From Chloroflexota bacterium (lineage in GTDB: Bacteria > Chloroflexota > Anaerolineae > JAAEKA01), in NCBI GenBank assembly GCA_034717495.1, contig JAYELL010000060.1, positions 1-55,888 on the forward strand: a stretch of DNA of 55,888 nt. Direction: 5' to 3'. How positions within the stretch are numbered: position 1 is the stretch's first letter; each line of letters starts with the position of its first letter. The translations under genes and the position numbers were made by a program. The notes under the pieces are model-generated. The model did no database searches. It worked only from the letters and a program-made list of their open reading frames with translations, and had not been told where the DNA came from. Shown here piece by piece: positions 1-55,888 of the stretch.

Positions 1-96
1 GCGGGCCGGTGTTGATCCAGCGGGTAAGTGCTTCCCTCTGTCAACTCAAGCCTGGCTACCACCTTTCCTTCGGTGTTCCCAGCCGGTGCAGTGAAG

Positions 97-201
97 TCAA
101 CTGAAGCAACCGCGATGCCATCGGGGCCAGTGACGTGGCGCCTGGGATGGGCGCGGAAGGATCGCCAATCGAATGATCTCCAGATCAGGGAGTTCAGGCA
201 T
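97..201 (-). pseudogene. Remnant of a formamidopyrimidine-DNA glycosylase-like gene (5' end only)
   Basis: From an ATG at 201 the minus strand reads MPELPDLEIIRLAIL, which closely matches the invariant start of Fpg/Nei DNA glycosylases (Pro2 is the Schiff-base nucleophile, Glu3 catalytic). The match ends after about 15 residues and the frame closes at 97, after 34 codons. A different minus-strand frame is open from here to the window edge but has no start codon I can see. I read this as the 5' stub of a broken gene. Chance similarity over so short a stretch cannot be excluded. The rest of 1-434 shows no convincing gene. Confidence 0.3.
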
Positions 202-434
202 GGCTGAATTCTACCACAGGGTGAAACCGGGCAACAAGTGCGAATAGGTGCAACGCATTCCCGAGGGATTCTGGTCTCCGCCGGGATGGTGCCCGCTCCC
301 AAACTGGGGCCTGGAAACGATCCGCGGTGAAATGCGTAACATCAGCTCCTCAGACATACAACTTGTCCAAAAGCCCAACCCGGTGTACTGTTGTATGCAG
401 GAATTCTGTCTTTCTGATGAGGAGCTTTTCCAGC

Positions 435-1310
435 GTGACCGTTCGCGAGATTCAAGCCAGGGTTCTACTTTCACCGGTGAAACAGCCCGATACCTGGTTT
501 GGCCTGAAATACAATATGAACCTCTACCGTGGCTGCCAGCATGGGTGCATCTACTGTGACTCCCGCAGCGAGTGTTACGGCATCAACGATTTCGATGGCG
601 AGGTACTGGTCAAGGCCAACGCCGTGGACTTGTTACGCCAGGAGCTTGCCCGTAAACGGGTAAAGGGCTACATTGGTTCCGGCTCGATGAACGATCCCTA
701 TATGCCAGTGGAACGAAAGCTGGGTTTAACCGGTCGTGCCCTGGAGGTGGTTGCCGAATTCGCCTTTCCAATCCACATATTGACCAAGAGCGACCTGGTA
801 CTGCGCGACCTGGACACCCTGGAGGCCATCAATCGCACCAGTGCTGTGGTCAGCTTCACCATCACTACGCCTGATGATGGGTTGGCCCGGCAGGTCGAGC
901 CGGGGGCACCTTCACCAACAGCCCGGTTTCGCGCCATGGCCACGTTGGCAGAGCGGGGCATTCGCACCGGAGTCGTGCTAATGCCGGTACTGCCCTTTCT
1001 GCAGGACGATCCGGACAGCATTGCCCAGATCGTGATCCGGGCCCACGAGAGCGGGGCCAGCCATGTGATTCCTTCGTTCGGCATGACCTTGCGGGACCGG
1101 CAGCGGGAACACTTCTATGGCGAGCTGGACCGGCGGTTTCCTGGACTCAGCCGGCGATACCGGCGGGCGTTTGGAGATAGTTACTTCGCCCCGGTGGATC
1201 GAATCGGCGAGCTGGAAACTGTACTTGACGACCTGATAACACGTTTTGGTCTGCTGCGTCGTGTTCCTCCCTATCGCCCCGTCGACGCACAGCAGCTGTC
1301 TCTTTTTTGA
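435..1310 (+). CDS. Radical SAM protein, spore photoproduct lyase-like (Rv2578c/SplB-type family)
   Basis: A 291-residue radical SAM enzyme. The cluster motif C-x3-C-x2-C is at Cys34, Cys38 and Cys41 in the context YRGCQHGCIYCDSR, typical of the SPL-like family of small radical SAM proteins whose substrates are unknown. The later GSMNDPY and TKSDLVLRDLD stretches also fit this family. I chose the GTG at 435 because a GAGGAG ribosome-binding site lies at 419-424. An ATG at 417 and a longer upstream opening at 327 exist, but the extra N-terminal residues look non-homologous. The gene stands alone, with unrelated neighbours. The family call is firm; the reaction is not known. Confidence 0.85.
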   Translation: MTVREIQARVLLSPVKQPDTWFGLKYNMNLYRGCQHGCIYCDSRSECYGINDFDGEVLVKANAVDLLRQELARKRVKGYIGSGSMNDPYMPVERKLGLTGRALEVVAEFAFPIHILTKSDLVLRDLDTLEAINRTSAVVSFTITTPDDGLARQVEPGAPSPTARFRAMATLAERGIRTGVVLMPVLPFLQDDPDSIAQIVIRAHESGASHVIPSFGMTLRDRQREHFYGELDRRFPGLSRRYRRAFGDSYFAPVDRIGELETVLDDLITRFGLLRRVPPYRPVDAQQLSLF

Positions 1311-1323
1311 CACACTGACTCAT

Positions 1324-1432
1324 GTTACGCACTTGGCCAAGTTACGGGTCAAATGACATCCTGAGCCTGTCGAAGGGCGGCATTTGACCCGTTCGCTCCC
1401 TTCGGTCGCACTCAGTATGCAAACTGCGTAAC
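1324..1432. repeat. Nested palindromic intergenic element (REP/MITE-like)
   Basis: The outer arms GTTACGCA (1324-1331) and TGCGTAAC (1425-1432) are perfect inverted copies. Inside them, ACGGGTCAAATG (1344-1355) and CATTTGACCCGT (1381-1392) form a perfect 12-bp inverted repeat with a 25-nt loop. The loop contains GAGCCTGTCGAAGGG; a close variant recurs at about 52980. There is no reading frame inside. It lies between two plus-strand genes and could fold as RNA and act as a terminator, but it has no T-tract. The paired outer arms suggest a small mobile or REP-type repeat. Confidence 0.6.
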
Positions 1433-1494
1433 TCCAGACACTGATATGATCACTCGATCTCCAGCCGCGGCACATCAAAGGATGCCCACTCCAC

Positions 1495-2433
1495 ATGAAC
1501 AAACTGTACGATATCATCGTCGCCGGGGAAATAAATCCCGACCTGATTCTCTCCGATCCCGATCTGGAACCTCGCTTCGGACAACATGAAACCCTGGTCG
1601 AAAACGCCACCTTGACCGTGGGCTCATCGGCGGCGATTTTCGCCTGTGGCGCGGCTCGATTGGGCCTCACGGTGGGAATCATCGGCGTGGTCGGGGAAGA
1701 TCTCTTTGGCCGCTTCATGCTCGATTCCCTGACAGAACGCGGGGTCGATGTTTCGAATGTCATCGTTGACCCTGAGCAGAAGACCGGGCTCAGCGTCATT
1801 CTCAGCCGGGGAACTGACCGGGCCATTCTTACCCAGGTTGGCGCTATCGACGCCCTGCGCGCCGAACAAATCCCCTCCGAATTGCTGAAAAAAGCGCGCC
1901 ACCTCCATGTCACCAGCTACTTCCTGCAAACCGCTCTGCAACCAGACCTGCCCGACCTGTTCGCCCGCGCCCGGCTGCTGGGACTCAGCACCTCCCTCGA
2001 CACCAACTGGGACCCCGACGAACGCTGGACTGGCGTTGAATCAGTGCTGGAGCACACGACGGTTTTCCTGCCCAACGAGATGGAAGTGTTATCGCTGACA
2101 GGGTTGGCCGATGTTCGGGAAGCCGCCCAATATCTGGCAACAAAAGCCGGGGTCGTGGCGGTAAAACTGGGCGAACAGGGTGCCATTGCCTGCTGCCAAA
2201 GCGAGTTTGTCCAGGCGCCATCCTTACCTGTGTCCGTCGCCGATACCGTTGGCGCCGGCGATTCTTTCGACGCCGGGTTTCTTTACGGTATACTCCATGG
2301 ATGGGAGATGGAGAGGTCGCTGCGTTTGGGTGTCGTCTGTGGCTCCCTTTCGACAGTACAACATGGCGGCATCACCGGTCAGCCCACGCTGGAGCAAGCG
2401 CTTGCCACCCTGGAAAACACTTATTGGAGTTGA
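1495..2433 (+). CDS. PfkB/ribokinase-family carbohydrate kinase
   Basis: A 312-residue cytosolic sugar kinase of the PfkB fold. The PfkB signature 2 DTVGAGDSFDAGF is at about residues 250-262, with the catalytic Asp in GAGD forming the anion hole. The glycine-rich N-terminal part (VAGEINPDL, GSSAAIFACGAARLG) fits substrate binding. It ends three bases before an aldolase of the KbaZ/GatZ family, and its last codons carry that gene's ribosome-binding site. The pair suggests phosphorylation of a hexose phosphate, such as tagatose 6-phosphate, followed by cleavage. That substrate is inferred from the neighbour only; ribose, fructose or inosine-type substrates remain possible. Confidence 0.88.
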   Translation: MNKLYDIIVAGEINPDLILSDPDLEPRFGQHETLVENATLTVGSSAAIFACGAARLGLTVGIIGVVGEDLFGRFMLDSLTERGVDVSNVIVDPEQKTGLSVILSRGTDRAILTQVGAIDALRAEQIPSELLKKARHLHVTSYFLQTALQPDLPDLFARARLLGLSTSLDTNWDPDERWTGVESVLEHTTVFLPNEMEVLSLTGLADVREAAQYLATKAGVVAVKLGEQGAIACCQSEFVQAPSLPVSVADTVGAGDSFDAGFLYGILHGWEMERSLRLGVVCGSLSTVQHGGITGQPTLEQALATLENTYWS

Positions 2434-2436
2434 AGT

Positions 2437-3783
2437 ATGAGCTCGTATTTGGATAACATAGTGGCGGCGCAGAAAGCTGGCGGGTCCATCGGCATCCCCT
2501 CCATCTGTTCCGCCCACCCTTTTGTCGTTGCAGCCGCCCTGCACCATGCACGGGCCAGCGATGCGCCGGTGCTGATTGAATCCACCTGCAACCAGGTGAA
2601 CCAGTTCGGCGGTTATACCGGCATGACGCCCCGCGATTTCGTGGCCTATGTTTACGGCATGGCTGACGACGCCGGGCTTTCCCACGACCGCATCATCATC
2701 GGCGGCGACCACCTGGGCCCGAACCCCTGGCAGGATGAGCCCGCTGTGCAGGCCATGGATGAAGCGAGAGACCTGGTGCGGGACTGCGTGCTGGCGGGAT
2801 ACGAAAAGATCCATCTGGACGCCAGTATGAAACTGGCCGACGACGATTCCAGCGAGCCCCTGTCCAAACAGATTGCCGCGGCGCGAGCGGCTGACATGGC
2901 CCAGGTGGCGGAGGAAGCGTTCAGGCAATCAGCAGGTGCTGGAGCCCCGCGCTACGTCATCGGCACGGAGGTGCCCATCCCTGGTGGTGCGCAGGAGGAG
3001 GAAGGTAGCATCCGAGTCACCCAACCTGACGACGTGGCCGAGACCATCGAAATCACCCGAGCGGCGTTCCTGGCCCGGGGGTTGGAGGATGCCTGGCAGC
3101 GGGTCATCGCCGTGGTGGTGCAGCCGGGCGTGGAGTTTGGAGACAGCAGCATCTACGACTATGAGCGGATGGCGGCCTCGCCCCTGGTCGGTTTTATCGA
3201 GGCCGAGCCGCTCCTGGTCTACGAGGCCCATTCCACCGACTACCAGACGCCGGCAGCGTTGCGGCAGATGGTCGAGGACCATTTTGCCATCCTGAAAGTG
3301 GGCCCCGGTCTCACATTCGCTTTCCGCGAGAGGGTGTTCGCCCTGGCGATGATAGAGGAGGAGTTGCTGGCAGGTGAGAAGGACGTGACGCTTTCTGATA
3401 TCCGTGAGACTTTGGATGAAGCGATGCTGGCGGATTCGATCTATTGGCGAAAACACTATCGGGGCTCGCCCCGGGAACAGTATTTCGCCCGCAGGTATAG
3501 CCTCAGCGATCGTTCGCGTTACTACTGGCCCGTTCCTGCGGTGCAGGCGGCGCTGGCGCAATTGCTGGCCAACCTGGAAGCGCATCCCATCCCGTTGTCA
3601 TTGCTCAGCCAGTATTTGCCTTGCCAATACGAGGATGTGCGCAACCATCTGCTGGACAACTCTCCTCGGGAACTCATCCTCGACAAAATCCGCCGGGTGC
3701 TGGCCGATTATTCATCTGCCAGTGGAATTTCGGTTTCTGCCCCGGTCTCTGCCGCCAGCCGCGCTCGCGCCTCGGCCAACTGA
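2437..3783 (+). CDS. D-tagatose-1,6-bisphosphate aldolase subunit KbaZ/GatZ-family protein
   Basis: A 448-residue protein of the GatZ/KbaZ family (tagatose-bisphosphate aldolase, non-catalytic or chaperone-like subunit in enterobacteria). Family stretches are visible throughout: IGIPSICSAHPFVV and ESTCNQVNQFGGYTGM near the N-terminus, IIGGDHLGPNPW, then EKIHLDASM and YVIGTEVPIPGGAQEEE. The start at 2437 has a GGAG site in the 3' end of the kinase gene. No GatY/KbaY catalytic partner lies in the window, so it may act alone or as an epimerase-like enzyme, as described for related tagaturonate/fructuronate enzymes. Its last 76 bases overlap a small minus-strand gene. Family certain, activity open. 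Confidence 0.88.
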   Translation: MSSYLDNIVAAQKAGGSIGIPSICSAHPFVVAAALHHARASDAPVLIESTCNQVNQFGGYTGMTPRDFVAYVYGMADDAGLSHDRIIIGGDHLGPNPWQDEPAVQAMDEARDLVRDCVLAGYEKIHLDASMKLADDDSSEPLSKQIAAARAADMAQVAEEAFRQSAGAGAPRYVIGTEVPIPGGAQEEEGSIRVTQPDDVAETIEITRAAFLARGLEDAWQRVIAVVVQPGVEFGDSSIYDYERMAASPLVGFIEAEPLLVYEAHSTDYQTPAALRQMVEDHFAILKVGPGLTFAFRERVFALAMIEEELLAGEKDVTLSDIRETLDEAMLADSIYWRKHYRGSPREQYFARRYSLSDRSRYYWPVPAVQAALAQLLANLEAHPIPLSLLSQYLPCQYEDVRNHLLDNSPRELILDKIRRVLADYSSASGISVSAPVSAASRARASAN

Positions 3784-3917
3784 TCGTCCAGGTCATCCAG
3801 TTCGGCCATCATGGTCGGAGGCACGGAGTGAGCCGGCAGTCGCGCCTTCAGGTCGGCCAGTCGGGCTTCCAGGCTTGCCACCTCTGCCTGTAATTCTTCG
3901 GTCCTCTTCGAGTCCAT
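3708..3917 (-). CDS. Small coiled-coil protein of unknown function
   Basis: A 69-residue, highly charged protein. Heptad-like Leu/Ala spacing runs through EELQAEVASLEARLADLKARL and resumes in LDDLDDQLAEARARLAAE, with a Pro-containing hinge between, suggesting a helical hairpin or coiled-coil dimer. The ATG at 3917 is preceded by AGAGGA at suitable spacing, which is why I prefer it to the longer frame opening at 4007. It converges with and overlaps the aldolase gene tail. I do not recognise a named family. The good start site and protein-like composition argue that it is real. Confidence 0.6.
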   Translation of the reverse strand: MDSKRTEELQAEVASLEARLADLKARLPAHSVPPTMMAELDDLDDQLAEARARLAAETGAETEIPLADE

Positions 3918-4207
3918 GATTTCCTCTAAACGAGTACAGATAAGGCGTCGAGCCTGTGCGTAGCCCCCTTTTTGGGTCAGGCCTGGCAAGGGGCCAGTGG
4001 TCGACAAGCCCGGCTATTGTACACCTGCTCCGGCGGTTGGATCAAGTCCTCTGGCGTCGCTGGTCACGCCCTCGTAACACTCATTGCCCCAACTTGTCCC
4101 GCTGGCATTTCTCGCATATACTTTTTCATCGGTGGACAAAGCCTCATATCGAGGACAACGAGACGAGCTGATGCGATCGCCCTCATCCTGGGCGAGGAGG
4201 TGACGTA

Positions 4208-4717
4208 GTGGAACCTTTTCGGCGGCGCACCTATACCCTGAAAACCTTGTGGCAAGACTTCCGCGCTACCATGAGCCGGCGTGCTGCCATCCGCCAGGCC
4301 ATGCGGGGGGGACGGGTCCCCGAGATCTTCCGCGAGCGGCTGATGCTGGTGGTCACCGAAGTGAACGGCTGCCGCTATTGCCGGACGTTTCACAACCGGG
4401 AAGCCCTGAAGGCGGGACTTTCGCAGGATGAGCTGCACGCCTTTTCCCAGGGTCTCATCCCCGAAGATGCGCCGGAAGAGCAACACGCTGCATTGCTCTA
4501 TGCTCGCTACTGGGCGGAAAATGACGCCCGGCCTGATCCTGAAGCTACCCGCCAACTGGTCGGGCGTTATGGCCAGGAAACGGCTGAAGACATCCTCACG
4601 GTCCTGGGCATGATCCGCATGGGCAATCTTCTGGGCAATACCTGGGACTATCTGCTGTACCGGCTTTCTTTCGGCAGGCTTGGTTTGCTGGAAAGCGAGG
4701 CTGGCGATAGCGTCTAG
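4208..4717 (+). CDS. Carboxymuconolactone decarboxylase/AhpD-like family protein
   Basis: A 169-residue all-helical protein of the CMD/AhpD fold. The redox motif C-x2-C-x3-H is at Cys55, Cys58 and His62 (NGCRYCRTFH), as in AhpD-type proteins that reduce peroxiredoxin or lipoyl partners. The start is a GTG at 4208 with a strong GAGGAGGTGA site at about 4194-4203. There is no AhpC-type partner nearby. A thiol-peroxidase-linked role is plausible from the cysteines; the actual substrate is unknown. Confidence 0.85.
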   Translation: MEPFRRRTYTLKTLWQDFRATMSRRAAIRQAMRGGRVPEIFRERLMLVVTEVNGCRYCRTFHNREALKAGLSQDELHAFSQGLIPEDAPEEQHAALLYARYWAENDARPDPEATRQLVGRYGQETAEDILTVLGMIRMGNLLGNTWDYLLYRLSFGRLGLLESEAGDSV

Positions 4718-4728
4718 TACAGCATCTT

Positions 4729-4782
4729 CTACTACGCGACGTGCGGCGGAAACCGGTGGACGATCCTGAACTCGCGCGGGCA
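4729..4782 (+). pseudogene. Short remnant similar to the toroid-protein gene at 11617
   Basis: This stretch reads LLRDVRRKPVDDPELARA, against LLRDVLQRPAHDPELARA in the intact gene at 11692-11746. The DNA is also near-identical over part of it (GAACTCGCGCGGGC in both). The surrounding bases show no continuation and a stop follows soon after. It looks like a leftover of a lost paralogue or a small duplicated fragment. Confidence 0.5.
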
Positions 4783-4848
4783 CCGGGACTGAGTTAGCCA
4801 TCGCCAGGATGCGAACGGTTTGAGAAGTTTGCGGTTTTTGCGACAAAA

Positions 4849-4869
4849 GTGTACAATTGAATTGTACAC
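4849..4869. promoter_or_regulatory. Palindromic operator of the toxin-antitoxin operon (two TGTACA boxes)
   Basis: A perfect 21-bp inverted repeat (10-bp arms GTGTACAATT/AATTGTACAC, one central base) ends 21 nt before the antitoxin ATG. It contains TGTACA at 4850-4855 and again at 4863-4868. YefM-type antitoxins are known to bind TGTACA palindromes, so this is the expected autoregulatory site. Binding by this antitoxin is inferred. Confidence 0.7.
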
Positions 4870-4890
4870 AAGCGGAAAAGGAGTTGCAGA

Positions 4891-5121
4891 ATGATCAGCA
4901 TCGGTATTAGCGAGTTTCGAGCCAATATGAATCACTTCCTGTCTAAAGTGCAAAAGGGCGAAATCATTCTCCTCACATCCCGCAGCGCCGAAGTGGCGAA
5001 ACTGGTTCCGCCTGATTACGCCCAATCGGTCGCACGCAAGGAACTGGAAGCGCTTCGCCAGACGGCTGTGGTCGGGGACGTATTGTCGCCGCTGGATGAG
5101 CATTGGAACGCATCTTCGTGA
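4891..5121 (+). CDS. Type II antitoxin, Phd/YefM family
   Basis: A 76-residue antitoxin. The N-terminal SIGISEFRANMNHFLSKVQKG part matches the Phd/YefM DNA-binding fold, followed by the ILLTSRSAEVAKLVPP strand typical of the family. The C-terminal third is polar and would wrap the toxin. An AAGGAG site sits about 8 nt before the ATG. Its stop overlaps the toxin start (GTGA). The palindrome just upstream should be its operator. Confidence 0.85.
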   Translation: MISIGISEFRANMNHFLSKVQKGEIILLTSRSAEVAKLVPPDYAQSVARKELEALRQTAVVGDVLSPLDEHWNASS

Positions 5122-5513
5122 TCCTCCTGGACACCCACGTCATCATCTGGGACGCCCTGGCTCCTGAACGACTGTCGAAGCATGCGCAGCAGGCCATCCT
5201 CCAGGCCAACGAGAGTGGTGGCATCCTGGTTTGTGATATCTCCCTGTGGGAGATCGCCATGTTGATCAAAAAGGGCCGTGTCCAGGTGGATGTTGATTGC
5301 CAGAGCTTTATCAACCTGGTGATAGAGGCGAACAGAATCGTGGTGCAGCAGATCACGCCGCAGATTGCCACATTGGCGGTGGAATTGCCTGACGTCATCA
5401 ACCAGGATCCGGCGGATCGGCTGATTGCCGCAACGGCGTTGGCCGAAGACTCACCGTTGCTGACGGCAGACCGCAACCTGCTGGCGGCTGCGCAAATCCC
5501 TACAATCTGGTGA
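5118..5513 (+). CDS. vapC: Type II toxin, PIN-domain ribonuclease (VapC family)
   Basis: A 131-residue PIN-domain protein, presumably an Mg-dependent RNase inhibited by the preceding antitoxin. The acidic active-site residues are visible: Asp5 in ILLDTH, Glu45 in SLWEIA, and Asp residues in DPADRLIAATA near residue 100. I chose the GTG at 5118, which overlaps the antitoxin stop TGA (5119-5121). A TTG at 5103 would add five residues. The combination of a YefM-like antitoxin with a PIN toxin is common in environmental bacteria. Its RNA target cannot be told from sequence. Confidence 0.9.
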   Translation: MILLDTHVIIWDALAPERLSKHAQQAILQANESGGILVCDISLWEIAMLIKKGRVQVDVDCQSFINLVIEANRIVVQQITPQIATLAVELPDVINQDPADRLIAATALAEDSPLLTADRNLLAAAQIPTIW

Positions 5514-5649
5514 CAATCCTGACCGCAGCTCCATGAGTGCGGAACTGTGGGATGAGACCGTCGATCTGCTGGAAGAAATGGGGCGGGTTGACGCAGAGCG
5601 CCGTTGACGTCAACCAGGACAACGGCGCCTGCGATCAGGTGACCAACCC

Positions 5650-7230
5650 CTACGGCGTCCCGTCAGGCGGAACAAAGGATGTCGCCTGGGGCACACAGCT
5701 CATGTTAGGTGCCTGGGCCGGGTTATTCATGAATTCCGCCATCATGGAAATTGAACAAGGGCTAAGGGTCACATGCGCCTGATCGCCGAACTCGGCCAGG
5801 TAGCTGGTGCCAAAGCTCTTGGCGACCTCAGCGCCCAGCTCGGGCGGCTTGTTGGTGTCGTACACGCCTTCCATGATCAGCGCCGGCACGCTGTCGCTCA
5901 CCACCACATCTCCAGGCGGCAGGCTCTCAACGTCCCACAGCGAGCAGATGTCAACGACGAGTTGTGCCGCCGGCTTTAGCGCCTGGACAATCTCGGGGTA
6001 GGCGTCATCGGTAGCAAAGTCATCTATCGTCATGTAGCCGATGTCAGCGCAGAACACAGATTGGTACATGCCGTCGGCAAAGCCGATGCCGGTGTCGCCT
6101 GCAAATGCGGAGGGAAGGAGGCCGGAGATCATCGTGAAGTCACCATCTGCCATCTCATAGATGGCTTTGGGCAGGCTTGCGACCATACCACCACCGAAGC
6201 TGTTGGTAAGCACCTGGATAGCCAGATCGCCGGTCAGTGCAATTTCCACGCCCTCACCCGTTGCCGGATTCTCGATAGTCAGCGGCGCGGGATTGGTGTT
6301 CAAGCCTGCGATGAGGTCAAAGAAAACACGTTCCAGGTCAGGATAGTGCTCGCTGCAAACCGCGTCGGCGGCGCATTCCTCGAACAACAATCGGAAACTG
6401 GCGTCGATATTGGTGATCAGGGGAACTGTCACCTCGCTCATATGTGCCTTGGGGAAAGCGCCGCTGTCGGTCATGATCGTGCGAACTCCAGCAGGATGAT
6501 CACGCACGACCACTTGCGTCAGCAGCCCCCCGCCTGAAAGGCCACTGAGATTGTATTCTTTGTAGCCCAGAACCTCCATCACCAGCGGCACGTCGGCGGC
6601 TCGTTCGGGGTTGTTGTAGGCGTTCAGGTTGATCCCGTCACTCACCAGGCGCTCCCGGCAGTTGGTGAAGGCTTCCAGCTTGAGCGCGTCGAGTTCCTCA
6701 GGTGACGCGCCAAAGTGCTCATCCACGATGGCGAGTTCGGGGCAGTCCAGGAAAGGCTCGGCTCCATAGGTACCGCGTTCGCTCATCAACACGATGTCAC
6801 GGTCGGCGCGGATAGGTGCGCCGAACTTTGACAGCATGGCGGGGGCCATGTCAAATATGTTCCCGCCAGGGCCGCCGGTGAAGTACACATACGGGTCAGG
6901 GGCTGGGGTGTCGCTATCGCTCTTCAGAATAGCAACCGCCAGCCGGATCGTTGGCCCGTTGGGGTTGGCGTGCTGCTCCGGCACGGTGACGTAACCGCAG
7001 ATCAGCTCTTTGCCGAAGGCCACTATTTTCGGCACGTCGAAGGGACAGTCTCCTTCCTCCCACCGTTCGTCGGTGATTACAGCTCCGGATGCTACGTCGG
7101 CTGCATCGGTGATTTCAGTACTGGGCGCTGCCTCGATGGTTTCGGCAGTGGGCGTTGAATCAGTTGCACACCCAGTGAGAAATGCCGATAACAGTATCAG
7201 GGCCAGGGCAACAAGTGTAAGGTTCTGCAT
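5650..7230 (-). CDS. Lipoprotein alpha/beta hydrolase (tripeptidyl aminopeptidase/S33-like)
   Basis: A 526-residue exported hydrolase. The N-terminus is a lipoprotein signal ending in the lipobox FLTGC, followed by a Ser/Thr-rich linker. The FTGGPGG stretch is the oxyanion-hole element of the S33/proline-iminopeptidase group. The nucleophile elbow is GLSGG (in YNLSGLSGGG), and EGVYDTNKPP plus DQAHVTLSPC supply likely Asp and His at the C-terminal TAP-like lid. Cysteine pairs such as LDCPEL and ECAADAVC suggest disulfides. The ATG at 7230 has GGAGG five bases upstream; an ATG at 7242 overlaps that site and is less likely. Substrate may be peptides or esters. Confidence 0.85.
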   Translation of the reverse strand: MQNLTLVALALILLSAFLTGCATDSTPTAETIEAAPSTEITDAADVASGAVITDERWEEGDCPFDVPKIVAFGKELICGYVTVPEQHANPNGPTIRLAVAILKSDSDTPAPDPYVYFTGGPGGNIFDMAPAMLSKFGAPIRADRDIVLMSERGTYGAEPFLDCPELAIVDEHFGASPEELDALKLEAFTNCRERLVSDGINLNAYNNPERAADVPLVMEVLGYKEYNLSGLSGGGLLTQVVVRDHPAGVRTIMTDSGAFPKAHMSEVTVPLITNIDASFRLLFEECAADAVCSEHYPDLERVFFDLIAGLNTNPAPLTIENPATGEGVEIALTGDLAIQVLTNSFGGGMVASLPKAIYEMADGDFTMISGLLPSAFAGDTGIGFADGMYQSVFCADIGYMTIDDFATDDAYPEIVQALKPAAQLVVDICSLWDVESLPPGDVVVSDSVPALIMEGVYDTNKPPELGAEVAKSFGTSYLAEFGDQAHVTLSPCSISMMAEFMNNPAQAPNMSCVPQATSFVPPDGTP

Positions 7231-7280
7231 GGTTTCCTCCATTTTAGTTAGTCTTATGCTTCACCTACCACTGTAGTCCT

Positions 7281-7324
7281 GAACTGTCGCAAAAGCATCA
7301 CGGAATTGTCGCAACTTTGTCGTA
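7281..7324. promoter_or_regulatory. Direct repeats upstream of the hydrolase gene, candidate response-regulator site
   Basis: GAACTGTCGCAA (7281-7292) and GAATTGTCGCAA (7303-7314) repeat with a 22-bp period, and a third TGTCGTA follows 11 bp later (7318-7324). OmpR-type regulators bind direct repeats in 11-bp register, and such a regulator is encoded nearby (8941-9636). The sites lie 50-95 bp before the hydrolase start, where an activator would act. Confidence 0.45.
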
Positions 7325-7328
7325 GAAT

Positions 7329-7353
7329 CAAAAAAAGTCGCGTTTAGCGACTT
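7329..7353 (-). terminator. Rho-independent terminator of the two-component operon
   Basis: On the minus strand AAGTCGC and GCGACTT (7353-7347 and 7341-7335) form a perfect 7-bp stem with a 5-nt loop, followed directly by a run of T. It lies about 30 bases after the histidine kinase stop and should separate that operon from the hydrolase gene. Confidence 0.8.
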
Positions 7354-7381
7354 GATCCATGGCTCCGGATGTGAATGCTCC

Positions 7382-8956
7382 TTAATCGGCGCAAGGGAAC
7401 CATATCGTGAAACAGCTTCCCTTGCCGACTTGGCTCTCGACTGAAACCGTCCCCCCCATCGCCTCGGTCAGTTCTTTAACCAGCGCCAGCCCCAACCCGG
7501 TCCCGCCTCTGCGTTCTGCGCGAGTCTCATCGACGCGGTAGTAACGTTCCCAGATGTGGGAAAGGTCTTCGGCCACAATGCCCTCGCCGGTATCCTTGAC
7601 CTGGATGACAACCGCGCGCGGTTCGGTACGAGCCGATACGACGACGATTCCGCCCGGCGGTGTGTGGCGGAGAGCGTTCTGCAGCAAGTTGTTCACAATC
7701 TGTTCCAACCGAATCTTGTCTACTTTGACAAGGGGCAATTGGGGCGGGAGATCGGCGACCATCTGAACTTTGCCTTTTCGCCAGGCGATGGGCGATGCGC
7801 TTTTCACGACGCGTTGCAACAAGGGGAGGATCTCGGTGGGCTGCATCTGGAATCCTAACCTGTCCAACTCGGTGCGCGCTACCGTGAACAGGTCGTCAAT
7901 CAAACGCTGCAGGTGGATTACCTCGCCGTCCATGATCTCCATATCCTGCCGCAAAACAGGCGACAGAGCAGCGGTCTCGCGCTCAAGGGCTGATTCGATG
8001 GTCCCCCGCAGAGTCGCCACCGGCGTCCGCAGATCATGAGAAACACTGGCAAACAGCTCGCGGCGCGACTCGAGGAGCGCGGCGACCGCATCGCGCTCGG
8101 CCTGCAACTCGCGCAACGCACGTTCGAGATCATCCGCCATGGCGTTGAAATCCGATTGAAGCTGGGCCACCTCGTCTTCACCTGTCACTTGTACGCGCAC
8201 CCGGTAATCGCCCGCCCGCAGCGCGCCGGTCGCTTTGGTCAAACGCTGCAAGCGGCGCGTGATGCGGCGTGAAACAAAGTACGCCAGGATGGATGCTGGA
8301 GCCAAAATGAACAGCAAAAGAACGACGGACAACCCACTCGCGTAGGTCATAACACCTGCAAGTACATTGAAAAGGGAGACGAGCAAAGGGCCGGGTTCCC
8401 CCAAAGATGCCGTGACAATCGTGCCAACCCCCGCGAGCGCTACGACCAGAACAACCATCAAGAGCTGCCCGTGTGCTATTTGCCAGATCAGGTGTTTTCG
8501 TCGCATCTGCTCCCAAGAACGCCAGGCGTGCTTCAAGATGCGAAGCATGATGAATATGAACAAGACGATGACAGGCCCGACACGCACCATCGTTGCATAC
8601 GTCGATGCAACGTCACCCGACAACATCTGTTCGAGCTGGGCCTCTGGGGCCAGGAGATGAATAAACCGGAAGAGCAGCCAGGCTATCAGCAGGACGGCTA
8701 TTAGCCCGGCGACGAACTCGTAGATGAGCTGTCTGCGCCACGAACCGGCCGGAACAGTCAACCGAAGCGCACAAGCCATTGCACAAACCAGGGTGATGGA
8801 AACAACACTGCTCAGATATCTCATTGCAGGGAGGTCGGTTCCAAGCTGCACCAACAAAATCAGCAAGGTGATTCCCAACAGCAGGGCCTCAAAGAATGTG
8901 CGTACGGGGCTGCCGCTTGACATCTGTAGCCGCCAGTCTGCTATTCTCGTCGCCAT
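7382..8956 (-). CDS. Sensor histidine kinase with multi-helix membrane domain and HAMP
   Basis: A 524-residue membrane kinase. The first half holds about six hydrophobic helices without a recognisable extracellular sensor domain, so it may sense within the membrane. A HAMP domain follows (SRRITRRLQRLTKATGALRAGDY), then a HisKA domain with the phospho-accepting His307 in FASVSHDLRTP. The HATPase part has an N box (NNLLQNALRHTP), a G1 box (VKDTGEGI) and GGTGLGLALV. The start at 8956 overlaps the response regulator by 16 bases. Its partner is the adjacent regulator. The stimulus is unknown. Confidence 0.9.
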   Translation of the reverse strand: MATRIADWRLQMSSGSPVRTFFEALLLGITLLILLVQLGTDLPAMRYLSSVVSITLVCAMACALRLTVPAGSWRRQLIYEFVAGLIAVLLIAWLLFRFIHLLAPEAQLEQMLSGDVASTYATMVRVGPVIVLFIFIMLRILKHAWRSWEQMRRKHLIWQIAHGQLLMVVLVVALAGVGTIVTASLGEPGPLLVSLFNVLAGVMTYASGLSVVLLLFILAPASILAYFVSRRITRRLQRLTKATGALRAGDYRVRVQVTGEDEVAQLQSDFNAMADDLERALRELQAERDAVAALLESRRELFASVSHDLRTPVATLRGTIESALERETAALSPVLRQDMEIMDGEVIHLQRLIDDLFTVARTELDRLGFQMQPTEILPLLQRVVKSASPIAWRKGKVQMVADLPPQLPLVKVDKIRLEQIVNNLLQNALRHTPPGGIVVVSARTEPRAVVIQVKDTGEGIVAEDLSHIWERYYRVDETRAERRGGTGLGLALVKELTEAMGGTVSVESQVGKGSCFTIWFPCAD

Positions 8957-9636
8957 CGGTAGCCAACTCCCCACACCGTCTCGATCGCTTCGCCCAGCGA
9001 CCCCAGTTTCTTGCGCAGTCGCAGGATGGCGTTGTCCACCGAACGGTCGCCGCCAAAATAGCTCTCGCCCCAAACCGTATCGAGCAAAAAAGTTCGGCTA
9101 AAGGCGCGGCCGGGATTGCGCAACAACAAATGCAACAGATTGAACTCTGTCCGGCTCAGTTCAATGGGCTCACCGTCCAAACTTACCAGGTGTGCTGCGG
9201 GGTCGAGCAGGAGCGGGCCCCGGCTGATTGGAGTGAGAGGCCCGTCACGATCTGCCTGCAACATTTGCCGGATGAGTTCGGACCGCCGGAGCAGAGCCCG
9301 CACCCGCGCCACCAACTCGCGCATACTGAAAGGCTTGGTCAGGTAATCGTCTGCGCCGACCTCCAGCCCTACCACTCGGTCGACCACATCATCTCGCGCC
9401 GTCAGCATCAGCACAGGCGTTGCCGCGGTCTGACGGATTCGACGCAAGACTTCCAGCCCATCCAATTGGGGCAACATCCAGTCCAGGATGATTGCGTCAG
9501 GCTGCTGGCTGGCGTGCAGTTGCAAGGCAGTTAACCCGTCGCCGGCGTGCAGGACCTCATAACCAGCTCTTTCAAGCTCGCGTATGATGACTCGTGCCAG
9601 ATTAGACTCATCCTCAACCAATAGGAGCGTTGCCAA
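8941..9636 (-). CDS. OmpR/PhoB-family response regulator
   Basis: A receiver plus winged-helix regulator of 231 residues. The acidic pair Glu8-Asp9 (LLVEDE), the phospho-acceptor Asp52 (ILDWMLP) and the conserved Lys in LTKPF are all present. The C-terminal DNA-binding domain ends in VWGVGYRW, the usual wing. I chose a TTG at 9636 because the receiver begins there and GGAAGG lies about 8 bases upstream. A longer form opening at 9675 adds 13 unrelated residues. It is the first gene of the operon with the kinase and probably controls the hydrolase gene downstream. Confidence 0.9.
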   Translation of the reverse strand: MATLLLVEDESNLARVIIRELERAGYEVLHAGDGLTALQLHASQQPDAIILDWMLPQLDGLEVLRRIRQTAATPVLMLTARDDVVDRVVGLEVGADDYLTKPFSMRELVARVRALLRRSELIRQMLQADRDGPLTPISRGPLLLDPAAHLVSLDGEPIELSRTEFNLLHLLLRNPGRAFSRTFLLDTVWGESYFGGDRSVDNAILRLRKKLGSLGEAIETVWGVGYRWRRE

Positions 9637-9801
9637 AATGCACCTTCCAGGACTGCGGCAGAGAGTGTAAACCAACTGGCCCTCGAAAATGAAGCATGCG
9701 CAAAAACATTATACTATGCTTTCACGAGTAGATGTAGTTGCCGGCAGCCGGTGCCGACAACTGCCGCTGATCGACGGTGGTATTGAACTGGAAGCGTACC
9801 C

Positions 9802-9830
9802 TTGACAAACGCAGTCAAGTCTGATATATT
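9802..9830 (+). promoter_or_regulatory. Sigma-70-type promoter of the TetR gene
   Basis: TTGACA (9802-9807) and TATATT (9825-9830) are separated by exactly 17 bp, close to the sigma-70 consensus. The predicted transcription start falls in the palindrome at 9830-9846. Confidence 0.7.
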
Positions 9831-9846
9831 GTTATCGATGATAACA
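9830..9846. promoter_or_regulatory. Palindromic operator, probable TetR autoregulatory site
   Basis: TGTTATC and GATAACA form a perfect inverted repeat around GAT, overlapping the end of the -10 box and the likely start of transcription of the TetR gene. The position is ideal for repression. Ownership by this TetR protein is inferred from location. Confidence 0.65.
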
Positions 9847-9889
9847 GAAATTTACATATATAATTTTAGTTAGCAATGAAAGCAACCCT

Positions 9890-10588
9890 GTGTCTCAGAC
9901 CCGAAGAGAGCGCCAACGCGCCGCCACCACCGACGAGATCAAGCAGATCGCCCGCCAGCATATGGCCGAGAGGGGGGCGGCTTCTCTTTCCCTGCGTGCC
10001 ATCGCCCGTGAAATGGGCATGACCAGTCCTGCGCTCTATCGCTATTTCGCCAGCCGCGATGAGCTGGTCACGGCCCTGATTGTGGATGCGTATCATTCCC
10101 TGGCCACAGCCCTGCAAGTAGCCCGGGATGCTCAGCCGGAGGGCGACCATGCTGCGCGGGTGTTGCAAACTGCCCACGCCTACCGCAACTGGGCGTTGGC
10201 GCATCCCGCCGATTATCAGCTTATCTTCGGCACGCCCATCCCCGGCTACCATGCTCCGCCGGAGATCACCGACCCGGCCGCGGCGCAAAGCATGATAGTC
10301 TTCATCAGTGTGCTGGATGCCATCGACCGGGCCGGACAACTGCGGGTGCCCGAACCGGCGCCGGAGCTGATGGCGCAATTGCAGCCGTGGATCGACAAAT
10401 TCGGCTACACAGGATCACCGGCAGTCGTTCATTTCGCCCTGGCCGGCTGGGCCCGGATCCACGGCCTGGTCTCGCTGGAACAGTTCGGACATCTGTGCGC
10501 CGATCCGGAAGAGGGGGACGCCGAAGCGCTGTTCGAGACAGAGATCAGGGCGATGATGAGGCGGATGGGGATCGCAGGTGGCAAGTAG
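9890..10588 (+). CDS. TetR/AcrR-family transcriptional regulator with WHG-type C-terminal domain
   Basis: A 232-residue regulator. The helix-turn-helix is clear in SLSLRAIAREMGMTSPALYRYFASRDELV (residues about 33-61). The ligand-binding half contains HPADYQLIFGTPIPGY and FALAGWARIHGLVSLEQFG, which mark the WHG subfamily. The start is a GTG at 9890 without a strong ribosome-binding site. A promoter and a palindrome lie directly upstream, so it very likely represses itself. The downstream membrane-protein cassette from 10923 may be its target, but 334 bases separate them. Confidence 0.9.
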   Translation: MSQTRRERQRAATTDEIKQIARQHMAERGAASLSLRAIAREMGMTSPALYRYFASRDELVTALIVDAYHSLATALQVARDAQPEGDHAARVLQTAHAYRNWALAHPADYQLIFGTPIPGYHAPPEITDPAAAQSMIVFISVLDAIDRAGQLRVPEPAPELMAQLQPWIDKFGYTGSPAVVHFALAGWARIHGLVSLEQFGHLCADPEEGDAEALFETEIRAMMRRMGIAGGK

Positions 10589-10922
10589 CGGGGGCAAGTG
10601 GCAGATGGCGAGTGGCAGCAACTGTAGGTGACCGTTATGAACGCGATGGGAAATCCTTCTCGAAAAATCATCAAGTTTCTGGATTGGTTCTCGTGCGTGT
10701 GCCGGTGATGTATGATTGCATCGGCGAGAAGCCGCTGAACATCGGCGGGCTATCGATCACCTGCCCTACGGACATGCACGACGCTCTGATGCTCATCCGC
10801 TCTGATGTAAACAGATACGTGACCGTACTGCTGCCATTTTCCGTCTTAGGACTTCGCGCCCTGATAGCCAGCGTTTCGCGGTTGGCAGCCAGGCTGAGTC
10901 CGTTTGCCAGGAGTTAGCAATT
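10589..10922. other. Intergenic region without a recognised gene
   Basis: After the TetR stop there is a stretch of degenerate AAGTGGC/GAGTGGC-type repeats (about 10580-10620). The rest can be read in one open plus-strand frame to 10917, but it resembles no family I know and has no good start. An AGGAG site for the next gene is at 10909-10913. Confidence 0.4.
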
Positions 10923-11606
10923 ATGCGCACCCCCCAACCAACCAATCATCTCATGTCTACCTCCCAACTCTACAAATATCTGTCCATCACCGCCTTCGCC
11001 GCCGCCCTGATGTTGGTGGGGATGCTACTCGTCTCACTGTTCAACAACGGCGTCACGGCTCAAGACTTCGAGCTGGTCAACGACGTGGACATCTATGCCC
11101 GCGGGATCGTGGCCGCGGAATTACCGTTGCGCCTGATTCTCACTCTCGACAATCTCTTCATCATGTTTTACGCGGCCGCCTTCATCTTCCTGGCGATGGC
11201 TGTCCGCGATGAGAGCAATAGCCTGCTCGTGACCATCGCCCTGGGCGCGGTGCTGATCACCGCCTACCTGGATTTGCTGGAAAACCACGACATCCTTACC
11301 CAACTGACAACCGCCCTGCATGGCCTGCCTATCGCCCTGGCCGACCTGCAGGAGCGCATGGTGTGGAGCCAACTCAAGTTCCACAGCAGCTATCTGGGCT
11401 TTTTTCTCTTCGCCTTCGTGCTGCCCGGCGACACATTTCTGGAGAAGCTGCTCAAGATCAGCCTGTGGGTCGGCTATCCGCTGATCGGCATCCTGGTCTA
11501 CACCTTCCCCCACCCGGTTTTCGATTGGCTGCGCTACGCGCTGATGCTATCGGGGCTGACGATTCTGGGATGGAACTATGCGATGCTTGTAAAGCGTCAA
11601 ACGTAA
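10923..11606 (+). CDS. Multi-pass membrane protein of unknown function
   Basis: A 227-residue integral membrane protein with about six hydrophobic helices (for example AFAAALMLVGMLLVSLF, LFIMFYAAAFIFLAMAV, GFFLFAFVLPG and MLSGLTILGWNYAML). The first loop after helix 1 (NNGVTAQDFELVNDVDIYARG) is polar. An AGGAG site lies 9 nt before the ATG at 10923; an internal ATG at 10953 is also possible. It precedes the toroid-like gene by 10 bases and a second membrane protein follows that one. I do not recognise the family. Confidence 0.7.
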   Translation: MRTPQPTNHLMSTSQLYKYLSITAFAAALMLVGMLLVSLFNNGVTAQDFELVNDVDIYARGIVAAELPLRLILTLDNLFIMFYAAAFIFLAMAVRDESNSLLVTIALGAVLITAYLDLLENHDILTQLTTALHGLPIALADLQERMVWSQLKFHSSYLGFFLFAFVLPGDTFLEKLLKISLWVGYPLIGILVYTFPHPVFDWLRYALMLSGLTILGWNYAMLVKRQT

Positions 11607-11616
11607 AACGTGATCG

Positions 11617-12618
11617 ATGCCCCACCCAAACCTTGTTGCCATCGCGAACGATCTTCTCGGCCAAAACCCCGGCCCCGTTGTGCGCTATCGCCTGCTGCGC
11701 GATGTGCTGCAGAGACCGGCCCACGATCCCGAACTCGCGCGGGCGAAAGCAGCACTCGATGAGAGCCACGGCGTCCGGGAACTGGCTGCGGAGCAGTGGC
11801 CCGACGGCAGTTGGGGCGCGTTTCACTCGCAGGCTTCCCGCAGGAAACAAAAGATCATCACGACGGAAATGGGCGTCGAGCGCGCCCTAGCGCTGGGGCT
11901 GGATGCCTCACACCCCATTCTGCAAAAGGCAGCGAATTACATCATCCAGATCATGAAAGGAGAATTCGAGTTCCCGGACCGCCAAGAGAAGAACGATCGC
12001 TGGCAAATGGGCAAACGCCTGTTCTTGGCATCCACACTCTCGCTCATTCATTCCGACCATCCATTGCTGGAGGAAGACCGCACATCTTGGCTTGAGATCG
12101 CGCGGCGGACCTTTCAGTCGGGGGCGTATCGAGAAGAAGACGAGATACGCGCCCACATCGCACTCACTGGCGCTACGGTCAAAGACAGCTATCTGGTGCT
12201 GAACGGCAAATACCAACTCAATCTGTTAGGCTTCCGTGCGGGTGCGTTGCCCCCGCCGCTGGAGCAAATATTACTCCAATGGCTGTGGGAAAGGCCCGAC
12301 GGCATCGGCTACTTGAACATCCCTTTGAAGCCCCCGCCACCGCAACAACCTGGTCCCCTCGACCGCTGGCTAGCCTCCCTGGAAATGCTCGCTCGCTTGT
12401 TCCCCGCTGCGCCCGAAATTGTCGGGGAAGCCTTCACCTGGCTGTGGGAAAAACAAAACGAGCAGGGCTATTGGGATTTCGGTCCAAGGCCGGCGTCCAT
12501 CACCTACCTCCCTCTCTATGATAGTTGGCGGAAACGGCAAAATCGCACTTTCGATTGGACGACCAGAGTGCTGGCATTATTGAGCGCTATTCGAAGTGGG
12601 AAAACGACGCCAAGATGA
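11617..12618 (+). CDS. Prenyltransferase/squalene-oxidase-repeat-like (alpha/alpha toroid) protein
   Basis: A 333-residue soluble protein. Repeats of the QW type are seen in EQWPDGSWGAFHS near residue 60 and EKQNEQGYWDFG near residue 275, the turns that link helices in alpha/alpha-toroid proteins such as squalene cyclases and prenyltransferase beta subunits. I do not see the DxDD or DCTAE catalytic motifs of terpene cyclases, so an enzymatic role is unproven. Its last four bases (ATGA) overlap the start of the next membrane-protein gene. A decayed fragment of a relative lies at 4729-4782. Confidence 0.65.
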   Translation: MPHPNLVAIANDLLGQNPGPVVRYRLLRDVLQRPAHDPELARAKAALDESHGVRELAAEQWPDGSWGAFHSQASRRKQKIITTEMGVERALALGLDASHPILQKAANYIIQIMKGEFEFPDRQEKNDRWQMGKRLFLASTLSLIHSDHPLLEEDRTSWLEIARRTFQSGAYREEDEIRAHIALTGATVKDSYLVLNGKYQLNLLGFRAGALPPPLEQILLQWLWERPDGIGYLNIPLKPPPPQQPGPLDRWLASLEMLARLFPAAPEIVGEAFTWLWEKQNEQGYWDFGPRPASITYLPLYDSWRKRQNRTFDWTTRVLALLSAIRSGKTTPR

Positions 12619-13211
12619 AAATAACTCAAATGGAGGAAGATACGATTCTCAAGCAAATACGTCGGAGCGTCCAAAAACACGCAACGGGCCGTGCCATTCT
12701 CGTTCTGCTCATCGCTACGATTGCTATCTCGCTACTGCTCAACGTTTCAAATGTCTCTTTTGGCGTCCGCGCCCTCACAGCTCAATCGGATGGGTTGATG
12801 ATCCTGGATTCGAGGTTTAGCTACACGCCCGATCAGGTCTATGCTCTACTGGAGGCGCTGGGCGCGGCGGGCCGGCAATCCTACCTTACCATGCATCTGG
12901 TCGCTGACATCATCTTCCCGGTAGTTTATTCGTTGCTTTTCGCCTTCACCACCGCCTGGCTCTTGCACCGCCTTGTTGCTCCCGACCATCCGCTTCAGTA
13001 TCTGATCCTGTTGCCCTTTGTCGCCGGGTTGGCCGATCTGGCCGAAAACGTCAGCATCATGGCAATAGGTCTCGCTTATCCGGCCCGGCTCGATGGGGTG
13101 GCGCGCTTTGCCAGCCTGATGACAACGATTAAGTACGGACTGCTACCCATCGGCATCCTCGTTATCGTTGCCTGTTCAGCGCTCCTGGTATGGCGGCACA
13201 TCACAATTTGA
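12615..13211 (+). CDS. Membrane protein of unknown function
   Basis: A 198-residue protein with a basic N-terminus, a first hydrophobic helix (AILVLLIATIAISLLLNV), a soluble loop containing RFSYTPDQVYALLEALG, then three to four further helices. The ATG at 12615 overlaps the stop of the previous gene (ATGA), indicating translational coupling. The YTPDQVYALLEALG loop and later layout resemble small unclassified four-helix membrane proteins. Function unknown; context ties it to the toroid protein. Confidence 0.7.
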   Translation: MKITQMEEDTILKQIRRSVQKHATGRAILVLLIATIAISLLLNVSNVSFGVRALTAQSDGLMILDSRFSYTPDQVYALLEALGAAGRQSYLTMHLVADIIFPVVYSLLFAFTTAWLLHRLVAPDHPLQYLILLPFVAGLADLAENVSIMAIGLAYPARLDGVARFASLMTTIKYGLLPIGILVIVACSALLVWRHITI

Positions 13212-13242
13212 CCAACCAACCACTCACTCAAACCACTTAATC

Positions 13243-14230
13243 ATGACCAAACTCAACCTCGTCACCGGCGCGAACGGCCACCTCGGCAATAACCTCGTGC
13301 GCGCCTTGCTTGCCAGCGGGCAGGCGGTACGCGCGAGCGTGCGCAACCCAAACAACCGCATCCCCTTCGAGGGCCTGGACTGCGAAATCGTGCAGGCCGA
13401 TCTGATGGATAAAGACTCGCTGCTGCGTGCGCTGGAGGGCGTGGACACGCTCTACCAGGTGGCGGCTGTCTTCAAAAATTGGGCGCGCGACCCGCAGAAA
13501 GAGATCATCGAGCCGAATTTGCAGGGCACGCGCAATGTGCTGGAGGCTGCGGCTGAGCAAGGCGTGTGCCGAGTGGTGTACGTTAGCTCCACCGTCACCT
13601 TGCCCCACATCTCAGGAGCCGTTGACGAGACACAGTGGAATAGCGACTTCCACGACAATCCGTACTACCAGTCAAAGGCCGAGTCCGAGCAACTGGCCTG
13701 GAAACTGGCCGAGGAGCGGGAGCTTGCAATGGTTTCTGTTTTGCCCTGTGGGATCGTCGGCCCCAATAGTTTCAACCCCACACCGACAATGGCTCTGCGG
13801 CGGCGGGCATTGCACAACGAGATCTTTATCGATGTCAACTTCTACTTCAACCTTGTGGATGTTCGGGATGTGGCAACAGGTATGATTGCCGCCGCCGAAA
13901 AAGGACGCGCCGATGAACGGTATATGCTCGCCACGGAAAATTCGGTAAGCACCAGGCGCATCATTAGAACTGGCTCAGGAGTTCAACCCCAGTGTCAAGA
14001 TTCCGCGCCGCGCCCCCCGCCGGGCGTTGATGATGATCGCGGCTTTGATGGAACTCGGCAGCAAATTCACGGGCAAAGAACCAATGATGATGCGCAATCA
14101 GGTGGAACTGTACTACGATGCGAAATTGCAGATGAATATCTCGAAAGCTCGCACCGAATTGGGTTTCTCCCCCCGCGACGCGGAGACAGCAATCCGGGAG
14201 AGTTTTGAGTACCTTCAAGAACAAAAATGA
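13243..14230 (+). pseudogene. NAD-dependent epimerase/dihydroflavonol-reductase-like gene with one frameshift
   Basis: An extended short-chain dehydrogenase with the Rossmann motif TGANGHLG at the N-terminus, a YYQSK active-site Tyr/Lys and the LPCGIVGP segment typical of the dihydroflavonol-4-reductase-like group. The frame runs well to about 13965, then one extra A (13966) throws it out. Restoring the frame at 13967 gives ELAQEFNPSVKIPRRAPRRA and a normal family C-terminus ending at 14230, for a total of 328 residues. As written, translation goes on in the wrong frame to 14208. This is either a true frameshift or a base-calling error. Confidence 0.8.
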
Positions 14231-14247
14231 GCTACAGATAAGCTGTT

Positions 14248-15111
14248 ATGCAATATAACAAACCCGTCACAGACCTCATCAAACAATGCTTTTCCTGCCG
14301 GAGTTATCTCAAAACTCCCATCGAAGAAGAAAAGCGACAACAGTTGGAAGACTTTTTATCCGCCACCCAAACAGGGCCTTTTAGTAACCGAGTGCGATTC
14401 AAACTCGTCGCTGCGACGCCCCAAGACTCAAAAGCCCAGAAAGGGTTGGGGACGTATGGCTTTATCAGAAATCCCAGGGGCTTCATCATCAGCGCGGTGG
14501 AAGACACCGACAAAGGACTGGAGGATTTGGGCTATGCGATGGAGCGCATCGTCCTGTTCGCAACAGACCTGGGCCTGGGCACATGCTGGCTGGGAGGGAC
14601 TTTCACCAAGGGCAGGTTTGCCCAAAAAATCTCGGCCAGGGACGGAGAATTGATACCAATCGTCACGTCTATTGGCTACGCGGCAGGTGGTTCTGAAAAT
14701 GGCTTGGTTCGCCAATTTGTCGGTGGCGCTCACAGAAAACCGTGGGACAAGCTGTTCTTTGACCGGCAATTCGGCGCTCCGATTTCGCGTGACGCGGCCG
14801 GCGCGTATGACGTGCCGCTGGAAATGGTGCGTTTGGGGCCGTCCGCCTCCAACAAGCAGCCGTGGCGGATCGTCAAGGATGGCAGCGCCTGGCATTTTTA
14901 TCTTCAGCGAACTCCCGGATATCGGTCTGGATTAGGTTTGAGATTTGTAAAAGGCGATGATCTGCAACGCATCGATATGGGCATCGCCATGAGCCACTTT
15001 GAACTCACGGCCAACGAGTTGGGATTGCTGGGCGAGTGGCGAGTCAGAGAACCCAGCATTGAAAAGCCTGACGAACTGGCCGAGTACACGGCTAGTTGGG
15101 TGAGGGAATGA
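14248..15111 (+). CDS. Nitroreductase-family protein (TM nitroreductase type)
   Basis: A 287-residue flavin-binding nitroreductase-fold protein. The N-terminal CFSCRSYLKTPI stretch matches the usual Arg-Ser-Tyr/Arg FMN-phosphate segment. ERIVLFATDLGLGTCWLGGTF is the core helix of the fold, and MVRLGPSASNKQPWRIV is a second FMN-binding element. The duplicated half-domains in one chain are typical of the TM-nitroreductase family. It probably reduces nitro, quinone or related compounds with NAD(P)H; the substrate is unknown. It starts 18 bases after the damaged epimerase gene. Confidence 0.88.
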   Translation: MQYNKPVTDLIKQCFSCRSYLKTPIEEEKRQQLEDFLSATQTGPFSNRVRFKLVAATPQDSKAQKGLGTYGFIRNPRGFIISAVEDTDKGLEDLGYAMERIVLFATDLGLGTCWLGGTFTKGRFAQKISARDGELIPIVTSIGYAAGGSENGLVRQFVGGAHRKPWDKLFFDRQFGAPISRDAAGAYDVPLEMVRLGPSASNKQPWRIVKDGSAWHFYLQRTPGYRSGLGLRFVKGDDLQRIDMGIAMSHFELTANELGLLGEWRVREPSIEKPDELAEYTASWVRE

Positions 15112-15119
15112 CCTGCTAA

Positions 15120-15218
15120 GGCCTTTCCAAGAAATTGATTCCCTGAAAAATTCGGGAAAGGCCGTGAGCAACTCCAGGGAGACAATCAGTTCTGAGGGAA
15201 ATGTTTTCTTGGAGTTGC
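15120..15218. repeat. Two tandem stem-loops between nitroreductase and toxin genes
   Basis: GGCCTTTCC (15120-15128) pairs with GGAAAGGCC (15155-15163), and GCAACTCCA (15168-15176) pairs with TGGAGTTGC (15210-15218). Both stems are perfect 9-mers. Neither is followed by a T-tract on the plus strand. They may act as a weak terminator for converging genes or be part of a degenerate repeat. Confidence 0.5.
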
Positions 15219-15270
15219 CTAACACAAGTTTAAGGAGTGATTCAAAGGCACTGGACGAGATGGCTTGCCA

Positions 15271-15597
15271 TCATTCCCCGTACATTTCTGTGATGAGCTG
15301 ACGTAAAAGCCTGATGTCTGTTTGCGACAGACGATCCAATTTCTTGATTAACCGTAATTTTGAAAGCGCACGGATTTGGTCAACAGCAATTTCGGCGTCT
15401 TCTCCCTGGCACGTGGTTTGAATACGACTGCGCCACGCGGAATGCAGTTTTGTCGTCAACGGACAGGCAACGACCGTTTCAAGATACTTATTCATCATGT
15501 CATCGCTGACAATCACCACCGGCCGCGTCTTCCTGATTTCGGAACCTATCGTCGGATCAAGATTGGCTAAGTAGATGTCATATCTTTTGACTATCAT
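15271..15597 (-). CDS. Type II toxin, PemK/MazF family endoribonuclease
   Basis: A 108-residue MazF-fold protein. The N-terminal KRYDIYLANLDPTIGSEIRKTRPVVIVS matches the family, with the conserved Asp-Pro, the Gly-Ser-Glu and the Lys-x-Arg-Pro. CPLTTK corresponds to the second conserved strand (usually CPxTS/T). The start at 15597 overlaps the antitoxin stop by ATGA. The longer frame opening at 15642 lies inside the antitoxin gene and is not used. Likely a sequence-specific mRNA interferase; its cut site cannot be told. Confidence 0.9.
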   Translation of the reverse strand: MIVKRYDIYLANLDPTIGSEIRKTRPVVIVSDDMMNKYLETVVACPLTTKLHSAWRSRIQTTCQGEDAEIAVDQIRALSKLRLIKKLDRLSQTDIRLLRQLITEMYGE

Positions 15598-15839
15598 AAA
15601 TGTGCGTCCAGCTCCATGTCCACATCTTGCCAATCCGACCACGCTTCTTGCGCCTCAGACATTGCCTTGTAGGTGTCTTCCCAACTGAGTTTATCGCTGT
15701 CGATAGCGCGGATCAAAATACCGTCCGAAACTTCCTCCAAAAGGATTTTTTTTCCAAAACCATATTTCGAAACCATCCACTTTGGCAATCTTATTCCCTG
15801 TGAATTTCCTATTTTGATCAATTGTGCTTCTCTTACCAT
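15594..15839 (-). CDS. Type II antitoxin, MazE/AbrB-type
   Basis: An 81-residue antitoxin with an AbrB swapped-hairpin DNA-binding domain (AQLIKIGNSQGIRLPKWMVSKYGF, residues about 5-28) and an acidic C-terminal tail (SEAQEAWSDWQDVDMELDAHL) that would occupy the toxin. The ATG at 15839 is preceded by AGAGG at good spacing. A longer opening at 15911 is possible but reads as non-family sequence. Confidence 0.88.
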   Translation of the reverse strand: MVREAQLIKIGNSQGIRLPKWMVSKYGFGKKILLEEVSDGILIRAIDSDKLSWEDTYKAMSEAQEAWSDWQDVDMELDAHL

Positions 15840-15971
15840 TACTACCTCTAATCCTAAGCGGTGTGGTGGCGCTCGGAACAAAATATCACGATATGACTTC
15901 CCGAACGTCATTTATTGTGCAGCAGACAAAGCAAGTATACACCGTAATTACCTTTCTTGCAAGGAGTAAAA

Positions 15972-16982
15972 ATGAACTACAAAAAAGTAATCCTCAACGA
16001 ATTCGGCGGCCCGGAAGTGCTCCAGGTTGTCGAAGAAACAACCTTGCCCGAACCGCAGGCAGGGGAAGTGAGAGTGAAGGTATTGGCGGCCAGCGCCACC
16101 TTTACCGACACCCTCGTCCGCAAAGGCATTTATTACGGTTTCAAGGAAAAACCGCCGCTTTCGCCTGGCTACGATATGGTCGGGGTGGTAGACAAGGTGG
16201 GGGCCGGCGTCAGTGGCTTGGAACCAGGCCAGATGGTGGCGGACCTGATCGTCTTCGGGGCTTACAGCGAGTACATCTGTCGCCCGGCCGATTCGCTGGT
16301 TCCCGTCCCTTCGGATCTGGACCCCGCCGAAGCGGTGAGCATGGTGCTCTCCTACGTCACCGCCTATCAGTTGCTGCATCGCGTTGCCAAAGTGCAGAGC
16401 GGACAGCGGGTTCTCGTCCACGGCGCGGGCGGGGCGGTGGGCACGGCGTTGCTGCAACTGGGCCGCCTCCTCGATCTGGAGATGTACGGCACGGCGTCGA
16501 AGTCCAAACACGCCCTGGTCGAAAGCCTGGGCGGAATCCCGATTGACTACCAGAGCGACGATTTCGTCGCCCGGATGCAGGCCATCGGCGGCGTGGACGC
16601 GGCCTTCGATGCCATCGGCGGCGACAACTTTCAACGTTCGTTCGAGTCGCTGAAAAAGGGCGGCATACTGGTCGCTTACGGTTTCTACAATCAATCCATG
16701 GGCAAGGGTGGCAACGTTCCCATCGAATTCATGCGCGTCAAGCTCTGGAACATCCTGCCCAATGGCCGCTCGACATCCTTCTACTCCATCGGCGATCTGC
16801 GCAAAAAGCAGCCCGACTGGTTCCGCCAGGATTTAACCGCACTGTTCGACCTGCTGGCCCAGGGCAAGATCAAGCCGGTCATCGGGCGGCGCATGGGGCT
16901 GGAAGATGCCGCGCAGGCGCATGAGTTAATCGAGCAGGCCGCGGTGAAGGGGCGGATTGTGCTGGTGGTGAATGAACGGTGA
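15972..16982 (+). CDS. Zinc-independent NAD(P)H:quinone oxidoreductase-like (MDR family)
   Basis: A 336-residue medium-chain reductase. GroES-like N-terminal half (ASATFTDTLVRKGIYYG, GYDMVGVVDKVGAGVSG) and a Rossmann half with VLVHGAGGAVGTALLQLG (residues about 145-162) are clear. The catalytic and structural zinc cysteines of alcohol dehydrogenases are absent, which points to the quinone-oxidoreductase branch. An AAGGAG site lies upstream of the ATG at 15972. Its stop overlaps the GTG of a decayed gene at 16979, so the two were probably once co-translated. Confidence 0.88.
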   Translation: MNYKKVILNEFGGPEVLQVVEETTLPEPQAGEVRVKVLAASATFTDTLVRKGIYYGFKEKPPLSPGYDMVGVVDKVGAGVSGLEPGQMVADLIVFGAYSEYICRPADSLVPVPSDLDPAEAVSMVLSYVTAYQLLHRVAKVQSGQRVLVHGAGGAVGTALLQLGRLLDLEMYGTASKSKHALVESLGGIPIDYQSDDFVARMQAIGGVDAAFDAIGGDNFQRSFESLKKGGILVAYGFYNQSMGKGGNVPIEFMRVKLWNILPNGRSTSFYSIGDLRKKQPDWFRQDLTALFDLLAQGKIKPVIGRRMGLEDAAQAHELIEQAAVKGRIVLVVNER

Positions 16983-17315
16983 ACAAGAAAAACATCCTCG
17001 TCCTCGGCGTTGGCGGCGGCCTGGGATAGCACATTTGCCGTGAAGTCATCCGCCAGTTTGGTCCCGATGCGCCGGTGGTGGGCGATTACAGAGCGGTGCG
17101 GGGCAAGCAGACCGCTGGCCGCCTGGGGGCAAACGTTTCCTTTGCTCAGGTGGATGTCCATGATCTCGCCAGCTTGCACGCTGCCCTCCAGGATGACGTG
17201 AGCGCCGTCATCGTATCCGTCCAGCAACGCCAGCCATTGGCGCAGATTGCCTGCATCGAGGCCGGCATCCCTTGCCTGGATGTGTCAGACATGCGCCCTA
17301 TCCACCAAAACTTCC
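16979..17315 (+). pseudogene. Truncated saccharopine-dehydrogenase-like Rossmann gene with in-frame TAG
   Basis: Starting at the GTG that overlaps the previous stop, the frame reads NKKNILVLGVGGGLG and meets TAG at 17027, exactly where the Rossmann helix should start. It continues sensibly in the same frame (HICREVIRQFGPDAPVVGDY, DVHDLASLHAALQDDVSAVI, CIEAGIPCLDVSD) to about 17310. The family similarity then stops and unrelated sequence follows. It resembles the NAD(P)-binding part of saccharopine-dehydrogenase-like proteins. Both the stop codon and the missing C-terminal half mark it as a pseudogene. No gene is visible from there to the promoter at 17470. Confidence 0.65.
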
Positions 17316-17469
17316 GATCCAGGCGCTACACATACGGACCGCAGCCCAGCCAGCCGAACAAATCTTCCCCGCGGGGGATACCATTAGCGCCATATCGTGC
17401 ATCTCAGTGGGGGCGTACCAGAGCAGTGCAGCCGCGCCAAAAACTGGCCCACTTTTGGCGTCTCTTTGT

Positions 17470-17498
17470 TTGTGTAACTTTCGGATTGATGCTATATT
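17470..17498 (+). promoter_or_regulatory. Promoter of the MoaD-AOR operon
   Basis: TTGTGT (17470-17475) and TATATT (17493-17498) with a 17-bp spacer lie 28 bases before the first ATG of the operon. An AAGGGG ribosome-binding site is in between. Confidence 0.55.
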
Positions 17499-17526
17499 TA
17501 AGACGGTATGGAAAAGGGGCAACCTC

Positions 17527-17889
17527 ATGGAATATTTCATGTCATCTGTCAACGTTGATGTCACCCTGTATGGTTCACTTGCACAGTTTGCAGGAGGGAA
17601 ATACGTTGCCCAGAAAGTAGTAAAACTCAAGGCAAATGCAATCGTTCGGGATTTACTGGATTACTTTGGGATTGCCCACGACCAAAAGAGCTATTTGTTA
17701 ATCAACGCCGTTCTTTGCGACATGCCCGGCCTCCAGGCTTCTTTAGACGAGCCCTTGGAGGACGGTGACCATGTTGGTATCTTTTCGCTTCAGCACATGT
17801 GGCCCTACCAATATCGCGACGGGATTCGCATGTCCGAGACGCTGACAGAGACCTTGCGAAAACGCGGTGCGATGCACAACATCTACTGA
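17527..17889 (+). CDS. MoaD/ThiS-like beta-grasp protein lacking the C-terminal Gly-Gly
   Basis: A 120-residue protein with a ubiquitin-like core (VDVTLYGSLAQFAGG, IVRDLLDYFGI, LINAVLC, LEDGDHVGIF). In MoaD the chain ends right after the last strand in Gly-Gly. Here the chain runs about 30 residues further (MWPYQYRDGIRMSETL onward) and has no Gly-Gly, so it cannot be a normal sulfur donor by thiocarboxylate. It comes 35 bases before the aldehyde oxidoreductase gene. A structural or cofactor-delivery role for that enzyme is likely from context. Confidence 0.75.
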   Translation: MEYFMSSVNVDVTLYGSLAQFAGGKYVAQKVVKLKANAIVRDLLDYFGIAHDQKSYLLINAVLCDMPGLQASLDEPLEDGDHVGIFSLQHMWPYQYRDGIRMSETLTETLRKRGAMHNIY

Positions 17890-17924
17890 TCCAACCCAAT
17901 CATCAATCGAAAAAGGAGTGTATC

Positions 17925-19685
17925 ATGGCAAAACAGATTCTTCGTATCAATATGACCAAGCTCGAAGCAACCTACGAGCCAGTCCCTGAAAAATGGGCTC
18001 GTTGGGCAGGCCGAGGATTGACCTCATCGATTGTTGCTGACGAGGTAGACCCCACCTGTCATCCGCTGGGGCCGAACAATAAGCTTGCTATTGCTCCTGG
18101 CTGGGTATCTGGTTCACCGGCCGCGCCCAGCAGCGGACGCACCTCCTTCGGCGGCAAGAGCCCGCTCACGGGTGGCATCAAAGAAGCCAACTCCGGTGGG
18201 CTTTCCAGCCAGAAGATTGCCAAACTTGGGCTTGCCGCGATCATCCTTGAGGGGATGCCCAAAGATGGCAAATGGTACAGCATTTTCATTGACAAGGATG
18301 GTGTCCAATTTGAAGATGCCGCAGACCTGATGGGCAAGGGTATGTATGAGATTGATACCCTGATGTGGGAGAAATATCCTAACAAGCCCGCAGTGATCGG
18401 CATTGGGCCTGCCGGCGAGATGAAACTCTCCAATGCAGGTATCTCCGTCAACGATCCTGAAGGTGAACCAGGTCGCTACGCCGGACGCGGCGGTCTTGGC
18501 GCGGTCATGGGCGCGCGCGGCGTCAAGGTCATGGTGGTTGATGACAAAGGCGGTCCTGGTGTTGAAGTTGCCAACATGGATCTCTTCAAAACAGGGCGCA
18601 AAAAACTGACCGCAGCTATCGGGGCGCATGATCTGACCAAGAGAGACGGCGGTTTGTGGACTTTCGGCACCAATGTCTTGATGAATATCATTAACGAGGC
18701 AGGTGGTTTGCCCACCCGTAATTTTAGCGCCGGGCAATTTGAAGGTGCCGCGAAGATTTCGGGCGAAGCTGTCGTGGAGAATATCGAAGCGCGCGGCGGC
18801 GTCGGGACAAAGCATCACGCCTGCCACCCCGGCTGCATCATGCAGTGCTCCAGCATTTACCCCCACGAGGACGGCACAGCCTTCGTCTCGGTCATCGAGT
18901 ACGAAACATCCTGGGCTTTGGGTGCGAACTGCGGCATTGACGACATCGAATATATTGCCCAGGCCACCTGGGAGTGCAACGACATCGGTCTCGATACCAT
19001 CGAAGCTGGGAACACGATTGCGATCGCGATGGATGGCGGCTATCTCGAATTTGGCGATACAGAGGGTGCACTGAAAACCTTTGATGAGGTCCGCAGCGGA
19101 ACGCCACTTGGACGTGTATTTGGCCAGGGCGTGGAAGCGACCGCCAAAGCCTTTGGCGTTTACCGCGTTCCCACCGTCAAAGGGCAGTCCATGCCCGCCT
19201 ATGAGCCGCGTGCCATCAAAGGCATCGGCGTGACCTACGCCACCACCGCCATGGGCGCAGACCACACCTCCGGCTACACCATCGCCCCTGAAATCGCCGG
19301 CGTGGGCGGCAAAGTGGATCCACTTACGCATACCGATAAAGCGGGCCTTTCGTTGACCTTCCAGTCCGCGACCGCTTTCATTGACAGCACCGGCTACTGC
19401 CTTTTCATCGCCTTCCCGATCCTCGACATCCCCGAAGGTTGGGCGGGCATGGCTGAATCTGTGGCGGGCGTGACTGGTCTCGACATCACCGGCGACGACG
19501 TGCTCGCAATCGGCAAAGAGGTTCTCAAGATAGAGCGTCTCTTTAATGAAGCGGCCGGCTTCACTACCGCCGATGACCGCTTGCCAGAGTTCATGCGTGA
19601 TGAGGCTCTGCCTCCGCACAACGTCAAGTGGACGATGGCAGACGAAGACCTTGATCAGGTTTACGCCTGGGTGCACGAAGACTAA
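17925..19685 (+). CDS. Aldehyde:ferredoxin oxidoreductase family tungstoenzyme
   Basis: A 586-residue enzyme of the AOR family, which carries a tungsten (or molybdenum) bis-pterin cofactor and one [4Fe-4S] cluster and typically oxidises aldehydes with ferredoxin. Cofactor-loop features such as AGRGGLGAVMGARG (about residues 186-199) and TTAMGADHTSGY are present. Cluster ligands appear as Cys300, Cys304, Cys308 (ACHPGCIMQC) and Cys492 (STGYCLF). The first spacing is C-x3-C-x3-C rather than the common C-x2-C-x3-C. An AAAGGAG site precedes the ATG at 17925. MoaD-like genes on both sides support cofactor maturation. The aldehyde substrate is unknown. Confidence 0.9.
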   Translation: MAKQILRINMTKLEATYEPVPEKWARWAGRGLTSSIVADEVDPTCHPLGPNNKLAIAPGWVSGSPAAPSSGRTSFGGKSPLTGGIKEANSGGLSSQKIAKLGLAAIILEGMPKDGKWYSIFIDKDGVQFEDAADLMGKGMYEIDTLMWEKYPNKPAVIGIGPAGEMKLSNAGISVNDPEGEPGRYAGRGGLGAVMGARGVKVMVVDDKGGPGVEVANMDLFKTGRKKLTAAIGAHDLTKRDGGLWTFGTNVLMNIINEAGGLPTRNFSAGQFEGAAKISGEAVVENIEARGGVGTKHHACHPGCIMQCSSIYPHEDGTAFVSVIEYETSWALGANCGIDDIEYIAQATWECNDIGLDTIEAGNTIAIAMDGGYLEFGDTEGALKTFDEVRSGTPLGRVFGQGVEATAKAFGVYRVPTVKGQSMPAYEPRAIKGIGVTYATTAMGADHTSGYTIAPEIAGVGGKVDPLTHTDKAGLSLTFQSATAFIDSTGYCLFIAFPILDIPEGWAGMAESVAGVTGLDITGDDVLAIGKEVLKIERLFNEAAGFTTADDRLPEFMRDEALPPHNVKWTMADEDLDQVYAWVHED

Positions 19686-19697
19686 CTTGGCTTTGGC

Positions 19698-19738
19698 AGA
19701 GAGGCTTGCGGTTCTACGCGCAAGCCTCTCTTTAGTTT
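19698..19738 (+). terminator. Rho-independent terminator or attenuator after the AOR gene
   Basis: A perfect 13-bp stem (AGAGAGGCTTGCG at 19698-19710 with CGCAAGCCTCTCT at 19719-19731) and an 8-nt loop, followed by TTAGTTT. It sits 12 bases after the AOR stop and before the remaining genes of the cluster, so it probably lowers their expression relative to AOR. Confidence 0.75.
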
Positions 19739-19851
19739 GGCCATTTTGGCAACAGGGTTGGCTCTTCTGGAATTCATAAACTTCGTGTTGCGTGTTCCGT
19801 TTGGATAAGCGTCAACGCATCGTACAGCACGCGACACGTTGAGCCACAATC

Positions 19852-20091
19852 ATGGAAGTAGAAGTCCGTGTTTTTGCCACTCTAAGAAAATACCTGCCTG
19901 AGTTAGGCGTCGGCGAGCCGAAGATTCTCGAAATCCATGAGGGGACGACCTTAGCTGAGTTGTGCGATCAGCTTGGACTGCCAATTGCTGAGGTCAAAGT
20001 CATCATGCGAAACGGTCTCCAAGCCGAGCCGGAAGAGATCATCGCTGAGGGTGATCGCATCGCCTATATCCCGGCAGTGGGCGGAGGATAA
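19852..20091 (+). CDS. MoaD-type sulfur carrier protein with C-terminal Gly-Gly
   Basis: A 79-residue beta-grasp protein (VEVRVFATLRKYLPEL, TTLAELCDQLGLP, GDRIAYIPAVGGG). The chain ends in Gly-Gly-Gly, the tail that MoeB-like enzymes adenylate and thiocarboxylate in molybdopterin synthesis. It therefore could serve as a real sulfur donor for the pterin dithiolene of the tungsten enzyme. It is followed 6 bases later by the next gene. Confidence 0.85.
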   Translation: MEVEVRVFATLRKYLPELGVGEPKILEIHEGTTLAELCDQLGLPIAEVKVIMRNGLQAEPEEIIAEGDRIAYIPAVGGG

Positions 20092-20097
20092 GAAAGA

Positions 20098-20883
20098 ATG
20101 GCGATCTTCCAACATCCGCTGTGGGGATTCGAGTTGACTTATCCCGACGACTGGACGCACCAGTCCAATGTCGGTGCCGACGGCTTTGCGAAAAATGCTG
20201 AAGCTTTCGGCCAAACCGACGTTGCTAACGGGCAAGCCGCTCACCTGCTTGTACGTGGCGAGTGGAACGGTCGCCGCGAGCCAATCGCCCCACTCTGGAA
20301 TCAACATATTACCAAATTATCCATCATGCTGGGTGCGAAGAAACTTGGATCATCCCCTTTTAGCATGGGCGGCGCAAATGGCTTTGAAGCCGAAATCCAG
20401 ATGCCGCAGCGCCAGAACCGTCGCCTGTGGGCGGGAATCTTGGCGCGGGAGGCGGTCATTCTGCACTTTATGGTTTCACATCCCAGGGAAGAACGCACCG
20501 ATTTTGAGCCACAAGCCACGCAGATTATCGCCAGTCTTCGTTTTCTCGACCACATCAACGACTTGACCATCAACGAGAGAGGGCTGCCTCTGCCCCCCGA
20601 TTACGCTCCCGTTCCCCCCGCCAGCCTGGTCCCCGACGCGCCAAACGATGATAGCTGGCAAGCCTACGATGGGAGCAGCGACATCGGCGCGCTGCAAGCT
20701 TTTTACTACCGCGAACTGCCTCATTACGGTTGGGAAATCAGTGAATTTATCCCCTTTCCTAATCAAGTTGATATTCATTTTGCCCGTTTGCGCATCTGTA
20801 AAGAGGATATTGTCGCGACATTAGGCATCATCCCCACGGCCGAGAAGAAAGCTATGGGCAAGATCGTGGTTAAATATGAATAA
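20098..20883 (+). CDS. Protein of unknown function in the AOR cluster (PsbP-like N-terminal part)
   Basis: A 261-residue soluble protein. The N-terminal part (WGFELTYPDDWTHQ) resembles the start of PsbP/Mog1-like or lipoprotein-LpqN-like folds. The C-terminal part contains ALQAFYYRELPHYGWEISEF, a pattern seen in small sugar- or lipid-related domains of unknown role. No signal peptide and no conserved catalytic residues are evident. It is tightly placed between two MoaD-like genes (gaps of 6 and 18 bases), which suggests a role with the oxidoreductase. I do not know its function. Confidence 0.65.
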   Translation: MAIFQHPLWGFELTYPDDWTHQSNVGADGFAKNAEAFGQTDVANGQAAHLLVRGEWNGRREPIAPLWNQHITKLSIMLGAKKLGSSPFSMGGANGFEAEIQMPQRQNRRLWAGILAREAVILHFMVSHPREERTDFEPQATQIIASLRFLDHINDLTINERGLPLPPDYAPVPPASLVPDAPNDDSWQAYDGSSDIGALQAFYYRELPHYGWEISEFIPFPNQVDIHFARLRICKEDIVATLGIIPTAEKKAMGKIVVKYE

Positions 20884-20901
20884 TCATACAAGGGGAAATT
20901 C

Positions 20902-21222
20902 ATGATCTCCATTCACCTCTACGGAAAACTGCGCCGCTATGCCTCCGATGACAGTCCCTCAGGTAATAGCGTTATCGAACTTGACGCGATTGAGAGCGAA
21001 AGCCTGCAAATGCTTCTCGAACGCGTTGGCATCAGCGTCGATGAGCTTTACACCATTTTCATCAATTCCAAATTGCTTATCTCTCGCACGAAAATGGCTC
21101 CCTATTTAGGCTATCAGCAAGTCTGCGATGAAAACTGCCAGGTATGGGATTTGAGCGTCGTTATTAAAGATGGTGATCGTCTGGGATTCTTTGGGCCGGA
21201 TATGCCTGCCTTGGTGGCCTGA
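20902..21222 (+). CDS. MoaD-like beta-grasp protein without Gly-Gly
   Basis: A 106-residue protein starting ISIHLYGKLRRYA and with LQMLLERVGISVDELYTIFIN, the MoaD-like core. The chain ends GDRLGFFGPDMPALVA, so the di-glycine tail is absent and replaced by a hydrophobic extension, as in a set of MoaD-like proteins found beside AOR genes. An AAGGGG site precedes the ATG. It is the last gene of the cluster and converges with the flavodoxin-fusion gene, leaving only four bases between the two stop codons. Confidence 0.75.
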   Translation: MISIHLYGKLRRYASDDSPSGNSVIELDAIESESLQMLLERVGISVDELYTIFINSKLLISRTKMAPYLGYQQVCDENCQVWDLSVVIKDGDRLGFFGPDMPALVA

Positions 21223-21226
21223 CGGT

Positions 21227-22525
21227 TCATGTGAGGACATTGGGGCTGCTTCCATTTACACCAGGAACTCGGCTGATGAGAGGGCCATAGATCATATCCA
21301 GTTCGGGGTTCACGCGCCCGCTCTCTCCGGGTTGGGGATACTCGAAAATCTGCGGGAACTGCTCCAGCAGGGTCATCGAACCGTTAGCGTCGAATTTGCC
21401 ATCGGTGAAAGCGGCTTCAGCGTCCTGCAGGCCCATGCCGATATCCTGCCAGACTTCGTGCGGGGTGGTGATGGCCAGCGTGGGCAGGGCGGTGCGGCCC
21501 TGATGGACACTGCATCCCCCGTCGTTGATATCCATGTACCAGTCGCTGGGCCCGGGATCGAAAGCGAGTTTCGGAGGGGTGATGGTGAACTGGATCGTCG
21601 CCCGCAGGTCGGGGATGGCCTTGGGATTGTACATGCCTGCCAGGTAGTTGAGCATGTGCTCATTGGAGACGTAATACCGGCCATCGATCTGCACAACACC
21701 TTTGGGTGCTGCCTCCCGGCCGCCGGGCACATAGGGCACGCTATCCAGATCGGCAGCTAAAATCGGCACGGTGTGGCGCATCTCCTCGGGCACCTTGAAG
21801 CGGTCCATCTGCTGTTCCCAGTAAGCGCCGGCCATATCGTAGAAAGCCTGTTTGCCGCCGGGGAAGAGGTCTTTGCGCAATTCCACCTGCAAATCGTCGG
21901 AAATGCCGCCCTCCTGGATGATTTGCTCGCCCGCTTGTCGCAGCAAATCGTAATAGCCGCTGAACAAACCTTGCAGCGAGCGACGGCTGAGTGCTTCAGC
22001 GCCGGGACGCAGGATCTCGCCGACGTATTCAAAGCGCTCCATACGGGCCATGTGCCGGAAGGTCGCCACCAGTGACTCGAAGTGCTCGAACTCCGGGAAG
22101 CCGCAGGGCGAGACCAGCATGATCTTGTTGGGCTTGTGGAAACGCTCCGGGTGGAAGGTCACGCCGGGGAGGTCGGGGTGGGGGATCAGCCAGGGTTCAA
22201 TGCGCGGCAGGGTGCGGTCGATGAAAGTTTTCATGATGCCGCTCATGCTGAAGTGGTAAAGAGGCGTGCCAAAAATGACCAGGTCAGCGGTGTTGTAGCG
22301 ATCCATGGCGGCGACCATGCTGTCTTTGTCTTTGTGGATGCACTCGCCGGGCGTGCGCACCCAGCAGGTGTAGCAGCCGATGCAGACCTCGAGATCGAGC
22401 TTGCGGATGTGGATCAGTTCGGTCTCTGCGCCAGCCGCTTCCATGCCTTCGAGCAAGGGTGTCAGCATGTGGTAGGTGCTGCTGGCTTTCATGCGGGGGG
22501 AGCCGTTCAGGGCAAGGACTTTCAT
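21227..22525 (-). CDS. NADPH-dependent FMN reductase/flavodoxin-fold protein fused to an SCP2-like domain
   Basis: A 432-residue two-part protein. Residues 1 to about 200 form a flavodoxin-like fold (KVLALNGSPRMKASSTY phosphate loop, then GTPLYHFSMSGIMKTFIDR), with a cysteine group CIGCYTCWVRTPGEC typical of iron-sulfur flavoprotein-like members. Residues about 310-410 match the SCP2 sterol-carrier fold (RATIQFTITPP, WYMDINDGGCSVHQG, PTLAITTPHEVWQDI). The middle 100 residues are unassigned. The fusion suggests a flavoprotein acting on a hydrophobic ligand. It begins one base after the free SCP2 gene. Confidence 0.8.
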   Translation of the reverse strand: MKVLALNGSPRMKASSTYHMLTPLLEGMEAAGAETELIHIRKLDLEVCIGCYTCWVRTPGECIHKDKDSMVAAMDRYNTADLVIFGTPLYHFSMSGIMKTFIDRTLPRIEPWLIPHPDLPGVTFHPERFHKPNKIMLVSPCGFPEFEHFESLVATFRHMARMERFEYVGEILRPGAEALSRRSLQGLFSGYYDLLRQAGEQIIQEGGISDDLQVELRKDLFPGGKQAFYDMAGAYWEQQMDRFKVPEEMRHTVPILAADLDSVPYVPGGREAAPKGVVQIDGRYYVSNEHMLNYLAGMYNPKAIPDLRATIQFTITPPKLAFDPGPSDWYMDINDGGCSVHQGRTALPTLAITTPHEVWQDIGMGLQDAEAAFTDGKFDANGSMTLLEQFPQIFEYPQPGESGRVNPELDMIYGPLISRVPGVNGSSPNVLT

Positions 22526-22526
22526 T

Positions 22527-22913
22527 TTACAGCCAACCTTTTGCAGCCAATTCCGCTTCCGTGGCCTGGCGGGAGAAGATATTGTCCATCTTCAGCAGCA
22601 AGCTCATCTTGCCGCTGGCTTTGTATTTGCCGGTCATCAGGGCCATCGCCCCGCTTCGCTCCTTGCGGGCGATGGCCAGCCAGATATCGGCAGGGGTGTT
22701 GATGGTGAGGGTGGGCTCAGCGACCATGCCGTTTTGGCAGCGGCATTGGCCGTCAGCGATAGTGAGGTTCCAGTCGCCACCATCTTGGCCGGAAACGTGA
22801 AATTGGATGGTAGCCTGTATGTCGCCGGCTGCTTCAGGATTGAAACTGAGCGCCATGCCTTCGATGGCCTGGGCAATATTTTTGGGGCGTAAACCTGGGG
22901 TTTGGTTCGACAT
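22527..22913 (-). CDS. SCP2 sterol-binding domain protein
   Basis: A 128-residue single-domain SCP2 protein (DIQATIQFHVSGQDGGDWNLTIADGQ, EPTLTINTPADIWLAIARKE, GKYKASGKMSLLLKM). It is clearly related to the C-terminal domain of the fusion protein encoded next, so the two arose by duplication. An AAAGGAG site precedes the ATG. It likely binds a lipid or hydrophobic ligand in the cytoplasm. Confidence 0.85.
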   Translation of the reverse strand: MSNQTPGLRPKNIAQAIEGMALSFNPEAAGDIQATIQFHVSGQDGGDWNLTIADGQCRCQNGMVAEPTLTINTPADIWLAIARKERSGAMALMTGKYKASGKMSLLLKMDNIFSRQATEAELAAKGWL

Positions 22914-22935
22914 TGTGGATTCTCCTTTAGTTGAT

Positions 22936-22961
22936 AATTATATATAAAAATTGATATAATT
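22936..22961. promoter_or_regulatory. AT-rich inverted repeat upstream of the SCP2 gene
   Basis: AATTATAT (22936-22943) and ATATAATT (22954-22961) are perfect inverted copies with a 10-nt spacer, in a strongly AT-rich stretch that also supplies possible -10 boxes for the minus strand. It is a candidate PadR operator between PadR and its likely target operon. Confidence 0.45.
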
Positions 22962-23014
22962 GAGAAAAAAAACAATAGATCGGACGTCTTGCTTCCTGGA
23001 TTACCCATCCCCAA

Positions 23015-23560
23015 TCACCACCTCTCCACCATCTCAATCGTTTCGTCCAGCCAGCGAATGTACATCTCTTCGAATAATTCGCCAAAACGGCGGGTCGTTT
23101 CCCATAACCGGGCGTCATCGGCCATGTCTGTGCTGGCGGCAAATTGGCGGATCACCTCTTTGGTTGTGGTCTGGTACTTCTCCAATTTTGCCTGATGCAA
23201 ATTGCGTTGCAGGCGCAGTTCAGTCAAGATCGTCTGCGGATTCAATTGAGCAGAGAAAAACAGCTTGAGCAGTAAGGTTTCCTTGTGAGGTTCGATTGTC
23301 ATCAGCGGCTGGACCAGCCATTCTCGTAAGTCCGCTTGCCCGGCTTCGGTGATCTCATAAACGCGCCGGTTGGGGCGGCGTTCCTGGGGTTCGATGTGTG
23401 AGATGACCAGTTCATCCTGCTCCAGCTTTTTGAGCGTGGTGTAAATCTGGCTCTGTTTGGCGTGCCAAAAATTGGATGTGGAAACATCCATCATCTGTTT
23501 CAGGTCATAGCCAGAGTATGATTGGTAGTTGAGAAAACCGAGCAGAGTATATTTAAGCAT
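23015..23560 (-). CDS. PadR-family transcriptional regulator
   Basis: A 181-residue regulator with the PadR winged helix at the N-terminus (LGFLNYQSYSGYDLKQMMD, SQIYTTLKKLEQDELV, RRVYEITEAGQADLREWL). The C-terminal half is the helical Vir_act_alpha_C-type dimerisation domain. The ATG at 23560 has AAAGGA 8 bases upstream; a TTG at 23566 would sit too close. It lies upstream of the SCP2 and flavodoxin-SCP2 genes in the same direction and probably represses them in response to a hydrophobic or phenolic ligand. Confidence 0.9.
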   Translation of the reverse strand: MLKYTLLGFLNYQSYSGYDLKQMMDVSTSNFWHAKQSQIYTTLKKLEQDELVISHIEPQERRPNRRVYEITEAGQADLREWLVQPLMTIEPHKETLLLKLFFSAQLNPQTILTELRLQRNLHQAKLEKYQTTTKEVIRQFAASTDMADDARLWETTRRFGELFEEMYIRWLDETIEMVERW

Positions 23561-23592
23561 ATACAATTTCCTTTATATAAATCATTGTATAT
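23559..23592. promoter_or_regulatory. Inverted repeat overlapping the padR start, probable autoregulatory site
   Basis: ATATACAAT (23559-23567) and ATTGTATAT (23584-23592) are perfect 9-bp inverted copies separated by 16 bases that include the ribosome-binding site. PadR proteins commonly repress themselves at such AT-rich dyads. Confidence 0.5.
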
Positions 23593-23735
23593 CAAAACTA
23601 AAGGTTTGTCAAAGCAAACAAGTCTGGAAAGAAATCGAGCAGGAACTCTTTGGAGTCGTCAGTATGGTGACTGCCAGGGGGGAAGCGCGCACGCTTGGCG
23701 TTGTCTACGCCTCGGATCGCCTGGTAAGTAGATCG

Positions 23736-24077
23736 TCAGTGACTCAGGTAGACATTTCGGAACAATACCTCGTCCCATCTGGAAATGGATCCCTGGGATT
23801 TTGGTGCCCCGCTGCCTGAACGAACCATCAGCTCGTTGTATCCCGGCTGCAAGAGCGAAGAGAGCACGGGGAAACTGGCCGAATCCCAGGCGTAGACCCA
23901 ATCCTTTACCGGAAGATAACCCAGGAAATGACCATTCAGGAACACAGCATTGCTTGGCTCGTGGCTTTGCATCTCCATGTGCAGTCTCCAGGGGCCTCGC
24001 TCCGGGTATCTAACGTAGAATCCTCCTTGCCAGATCAGACTGGGATTCCGGGCCCCATACAGGGGCCAAAAGGGAGG
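23736..24077 (-). pseudogene. In-frame continuation of the propeller-glycosidase gene beyond a TGA
   Basis: After the TGA at 24080-24078 the same frame stays open for 113 more codons to 23736 and reads as good protein: WPLYGARNPSLIWQGGFYV, RLHMEMQSHEPSNAVFLNG, then HFLGYLPVKDWVYAWDS. This resembles a jelly-roll carbohydrate-binding domain of the beta-galactosidase sugar-binding type. The domain seems to begin before the stop (ALDQEIHLGDNQ). A TGG to TGA change would explain it (Trp would fit the context). Confidence 0.6.
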
Positions 24078-27000
24078 TCACTGGTTGTCGCCCAGGTGAA
24101 TCTCCTGATCCAGGGCCAGAATAGTTACGAGCGATGGCCCATCGGTCAGGAGCGATGCAAGCCGCTCCCAGAGAGTGAGTGCCGCCCGCCTGAGGCCTGT
24201 CCCGGAAAAGGCATCCTGCAACGCGTCCCAGGCAGGCTTGGGCCTTCCATCCTCGTATAGAAGACTGTAGGCGGCCTTCTCATCGACCTCACCTTTGGCA
24301 GCGGGCGAGGTCGCTCCCAGGTTCCAGACAGTGAACACGTCCAGCCAGGGCCAGTCCTGGCGCGCCATCCGCCAGGCCATTGTCAGATAATCGGCCTGCT
24401 GCTGCGGCGTCACAGTCAGCCAGTCGTGGTCGCCCACCCCGTCGGTTGTCCAGCCGACCTCCGTGGCCCAGACAGGCTTGGCGCCATCCCCATGGGCTTC
24501 CATCGTGGCCCGCAGATCCAGGATGCGGTTCACATTGAGCCCATTGTGCTGGCCGCGGGAATCGTCGGGCGGGTAGGCAAAGCCATACGGGTGGACAGCG
24601 AGGGCATCGAAATAGGGACGGGCACCAGCCTCGTACATCTCCTTGAGGAACAAGCGGTCGTCCACGGCCCAATCGCTGCGCTCGTTGGTAGGCGCCAGCC
24701 CTGCGCTGACGACTGTGGCGGCGGGGTCAATCTGCTTGATCGCGGCGTAGGTTCGTTGCAGCAGTTGGGCATAGGACGCCGGATCGGGCGGCGCGCCCCA
24801 TTCAGCGGCCAGGTTTGGCTCGTTCCAGATGATGTATGAATGAATGTGGTCCCCGTAGCGGCGGGCGACCGCGTCCACGAAGCGCAGATAGGCATCCACA
24901 TCGAAGGGAAAGCTGCTGTCAGCAGATGCCGCCTCCACAGCCCATTCAGGCGGGTGATCCAGGCGCACGATCAGGTCAAGGTCATAGAAGGCTGTTGCCC
25001 TGGCCAGGAAGTCGGGATATTCCCAGTACCACACTCCCTGGGCAGGCTCGATCTCGGCCCAGGAGAAGACTTGCACGATGGCCTGGAAGCCGATATCCCT
25101 GGCCTGATTCAGCAGAGAGTCGTCGGGCCGCAGGGTATGCACCGCCGGCAGTGGCCTCCCGGCGGCATGCTTGCTGGCGCTGGCCAGAATTTGTGCCAGC
25201 ACCGCCAGGCCACCCTGGTCCTCGCGCTTCTCAATCGGAGAGGCCGTTGCGGGCGGGCAATCCCTGTCCGGGCCTTCGAAGAGGCCGCGATCGGTAGCTG
25301 CGTAGACCAGCGACGCCTGCGAATCCACCAGCAGGTCGTTCACGGTGGCATCAGCAGGAATTCCAGCTACCTGATGCCAGGTCGCGCCGCTGTCGCAGGA
25401 TCTGTACAGGCCGGCGTAGCGAGTTCCCGCATAGACATGGCCTGCAGGCAGCGCAACCAGCGCAGAGACGCTGTTATGGATGGTCCCGGCCCCGCAGCGG
25501 CGCCAGCCGCTGTCGCCCGATTTGCACCACAACCCTGTAGTGCTGCCCGCATATTGCTCCCTACCCGAGGGATCGAAAGCCACGGCGTAGACAGCCGGAT
25601 TGGGCAGGGCAAGCGGCTCCTTGTGCCACTGATTGTCCTGCCGGTTCCAGCGGAAAACCCCCTTGTCGGTGCCCGCGAGGAACTCCCCGGACGGCCCACG
25701 GGCCATGGACAGCACCACATGTTGGGTTTCCATGCCCTCCCAGCGAGCTTGCCAGGTCTGACCGCCATCATAGCTCTCGTAGATGCGCTCGAAGGCCAGC
25801 CGTATGAAGAGGTGGTTGGGATCGCCCGGATCCGCCAGCACGCCCGGCATACCATGTGATGCCAGCTCGGAGGGCACCTCTTGCCAGGTCTGGCCGTCGT
25901 CAGCGCTGCGCAGGAGGCCGCGTTCCGTGCCTGCGTAGAGGGTATGGCCGCTCGCATCGCCCGACAGGTCGTAGATATGTGTGTGTCTGAAGGTCGGGGC
26001 TATAGGCTGCCATGTGGCTGCACCGGCGAGCCGCCGGTACAAGCCTTGCGGGGTGGCTGCAATCATGCCGCCTGCGGAATTCCTGGCCAGCGCTTTCACC
26101 TGAATGCCGCCAAGCCCGGTGCTGTGGCGCTGCCAGCTGTTGCCGCGATCGCCGCTGGCGTAGATGCCATCTCGGGTGGCGGCAAAGAGCATATCCCCGC
26201 CTTCAGGCTGGCTAACGGTATCCAGCCCAAGGATGATCGCATCGGGTGCCAATCCTTCGCCCCTCAATGTCCACGTCTGTCCGTCATCCCGCGAGCGAGC
26301 GACTCTACCTTTCAACCCGGCGAACAGAGTGCCATCGGGAGCCAGGTGAAAGGAATACGACCGTCCGCCCAGCGTCGGGATCGAATGCCAGGTGTGTCCC
26401 TGGTCATCGGACCCATAGGCCGCCTGGGAGGTGCTGAGGAGGATCTGCTGTCCGACTTGCTGATCTGTCCACAGCACCGAAACGTATGCTTTTTTGAAAT
26501 CTGGCACCTGTTGCCAGGTCGTTCCACCGTCATGGCTGATCCACAACCCATCGCCAGCGGTGCCCAGGAAGACCACCCTGCCGTCGGGCGAGACGTTCAC
26601 AGCCAGAGCCCTGTCAGTATCTCGCAGTTGCGTCCAGTTATCGCTTCTATCCAAACGGAAAAGACCCGTTTCAGCCTGGACGGCATAGATGCGGCCCGAC
26701 GCGTCCTGGGCCAGGTCATAGATTGGTCCATCGGGTCCGCCAGCAGGTTGCCAGACGGGTGAGTCTGTGCTGCGATAGAATAGTCCTGCGGTCGTTCCTG
26801 CCCACCAGCGTTGTCGCCCCGCATCCCAATGCAAGGCGTAAACTGGATGGCAGCCAGGGCGTGTCTCCCCGGCGAAAACCTCCTGCACCCACGTCTTGCC
26901 GCTGTTGGCAGAGCGCCACAACCCTGGTGGCTGGTGAGTTCCGGCGTACAGAATGCCCGGATGCGCCGGGTCGGCCTTCACGGTCAGAACGGTGGCGATG

Positions 27001-27212
27001 GATGGCAGTTCCTCATCGCAGCGTTGCCAGGTGGCCGTGGAAGCGAAGGCTGGTCGCGCCGCGACCACCGGGGCCGGCGGTCGGACAGGCATCACCGCGC
27101 CCAGACCGGTGCCGGCCAACAAACCAAAAAGCGTCAGCCCTGCGGCGATCAAAACATATCGGCCAGGCAGCGAGACACTATTCTGAGTGGCGGCCCTCAA
27201 CCTAGTTAGCAT
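24078..27212 (-). CDS. Membrane-anchored Asp-box beta-propeller fused to a clan-A glycoside hydrolase domain
   Basis: A 1044-residue extracellular protein. A signal anchor lies at residues about 17-40 (GRYVLIAAGLTLFGLLAG). Residues about 60-680 hold many Asp-box/BNR-type repeats (SNSGKTW, SHDGGTTW, SRDDGQTW, SADDGQTW, SYDGGQTW), forming one or two sortilin/YCF48-like propellers. Residues about 690-1000 form a TIM-barrel glycosidase resembling GH39/GH5-type enzymes. The acid/base is Glu798 in YIIWNEPNL and the nucleophile Glu918 in WATEVGW. The frame ends at a TGA that appears to interrupt a further sugar-binding domain (23736-24077). It starts 11 bases after the GNAT gene. Substrate unknown. 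Confidence 0.85.
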   Translation of the reverse strand: MLTRLRAATQNSVSLPGRYVLIAAGLTLFGLLAGTGLGAVMPVRPPAPVVAARPAFASTATWQRCDEELPSIATVLTVKADPAHPGILYAGTHQPPGLWRSANSGKTWVQEVFAGETRPGCHPVYALHWDAGRQRWWAGTTAGLFYRSTDSPVWQPAGGPDGPIYDLAQDASGRIYAVQAETGLFRLDRSDNWTQLRDTDRALAVNVSPDGRVVFLGTAGDGLWISHDGGTTWQQVPDFKKAYVSVLWTDQQVGQQILLSTSQAAYGSDDQGHTWHSIPTLGGRSYSFHLAPDGTLFAGLKGRVARSRDDGQTWTLRGEGLAPDAIILGLDTVSQPEGGDMLFAATRDGIYASGDRGNSWQRHSTGLGGIQVKALARNSAGGMIAATPQGLYRRLAGAATWQPIAPTFRHTHIYDLSGDASGHTLYAGTERGLLRSADDGQTWQEVPSELASHGMPGVLADPGDPNHLFIRLAFERIYESYDGGQTWQARWEGMETQHVVLSMARGPSGEFLAGTDKGVFRWNRQDNQWHKEPLALPNPAVYAVAFDPSGREQYAGSTTGLWCKSGDSGWRRCGAGTIHNSVSALVALPAGHVYAGTRYAGLYRSCDSGATWHQVAGIPADATVNDLLVDSQASLVYAATDRGLFEGPDRDCPPATASPIEKREDQGGLAVLAQILASASKHAAGRPLPAVHTLRPDDSLLNQARDIGFQAIVQVFSWAEIEPAQGVWYWEYPDFLARATAFYDLDLIVRLDHPPEWAVEAASADSSFPFDVDAYLRFVDAVARRYGDHIHSYIIWNEPNLAAEWGAPPDPASYAQLLQRTYAAIKQIDPAATVVSAGLAPTNERSDWAVDDRLFLKEMYEAGARPYFDALAVHPYGFAYPPDDSRGQHNGLNVNRILDLRATMEAHGDGAKPVWATEVGWTTDGVGDHDWLTVTPQQQADYLTMAWRMARQDWPWLDVFTVWNLGATSPAAKGEVDEKAAYSLLYEDGRPKPAWDALQDAFSGTGLRRAALTLWERLASLLTDGPSLVTILALDQEIHLGDNQ

Positions 27213-27223
27213 AGGATATCCTG

Positions 27224-27670
27224 TTATTGGCCCTGATTATCAGTTGGGCGACTTTCGTGATGGGACATCGTTATCATCTCAACTCGTTCTGCCCATCCGA
27301 GCTTTTTCCAGAAGGCAATGGCATCTTGATTATCGTCGAAGACGAAGAGATGCCACTTGTGGATGCCGATTCGCATGAGGTTGTACAGGCATCGCGCCAC
27401 AAGCGATCGTCCAATTCCCTGGCGACGATAAGATTTGCACACAGCCAACTGGTCGATGTAGCCATACCTGCCATCATGGCCACAGAGAACGGCTCCCACA
27501 AGCTGATCCCCATCCCGGGCGATGAAGCTAAGTCCGGGATTGCGTTCGAGGAAGCGTGCAATATCCTTCTTTGTATCAACTTTGCTGAGCACGACACCGT
27601 CGGATTCCTGCCACAGAGCGCGAACCTCAACATAGTCTTCAATGGTCATCTCCTTGATCACGACATTCAT
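27224..27670 (-). CDS. GNAT-family N-acetyltransferase
   Basis: A 148-residue GNAT enzyme. Motif A is visible as YIDQLAVCKSYRRQGIGRSLVA, with the acetyl-CoA pyrophosphate loop R-R-Q-G-I-G. HLFVFDDNQDAIAFWKKLGW is the typical motif B region. An AAAGGAG site precedes the ATG at 27670. It follows the radical SAM gene by 21 bases and precedes the glycosidase gene by 11, so all three may share a transcript. The acceptor is unknown. Confidence 0.88.
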   Translation of the reverse strand: MNVVIKEMTIEDYVEVRALWQESDGVVLSKVDTKKDIARFLERNPGLSFIARDGDQLVGAVLCGHDGRYGYIDQLAVCKSYRRQGIGRSLVARCLYNLMRIGIHKWHLFVFDDNQDAIAFWKKLGWAERVEMITMSHHESRPTDNQGQ

Positions 27671-27691
27671 AGCTAGCTCCTTTTCATCCCG

Positions 27692-28657
27692 TCACTCAAC
27701 TGATACACGCTCTCCCCAATCCCCATGTAACTTCAGCATATAGAACCTCTCGCCTTCGTAGGCCGTCGCAAGCAGTCGATGCTGGGCGAGCAGGTCGTCG
27801 ATTACGGCCCAGTCCGCTCCGGCTCGTCGCAGGAACTCGCAGACCGCGTTCTCCCTCATCGGGTGGACAGCCATAATGCTCAGCAGGTCTTCCTCGACGT
27901 TACCGGTGAAGGCGAAGGCGTTGCCCTCGTAGCCGATCAGATACTCGGCCTGGCTCAACCGCTCACGGAAGATATGATAGGCTCGAGCGATGGTTTCCTC
28001 GGCCGGCGGCTGCACCCAGTTCTCGGCCGGCGGCCGGGTGGGGATCGCCAGATAGGCCGTTGCAGGTTGCAAGCGGGCCAGGAAATCGGCCACCTCCCAC
28101 AGGTGGTCTTCATCGTCGTTGACGCCATGCACCAACATCGTCTCTGTCACCAGCTTGCCCTGGTAGCTGCGCGCAAACTCAAGCGCGCCGTCGAGAACTG
28201 CCGTCAACTGCAAGCTGCCGTGCGGCCGGTCGATCTTGCGCCACACGGTTTCCCAGATGGAATCGATCTTAAGTGAGACCCAGTCGGTCAGCATCAGATC
28301 GTCGCGCACATCCTGGTGCCAGATCAGGGAGGCGTTGCTGATGACGGCAATCTTGATGCCCAGTGGCTTCAGCAGCTCAATGGTGCGGCCCAGGTTTGCG
28401 TCTAGCGTGGGCTCGCCGTCGGGCACGAAGGTCAGGTAATCGATGATTTCTCCGGCTGCTCGGGCCCGCTCCACCTTGTCCTGCACAGCCTGGAACACGG
28501 CCTCCGGCTCGTAGAAAGCCTGGCGCTCCACCTGCATCTTGATGGTGCGTCCCAATTGGCAATAGACGCAGGCATAGCTGCATATCTTGGGCGGGATGTT
28601 GTTGATGCCCAGGCTGCGCCCCAGACGCCGGGAGGGCACCGGGCCGAAGGCGATCAT
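27692..28657 (-). CDS. Radical SAM protein (COG0731-like family)
   Basis: A 321-residue radical SAM enzyme. The cluster motif is Cys26, Cys30 and Cys33 (ICSYACVYCQLG), preceded by FGPVPSRRLGRSLGINN, the hallmark of a widespread family related to Fe-S oxidoreductases and wybutosine-synthesis-like proteins. FVPDGEPTLD is the second conserved segment. The ATG at 28657 is preceded by GGAG and begins at the family N-terminus; an ATG at 28696 would add 13 non-family residues. The C-terminal 60 residues look like a small winged-helix or helical domain. The reaction is unknown. Confidence 0.88.
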   Translation of the reverse strand: MIAFGPVPSRRLGRSLGINNIPPKICSYACVYCQLGRTIKMQVERQAFYEPEAVFQAVQDKVERARAAGEIIDYLTFVPDGEPTLDANLGRTIELLKPLGIKIAVISNASLIWHQDVRDDLMLTDWVSLKIDSIWETVWRKIDRPHGSLQLTAVLDGALEFARSYQGKLVTETMLVHGVNDDEDHLWEVADFLARLQPATAYLAIPTRPPAENWVQPPAEETIARAYHIFRERLSQAEYLIGYEGNAFAFTGNVEEDLLSIMAVHPMRENAVCEFLRRAGADWAVIDDLLAQHRLLATAYEGERFYMLKLHGDWGERVSVE

Positions 28658-28742
28658 TTGCTGATCTCCATCCTGGTTGTTCCGTATTGTCATCATTCAC
28701 ATTGCTTTCTCTGCACAGGGGCGACCTGACCCCTTGTATCAT

Positions 28743-30242
28743 CTATAAGTCGGCGGCTGATCGACCCTGCGTATCCGAATCGCCTGGACGCGATTGTAAG
28801 AGCCCAGCGGGAATGCGGGTCAGTTCAGCGGGAGAAAAAGGCGCCAGAATGTCCCAGGCCAGCCCCAGCGTCTCCTCGATGCTGCGATTCTCCACGCCCT
28901 GATGGACGAAGCTCTGCTCAAAAGTCTTTGCGAAGTTCAGGTGCTGCTGATCGTCGGCGCTCAGCCCACCTTCCCCGATGATGGCTACAAGCCGGCGCAG
29001 GTCCCGGCCGTTGGCGTAGAAGGCATAAAGCTGGTCGGCCAGAGCGCGGTGTTCCACCAGGGTCTTTCCCTCACCGATGCCGGCATTCATCAGGCGGCTC
29101 AGGCTGGGTAGTACGTCGATGGGCGGGAAGATGCCCTTGCGGTGCAGTTGGCGACTGAGCACGATCTGGCCTTCCGTAATGTAGCCGGTGAGGTCGGGGA
29201 TGGCATGGGTAATGTCGTCATCGGGCATGGTCAGAATGAGCAACTGGGTGATGGACCCCGGTCGCCCCTTTATCCGCCCGGCCCGCTCGTAGAGGGTTGC
29301 CAGATCGGTGTACATGTAGCCCGGATACCCGCGGCGGCCCGGTACCTCATCGCGGGCGTTGGATATCTCCCGCAGGGCCTCGCAATAGTTGGTCATGTCG
29401 GTCATGATTACCAGCACGTGGAGCCCCTGCTCGAAGGCCAGATATTCGGCGGCTGTGAGAGCTGCCCGCGGGGTCAGCAGGCGTTCCACGGGTGGGTCGT
29501 CGGCCAGATTGAGGAAAAGGACGGCGTGGGCCAGCGCGCCGCTGGCTTCGAATTGGCGGCGGAAGAAGGTCGCCTCGCGATAGGTGATGCCCAACGCCGC
29601 GAAGACCACTACGAATTCGCTGGCTTCATCCCCTTTTACGCTGGCTTGCGCGGCGATCTGTGCGGCCAACTCGTTGGCAGGCAGGCCAAAGCCGCTGAAG
29701 ATAGGCAGCTTCTGGCCTCGCACCAGGGTATTCAATCCGTCGATGGCACTCATACCTGTCTGGATGAAGTCGGAAGGGTGCGCGCGGGCGACGGGGTTGA
29801 TGGGCAAGCCGTTGACGTCAAGCATCGCCTCGGGGACCACCGGTGGCCCACCATCGATGGGCGCGCCGGAGCCATCGAAGATCCGCCCCATCATGCTCAA
29901 ACCTACCGGGATCCTGGCCCGCCGGCCACTGAAGCAAGAGACCGTGCGAGCCAGATCCAGCCCGGCGGTGCCCTCGAACACTTGCACGATGGCCCGCTCC
30001 CCTTGCAGTTCCAGAACCTGGGCTAGCCGCTCGCTGCCATCGGGCCCTGTGATGGTGGCGATCTCGCCCAAGCCCACGCGCTGAACCTTCTCGAAGACCA
30101 GCAGCGGTCCGGAGGCATAGCGTCCCGTGCGATACGATGTCGTCGTAAGGCTGGGTTTGGGCGTTTCGACACTTGTTTCAGTTAGAACCATTGATCGTAG
30201 CGATCCACGCTGAGTGATTGAACTTCTCTTGTCCTGGATCAT
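28743..30242 (-). CDS. atpB: V-type ATP synthase subunit B
   Basis: A 499-residue non-catalytic nucleotide-binding subunit of the A/V-type ATPase head. Family segments are clear: [58 protein letters not shown] (the P-loop is degenerate, as expected for B), then [17 protein letters not shown]. The last 20 residues are a loosely conserved tail. It is the final ATPase gene of the operon, 15 bases after subunit A. It alternates with A subunits in the head that couples ATP to ion flow. Confidence 0.95.
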
Positions 30243-30257
30243 CGCCTCTTGCGGCGC

Positions 30258-32123
30258 TCACCATCTGCCGACCGGTGTTTGACTCTGGCGCACAGCCTTG
30301 TCCCAAGCCTTGATCTCCCGTAACAAGTCGGGAAGGAGGGCTTGCAGGTCTTCTATCGATAGTTCGTGCAGGCGTTCCAGCCGCCGGCGCACATCCACGC
30401 TGGCCTCCAGGCAGGTCTCCAGGCTGTGACCAGTCCGGATGAGCGCGTCCAAGGTGTCGTAGTAACTTAGGATGGCCTGAAGCTGTGCTAATTGCTTGTG
30501 CAGCGGCGCGTAGGCATCGTCGCCGAAGGCTGATTGTTGCAGGAATGCCTCGCGCAGCAGCCTCCCCACCACTATGATGGCTCGCTCTGACTCGCCGATG
30601 GCATCGCTGCCCACCAACTGTACGATCTCCTGCAGCTCGTGCTCTTCCTGCAGCAAGCGCTGCGCGTGGGCGCGCAAGTCCGGCCAGTCTTCATGTACAG
30701 CCTCTCGGAACCAGTCATCCAAGCGGTAGTGCGTGAAGCTGCTAATCCAGTCAATGGCGGGGAAGTGGCGCCTGCGCGCCAGGTTCACGTCCAGGGCCCA
30801 GAAGGTCCCGGCCAGCCGCAGGCTGTTCTGAGTCATGGGTTCGGAAAAATCGCCGCCAGGAGGCGATACCGCCCCGATGATAGTGACCGAACCCTCGCGT
30901 TCTTCCTCGCCCAACACCTGGACGATGCCCGCCCGCTCGTAGAAGCTGGCCAGACGGCTGGCCAGGTAAGCGGGATATCCCTCCTCTCCCGGCATCTCCT
31001 CCAGCCGGCCCGACACCTCGCGCAGGGCCTCGCCCCAGCGACTGGTGCTGTCCGCCATCAGCGCCACGTGCAGGCTCTGGTCCCGAAAATACTCAGCGAT
31101 AGTCAGGCCGGTGTAAATGCTGGCCTCCCGCGCGGCGACGGGCATGTTGCTGGTATTGGCGATAAGCACGGTGCGTTCCATCAATGGCCCGCCATACTTG
31201 GGGTCCTCCAGTTGCGGGAACTCGGTCAGCACTTCGGTCATCTCGTTGCCCCGCTCGCCGCAACCAATGTAGACGACGATATCGGCGTCCGTCCATTTGG
31301 CCAGCGATTGCTCGATGACCGTCTTGCCAGTGCCGAAACCGCCGGGGATGATGGCCGTGCCGCCCTTGGCGACGGGGAAGAAGGTATCGATAACCCGCTG
31401 CCCGGTCACCAGTGGCGTTTGTGGGTCCAGGCGGCGCTGATAGGGTCGGGGCCGGCGCACGGGCCAGCGCTGCGAGAGCCGCAAGACCAGGGGCTCACTG
31501 CCATCCTCCGGATACAGATAACCGATGACTTCACGGACACCGTACTCGCCCGGGGCCATTCCTTCCACCTGCCCAGGGGGATAGTCAGGCGGAACCAGGA
31601 TGCGATGGTGGAATCTATTGCCCTCGCTCACCGTCCCTAAAAGTGAGCCTGCGACCACCCTGTCGCCCGGCGAGACTGCCGGCGCAAAGGGCCAGCGCCG
31701 CTTGCGATTGAGGGGCGGCAGACTGATGCCGCGGGCAATGTAAGGCGCCGCTGGAACATCCTGCGCATCTAACACGGCCAGGTCTGGCAGGGGGCGCTGC
31801 ACGCCGTCGTAGATGCTGCCCAGCAAGCCGGGACCTAACTCCACCCACAAAGGCGCGCCGGTGTCCCACACTGGGTCGCCAATCTGTAGTCCAGATGTGT
31901 CTTCGTAAACCTGGACGGTGGCAATGTCTGCATCCAGGCGGATGATCTCGCCGATCAGGCGCTCGGGGCCTACCCAGGCCACGTGATAGAGCAGCGCGCC
32001 TTCGAGGTCTTGCGCTTCCACCACGGGGCCGGAGGCGCGGCTGATGACTCCTCGAGGCGCATTGCCCAGGGGACGTCGATTACGGTAGGCATGGATGGCG
32101 GTCTGCAATGCTTGAGTTGGCAT
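30258..32123 (-). CDS. atpA: V-type ATP synthase subunit A (catalytic)
   Basis: A 621-residue catalytic subunit, slightly longer than the usual 580-600. The Walker A loop is GGFGTGKT at about residue 260, where most homologues have [27 protein letters not shown] and the Walker B-like region [17 protein letters not shown] are standard. The non-homologous insertion typical of A subunits (about residues 115-200) is present. It follows subunit F by 12 bases. Confidence 0.95.
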
Positions 32124-32135
32124 GGTTGATTTCGA

Positions 32136-32483
32136 CTAGGGTTCTTCTCGGCCTTCAGCTCTGAAGCTGATACTGTAGCCAATGACCCGGCTGAGCATCT
32201 CCGACAACAATTGGCGGCGGGAGATTTCGCCGCGAGCGGGGAGACCATCGGGCAGGACAACTACCAGGGGGCGATATTCCCGCTCGATCTGCTCCCGCAG
32301 ATCGGCGGACAGCCCGGCGTAGTAGTGCTCATGGTAGGCGATTATGCCGTCGGGGGCCTCGGCCATTTGGCGTCTGAGCAACTGTTCAGCCTCGGTCAGA
32401 TCGGAAGCCGCCAGCACGTGTGCGCCGGTCAGAGAGAAACCGGGCGCCAGGTCAGTTGTGGTGATGACAGTGAGTTGGGCCAT
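32136..32483 (-). CDS. atpF: V-type ATP synthase subunit F
   Basis: A 115-residue central-stalk subunit. The Rossmann-like receiver shape is seen in LTVITTTDLAPGFSLTGAHV and GIIAYHEHYYAGLSADLRE, and REYRPLVVVLPDG is the conserved strand before the C-terminal helix that regulates rotation. Placed between subunits C and A, as in many V-type operons. Confidence 0.9.
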   Translation of the reverse strand: MAQLTVITTTDLAPGFSLTGAHVLAASDLTEAEQLLRRQMAEAPDGIIAYHEHYYAGLSADLREQIEREYRPLVVVLPDGLPARGEISRRQLLSEMLSRVIGYSISFRAEGREEP

Positions 32484-32496
32484 ATGACGGTAATGG

Positions 32497-33558
32497 TCAA
32501 TCTCCGAGCAGTAAGTACGCCCTTGCCTCGTCTCGGCCGATGTTGCCGGCCACGGCCTCGGCGATCAGGCGCAGGTTGCGTACTTCAGCCCCTTTAGCGG
32601 CTAGAAAAGCGATGAGCACGCCCACACCAAGTGGATCCGCCTCTGAGAAGAGGCTCACCCGCCAGTGGAATAGCGTGCTCTCCCAGCCATGTTGCAGCGT
32701 TGTCAGGCGGCGGTCATCCCACTGTGCCAGGCTCTGCCGCCAGAACTCGCCCTCGCGTGCCGCATCCAGTACCATGTCCATCGCCTGGATGTCGGCGGCT
32801 GTACGCAAACGTTCCAGCGCTTCGGGCGAGAGCCAACCCCCGGCCAACCAGGGCGCCGGTCTCGCCAGCTCAACCTCGTGCAGGTCAAGGGCCAGTAGGA
32901 GATTGTGCAGGTCAAGGCTGCGGACCAGGTCGAGGCGCACAAGGTTACCGTCTGAGCCCGGGAGCGCCGCCGCCTGCCGGGTTGTGCTCTCAGCCCAGGC
33001 CAGGTCGAAGGCAGTGACGAGCTGGCGCAGGTTGGGGCCAGCGGGCAGCGCAGCCACCAGGCTTCCCGCCAGTTCATCGGTCGGAAGCCGCCATTGGGCC
33101 AAGAGGTCCACAAGACTGCGCGCCGTGGCCTGGCGCGCCAGCTCCGCCAGCATACCCTCGCTGAAGGGAGGTAAGGCAAACAGCCATGGAAGGATACGTT
33201 CGGGCCCGGCCCTGGCGCTGACGCCGCGTAGGAGAACAACGATGTTGTGACGATGGTACGGGGCCAGTAGTATGCCCAGAGCAGGGGCGATGGTTTCGCC
33301 GCCGAAGGCAGCTATGCGCCGCAGGATGGCGCCGTGATCGATCTGCACGGCGCGCAAGATTGCATCCAGGCCGGCCGATGTGACCAGGGATTGCTCGAGG
33401 GCGTCGTGGTATTGACTCTGATCAACTTGGCCAATGAGGGCTTCGAGGTTGGGAGCCGCCAGCAGTTGCTCGAATTCTGTGCGCTGAAGCAGCCGACTGC
33501 GCATGGCTCGAAGCCGGGCGTTAACGTATTCATAGCCAACGTCAATCCCGGCGCTCAT
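32497..33558 (-). CDS. atpC: V-type ATP synthase subunit C (AC39-like)
   Basis: A 353-residue subunit that joins the central stalk to the membrane ring. The N-terminal YEYVNARLRAMRSRLLQRTEFEQL and the internal LLRGVSARAGPERILPWLF segments fit the V0D/AC39 family, made of helical repeats with three similar lobes. The start overlaps the end of subunit E by 17 bases. Confidence 0.88.
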   Translation of the reverse strand: MSAGIDVGYEYVNARLRAMRSRLLQRTEFEQLLAAPNLEALIGQVDQSQYHDALEQSLVTSAGLDAILRAVQIDHGAILRRIAAFGGETIAPALGILLAPYHRHNIVVLLRGVSARAGPERILPWLFALPPFSEGMLAELARQATARSLVDLLAQWRLPTDELAGSLVAALPAGPNLRQLVTAFDLAWAESTTRQAAALPGSDGNLVRLDLVRSLDLHNLLLALDLHEVELARPAPWLAGGWLSPEALERLRTAADIQAMDMVLDAAREGEFWRQSLAQWDDRRLTTLQHGWESTLFHWRVSLFSEADPLGVGVLIAFLAAKGAEVRNLRLIAEAVAGNIGRDEARAYLLLGD

Positions 33559-34171
33559 CGGGTGTCCTCCCGCCGGGCTGATCCTCGCTGAGCAGATCCG
33601 ACAGCAAAGGGCGCAGGTCGGGCAGGGAACGCTGCAGACGACTGTCCAGAGTGTTCTCTGTCACTACCCGAGCATTGACGCTGCGCACGATCACGCCGGG
33701 CGCTAGCCCTTCCTCTGTCTCGACTGCCTCGACGCGCTGCGGCTGGTCGTGGTGGGTGTCCAGGATGGCGCGGATGAGGTCGACGTCATCGGGATGGACC
33801 ACGACGATGGCCGGTTCATCGGTGTGTGCCAGCGCCTCGGCCGCCAACCTGGCAAGGATGTCCTCGTAATCGGGCCGTTGGCGGGCGGCTGCCAGGATCT
33901 CCTGGGCGCGGCGGACGGCCGCCAGGAACGCAGATTCCTGCACCTGCACCTGCTGTCGCTGGTTCTCCAGCTTGACGCGGTGGAGCCGCCTGGCTTCCTC
34001 CTGCTGGGCTGCGCGCTGGGCCTCGGCCAGGATGCGGGCCCGAGTCTGCGCGGCTCGCACCTCGGCAGCCTCCATGCGGGCCGCGTAGGTTTCTTCGGCC
34101 GCCTGCAGGATCGCCTCTGCCTCCTTCTCGGCATCGGCGGCGATGATTTCGAGGATATCCTTCAGCGCCAT
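33542..34171 (-). CDS. atpE: V-type ATP synthase subunit E
   Basis: A 209-residue peripheral-stalk subunit. A long charged N-terminal coiled coil (DAEKEAEAILQAAEETYAAR to about residue 85) is followed by the globular head-binding domain (LAAEALAHTDEPAIVVVHPDD, VNARVVTENTLDSRLQRSLPDLRP). The last 30 residues are extra and rather hydrophilic. It pairs with the H/G-type subunit encoded upstream to form the stator. Confidence 0.9.
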   Translation of the reverse strand: MALKDILEIIAADAEKEAEAILQAAEETYAARMEAAEVRAAQTRARILAEAQRAAQQEEARRLHRVKLENQRQQVQVQESAFLAAVRRAQEILAAARQRPDYEDILARLAAEALAHTDEPAIVVVHPDDVDLIRAILDTHHDQPQRVEAVETEEGLAPGVIVRSVNARVVTENTLDSRLQRSLPDLRPLLSDLLSEDQPGGRTPDERRD

Positions 34172-34187
34172 CGCATCAGCCCCCGCC

Positions 34188-34406
34188 TCATCCCAGCAAT
34201 AGCAGGATCATGGCGGCGACGGCGAAGCCGAGAATGACCATGGTCTCGGGGATGGCTACGAGCAAAATGATACGACCGGCCAGTTCCGGCTTCTCGGCGA
34301 TGGTCCCGGCGCCTGCCGAGCCGATGCGGGCCTGGGCGTGACCCGTACCGAGGGCTGTGAGGCCCACGGCCAGTGCGGCGCCAATGGCAATGAGTCCGAC
34401 TTCCAT
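34188..34406 (-). CDS. atpK: V-type ATP synthase subunit K (rotor ring, c-like)
   Basis: A 72-residue two-helix proteolipid. Helix 1 is VGLIAIGAALAVGLTALG and helix 2 is LLVAIPETMVILGFAVAAMI, with the ion-binding Glu in the PET motif. It is the simple two-helix type, unlike the four-helix K of eukaryotic V-ATPases. I chose the ATG at 34406 because AGGAGG lies about 9 bases upstream; a longer opening at 34439 adds 11 residues. Whether H+ or Na+ is carried is not decided by what I can see. Confidence 0.9.
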   Translation of the reverse strand: MEVGLIAIGAALAVGLTALGTGHAQARIGSAGAGTIAEKPELAGRIILLVAIPETMVILGFAVAAMILLLLG

Positions 34407-34435
34407 AAGTAATACCTCCTGAGGTGTCTGAAGAT

Positions 34436-36406
34436 TCATAGTGATGATAGACCTGTGGAACCGGTTGGTCCGGGAACCTGAGCAGCGGCGGCGGTTCCTG
34501 GCTGGCCGATGTCTGGTTCTGTAGATGCGAGGCCGAACGGCTGGAAGGGTTTCCCTCCGTCCTCATAAAATTTGGAGAAGAACTCGACGTAATGCAAGCG
34601 CAAGGCGTGAATGGAGGGGCTGAACGCGCCCAAGGCGATGTTGAGAGCGTGGAATAGCAGGGCGATGATCACACCCACCCAGACCACTCCAACGCGGCTG
34701 GCCATCTCATTGCCCACCAGAGCGAGATAGACCGAGGCCAGGCCGATGGCGGCCAGTCGCAGGTAGGACAGGATGTTACCTACCACGCCCAGTAACTCCA
34801 CCGGGGCCATGAGCGCGCCCAGCGGGCCCATCCCACGGATCAGCAGCACCAGCCCTACCAGCACGACCACCAGGCCAGGGGTGGTCCAGCCGGATGGCAA
34901 CTGCTGCGCCGCTACACCTGCGAGCAAGAACAAGCCACAAAGGCCTACCAGCATCCCTGCGCGCTCCCAGAGCTTGTCGGTATGATGGGCGCACCAGGCG
35001 CTCCAGACGCCCAGCACCAGCCCTAATGTCACATGCACTGCGCCTATGGCAAGGGCGAAAATGAGCAGCGGCGCCAGGGCGTCGGGCGAAGAACGCTCGA
35101 GCCAGAGGGGCTGCAGGCCCAAAGCGTGGCCGAGCGAGCCGAAAAACTCACCGAACACCAGCCCCCAGACGATGCTCCAGCCCGCCCCCATCATCAGGAA
35201 GGCCGTCACGTCCCGCAGGCTGCTGCCTTTATCGCTACGGTAATGAACAAATGCGGCGATCAGCAGGATGACCAGGCCGTAGCCAATATCGCCCAGCATC
35301 AGCCCGAAGAACAGGGGCATGAACAACGCCATCCAGGCAGTGGGGTCCAGGCTACCGGCCCGGGGTAATGCCAGCAGTCGGATGAAGAATTCGTAGGGGC
35401 GGGCGACGGATTGGTTCTCCAGCAGCACCGGAGCTGTCGAAGCCTCCTCTTGGGACGGCGGCAACTCCTGGATGGCCAACTGGTCGGGCAAGCGATTTTC
35501 GAGGGCAGCGACCACTGGCACCAGTTCACGTTGAGGCACCCAGCCGATCAGTACAAAGGCATGGTCGGTTTCGCCCAGATGCCTGCGGGCGCGCAACTGC
35601 TCCAGGCGTCGGGCCAGGGCATGGCGAGCGCCCAGCCAGCGCCGCCGATGCCGCTCGGCCGCTTGCTGCAACTGCACATCCACCTGCTCCAATTCGCCTG
35701 GGATCCCCTCCAAACGACGCTGGATGCGGCCCAGCGCATCCTGGAACGGGACGTCCTGCAGCGATTCCGGCAACCTCACCTGGCTGACTTGCACCTGGCC
35801 CAGCAGTGCCTGCACCTGACCCGCGACTCGCTGGGGTACGACCAGGATGGCGCCGATACGATCGGGGTCGACTTGATCGTACACCAATTCGTATTCCTGC
35901 CCGGCAATTGCCTCGACCTCCTCGGCCAGCAGTTCGATGGCCGGACTATAGCGCCGTTGGACCAGCAAGGCGATGGTTTCATACCCCTGCAGTTTCGTCA
36001 GTTCCGGCGTGAGCCGCAAGAGCTTGCGAACGGTCTCGGCGTAGCTGGGCAGGATCTCGGCGTCGTTGCGCAGGGCTTCCCGGCGCCGAGCCAGTTCCTC
36101 GATGGTGGGCGCGTGGCGATCCAGGTCCGCTTGCAGGCCGGCGCACAGGTCCGTCTCCACCCAGGGAATGGGATGTTCTTCGGGGAGCCTGGGCAGCAGC
36201 GCCAGCAACGCGTCCAGGCGCGCGAGCAGGTAGCTGAGAGTCTCCAGCTCTCGCTGCTCGTCAGCCAGCGCGTAGGGTCGTAGCTCAGTGTGCACCTGCT
36301 GCCCATCGATGAGCTGAACACAAGCCAGCACTTGTACAGCCTGGAGCGTCTTGTCGAGGTCCCGCTTGTGGCCAATGACCTGCAAGCGTGTCATGGGAAT
36401 GAGCAT
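34436..36406 (-). CDS. atpI: V-type ATP synthase subunit I (a-subunit, stator channel)
   Basis: A 656-residue membrane subunit. Residues 1 to about 340 form the cytosolic arm with long coiled coils. From about residue 345 there are seven to eight transmembrane helices, beginning MPLFFGLMLGDIGYGL, the typical first helix. The essential Arg of the ion half-channel should be in the SYLRLAAIGLASVYLA helix. The C-terminal 35 residues (Pro/Gly/Ser-rich, ending QVPGPTGSTGLSSL) are not family sequence. It follows the H/G subunit by 7 bases. Confidence 0.93.
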   Translation of the reverse strand: MLIPMTRLQVIGHKRDLDKTLQAVQVLACVQLIDGQQVHTELRPYALADEQRELETLSYLLARLDALLALLPRLPEEHPIPWVETDLCAGLQADLDRHAPTIEELARRREALRNDAEILPSYAETVRKLLRLTPELTKLQGYETIALLVQRRYSPAIELLAEEVEAIAGQEYELVYDQVDPDRIGAILVVPQRVAGQVQALLGQVQVSQVRLPESLQDVPFQDALGRIQRRLEGIPGELEQVDVQLQQAAERHRRRWLGARHALARRLEQLRARRHLGETDHAFVLIGWVPQRELVPVVAALENRLPDQLAIQELPPSQEEASTAPVLLENQSVARPYEFFIRLLALPRAGSLDPTAWMALFMPLFFGLMLGDIGYGLVILLIAAFVHYRSDKGSSLRDVTAFLMMGAGWSIVWGLVFGEFFGSLGHALGLQPLWLERSSPDALAPLLIFALAIGAVHVTLGLVLGVWSAWCAHHTDKLWERAGMLVGLCGLFLLAGVAAQQLPSGWTTPGLVVVLVGLVLLIRGMGPLGALMAPVELLGVVGNILSYLRLAAIGLASVYLALVGNEMASRVGVVWVGVIIALLFHALNIALGAFSPSIHALRLHYVEFFSKFYEDGGKPFQPFGLASTEPDIGQPGTAAAAQVPGPTGSTGLSSL

Positions 36407-36413
36407 AGGTGAT

Positions 36414-36728
36414 TCAGGGCAAGAGGTACTCTACGATCCTGGCCGCCGTTCTATCAATTCGCTGCGATAGATGATGGCGCAGGAATTCTGTTTGCTCCTG
36501 ACCCTGCCTCCTCAGAACTGCGGCCTCCTCTTCTGCCGCGGCAAGGATAAAACGCCTGCGACCTTCAGCCTCCCGTTCCGCCTCGGCTTGCGCCTGCACC
36601 ACCAGGTGCTCGGCAGCGTGTTCGGCCTCCTGACGGCGATCCGCAGCTCGCTCTCGGGCTGCGGCGACGCGGTCTGCAGCTGCTTGTTCGGCAGCGTGAA
36701 TGCTGGAGACGGGATCAGACGACATCAT
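36414..36728 (-). CDS. atpH: V-type ATP synthase peripheral-stalk subunit H/G-like
   Basis: A 104-residue, almost wholly helical charged protein rich in Ala, Glu and Arg (AAARERAADRRQEAEHAAEH, QAEAEREAEGRRRF), as expected of the G/H peripheral stalk that pairs with subunit E. The ATG at 36728 lies inside the last codons of subunit D (14-base overlap); the frame open further upstream is only the antisense shadow of D. Identification rests on position and coiled-coil character. Confidence 0.75.
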   Translation of the reverse strand: MMSSDPVSSIHAAEQAAADRVAAARERAADRRQEAEHAAEHLVVQAQAEAEREAEGRRRFILAAAEEEAAVLRRQGQEQTEFLRHHLSQRIDRTAARIVEYLLP

Positions 36729-37392
36729 TGCTGTTGCTCCAGGTTTGACCGGAGGAAAGGCGGTTACGGGTCCGGCGTTCTTTGACGCGCTTGAGCCGGT
36801 AGACCTCCTCCCGCTCACGCTCGGCCAGGCGCAATCCGATGGTCCGCAACTGGTGGTGCAGACGGGGCAGGAGAATGTGCTCCAGTGCGTTGACGCGACG
36901 GGTTGTCTGGCGAATGGCTTCGGCCAGACGGCGCAGACGTAGCTCGCTGTTGGCGACCTTAAGCAATACTTCGAGCTCCGATTCGAAAGCACTCACCACC
37001 GCTTCCAGGCGAGGCGTGCTGTCGGTGGGACCGTACGGACGATCCTGGGGTGGAGAAGCCAGCCTTTGCGGTTCGATGCGCAGGACGTTTACGCCCATCA
37101 CGCGGGTACTCGTCACGGGCACATTGAGGGGATCGAGTCCAGCCAGGGCCAGGCTGCCCAGCACCTCAGGACCGTCCAACGCCTGGGCGAGGGCAAGGCT
37201 ACGACGGGCGGCAGCGGCCACTTCGTCCAGAGTCTCTACTTCCTCCATGACGGCATCTGCGCTGCTCATCAACTCCTCCATGAGGACGTTTCGTTTTTGC
37301 CGTAGCAGTTCTTCAGCTTGAGCAGTCAGCTCGAGCTGCGCCCGCTTCTGATTCAATTCCGAACGCGTTGCGGTGACTTGTTCCAGGGGCAT
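36715..37392 (-). CDS. atpD: V-type ATP synthase subunit D
   Basis: A 225-residue central-shaft subunit with long N- and C-terminal helices (ATRSELNQKRAQLELTAQAE, RRVNALEHILLPRLHHQLRTI) and the RVKERR segment near the end. It is the first ATPase gene of the operon here, whereas subunit D is most often last after B. A universal stress protein gene lies 139 bases upstream. Confidence 0.92.
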   Translation of the reverse strand: MPLEQVTATRSELNQKRAQLELTAQAEELLRQKRNVLMEELMSSADAVMEEVETLDEVAAAARRSLALAQALDGPEVLGSLALAGLDPLNVPVTSTRVMGVNVLRIEPQRLASPPQDRPYGPTDSTPRLEAVVSAFESELEVLLKVANSELRLRRLAEAIRQTTRRVNALEHILLPRLHHQLRTIGLRLAEREREEVYRLKRVKERRTRNRLSSGQTWSNSNDVV

Positions 37393-37531
37393 AATAGATG
37401 ACTCGATCGTGTGATGCTATCACATCATGGTCATACAAAATCGCTACCAACTGTCCTGAAAAGACAGGGATTGGCCTTCTCAACCTTTGGTGGTTTCCTT
37501 CCTGGATGTTCCGCATTGTCATCAATGACAT

Positions 37532-38014
37532 TTACGGCTCTTCTATGGTCTCCGGTTGCTGTCGTATCACCAATACCGGGCAAGGACTGTGACGCACTAC
37601 CTTCTCGGCTACACTGCCGAACATCCAGCGAGCCAAGCCGCCCCTGCCGTGGCTAGATATGACGATTAGATCGATAGCCTCCGCGCTGACGACATCGAGG
37701 ATATCTTCGGCAGGCGCTCTATCACGCAGCAGGATCCGTGTCTTGAACCCTTGCCGGTCCAGTTCACCTTGCAGGGCTTCCAGATAGCTCTGAGCTTCCT
37801 GGTGAGCCTGTTGACGCGCTTCCTGCACCCAACCTATCCAACCCATCGTCTCTTCCGGATGTGATATTGGTGGTGTGGGGCTGGGGATATCCAGCACTCG
37901 CAGCAGGAAAATCTGACTCTCGAACTTCTTCGCCAGTGTAAGGGCAGCCGGCAGGGCTCTTTCTGACACAGGCGAGCCGTCCAATGGGACTAAAATGCGT
38001 TTGAACTCAGTCAT
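37532..38014 (-). CDS. Universal stress protein (UspA family)
   Basis: A 160-residue UspA-fold protein. KRILVPLDGSPVSERALP is the canonical N-terminal strand and loop. SSHGRGGLARWMFGSVAEKVV is the ATP-binding segment, suggesting an ATP-binding member. The ATG at 38014 is preceded by AAAGGAG. Being just upstream of the V-type ATPase operon in the same direction, it may share regulation with it. Confidence 0.92.
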   Translation of the reverse strand: MTEFKRILVPLDGSPVSERALPAALTLAKKFESQIFLLRVLDIPSPTPPISHPEETMGWIGWVQEARQQAHQEAQSYLEALQGELDRQGFKTRILLRDRAPAEDILDVVSAEAIDLIVISSHGRGGLARWMFGSVAEKVVRHSPCPVLVIRQQPETIEEP

Positions 38015-38175
38015 GATCTACTTTCTCCTTTCTAATCTCGCAGGTTAACCACTGGGGATTCGACCATGAAGGCAGCACGGTTATCTGCCGGGAGAGCGAA
38101 CCACTGTGTTGGGGTTCATCTCTGCTACGCGGGCCTGCTCTATCGATTCCGCAGCAGTTCATCCGTCACTTCCAT

Positions 38176-38601
38176 TCACGCCGGCTTCAGATCAAGCACC
38201 GGCGTGCTGTTGATTGCATCCAGCCCCCGCACTCGTAACACGTTCCCCTCCACCGCTATCAGATCCACCACGGTAACGCCGACGGGGTTGGGTCGCCGCG
38301 GGCTGCGTAGGGCGAAAACTCCTCGCCGGGGGCAAGACCTGTCACCGCGAGGATGCTGAAGCAAGTCAAAGCCTTGTGAACGATGAAAGTAGAATACCAC
38401 CATGACCTGCTGGCCCGGCTCCAGGCCCCTCAAGCCTTCGGTCAGGGCCGGATCGAGGACGATGCGAGATTCGGCAAACCGCATCTCCTGCGGCGCAGCT
38501 TTCTCCTCGAAATCGTTCTCGACGTAACCGATGGCCCGGAAAGTAACGGACTCTTCCGTCTTACTCGGCACTGGACAGGCGTTAGAGAAGGTCACGATCA
38601 T
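38176..38601 (-). CDS. trmO: tRNA (adenine-N6)-methyltransferase TrmO (TsaA/YaeB family)
   Basis: A 141-residue SAM-dependent enzyme that would methylate the t6A at position 37 of tRNA. The family core is visible: GYVENDFEEKAAPQEMR, VFYFHRSQGFDLLQHPRG, GVFALRSPRRPNPVG and LDAINSTPVLDLKP. The CPRRGVFALRSPRRPNPVG segment is diagnostic. It lacks the C-terminal extension of E. coli TrmO, as in many short homologues. The ATG at 38601 has AAGG close upstream; the alternative GTG at 38607 adds two residues. Confidence 0.88.
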   Translation of the reverse strand: MIVTFSNACPVPSKTEESVTFRAIGYVENDFEEKAAPQEMRFAESRIVLDPALTEGLRGLEPGQQVMVVFYFHRSQGFDLLQHPRGDRSCPRRGVFALRSPRRPNPVGVTVVDLIAVEGNVLRVRGLDAINSTPVLDLKPA

Positions 38602-38613
38602 CACCACCTTGGC

Positions 38614-38733
38614 CTACCGGGCGACATGGCGAAACGTCTCCCGCAAAGCGGCGATGATGCTGTCATCTTCGCCGGTGATCAGGCTATGGATGGACTCTTG
38701 GAAGCGTTTCATCTCGGTCTTTTCTTTCTGCAC
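38614..38733 (-). CDS. Possible small protein upstream of trmO
   Basis: From a GTG at 38733, or an ATG at 38712, the minus strand reads MKRFQESIHSLITGEDDSII AA LRETFRHVAR and stops at 38614, 12 bases before the trmO start. It would be 39 or 32 residues, amphipathic and helical, with no family I know. The composition is protein-like, but there is no strong ribosome-binding site. It may be a truncated gene or a leader peptide. Confidence 0.3.
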   Translation of the reverse strand: MQKEKTEMKRFQESIHSLITGEDDSIIAALRETFRHVAR

Positions 38734-38840
38734 TCACTCTGTCCGGCTGTGCTATCCCACCATTGAGGACGGCGCTCTAGCGACGCGACGATGAGCGTGG
38801 CCACGGTGCCTATCCCTATTACTAGCTTGCTGCGATGAGA

Positions 38841-39854
38841 TCAATCGGCAATCTTGATCACGGCGTTGGGCTGGTCCAGTTCTCCCTGTTTGGCCAGAAT
38901 GAGAGCATCCTGTAAATCTTCAAAGGGGAACAGACTCGTCTCCACATTTAGTTCCAGCCCGTCGACAATGCTGAAGAACTCTTCTGCATCTGATTTTGTT
39001 AAGTGATACAAGGTCTTTATTGAGCGACCCCATAGGTTTTCACTGTAGTTTTTTATGACAATTGGAGACGCGCTCACGGGAGCCAAAACTAAGGTCCCGC
39101 CTTTTTTCAACAGAGAAAGGGCCGGCTCAACCAAGTTTCCCGCAGGGGGAAAGAGTATAGCTGCGTCTAGCACACAGGGCATTTCTTCTCTTGAGGCATT
39201 CGCGGCCCACTCTGCCCCTTCTCTTCTGGCTCGTTCGAGGTTCTTTTGAGATCGTGTGCTCACGTATGTCTTTATGCGCAGAGAATGAGCCACTTTGAGG
39301 GCAATGGAGGCCGTGGGGCCGTAGCCGTAGAGCCCCAATTTGTCACCTTCCTGGACCTCTGTGAGTTTGAATGCTGCGTATCCGGCGATGCCAGGACATA
39401 TGAGCGGTGCAATCTCGGAAGGTTCCAGCCGGACCTCATTGAGCGGCAAGGCAAACGTTTCTGCAATCGTCACGTATTCTGCGTATCCACCATTCTCGTG
39501 CCAGCCCGTGGCTTTGAAATCGGGACAGTAGTTCTCTCTTCGAGATAAGCAGTACTTGCATCTTCCGCAGGTGCTGTGGAGCCAGTAGACGCCGGCCCTA
39601 TCACCAACACTGAAGCGCCGGACGTTCTTCCCCACCTCATCAACCACACCCACGATCTCGTGCCCCAAAATGACGGGGGATTCCTTCAAGGGAAGGTCTC
39701 CCTCAGCGATGTGGATATCTGTCCTGCAGACCCCGCAAACGAGCACCTTGATACGCACTTCATCGTTCTGCGCATGAGGAGTGGGCACCTCCATGAACTT
39801 CAGCGGCCTATCCTCAATCTGTGCCTGTTCTTCGAGAATCCATGCCCTCATCAT
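38841..39854 (-). CDS. Zinc-dependent alcohol dehydrogenase (MDR family)
   Basis: A 337-residue dehydrogenase. Catalytic zinc ligands are Cys43 and His65 (GVCRTD, GHEIVG), and the structural zinc site is Cys96, Cys99, Cys102 and Cys110 (TCGRCKYCLSRRENYC). The nucleotide-binding turn is LYGYGPTASIALKVA, an unusual GxGxxA in place of GxGxxG. The YWLHSTCG stretch places it in the YahK/AdhA-like branch active on aliphatic or aromatic aldehydes. It lies 6 bases after the NAD(P)HX repair gene. Confidence 0.9.
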   Translation of the reverse strand: MMRAWILEEQAQIEDRPLKFMEVPTPHAQNDEVRIKVLVCGVCRTDIHIAEGDLPLKESPVILGHEIVGVVDEVGKNVRRFSVGDRAGVYWLHSTCGRCKYCLSRRENYCPDFKATGWHENGGYAEYVTIAETFALPLNEVRLEPSEIAPLICPGIAGYAAFKLTEVQEGDKLGLYGYGPTASIALKVAHSLRIKTYVSTRSQKNLERARREGAEWAANASREEMPCVLDAAILFPPAGNLVEPALSLLKKGGTLVLAPVSASPIVIKNYSENLWGRSIKTLYHLTKSDAEEFFSIVDGLELNVETSLFPFEDLQDALILAKQGELDQPNAVIKIAD

Positions 39855-39860
39855 TCTCTC

Positions 39861-41435
39861 CTAAATCACAAGTGAGCCTGCGTAGCGTTCCCGAAAGGTT
39901 TCACTGAGACCCTCCCGGACCATCCTCACGGCACGTGGCAGGTAGTCCAGGATGTCTTGGGTCGTTATGCCATCTTCACGCTTGTCGTCAGCGGCCAGAT
40001 CCCCTGAGAGCCCATGAATGAACACCCCCTGGCTCACTGCATCTCGAAGGGAGAGTCCCAGGCCGAACATGGCAGCAATCGTCCCCGTCAGCACATCACC
40101 CGATCCTGCTGTAGCCATACCGGAGTTCCCGCTCATGTTGATGAATACCCTCCCATCAGAATATCCAATGAGCGAATGGCCGCCTGTCAGGACGACTATG
40201 GCATTCAATTCTATCGCAGTGCGCTGCAGGACATCGACTTTGTAGGTGTCGATGTCGCCGACACTCATCCCCGTGATTCTAGCCATCTCGCCCAGGTGTG
40301 GAGTAAGAATGGTTTCTGCTTTTCGCTCTCTGATGATTTGCAGATCGCCACATAGCGCTGTAATGCCGTCACTGGCTATGAGCAATGGTTTATTGATCTC
40401 CTTTGCCAACTCCCTGACCAGTTGCTGAGTTTCCTTCTCCAGGGACAGACCGGGGCCGAGCACCACCATATCCATGTTCTCTGACAGTGCCAGTAATGCC
40501 TGCTTGTTCTCGAGAGAGATACTTCCCGCCTCTGTTTCTGTCTGAGGAACCAAGACGATCTCACTCCCCTTGTTGGCGACAAACGGTGTCATGGATTTGG
40601 GTGTAGCGAGGTGGGAATATCCGCCGCCGGCTTTCAGAAACGAGAGGGCCTCAAAATAGGGCGCCCCGAAGTAGCTGGAAGCCCCAGCAATGAAAAGCGC
40701 TTCACCGAGATCGCTTTTGTGACCATTTGGACCTCTGGGAGGTAGTTTCACCGGCTGGCTTATCTCGATTTTCAGCGCATCTGCGTTGTAGATGGATGGA
40801 GGAAAGGAGATGTGTGACACATATAGCTTCCCGCACAGGTCATATCCTGGGAAGAGCATATTGCCTAGCTTCGGGAGGCCGAAGGTCACGGTGCAATCGG
40901 CCTTCACCGCGACGCCCATGATTTTGCCCGTATCGCCGTGTACACCGGAGGGGATATCAATGCTAAACACCGTCTTTCCGCTCTGATTAATCAATTCAAT
41001 GATTTCGCGATGTACGCCGCTAACATCCCGTGACAGACCAGTGCCGAATATTCCGTCCACGATGGCGTCACAACGAGCAATCTCTCCTCTAACCAGTTCG
41101 ATAGATTTGATCCGTCGAACTTCTATGGGCAGGTGGGACACAATGTCCAGATTGATTTTCGCCGCACCTTTGATTCGGCTTGGATCACCCAAAATAAAAA
41201 CCTTAACCGTCCCACCATTGGAGTGGATCTTTCGCGCAACAACGAAACCGTCGCCCCCGTTGTTGCCGATACCACAGAGGACGAGAAACTCCTTGTCCTT
41301 GATGCCGAGCTCCTTCAGTATCGCGAAGTACACAGCATGACCCGCGTTTTCCATCAGGAGTTCGGCCGAGATGCCGAATTCTCCGATAGCCGCCCTGTCC
41401 AGGGCTCTCATCTCGGAGACTCTGCTGATTTTCAT
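39861..41435 (-). CDS. nnr: Bifunctional NAD(P)H-hydrate repair enzyme Nnr (epimerase/dehydratase)
   Basis: A 524-residue fusion. Residues 1 to about 215 are the NAD(P)HX epimerase (MRALDRAAIGEFGI, then CGIGNNGGDGFVVARKI). The rest is the ADP/ATP-dependent NAD(P)HX dehydratase (KSDLGEALFIAGASSYFGAP, SGNSGMATAGSGDVLTGTI with the catalytic Asp in GSGD). It repairs hydrated NADH/NADPH in the cytosol. The start at 41435 has AGAGGT upstream; the longer frame to 41519 lacks homology. It precedes the alcohol dehydrogenase closely. Confidence 0.93.
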   Translation of the reverse strand: MKISRVSEMRALDRAAIGEFGISAELLMENAGHAVYFAILKELGIKDKEFLVLCGIGNNGGDGFVVARKIHSNGGTVKVFILGDPSRIKGAAKINLDIVSHLPIEVRRIKSIELVRGEIARCDAIVDGIFGTGLSRDVSGVHREIIELINQSGKTVFSIDIPSGVHGDTGKIMGVAVKADCTVTFGLPKLGNMLFPGYDLCGKLYVSHISFPPSIYNADALKIEISQPVKLPPRGPNGHKSDLGEALFIAGASSYFGAPYFEALSFLKAGGGYSHLATPKSMTPFVANKGSEIVLVPQTETEAGSISLENKQALLALSENMDMVVLGPGLSLEKETQQLVRELAKEINKPLLIASDGITALCGDLQIIRERKAETILTPHLGEMARITGMSVGDIDTYKVDVLQRTAIELNAIVVLTGGHSLIGYSDGRVFINMSGNSGMATAGSGDVLTGTIAAMFGLGLSLRDAVSQGVFIHGLSGDLAADDKREDGITTQDILDYLPRAVRMVREGLSETFRERYAGSLVI

Positions 41436-41541
41436 GTCATACCTCTCGCTCTCGCACGAGATCCTATTTCCGCCTTTCGTCAAGCGTTCTACCCGGTGAG
41501 AGCCAGTTGGATGCTCCACAAGTAGACACTTGTCAGGAAAA

Positions 41542-42447
41542 CTACCCGAGACTCTTTTCTTCAGCCCTTTCCAGCTTTTCGACGATCCTCTCTACGTCTG
41601 ACTTGGCGTTCGCGGCTTCCATCGGCATTCCTTTTAGCCAGGACATGGCAATCGCGGGGTCTTCGTGAATGACCCCAATCGCCTCAATTCCTTGCTCCGC
41701 CAGTTTTTCCCTCATATACCCTTCCATTTCCTCATCTCTGACCCGGTTTAGTATCACCAAAACGCCTTTGATCGTCGCTTCTCTGAAGATGCGATTGGCC
41801 CACTCGACCAGGTCAGGGGTTTCCAAATGCTTCGTAGCTGGCAATCCGCCCGCCTTGATCTGGTTTACCATGTCTCTCATGTTGGCTGCCATCTGAATCG
41901 CCGCTGTGGTCGGATCGACGACGACCAATGCCCAATCCAAACCGGTTACAGCGCCCCGCGCCGAGTCCTCAAATCCCGCCTTGAAGTCTACCAGCGTGAC
42001 AGGGGTTTCACCGTTCTGATGTATCCTCAGGTCCCTGGCGATCTTGGAAACAGGACCGTCGCATCCAGCGCCTGGACCTTGATCGCCGATCTTTCCAGCC
42101 GTCAGGAGCAATATCCCTCCGTCGTTTTGACTGTAGTGTCTGTCGGGAAGTTGATCCAGGGAGATATCTGCCCCCGGCAAAGGCGTTGGATCATCCACAG
42201 GGCAGGTGACAGATCCTCCGCTGAACACCACGCCCCCGAAATAGTCCAGGAGCTGGGTTGGAGCCGTTTCCATGCCCAAGGCCTGGTGCAGCCCCACATT
42301 GGTCGAATCGGCGTCCACCACACAGACTTCGTAACCGCTGTCTCTGAGCGCCATGGCCAGCAGAACCAGGGCTGTGCTCTTGCCACTCCCGCCCTTTCCA
42401 AACACGCCAATTCTCCTGCCAGTGAGCGCTTTCTTGTGTTCCATCAC
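41542..42447 (-). CDS. MinD/CooC-like P-loop ATPase
   Basis: A 301-residue deviant-Walker ATPase: GKGGSGKST at residues 17-25 followed by the VVDADSTNVGLHQALG switch. Most of the sequence resembles CooC-type nickel-insertion factors of CO dehydrogenase. A CooC would have a C-x-C nickel-binding pair around the middle; I do not see one here, only single cysteines (TCPVDD, GAGCDGP). The family and neighbours (a CooT-like and a His-tailed protein) favour metal-cofactor maturation. The start is the GTG at 42447 or the ATG at 42444, after AAGGAG. Confidence 0.85.
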   Translation of the reverse strand: MMEHKKALTGRRIGVFGKGGSGKSTALVLLAMALRDSGYEVCVVDADSTNVGLHQALGMETAPTQLLDYFGGVVFSGGSVTCPVDDPTPLPGADISLDQLPDRHYSQNDGGILLLTAGKIGDQGPGAGCDGPVSKIARDLRIHQNGETPVTLVDFKAGFEDSARGAVTGLDWALVVVDPTTAAIQMAANMRDMVNQIKAGGLPATKHLETPDLVEWANRIFREATIKGVLVILNRVRDEEMEGYMREKLAEQGIEAIGVIHEDPAIAMSWLKGMPMEAANAKSDVERIVEKLERAEEKSLG

Positions 42448-42559
42448 CGTTTTCTCTCCTTATTCCATCCTGCACGATGGGATGGTTCCTCACGATATAC
42501 TTGATCCTCCCTGGATTCGGTGAAGCGTCCAGACAATGTTCAAGACCGCACTCGCTGTG

Positions 42560-42778
42560 TCAGTGGGCGTGGTGATGCTGTTGCTCTGCCGGACCGCCCA
42601 GCTTGTCCAGAGCGCTCGCCAACGCTTCGTTGGCGAGGACCACTGCTTCCGCAGCAGCCAGGATGTCCGGCGCGGCAACGCCGGCCTTGTCTGCCCAGCG
42701 GCGGAACTCGGCAGCATGTTCGTCGTTGTGCTCGATCCAATGGGGAATCAACACTCGCAGTTTTTCCTGGTCATTCAT
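42560..42778 (-). CDS. Small helical protein with His-rich tail, in the CooT-CooC-like cluster
   Basis: A 72-residue helical protein (EKLRVLIPHWIEHNDEHAAEF, LAAAEAVVLANEALASALDKL) ending in AEQQHHHAH. Two conserved His-type sites (HWIEHNDEH) and the terminal His run suggest metal binding, plausibly nickel given the neighbours. Its ATG overlaps the stop of the CooT-like gene. I do not know a characterised family for it, though such short proteins accompany CooT in other anaerobes. Confidence 0.75.
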   Translation of the reverse strand: MNDQEKLRVLIPHWIEHNDEHAAEFRRWADKAGVAAPDILAAAEAVVLANEALASALDKLGGPAEQQHHHAH

Positions 42779-42972
42779 GGCGTTTTCTCGGGTTCAGTCA
42801 AGGACTCAAGCATCACCCGGTGCTTGATCAGGTCTATCTCGCGGATGGTAGCTTGCACCACCTGGGGTGCCTCGAACAGCCTACTCAGCCGCACTCCTTC
42901 CGGTACAAGCTGCACCTTCAGCACGTCCTGCATGATCTCTTCTTCGTTCAAGTACACGGTTGCCTGGCACAT
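42775..42972 (-). CDS. cooT: CooT-family nickel-binding protein
   Basis: A 65-residue protein with the CooT signature: Cys2 at the very start (MCQATVYLNEEEI) and a beta-rich core (QLVPEGVRLSRLFEA, ATIREIDLIKHRVMLE). In CooT, Cys2 at the N-terminus binds nickel at the dimer interface. The ATG at 42972 is preceded by GAGGAGG. It heads a set with the His-tailed protein and the MinD/CooC-like ATPase. No CO dehydrogenase gene is in the window. Confidence 0.82.
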   Translation of the reverse strand: MCQATVYLNEEEIMQDVLKVQLVPEGVRLSRLFEAPQVVQATIREIDLIKHRVMLESLTEPEKTP

Positions 42973-43171
42973 GGTAGAAAACCTCCTCGCAGCGACAATT
43001 GCAATAACCAGCTTTTCAAAGCACTAGTCCAGCTTCCTGATGACTGCCAGCGTCTGATCCCATAGGCTGCGACTGAAACGACGCCTTTCCCATACGCGTC
43101 GTAGCAAACTCAATCGGCTCTTCTGCGCCGACTGCTTCGCCTGACGACAGAGCCTCAACGGATCCACGGTT

Positions 43172-43277
43172 GTCAGCAGAGGCGGCTTTCACGCCAGCCA
43201 GTCACGGGCATGAGCACCCGTTCTACCTTAATACCTGGATCCACCGAAGCTGGTTGGGAGGCGTCGCCTCTGCTGAC
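43172..43277. repeat. Structured inverted-repeat element upstream of cooT
   Basis: GTCAGCAGAGGCG (43172-43184) and CGCCTCTGCTGAC (43265-43277) are perfect 13-bp inverted copies. Nested inside are ACGCC/GGCGT, CCAGC/GCTGG and the hairpin ACGGG/CCCGT around 43204-43221. The element fills most of the 328-base gap between the DsrE-like and CooT-like genes (42973-43300), in which no real gene is apparent; a 47-codon minus-strand opening at 43024-43167 lacks a ribosome-binding site. It may be a MITE or a cis-acting RNA. Confidence 0.6.
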
Positions 43278-43300
43278 CGCAATGAACCCTTCCTTGTTGC

Positions 43301-43678
43301 TTAGAAGGTAAAGGTCATCGTCGCTCCTTCCGCGTCCATCAGGAAGGGCGGCGCCTTTTCGATGAGGATCCGCTCATCTCGCAGGTCCTTGGGGTTGATC
43401 CCCTTGTTCTCCAGGGCCAGCTCGCAGAGCACGACCTTGCCGCCCAGATCCATGATGGTGTCGAACAGTCCGACCGGATCGGGCAGGCCCTTTGGCTGGC
43501 CGATCTTTTCCAACTCGCCTCTGAGGGCCCATCTGGCTCCTGCCGGACAGAAGAAAACGTGGACCTCATCATCGATGGCGAGGCCGGAGGAGGCAAAGAT
43601 CAGCGTTGGCAGGATGTTTGCGGGTGTGTCGCCATTGCAGACAATGACCATTTTCTGGCTACCGTTTTGTTCAGACAT
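43301..43678 (-). CDS. DsrE/DsrF-like (DsrE2-type) sulfurtransferase-fold protein
   Basis: A 125-residue protein of the DsrE family (MVIVCNGDTPANILPTLIFAS, DEVHVFFCPAGARWALR). Cysteines at CNGD, FFCPAG and VLCELAL are candidates for persulfide transfer; the VLCELAL cysteine matches the conserved site of peroxiredoxin-like DsrE2 proteins. An AAAGGAG site precedes the ATG. It is near the rhodanese and Qmo-like genes and probably relays sulfane sulfur in the cytoplasm. Confidence 0.82.
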   Translation of the reverse strand: MSEQNGSQKMVIVCNGDTPANILPTLIFASSGLAIDDEVHVFFCPAGARWALRGELEKIGQPKGLPDPVGLFDTIMDLGGKVVLCELALENKGINPKDLRDERILIEKAPPFLMDAEGATMTFTF

Positions 43679-43801
43679 GTGATTTTCTCCTTTAGCTCAG
43701 GTTAGGGAATCTGGTCTTGATGTCAAACTTCGGTTGGGGAATGAGCGTGCTCCATAATGTTCTTTGCCTCGGGCGAGAGTGCGAAACTGTCTGTTTCACA
43801 G

Positions 43802-45043
43802 CTATTCCGGGCTATTCGCCATGACTTGCTGGACTGATTGAAGAAACTTCACCAATTCCGAAAGAAACCAGTTGACGTCGAGTCCATCGCATTGGTCTGT
43901 CAACTGCGAGAGCCAGGCGGCGGCTGGCACGGCGTATTCTTCCGGCCAGGGTGCCGTCTCCACTGGCGCGCCGGGGAGAGCCTTCGGTTGCTCCATAGTT
44001 TCTGCAAGCACACCCGCTGCCGTTCCCTCGATGGGGTAATCACGCCAATTTCGTGAGTCATCGATCCGAAAAGGGACAATCTGTGGATCAAGTGTCCAGG
44101 TAGACATCCCGTGCAGACTCACCTGGGCGTCGTAGCCCATCATGTTGAGAATTGTCGCCACCTGCGGACTGGTGAATCCCAGATAGCAGCAGATGACAAT
44201 GGGCTGGTCGGTCGGCAGGCGCGAGAGGTTTTCCGGCTCAAAAACCTGCCAACGAGGGCTGTTTACCGCCCCAGGAATATGCCCTTTGGCATAGTCATCC
44301 GGCCACTGCAGACTGAGCACAAAGGGATCGTTTGCTGCGTCGCCGTCCATCAATAGGTCTTCCAAATCACAGGGACAGATGCCGGCGTTGGTATAATGCT
44401 CTGAGGCCAGGTAAACATCGGCTGCTGCCGTGATAATCTCTTCCGGCGTGCTTCCGGCCACGTTCAGCTGTGGATAACGGCCTGTGGGATCGGCAGTGTG
44501 TGTCTGGGTGTCCATGGCGTGTTCGCAGACACATGCTGGGTCAAAGTGGTCAGGAATGGCGACCTGATTTTTGGTCCAGCTCTCAAAGCCATACGCCAGA
44601 TCCAGGGTGTCATAGCCCAGTAAATTCAGAATGGCGGAAATCTGAGCGGAATGGACGCAGTGGTTGCAATAGAGAACCACCAACTGATCTTCGGGAATCT
44701 GGGCCCGCAGTTGGGCCACGTCGGTGATTTCATCCCAGGGTAGATTGATTGCTCCAGGGATGTGCCCCCGTTCATACTCAGCACGGGTCTGTACACTCAC
44801 TACCAGTGGATCGTTTTCAGGGTCGCCATCGTGCAGCAGGTCGTACAATTGGTCGACGTCCATGTGGTATTGGTGATATTCATCGGGAAAATAGTCGGCT
44901 GCCGCCAGCCGAATTGTCTCCAGATCGGGGGGAGGGTCGTTGGCCAACGCTACAGCGCAGGCCTCGCCGCTCAACACAAGCAGCCCGCCGATCACAACAA
45001 GTATTCCCAGCTTCTTCATCAGCCTCGTGATTACAGGTTTCAT
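43802..45043 (-). CDS. Exported protein with two rhodanese domains
   Basis: A 413-residue protein with a Sec signal (residues 1 to about 35, VVIGGLLVLSGEACAVALA). Two rhodanese homology domains follow. The first ends in the active-site loop LYCNHCVHSA and the second in ICCYLGFTSP. Thus each has a Cys in the catalytic position, in unusual loops (a second Cys in the first, a preceding Cys in the second). AGGAGG precedes the ATG at 45043. Acting outside the membrane, it probably moves sulfane sulfur to or from the Qmo-like complex. Confidence 0.85.
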   Translation of the reverse strand: MKPVITRLMKKLGILVVIGGLLVLSGEACAVALANDPPPDLETIRLAAADYFPDEYHQYHMDVDQLYDLLHDGDPENDPLVVSVQTRAEYERGHIPGAINLPWDEITDVAQLRAQIPEDQLVVLYCNHCVHSAQISAILNLLGYDTLDLAYGFESWTKNQVAIPDHFDPACVCEHAMDTQTHTADPTGRYPQLNVAGSTPEEIITAAADVYLASEHYTNAGICPCDLEDLLMDGDAANDPFVLSLQWPDDYAKGHIPGAVNSPRWQVFEPENLSRLPTDQPIVICCYLGFTSPQVATILNMMGYDAQVSLHGMSTWTLDPQIVPFRIDDSRNWRDYPIEGTAAGVLAETMEQPKALPGAPVETAPWPEEYAVPAAAWLSQLTDQCDGLDVNWFLSELVKFLQSVQQVMANSPE

Positions 45044-45116
45044 CTGAAGCCTCCTGGCGCAATGATGCGCAGTTATCGTGTGGCTACCTGACTTGACCTG
45101 GCTTTCGCCGGCAGAG

Positions 45117-46280
45117 TCAAGCCGCAACAGATGCCATCTCGGTCTCTGCCGCCTGCCGGACCAACGCCTTCTCCTTCACCGCCTGGAAATAGATAGCGCA
45201 TGGCCGGTAGGCCAGGTGCGACCATTTACCGAAGGGCACTTCCAGCACCAGCATCGGCACCAGAATTGCCAGATGGATGACATAAATGTAGTAAGTCCCT
45301 AAAGGCAGTCCCATATAGCGGAAGATATGCACCAGGATGCCGGACACTGTGGTCAGAAACAGCAGGATCAGGAACATCCAGTCACTTGGGTGCGAGAAGC
45401 GGTGCATCTCGGAATCCTTCTTGATCCGTCCCCAAAACATCACTGCTGTTCCCCACAGCAAAGCGATGGTCGCCAGGTAGCCGATCCACCGCTGGGGATG
45501 CCAGATGGGATAGATTTCATCGGTTTGGAACCATTTCAGGAAGCCCACGATCAATACAAGCATGATGCCGTAGCCGACCACCAGAATCCAGTGATTGCGC
45601 CAGAGAGGTTTCTTCAGGAAGTCCTTTTCCGGGTCCTCATCGCATTTGGACCACCGGCTCTGGGTCACTAGTTGGTAGATCAGTTGCCAGGCTTCAGTGA
45701 TGTACAGCGAGAAAGGTATCTTGAGGTCCGTGCCCCGGCGCAGGGTGAAGATGTACATGCGAAAGACGTTGGACAGCAGGAAAAAAGCAAGCCCAAGAAA
45801 CATGATCCAGTCGAGAACATGGACAACGTGAGCGGGAGCGAAGGTGTTCAGTTCAACGCGATCGGTGACGACGGGGCCGTGAAAGAGAGCGAACGCCACC
45901 ACGACCAGGAGACCCACGAACAATACGGAACCGATCTCCCAGTACTTTGAAGTATAGAATCTGCGGGCAAGTCCGGTCCAGTCGTATTGGGCCGTCAGCC
46001 AGCGCCGCATGGTCATCTGCGCTTCGCCCGGCTCGGCCTGCCTGGGGCAGGTCTCGGAGCATTCGCCACAGTAGTAACATAGCCAGGGGTCGGTGCTCTG
46101 CAGCAGGCGATCACGCAACCCCAACTGCACCATGCGCAGATTGTTGCGCGGGAATGGCGTCGCATCGGTGGCCAGCGGGCAAATGGCGGTGCAGTTGCCG
46201 CAGTTGAAACAGGATTCGATGTTGACCTCGCCGTATTTCTTGAGTTCCAACAGCAGGTTTGGATCTGCGCGATTTTTCAT
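45117..46280 (-). CDS. qmoC: QmoC-like membrane subunit (HdrC/HdrE fusion)
   Basis: A 387-residue protein. The N-terminal HdrC-like part has two [4Fe-4S] motifs (CFNCGNCTAICP from Cys24 and CYYCGECSETCP). It then has about six transmembrane helices of the NarI/HdrE type, with His residues (VVHVLDW, HRFSHPSDW, HIFRYMG, VIHLAIL) suited to heme b and quinone binding. This is the arrangement of QmoC in sulfate reducers. The ATG at 46280 overlaps the stop of the small winged-helix gene. It would move electrons between the cytoplasmic HdrA-like subunits and the quinone pool. Confidence 0.88.
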   Translation of the reverse strand: MKNRADPNLLLELKKYGEVNIESCFNCGNCTAICPLATDATPFPRNNLRMVQLGLRDRLLQSTDPWLCYYCGECSETCPRQAEPGEAQMTMRRWLTAQYDWTGLARRFYTSKYWEIGSVLFVGLLVVVAFALFHGPVVTDRVELNTFAPAHVVHVLDWIMFLGLAFFLLSNVFRMYIFTLRRGTDLKIPFSLYITEAWQLIYQLVTQSRWSKCDEDPEKDFLKKPLWRNHWILVVGYGIMLVLIVGFLKWFQTDEIYPIWHPQRWIGYLATIALLWGTAVMFWGRIKKDSEMHRFSHPSDWMFLILLFLTTVSGILVHIFRYMGLPLGTYYIYVIHLAILVPMLVLEVPFGKWSHLAYRPCAIYFQAVKEKALVRQAAETEMASVAA

Positions 46281-46591
46281 CGCTTCTCCTCCTTGGCCAG
46301 GCCATAAAGGTAGTACTCGTAGTCCTCGTCCAGGCCTGTTTCAACGATCTGGCCGTACTTCTTCATCGCGGCAACGTGCCATAAGACCTCTGGGGCAGAG
46401 AGACCGACCTGATCGGCCAATTGGGGCACGGAGTGGGGCCCGGCTTGCAGCGCCCGCCGCAGCGATTTTCGAATACCCTGCTGCTGCTTGAGCATGGCCT
46501 GGGCTTCCTTTACCTGCTCGCGATGCTGCTTGCGCAGATCGGCCAGCATTTCGCTTCGTTTTTTCGCTTCTGTTCTGTCTCTTGTCGTCAT
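46277..46591 (-). CDS. Small winged-helix-like protein inside the Qmo operon
   Basis: A 104-residue protein. A charged coiled coil (RTEAKKRSEMLADLRKQHRE) leads into a helix-turn-helix (SVPQLADQVGLSAPEVLWHV) and a final helix-strand (KKYGQIVETGLDEDYEYYLY), resembling ArsR-type winged helices. It overlaps both neighbours by ATGA, so its translation is coupled to the HdrA-like and QmoC-like genes. Either an operon-specific regulator or a subunit that uses the fold for protein contacts. Confidence 0.7.
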   Translation of the reverse strand: MTTRDRTEAKKRSEMLADLRKQHREQVKEAQAMLKQQQGIRKSLRRALQAGPHSVPQLADQVGLSAPEVLWHVAAMKKYGQIVETGLDEDYEYYLYGLAKEEKR

Positions 46592-48678
46592 GCCACACCC
46601 TCCAGGACAGGGATCTCCGCCGTGATGGCGTCCACCATGGCTTGGTATTCGTCCAATCGCCAGCCTTGCACATCGATGGCCTGATTGGGACAGACGCTGA
46701 CGCACACGCCGCAGCCGTTGCAGTTGGCGGGAGTCACTACCGCCCGCTGGGCGCTGGCGCCATTTCTTGAGAAGGTTTCCAGGTGTATAGCGCCATCCTG
46801 CGGGCAGATACGCACACAGTCGCCGCTGCCCTGGCAACGGTCAGCATCCACGTGGGCCACGTAGGGCTCCAGTTCGACCTTCCCTTTGTTGAGCAGGATC
46901 GCCACCTTGGAGGCGGCTGCTTCCGCGGCGGCGCAGCTTTCTTGAATGTTCATCGGTCCCTGGGCTGTCCCGGCCAGTACGATACCGTTCACAGCGGTCT
47001 CAACGGGCTGCAACTTGGGATGGACTTCCAGCAGGAAACGGTCGTTGCCCGGGGTGATGTTGAACGTTTCAATCAGGTCCTGTATCGGGTTGGGCATCAT
47101 TCCGACAGACAGCACGACCAGGTCCACCGGTAATTCGATTTCCTCGCCCCAGGTCAGGTGGTCCTTAACCTTGACCAACAAGGGGTGTTGCGAGCCATTC
47201 TCGGCCTGATATACCTCGGGAATCTCCTCGGCGAAGTAGCGCAGGAAGGTGACCTGGTTCTGGCTGGCCTGGGTGTAGTAGTCCTCTTGCCCGCGGCCGT
47301 AGGTTCGAATGTCCTCATAGATGTCGTATGTGTGTACGTCCGGGTAGCGTTCCCGGATCTGATTGGCCGCGCTCAACGTGGCCGTGCAGCACACACGTGA
47401 GCAGTAATCGTTGACGTGTCCGTCCGGCTGGGGTTGGTGCACCCCTTCGATCTGGCGGCTGCCTACGCAGTGGATCATGGCGATGCTGCGCACGGGATGA
47501 CCGTTCCATTCCAGCTCGCCGCCGGTGGGGCCATCGGGCGCCAGCAGGCGCTCCAACTGGGGCAGGGTGATCACTTCGGGGAATTCGCCGTAGCCCATTT
47601 CGCCAGGGAATGGCTCGTAGGGACGGAATCCGGTGGCAACCACTACGGCCCCCGCGTTGATGTCGAATTCGAAGGGGGTGTCATCCAGGCGGATATCACC
47701 ATTGTGGCTGGACTTCAGACATTCCTCGCAGCGGGTGCAGTGTTCCCAGTCAATCACCGGGCTGGCCGGGTAGCAGCCCTTGTAAGGTCGGTAGATGGCT
47801 TTACGGGTCTGGAGGCCATAGTTGAATTCATCCGCTACTTCCACCGGGCAGGCGGCTATGGCCTGCGCCACGGCATCGAAATTTCCATCAATACCACGCG
47901 GCTGCTGGCGGATGTGGACCTGGAAATTGCCCACGTAGCCTTTGGCTTCCACTACCTCCGCACCGGTATGGATGGTGATATTGGGTTCAGCCAGCACGCG
48001 CTCGATCAAACGGTGCAGCAGGGTGCGGGCATCTTCGCCGGTCGGGAAGACATGCTGCCACTGGGCCATACGTCCGCCCAGGAAGTGGCTCTTCTCCACC
48101 AGGGTGACTTTCAGCCCCGAGCGGGAAATGTCCAGCGCGGCCCGCAGTCCGGCCACCCCTCCCCCAATGACCAGAGCGTGTTTTTCTGCTTGGAGCTGCA
48201 CCGGTTCCAGCGGTCTCATCAGGCGGGCTTTGGCAATCCCGGCCGACATCATGCGCACTGCTTTCTCAGTAGCTTCATTCGGGCAATCGTGATGCACCCA
48301 ACTATCCTGTTCTCTCAGGCCGACGTGATAATACAGGTAGGGGTTTAGCCCCGCCCGCTCCACCGTTTGGCGGAAAGTCTGCTCGTGCAGGAAGATGGAA
48401 CAGGCTCCCACCACGATCCGGTTGACTCCCTTCTCTCTGATGTCATCGGTGATCAGCTTCTGCCCTGGATCGGAACACATGAACATGTCGCTGTGGGAGG
48501 TCACAACGTTGGGGAGTTCCCCCAAAGCCCTGGCAACCTGCTCGCATCGCACCACGTCGCCGATATTGCCGCCACAGTTGCAGACGTATACGCCGACGCG
48601 CACTTCTTCTTTCTGTTCCTGGGATGAGTCCTGCAAGGGCACCTTTTCTTCTTGGGTCGGGTTGGATTGTTCAGGCAT
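46588..48678 (-). CDS. qmoB: HdrA-like flavoprotein (QmoB-type)
   Basis: A 696-residue FAD and iron-sulfur protein. The N-terminal HdrA domain (RVGVYVCNCGGNIGDVV, MCSDPGQKLI) is followed by the FAD site VIGGGVAGLRAALDI and by VVVATGFRPYEPFP. A cluster-like motif HCTRCEECLKSSHNGDI lacks the fourth Cys. The C-terminal ferredoxin pair is CQGSGDCVRICP and CNGCGVCVSVCP; in the first, the second Cys is Ser. It overlaps the QmoA-like gene by 8 bases. Family is clear; whether it bifurcates electrons is not known. Confidence 0.88.
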   Translation of the reverse strand: MPEQSNPTQEEKVPLQDSSQEQKEEVRVGVYVCNCGGNIGDVVRCEQVARALGELPNVVTSHSDMFMCSDPGQKLITDDIREKGVNRIVVGACSIFLHEQTFRQTVERAGLNPYLYYHVGLREQDSWVHHDCPNEATEKAVRMMSAGIAKARLMRPLEPVQLQAEKHALVIGGGVAGLRAALDISRSGLKVTLVEKSHFLGGRMAQWQHVFPTGEDARTLLHRLIERVLAEPNITIHTGAEVVEAKGYVGNFQVHIRQQPRGIDGNFDAVAQAIAACPVEVADEFNYGLQTRKAIYRPYKGCYPASPVIDWEHCTRCEECLKSSHNGDIRLDDTPFEFDINAGAVVVATGFRPYEPFPGEMGYGEFPEVITLPQLERLLAPDGPTGGELEWNGHPVRSIAMIHCVGSRQIEGVHQPQPDGHVNDYCSRVCCTATLSAANQIRERYPDVHTYDIYEDIRTYGRGQEDYYTQASQNQVTFLRYFAEEIPEVYQAENGSQHPLLVKVKDHLTWGEEIELPVDLVVLSVGMMPNPIQDLIETFNITPGNDRFLLEVHPKLQPVETAVNGIVLAGTAQGPMNIQESCAAAEAAASKVAILLNKGKVELEPYVAHVDADRCQGSGDCVRICPQDGAIHLETFSRNGASAQRAVVTPANCNGCGVCVSVCPNQAIDVQGWRLDEYQAMVDAITAEIPVLEGVA

Positions 48679-50014
48679 AGACCGGGCTCCTCTCTTCCTG
48701 AGCCGCAACGGGTGCGGCCTGCCGCCCGTTGTGCGTATGCATATAGGCAGCAGCTTCCGAGGCGGCGGCTCCCGCGGTTACAATACTGTCCACGATGTCC
48801 ATCGGTCCGGTTGCCGACCCGGTGGCGAAGATGCCTGCCTGTTCGGTCACTGCAGGCGAAATGTTGTAGTCTGGAATCTGGATGAAACCGTCCTCCGCGA
48901 CAGGGACCTGATAGAGGGGCTGCGTGTTATAGCCAGGCAACATGCCTACCGAGAGCACCACCAGATCATGCCTGCGCTCGGCCACGTGCGAGAACTCGTC
49001 TATCAACTCTACCCGCACGATGGGATTCTGGTCCTCATCCTCGGTGATGCGAGCCACCTTGCCCTTGACGAACTCGATCCCCATGGCTTTGGCGTTCTGG
49101 TAGAACTGCTCGTAGCCCTTGCCGAAGGCGCGGATGTCCATGTAATAGATGGTGATGTCGGCCAGGGGCAACGCACCCGAGAGCAACATGGCCTGCTTGA
49201 TGGCATACATGCAGCATATCCGCGAGCAGTAGGACACACCCAAGCTCAGGTCGCGGGAGCCCGCACATTGCACATAGGCGATGGAGTCGGGCAATTTGCC
49301 ATCCGACGGCCGCAGCACCCGCCCGTAGGGGCCGGTGGGGGCCAGCAGGCGTTCCATCATCAATCCATCGATCACGTTACGAAGATTGCCTGCCCCGTAC
49401 TCCTTCTTGGCATCGTAGGGGGTCACTTCATAGCCGGTGGCCAGGATGATAGTCTCTGCCTCGATCTGGAGGGTTTGCGGCTGCTGGAAAAAATCGATGG
49501 CGTCTGTGGGACAGGCTTTGAGACACTTGCCACAGAAGATGCAATGGTCGATGTCAAGCAGGGCAGTCTGCGGCACGGCGGTGGCGAAGGGTACATAGAC
49601 CACCCGGTGGGCCGTACGACCGTATTCATTGGCTTCGTCCGGCAGATCGAGGGGGCAGACCAGTTCGCAGGAGCGGCAGCCGGTGCAGTCCTCTTCCCGC
49701 ACATAACGGGGCTTCCGCAGGACCTGGGCGGAAAATCCCTTCCCGTTGCGTGTTACCGACTGCACTTCGCTGTAGGTCAACAGTTGGATGTTGTCGTGGT
49801 GGGCCACGGCCGCCATCTTGGGGGTGGTGATGCAGCTACAGCAATCCAGTGTGGGAAACACCTTGCTCAAGCCGATCATCTTGCCCCCGATGCTGGGATC
49901 CCGCTCCACCAGGGCGACCTGATAGCCCTGATCGGCCAGGTCCAGCGAGGCCTGCATGCCGGCGATGCCACCTCCGACAACCAGGGAATCCACGTGTAGC
50001 TTGTTTGAGGTCAT
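48671..50014 (-). CDS. qmoA: HdrA-like flavoprotein (QmoA-type)
   Basis: A 447-residue protein. FAD-binding GGGIAGMQASLDLADQGYQ at the start, the CCSC cluster in LDCCSCITTPKMAAV, two complete [4Fe-4S] motifs (CTGCRSCELVCP and CIFCGKCLKACP), and a C-terminal GIFATGSATGPMDIVDS flavin part. It lacks the long N-terminal domain of the larger HdrA, like QmoA. The start at 50014 was chosen at the family N-terminus. It lies 26 bases after the MvhD-like gene. Confidence 0.88.
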   Translation of the reverse strand: MTSNKLHVDSLVVGGGIAGMQASLDLADQGYQVALVERDPSIGGKMIGLSKVFPTLDCCSCITTPKMAAVAHHDNIQLLTYSEVQSVTRNGKGFSAQVLRKPRYVREEDCTGCRSCELVCPLDLPDEANEYGRTAHRVVYVPFATAVPQTALLDIDHCIFCGKCLKACPTDAIDFFQQPQTLQIEAETIILATGYEVTPYDAKKEYGAGNLRNVIDGLMMERLLAPTGPYGRVLRPSDGKLPDSIAYVQCAGSRDLSLGVSYCSRICCMYAIKQAMLLSGALPLADITIYYMDIRAFGKGYEQFYQNAKAMGIEFVKGKVARITEDEDQNPIVRVELIDEFSHVAERRHDLVVLSVGMLPGYNTQPLYQVPVAEDGFIQIPDYNISPAVTEQAGIFATGSATGPMDIVDSIVTAGAAASEAAAYMHTHNGRQAAPVAAQEERSPVYA

Positions 50015-50040
50015 TTCTTTTAAATCCTCGTCTTCCTGGC

Positions 50041-50484
50041 TCACGCCTGTAGGGCTGTTGTGGCCGGCAGTGAACGGGGCACCGGCCCAAGCTCCTCGAG
50101 CAACTGGTTCATCTTTTCGATCTCTTCGAGGAAAGGACGGACGCACACAGTGCAGATAGCCGTCAGACGCAAGCGGCGCGGGTCCAGATTGCGCTCTTTC
50201 ATCAGTTCATAAGTGCTGTTGACCATGGTCGCCGTCCGTTCCGGCGCGCCTTTGTAAGGGCTGTCGGTGCCGCTGTACATCACGAGTATGCCGTCGAAGC
50301 CGCGCTCGAAAGCCCGCATATAAAAGCTCTCTGGAAACATGGCTGCACTCATGACCGGCAGGATGAAAGTGTTAGGTGGATATTCCAGGTGAGCCTGCCC
50401 GGTAGAGTCTGCTCCCCGATAGCCGCCCGACAGGGTGGCCAGGATCAGAATCTTGGGTGTTCCGTTTTCCGTTTTTGTTGCCAT
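50041..50484 (-). CDS. MvhD-family protein lacking the usual iron-sulfur cysteines
   Basis: A 147-residue homologue of MvhD (F420-non-reducing hydrogenase delta subunit), the small [2Fe-2S] protein that feeds electrons to HdrA. Family stretches are clear: GADSTGQAHLEYPPN, FERGFDGILVM, LDPRRLRLTAI and ELGPVP. The five canonical cysteines are gone: the N-terminal CNWC-type site reads ATLSGG, the PCSG site reads PVMSAA, and GCHPGDCHY reads YSGTDSPYK. The only Cys pair is ICTVC, at a different place. The ATG at 50484 has GAGG upstream. Confidence 0.82.
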   Translation of the reverse strand: MATKTENGTPKILILATLSGGYRGADSTGQAHLEYPPNTFILPVMSAAMFPESFYMRAFERGFDGILVMYSGTDSPYKGAPERTATMVNSTYELMKERNLDPRRLRLTAICTVCVRPFLEEIEKMNQLLEELGPVPRSLPATTALQA

Positions 50485-50568
50485 GGGTAGTACCTCAATT
50501 CGATAATGCGCAAAACGCCGAAATGCAGCATGAAATATCACGTTTTACGCATTACGTTTTCCGTTCGA

Positions 50569-50829
50569 CTACTTCTGGCGCAGAATAAAAAGCCGGTCGT
50601 ACGCGCCTTCATCGACAAAGCCCAGAAATTCGTTGCCGGTCTTCTTACACCAGCGGCTCAGGTTATTCCGGGTGTCCTGTGAGCCGGACCAGATTTCCAA
50701 TACTTCGCCGACGTTTACGCCGCCGATGCCCTTTTTGGCTTCCAGCAGGGGACCAGGACAGGCGCTGCTGCGGGCGTCGACAACTTTGGCGGATTGAATG
50801 CTCGCGAGATCTTCTACTCCACTCGTCAT
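50569..50829 (-). CDS. tusA: TusA/SirA-like sulfur carrier protein
   Basis: An 86-residue TusA-fold protein with the persulfide Cys24 in DARSSACPGPLLEAKKG, the family CPxP motif. The remainder (LEIWSGSQDTRNNLSRWCKKTGNEF) is the normal second half. Its ATG overlaps the DUF1858 stop by ATGA. It should carry sulfane sulfur among the rhodanese, DsrE-like and Hdr-type proteins of this operon. Confidence 0.92.
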   Translation of the reverse strand: MTSGVEDLASIQSAKVVDARSSACPGPLLEAKKGIGGVNVGEVLEIWSGSQDTRNNLSRWCKKTGNEFLGFVDEGAYDRLFILRQK

Positions 50830-51062
50830 TGGGTTTCTCCTTGGTTGAATGGTGGCTGGAGCGTTGCCTGCTCCAGTTCGTCGAGTAACGAATCGATGTC
50901 CAGGTGATAAGCATGTGCCACCTCGTCAAGCGTACAGAATGGCGCCATCGGACATCCCACACATGCCGTGCGGCGATGGAGGAAAACCAGCAGCGTCTGC
51001 GGCCAACGGTCCATTACGTCGGCTACCCTGCTGTCAGCCCTCAGATGGGAACAGTCTATCAT
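50826..51062 (-). CDS. DUF1858-domain protein with CxxC
   Basis: A 78-residue protein (VADVMDRWPQTLLVFLHRRTACVGCPMAPFCTLDEVAHAY). Cys34, Cys37 and Cys44 form the CxxCx6C pattern usual for this domain, which is found in hydrid-cluster-type or ferric-reductase-like operons. It is the first gene of the sulfur operon. I chose the ATG at 51062 because AGAGG lies 8 bases upstream; a GTG at 51071 is possible but less suited. The role is unknown; redox or metal binding by the cysteines is likely. Confidence 0.82.
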   Translation of the reverse strand: MIDCSHLRADSRVADVMDRWPQTLLVFLHRRTACVGCPMAPFCTLDEVAHAYHLDIDSLLDELEQATLQPPFNQGETQ

Positions 51063-51108
51063 GCCAGACACCTCTGTTTACCAGCATAGACCATGTGCAG
51101 GCTGCTGT

Positions 51109-51126
51109 CTTTGTGCCAGAACAAAG
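51109..51126. promoter_or_regulatory. Palindrome upstream of the sulfur operon, candidate Crp/Fnr-family site
   Basis: CTTTGT (51109-51114) and ACAAAG (51121-51126) are perfect inverted copies with a 6-nt spacer, 47 bases before the first ATG of the operon. The dyad spacing suits a Crp/Fnr-type dimer, and such a regulator is encoded immediately upstream. Confidence 0.45.
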
Positions 51127-51136
51127 AAATCGGAAA

Positions 51137-51174
51137 ACAAAATGACAGCCACCTCAAAGGAGTGACTGTCACTT
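51137..51174 (-). terminator. Rho-independent terminator of the Crp/Fnr gene
   Basis: On the minus strand a stem of about 14 bp forms between AAGTGACAGTCACTC (from 51174) and GGTGGCTGTCATTT, with three G-T pairs, followed by TTTTGTTTT. It lies about 60 bases after the regulator's stop and before the operon promoter region. Confidence 0.65.
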
Positions 51175-51235
51175 GTAGATGAACCCCTGAACTCAAATTT
51201 GGAAAACGGTGCGCCCCTATCTCAGACCGTCTGGC

Positions 51236-51967
51236 CTAGCGATCGCCCCTGTTACTGTTTTTCTGCGTCGTCAATCCCTCGGAAATCGCTACCAGCCCGT
51301 GCATTTGCAGAATGACGATCCGCTTCCAGCCCAGCTCAACCAATCCCTGGTGCTCCCAGCGGTTGAGAACGCGGCTGGCTGTAAACTGCGTCGTGCCCGT
51401 CATTTCTGCCAGATCTTCGCGAGACAGTGGCAGGTTGATCAGCACGCCGGTCTCCACACGTTGCCCAGCCTGTCGCGCCAGCCGTAACAAGGTCTGGGCC
51501 ACTCGCTGTTCCACGCACTCGGTGGTCACCTCGTGGTAACGACGCTGCCATCCCTGGCATTGCTCTACCATCACCTGCAAGGCATTCAAAGCGATTTGTG
51601 GATAGCGCTGCAGCAAGTCTCGCAGCGTGTTTTTCTCCCATCCCAGGGCCGAACAGGCATCGACCGCCTGCAGGGCTGCCGGGTACTCTGCCCTATCGGC
51701 CAGGGCGGCAATCCCAAAGCACCTGCCAGGGTCGAGAAAGCGCACGAGCACCTGATGGCCATCCGGCGTCAACTGTGTTAACTTCGCCCGTCCCTCCAGC
51801 AGCAGATAAGTGGAGGTCGCGGGATCACCTTGATGATAGAAGAAACCCTTGGGGCCAACCTGGGTGCGCCAGCCTGCCTGATACACAGCTTCCAGTGTGG
51901 AATCAGACAGGTTTTGAAAGAGTATGGATCCGGCGAAAGCCTTGGAAACATCTGATGGCAACGACAT
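51236..51967 (-). CDS. Crp/Fnr-family transcriptional regulator
   Basis: A 243-residue regulator: cyclic-nucleotide-binding-type beta barrel (KGFFYHQGDPATSTYLLLEG, FLDPGRCFG), dimer helix, and a winged helix with LSREDLAEMTGTTQFTASRVLNRWEHQGLV at the C-terminus. The N-terminal Fe-S cysteines of true FNR are absent, so it is unlikely to sense oxygen in that way. It lies just upstream of the sulfur operon in the same direction and is the obvious candidate to control it. The effector is unknown. Confidence 0.92.
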   Translation of the reverse strand: MSLPSDVSKAFAGSILFQNLSDSTLEAVYQAGWRTQVGPKGFFYHQGDPATSTYLLLEGRAKLTQLTPDGHQVLVRFLDPGRCFGIAALADRAEYPAALQAVDACSALGWEKNTLRDLLQRYPQIALNALQVMVEQCQGWQRRYHEVTTECVEQRVAQTLLRLARQAGQRVETGVLINLPLSREDLAEMTGTTQFTASRVLNRWEHQGLVELGWKRIVILQMHGLVAISEGLTTQKNSNRGDR

Positions 51968-52024
51968 GTCTCCCTATTCTACCGGAAAAAACCGGAAATG
52001 TAAAAAATGGAGCAAGTCGCAGGC

Positions 52025-52753
52025 TTAGTCGATAACACACGGCCACCCGTCATTATCGAGTGTGACCTCGATATCACGGACAAGGTATGAGCAGAGCAGT
52101 GCGTTGAAACCATCCGGTGCCAAAACATCTTTTCCATGCCAGAAATCCTGGCTCCCGCGGAGATACGAGGGCGTCTGCATCTGGCAGGCATAACCAAATT
52201 CCTCTACGACGCCATCAGCCAGGCGGAACTGTAATGTGAAAAGCGAAGCACAGTTTGCCGCCGGCATCAGGCTCACGTCAGCATCAAGGGCCGCCACAAG
52301 CTCAGCCACAACATCGGGCTCCGAGAAGGAAATCAGAGGCTCATAGGAACCTGGTACGTCGGGATCGCGCCTGAGAAGGGCGATTTCCTGTGTCTGGGCC
52401 AGCCCTGCTTTATCGACGATGTTGATGGTGATTCCTGTCGCGATTTCTTGCTTTTCCGGACCGCACTCGCCGCGAAAGAACTCCCATCCGTCACATTCAC
52501 TTCCGTCTGGAAAGATGCACACGCCATACTGGCTGCCATCGGAGGCGGTGCGTATTTCGTATGTGTAGCCTTTTTCAGCGCAGAACAGGGCAGCCGGATT
52601 GGCTAACCCCACTGTACTCTCGCTGGTCGGTTGGCCATCAGGTGTTTGCAGGATTGGGGGCAGCGTGCAGCTGGCCAGCAACAGTGCCATGACCAGCAGA
52701 ACCAGCAGGTGTATTCTGAACTTGCAGATCCAACAGTCCTTATCAGGTTTCAC
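52025..52753 (-). CDS. Lipoprotein with DUF333 domain
   Basis: A 242-residue exported lipoprotein. The signal ends in the lipobox LLLASC (Cys at about residue 29). A DUF333/hemolysin-like motif follows (NPAALFCAEKGYTYEIRTAS, then GVCIFPDGSECDGWEFFRGEC), with paired cysteines. The remaining 130 residues are a separate domain of unknown role that ends VTLDNDGWPCVID. It probably sits on the outside of the membrane. Function unknown; the gene is alone. Confidence 0.8.
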   Translation of the reverse strand: MKPDKDCWICKFRIHLLVLLVMALLLASCTLPPILQTPDGQPTSESTVGLANPAALFCAEKGYTYEIRTASDGSQYGVCIFPDGSECDGWEFFRGECGPEKQEIATGITINIVDKAGLAQTQEIALLRRDPDVPGSYEPLISFSEPDVVAELVAALDADVSLMPAANCASLFTLQFRLADGVVEEFGYACQMQTPSYLRGSQDFWHGKDVLAPDGFNALLCSYLVRDIEVTLDNDGWPCVID

Positions 52754-53285
52754 AGCCTTGCCTCCTTCTTGATTGCAGAACTTGTACCTGGATGCCTTTC
52801 ATTCTGAAATCAGACGGGTGTGTGATGTTTAGAATGTGATATACATAACACAATCGTCAGCATAACACACCTCATTCCGGCGGTCAAGTTGGTACTGCAA
52901 CGAGCAGCAATTCCAAATATGACGCAACACAGCGAAAATTCGCCATGAACCTGACAAGGATGAACCGCAGCGCTGTCCCGAGCCTGTCGAGGGGCGTAGT
53001 CGAAGTGTGACGCTGATGAACGCAGAAAATCGCAGATCGATCAAAAAAAGATCAGCGACCTTTGCGCCGAAGGTCTGCGTAATCGGCGTTCCTCTGGTTT
53101 GTCCGGGTTAGGGTAAGGCGACTTGTCAGCTGTGTTTGCGTAAGACTAACCTGGCTAACCCAATGAATGGGGACATCGTACAGGCTGGACTCCAGCGCCC
53201 AGATTGGTCGTATTGAGTATGCCGTGATCTTCAGGATCATTCATACTGCAAGGAACCTGGAGATTCTTCGGCGCACACATCACAG
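52754..53285. other. Intergenic region with degenerate repeat sequence
   Basis: No gene is supported here. A stretch around 52945-53100 has the look of a common intergenic repeat (CGAGCCTGTCGAGGGGC at 52984-53000, then short motifs around ACGCAGAAAATCGCAGATC and TCTGCGTAATCGGCGTTCC). The GAGCCTGTCGA core is shared with the repeat at 1324-1432. The part next to 52753 is AT-rich and should hold the promoter of the lipoprotein gene. Confidence 0.45.
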
Positions 53286-53330
53286 AAAAAAGGCGGCGGA
53301 AGAAGGTTCAAAAGCCTTCTCCCACCGCCT
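53286..53330 (-). terminator. Rho-independent terminator of the DUF2202 gene
   Basis: A 16-bp stem on the minus strand (AGGCGGTGGGAGAAGG with CCTTCTTCCGCCGCCT, two G-T pairs, loop of 8) is followed by a run of T. It lies 40 bases after the DUF2202 stop. Confidence 0.85.
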
Positions 53331-53370
53331 GATTCACGTTAGTCTGTTGATGCCAGCGAAGACGCCGGGG

Positions 53371-54234
53371 CTAGCTGCGACCACGCCCGCGGCCGCCATT
53401 GCCGCGGCTGTCCTGGCTACCCTGGTCGTCGTGGTCGCCATGACCACCTTGTTCGTTCTCGCAATCCTGATCGTCGTGGCCGCCGGCGCCTTCGTCCCCA
53501 TGACCACTCTTGCCGTGTCCTTGACCGCTCTTGCCGCGGCCGCCCATTTGATTGGAACTGGCTATGATCTTGTCAAACCCCGCCTGATCCATGTACTGAG
53601 GCTGATAGATTTCGCCAGCCTGTCTTTCCAGGGTGCGGACAAAGGCGCGCAAATGGTTGCCTGAGCCCTTCAGTAGATTGGTATAGACCTCCTGGATGTC
53701 AGGATTGTCGGTCTGAGCCAGGTACTCCTCCAGATCGAGGATGTCGATCTCCTCGATAGCGGCGCCCACTTTCAGGGCGTCAGCCAACGACTGGCTACCG
53801 GTGTTCACCAACCCGTCATAGAGGGCCTGCAGATCGGGATCGGTGAAGACACCGACATCATTGCCGGCGGCCGGATCTTCGATGCCACTGCTGTCGATGA
53901 GACGTAGAACGGCGTCCATGTGGGTCTGCTCGGATCGAGCGATGTTCTGGAAGATGCGTTGTCCCCACTGCTCATAGAGCGTCAGATAGACATCACGGGC
54001 CAGTTTCTCCTCTTCCCTCATGAACTGCAGGCCGCCGGCTTCGTCGGAGCTTAGTTCTCCAGATGCTTGCTGTACGACGGCCGGGGTATTGGAGGTGGTT
54101 GTGACTGCTGTCACCAAAACGGGGGCGGCAAAAGTATCCATCGTATCGGCTGCGGCCGGTAGACCACAGGCTATCATTGACAGTGCTGTGAAACCCGCCA
54201 GTGCGCTAAGTGAAAGAGTTCGAAAGATGCGCAT
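53371..54234 (-). CDS. DUF2202 ferritin-like protein with Gly/His/Asp-rich tail
   Basis: A 287-residue exported protein. The signal ends near MIAC, a possible lipoprotein Cys. Residues about 60-220 form the DUF2202 four-helix domain (LQFMREEEKLARDVYLTLYEQW, then RSEQTHMDAVLRLI, IEEIDILDLEEYL and SGNHLRAFVRTLE), with Glu and His residues placed like a diiron site. The last 55 residues are Gly, His and Asp rich (GQGHGKSGHGDEGAGGHDD), which may bind metal. A possible iron-binding role is inferred. An AAGGAG site precedes the ATG. Confidence 0.88.
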   Translation of the reverse strand: MRIFRTLSLSALAGFTALSMIACGLPAAADTMDTFAAPVLVTAVTTTSNTPAVVQQASGELSSDEAGGLQFMREEEKLARDVYLTLYEQWGQRIFQNIARSEQTHMDAVLRLIDSSGIEDPAAGNDVGVFTDPDLQALYDGLVNTGSQSLADALKVGAAIEEIDILDLEEYLAQTDNPDIQEVYTNLLKGSGNHLRAFVRTLERQAGEIYQPQYMDQAGFDKIIASSNQMGGRGKSGQGHGKSGHGDEGAGGHDDQDCENEQGGHGDHDDQGSQDSRGNGGRGRGRS

Positions 54235-54264
54235 GTTTATTTCTCCTTATGTGAATGGTTTGGT

Positions 54265-54294
54265 TTGTCAAACTCGTCATATATCCACTATAAT
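54265..54294 (+). promoter_or_regulatory. Plus-strand promoter upstream of a short reading frame
   Basis: TTGTCA (54265-54270) and a perfect TATAAT (54289-54294) with an 18-bp spacer point rightwards, 30 bases before an ATG with a GGAGG site. The same gap holds the DUF2202 promoter on the other strand. Confidence 0.55.
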
Positions 54295-54324
54295 CCAAAA
54301 TTATGGAGAACTTGTGGAGGAACC

Positions 54325-54474
54325 ATGGTACAACAACATTCCCACCCAACCATATCTATTCCGGAATATCCTGTCGCATTTATGGCTCACACTTTTCGGC
54401 GTCGCTTGTCTCGGGGGAAGCGGCAACGCAGCAGCGAGCCGTCGGATCATAGCGGGGCTCACGCAAAAACATGA
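54325..54474 (+). CDS. Possible small or truncated protein antisense to the MFS gene end
   Basis: From ATG 54325, four bases after GGAGG, the frame encodes 49 residues beginning VQQHSHPTISIPEYPVAFM and ends at 54474. The last 32 codons are antisense to the MFS transporter and Arg/Ser rich. The promoter, ribosome-binding site and start form a complete set, but the second half may be chance. It may be the 5' end of a gene whose rest was replaced. Confidence 0.35.
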   Translation: MVQQHSHPTISIPEYPVAFMAHTFRRRLSRGKRQRSSEPSDHSGAHAKT

Positions 54475-55723
54475 TGGCGACGAGCAGGCTTGCCAACGCC
54501 AGGATACCCGCGATGGCGAACAAGGTTGGGTAAGACCACCAGGCCGCCAGAAAGCCTACCAGCAACGGTGCGAAGGCCAGCGGCGCCAGAGCGGTGTTCT
54601 GCAAAGCTACACAAACCGGCCGGGTGGATTCGTCGGCCATCTCCAGAATGATATTGCTGTACCCGACCTGGACACCGCTCAAGGTCGCGCCCAACAGCAA
54701 AAAGACGCCGCCGAACAACCAACTCATATGGCTGGGGGTCAACCAGGCCAGGCCGGCGGCCAGGGCGAAGGTCAGGCCAACGCCAACGATAACCAGGCGG
54801 TTGCCGTAGCTATCGGAGAGCCAGGCCCAGAGAATGTTGGATGAGGCTGCACCCACCATCTGCAGGGCCAGGTAGAGGCCAATGACGGAAGCTGCGACGT
54901 TAAGGTCGTTGTGAGCATAGACCACGAAGAAGGGAGCCAGTGCCAGGCTGAGGGTCAGCAGCGAACGGTTGAGCAGGAGCATGCGCAGATTATTACTGCC
55001 CTTGAACAACTGCCCCGAGGTGCGCAAGAGATCCCTGGGGCTTGTCAACAGGCGTTGGTTTTTGCCTTGCGGCTCTTTGATCAACGCAAAGCCGATCAGG
55101 GCCACGGCCAGGACGGCTGCGCTAAGCGCTATGATCAGCGCATAGTTGGTTGCAAAGGGGAAACGTTCGGGCTGGTCGAGTATCCATTTCACCACAAGCC
55201 CGGCCAGGATGGCCAGGCCGAACCCGAAGAGCTGTTTCGACCCGGCGAATCGCCCCCGGCGCCGCGCCGGGATGGCCCGCGCGAAGATATCGGCGTAGAT
55301 GACGGTGCCCATGCCGCCGATCAGGGAGAATAGCCCGAACAGGCCGATTAGGGCAAACAATACCAGGCCAGGCCTGCTCACACCAAACTGGAAAATCAAC
55401 CAGGCCAGGAGGCCCAGGGCCAGAAAACGGGTAATGATGATGGCCATGAGCCATGGCTTCTTGCGCTGCCGGCCATCGATCAGGTAGGCGGTGCTGAGTT
55501 GCGGTATCACCGCACCTATGGCTTGCAGCGAGGCCATCAATCCCACAGCGCTGGCGGCCGGCGTCAGCATGGCTACCAGGCTGGGCAATACCGTGTGGAT
55601 ATTGGAAAAGGCGGCCGAAGCCTGAAAGAAGACACCGTGAATGAGTCCGGCGCCGAAATTGCGATAGTAGTGCTCTGGCAGGACTTCCCCGTTCTGGGCT
55701 GAGGGGAGGGTGATTCTCGTCAT
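54380..55723 (-). CDS. Major facilitator superfamily transporter
   Basis: A 447-residue transporter with about twelve hydrophobic helices, for example LVLFALIGLFGLFSLIGG, ALIIALSAAVLAVALIGF and MLLLNRSLLTLSLALAPFFV. The loop between helices 2 and 3 (DGRQRKKPW) and ARRRGRFAGSKQL fit the MFS motif A region. The ATG overlaps the stop of the NifX-like gene (ATGA). Substrate unknown; the branch resembles set of uncharacterised bacterial MFS proteins. Confidence 0.9.
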   Translation of the reverse strand: MTRITLPSAQNGEVLPEHYYRNFGAGLIHGVFFQASAAFSNIHTVLPSLVAMLTPAASAVGLMASLQAIGAVIPQLSTAYLIDGRQRKKPWLMAIIITRFLALGLLAWLIFQFGVSRPGLVLFALIGLFGLFSLIGGMGTVIYADIFARAIPARRRGRFAGSKQLFGFGLAILAGLVVKWILDQPERFPFATNYALIIALSAAVLAVALIGFALIKEPQGKNQRLLTSPRDLLRTSGQLFKGSNNLRMLLLNRSLLTLSLALAPFFVVYAHNDLNVAASVIGLYLALQMVGAASSNILWAWLSDSYGNRLVIVGVGLTFALAAGLAWLTPSHMSWLFGGVFLLLGATLSGVQVGYSNIILEMADESTRPVCVALQNTALAPLAFAPLLVGFLAAWWSYPTLFAIAGILALASLLVAIMFLREPRYDPTARCCVAASPETSDAEKCEP

Positions 55724-55888
55724 CGGTGATGCTCCTGGTGCAGGTGCCTGGGATTGTGATGGTTGCTCTCGCCAGGGCGTTCATGCAGCGCACGCTCGAT
55801 GATTTCTCCATCGACGACGGACGAGATCGAAAAACAGGGGGCGTGTCCGAAATGGGCAGACACGGTGACACCATACCACGGACACAAC
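55720..55888 (-). CDS. NifX/NifB-type (dinitrogenase iron-molybdenum cofactor biosynthesis) domain protein, partial
   Basis: The 3' part of a gene entering from the window edge. The minus strand reads GVTVSAHFGHAPCFSIS, VVDGEIIERALHERP and HHNPRHLHQEHHR before a TGA at 55720. The SAHFGHAPCF segment is the signature of the NifX/NifB Fe-Mo-cofactor domain, and the His-rich tail is common in its short stand-alone members. These are often linked to metal-cofactor handling rather than nitrogen fixation. The start lies outside the window. It is coupled to the MFS gene by an ATGA overlap. Confidence 0.75.
   Translation of the reverse strand, partial: LCPWYGVTVSAHFGHAPCFSISSVVDGEIIERALHERPGESNHHNPRHLHQEHHR

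Follow-up and report, generated by a model that had tools for sequence, protein, structure and literature searches.

An MvhD-fold protein that has lost its cluster cysteines

What role is left to an MvhD-type subunit once the cysteines that bind its [2Fe-2S] cluster have gone? The question is raised by a gene on the minus strand of a 55,888-nucleotide stretch of DNA from a Chloroflexota bacterium (the whole stretch is hereafter called the window). The gene, at positions 50041..50484, encodes an MvhD/FlpD-fold protein of 147 amino acids in which the five cluster cysteines are replaced and a CxxC motif is present at C111/C114. Its frame is intact, running from an ATG at 50484 to a stop codon that ends at 50041. 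A first-pass annotation had described a protein with intact family landmarks and none of the canonical cluster cysteines, and translation and alignment bear this out. The landmarks GAD, YPPN, LDPRRLRL and ELGP are all present, and the Pfam FlpD profile (PF02662) is matched over its whole length at 67.4 bits (cut-off 22.3). In an alignment with canonical members, T17, G20, S46, S71 and S75 occupy the five canonical cysteine columns, and C111 and C114, within AICTVC, are the only cysteines of the protein. The conserved cysteines that characterize MvhD as a [2Fe-2S] electron carrier are absent and, because only two cysteines are encoded, the protein cannot hold a canonical MvhD cluster, in agreement with the earlier view that it is no longer such a carrier. 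We also considered ICTVC as a shifted canonical ligand. This was ruled out: the motif aligns with the SASEG stretch of canonical MvhD, where there is no ligand column, and the CxxC lies off the canonical ligand positions as first supposed. The same genome encodes three further FlpD proteins, each with the full cysteine set.

An AlphaFold model of the window protein, built with 66 related sequences, has a pLDDT of 87 and a strand-helix order that occurs four times. Four solved MvhD chains were its only Foldseek matches with E below 0.001 (query-normalised TM 0.81-0.84); both profile and fold place the protein in the FlpD/MvhD family. The lost ligand positions follow strands 1-3, and the CxxC (C111-T-V-C114, codons at 50143..50154 on the minus strand, from translation and structure model) follows strand 4, in the loop directly before helix 4. 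The parallel fold puts all of these loops on one edge, so that in the model the CxxC should lie on the edge of the ancestral cluster. Its position ahead of a helix N-terminus in the model would suit a redox-active CxxC.

The loss of every cofactor ligand might suggest that the gene is decaying or that the sequence is in error. However, the frame is undamaged, the operon is conserved, and dN/dS between the window gene and three relatives (L147, L148 and L006) is 0.05-0.12, with values of 0.04-0.18 among relatives; synonymous sites are near saturation and the ratios are rough, but they are low enough to rule out free decay. This selection pattern, together with six relatives from other genomes that share the ligand-less state, refutes a pseudogene or sequencing error, the probability of which we regard as negligible.

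The CxxC is common to a widespread branch

We searched for relatives in 400 genomes of the phylum and 396 genomes of the class, and we also scanned 84,980 species genomes. The IC[ST]VC motif was one of two seeds in the scan, which is therefore biased to CxxC members; the phylum and class searches, which used no motif seed, gave the same picture, and none of the searches selected for adjacency to tusA. Three states were found among the relatives: the canonical state (CNWC / MCSGR / GCHxxDCHY / SASEG), a sister branch B (STxxISD / PCSSG / AADGTDCxxxxxDC / AICSVC), and branch A, which holds the window protein. Branch B has near-invariant C3, C5, a new cysteine and the CxxC, with one identical pattern in 62 of 66 sequences. 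All 22 distinct full-length members of branch A carry IC[ST][VI]C in place of SASEG, and they differ in the canonical cysteines that they keep: C2, C4 and C5 (L012, L057), C2 and C4 (L010, L011), C3 and C5 (L055, L153, L154, L156, L157, L158), C5 alone (L152, L155), C3 alone (L008, L009, L151), or none of the five (the window protein, L006, L007, L147-L150). Total ligand loss together with a CxxC thus recurs in six other Chloroflexota genomes; one of these six relatives carries an extra N-terminal cysteine.

Every member found of branches A and B has the CxxC, the number of cluster cysteines varies, and none has the full set, as the first-pass annotation had anticipated for this clade. The branch is defined by the CxxC and not by ligand loss, and the sub-branch of the window lost its cluster cysteines piecemeal. 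Since the CxxC is common to the whole TusA-linked branch, it was present before the last ligands disappeared; it is not new in the window protein, as had been thought. The expectation that homologues from similar operons would all retain the CxxC holds for every one found, but the companion expectation that they would all be cysteine-less does not: all five are missing only from the closest group of the window protein, the rest of branch A retains between one and three of them, and branch B has C3, C5 and the new cysteine.

In a tree from which the eight cysteine columns were left out, A and B fall on one side of a branch with 99% support, A groups together with 98%, and B with 89%; because the alignment has no more than 120 columns, support for the inner forks is weak, and the tree program issued a warning that long branches meet. 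The combined branch spans more than a dozen phyla, with hosts among Chloroflexota, Bacteroidota, Actinomycetota, Acidobacteriota, Verrucomicrobiota, Armatimonadota, Thermodesulfobacteriota, Bacillota, Asgard-group archaea, Thermoproteota and others.

Two further observations were made among archaeal relatives. An MvhD-like domain that has neither cluster cysteines, nor CxxC, nor tusA follows an HdrA-like gene in Freyarchaeota/Jordarchaeum (L107:17237-17539, L111:17160-17513) and probably represents an independent loss. Lokiarchaeal FlpD frames (L112:2205-2585, L126:2327-2737) have in-frame TGA codons at two cluster-cysteine positions, which probably encode selenocysteine.

Operon and gene neighbourhood

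Gene context is the strongest clue to the role of the CxxC-type MvhD. In the window, all on the minus strand and in 5' to 3' order, a Crp/FNR-type regulator (51236..51967) is followed by a DUF1858 protein with a hybrid-cluster-associated redox-disulphide domain (50826..51071), by tusA (50569..50829), which the DUF1858 gene overlaps by 4 bases, and by the mvhD-like gene. Next come a qmoA-like HdrA flavoprotein (48671..50011), a qmoB-like HdrA protein (46588..48678), a small winged-helix (wHTH) protein that is conserved in the operon (46277..46591), a qmoC-like membrane subunit of the HdrC/cytochrome-b type (45117..46280; NCBIfam qmoC 204 bits, below the cut-off of 300), a tandem rhodanese protein (43802..45046) and a DsrE-family protein (43301..43678). 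The sulphur carrier TusA keeps its cysteine within SACPGP and is the only TusA found in its genome.

This arrangement is not peculiar to the window. We counted distinct loci for which 450 or more bases of upstream sequence were available: a tusA gene in the same orientation lies no more than 1.5 kb upstream of 86 of 88 CxxC-type genes, as against 0 of 48 canonical genes. Only L064 and L159 depart from this pattern, and L159 is split by a frameshift in its contig. Where the contig is long enough, qmoA, qmoB, wHTH and qmoC mostly follow the CxxC-type gene in that order, and a DsrE gene is near most of these loci. We propose two marks for the branch, the IC[ST][VI]C motif and a place directly between tusA and qmoA-qmoB-wHTH-qmoC, and the window gene shows both. 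The DUF1858 gene takes up the slot before tusA in which most relatives have DsrE, and none of the others among the 66 loci compared was found to have it.

The tusA/mvhD-like intergenic segment (50485-50568) contains an imperfect hairpin with a modest z of -1.7 and one arm that is unique in the genome; such a hairpin could serve in processing or attenuation, or mean nothing. Directly downstream of DsrE (41542-42972) are genes for a MinD/CooC-type ATPase and for CooT, of a CO dehydrogenase nickel accessory family. Elsewhere in the window, translations alone point to a minus-strand gene run resembling a V/A-type ATP synthase operon (28743-37392) and to an open reading frame (17799-19685) that is preceded by a small MoaD-like one and resembles a tungsten aldehyde ferredoxin oxidoreductase.

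The HdrA-like partner subunits

The QmoA of the window retains both inserted 4Fe-4S motifs with all inserted-ferredoxin cysteines, and the equivalents of K409 and E356 of HdrA. In the window QmoB the K409 position is occupied by Ser; elsewhere it is mostly His, and also Gln, Tyr or Phe. The inserted ferredoxin domain of QmoB is degenerate and its clusters are lost (most of branch B has a deletion of this domain), and the first C-terminal motif of QmoB is without the second cysteine. On these predicted sequences, loss of Fe-S sites is therefore not confined to the MvhD-like subunit. QmoB stops after the ferredoxin domain and has no C-terminal MvhD domain. In most branch B loci (e.g. L047:8187-10922) a GltD/NfnB-like NAD(P)H-FAD domain of ~450 amino acids is inserted between the two 4Fe-4S motifs of QmoA; the window QmoA is without it. 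This NAD(P)H-type insertion may mean that the wiring differs in other members.

A putative thiol/persulphide relay

In solved complexes the [2Fe-2S] cluster of MvhD lies near the flavin of HdrA (PMC12350162), and the FAD domain of HdrA is thioredoxin-reductase-like (PMC12054007). With a CxxC predicted on the ancestral cluster edge and a tusA gene adjoining, a thiol/persulphide relay is the simplest reading. We propose, with a probability of about 0.5, that the locus encodes a quinone-linked flavoprotein complex of the Qmo type that has TusA as its partner and uses a thiol/persulphide relay at the CxxC in place of the [2Fe-2S] relay of MvhD. The window protein would be the MvhD-fold subunit of this TusA-linked, quinone-interacting flavoprotein complex, and its CxxC, on the ancestral cluster edge, would act as a two-electron relay. 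DsrE and rhodanese would supply the sulphur bound to TusA, which would exchange with C111/C114, and these in turn with the FAD of QmoA, presumably by contact; electrons would then pass from the FAD through the Fe-S clusters of QmoA/QmoB to QmoC and the quinone pool. By general potentials, the oxidation of a thiol or persulphide runs downhill to menaquinone. Oxidation of TusA-bound sulphur in that direction seems thermodynamically easier than the reverse, and the direction proposed here is a tentative one.

A CxxC can also bind metal, which counts against a thiol relay. C111/C114 might hold a [2Fe-2S] or [4Fe-4S] cluster in a new location, or zinc, with further ligands supplied by a partner subunit or by a second copy of the protein in a homodimer, and the subunit would then still be an electron carrier. 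In branch B the near-invariant C3, C5, new cysteine and CxxC would suffice for a cluster, and the loops that carry them lie on one edge of the modelled fold; the five cysteines of this sister branch could form a relocated cluster, and the CxxC may originally have been a ligand. However, the CxxC stands alone in the window protein and its six relatives (save for the one extra N-terminal cysteine), which is too few ligands within one subunit, and for the window protein we consider metal binding rather unlikely. The first-pass annotation had suggested a scaffold or thiol protein that links TusA to the HdrA-like subunits. A conserved thiol protein with a genetic tie to tusA on one side and to the HdrA-like QmoA on the other agrees with this, but a pure scaffold, in which the MvhD fold serves only to keep the complex assembled and the CxxC forms a structural disulphide or otherwise has no catalytic role, is a poor fit to the invariant CxxC. 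Such docking would explain why fold and landmarks are retained after all cofactor ligands have gone; on the other hand, IC[ST][VI]C is invariant across distant phyla when other cysteines vary freely, and the strict TusA linkage suggests chemistry. Structural disulphides are, moreover, rarely needed by cytoplasmic proteins, and docking as the sole function strikes us as improbable.

A further possibility is that the CxxC accepts sulphane sulphur from TusA and, instead of relaying electrons, swings it as a persulphide to a different site in the complex. Such a role would suit a gene cluster that encodes three proteins of sulphur transfer, TusA, DsrE and rhodanese. The operon, however, has neither an HdrB-like nor any other obvious sulphur-oxidising site, and the matches to the CCG domain are on other contigs, so that we think a sulphur acceptor of this kind highly doubtful.

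The thiol/persulphide relay reading has a wider implication, which we put forward at somewhat less than even odds: that this is an undescribed and widespread complex of energy metabolism, in which a Qmo-type flavoprotein couples TusA-bound sulphur directly to the quinone pool and MvhD has been rebuilt from a one-electron [2Fe-2S] to a two-electron thiol/persulphide carrier. If this is true, an iron-sulphur carrier has been converted to thiol chemistry without losing its fold or its position within the complex, the intermediates are still alive, and TusA becomes a defined partner for a widespread Qmo-type complex. Annotation by homology would name the complex heterodisulphide reductase or Qmo despite the absence, in the window genome, of AprB and DsrB above cut-off and of HdrB in the cluster.

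Comparison with known systems

In the open PMC literature we found no account of a TusA-linked, cluster-less MvhD; this covers open texts only and is weak evidence of novelty. MvhD, VhuD and ElpC (PF02662; PDB 5odc_D, 7bkb_F, 8rvu_F) resemble the window protein in fold, landmarks and HdrA-like neighbours, but the latter has no cluster cysteines and has a CxxC in place of SASEG. Its neighbours are tusA and a membrane QmoC, whereas theirs are HdrB and a hydrogenase or formate dehydrogenase. In the sHdr system, Hdr-like proteins are fed by DsrE/TusA sulphur transferases (PMC4175335, PMC6067878). The window cluster likewise pairs Hdr-like proteins with DsrE/TusA, but where sHdr has HdrB (CCG) it encodes an MvhD-like subunit and a membrane QmoC; the HdrB-type CCG domain has 13 matches in the genome, none of them on the window's contig, and with no HdrB nearby the sHdr system was rejected. 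HdrA type III, with an inserted GltD domain, is described in methane-metabolising archaea, with TusA unmentioned (PMC12054007); most QmoA proteins of the sister operons are alike in this insertion, in contrast to that of the window.

The QmoABC complex of sulphate reducers likewise has two HdrA-like flavoproteins and a QmoC-type membrane subunit. An AprAB-linked Qmo was nevertheless rejected: the qmoC score falls below its cut-off, AprB gave no match above cut-off in the window genome (95.6% complete), and no MvhD domain is fused to QmoB. DsrB likewise had no match above cut-off in this genome. A genome with a TusA-type locus (L066) also has an aprB-aprA-qmoA-qmoB-qmoC operon (L195; named from predicted sequences). 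Alignment with genuine QmoB C-terminal MvhD domains (L195 and four similar ones from other genomes) sets the window protein apart: these domains keep four of the five cysteines, in the motifs CEND, RCLG, GCK and QCHF, and have no CxxC, and the window protein is therefore not a detached ordinary QmoB domain. In QmoABC, MvhD is fused to the C-terminus of QmoB, whereas in the window it is a separate MvhD-like protein linked with TusA.
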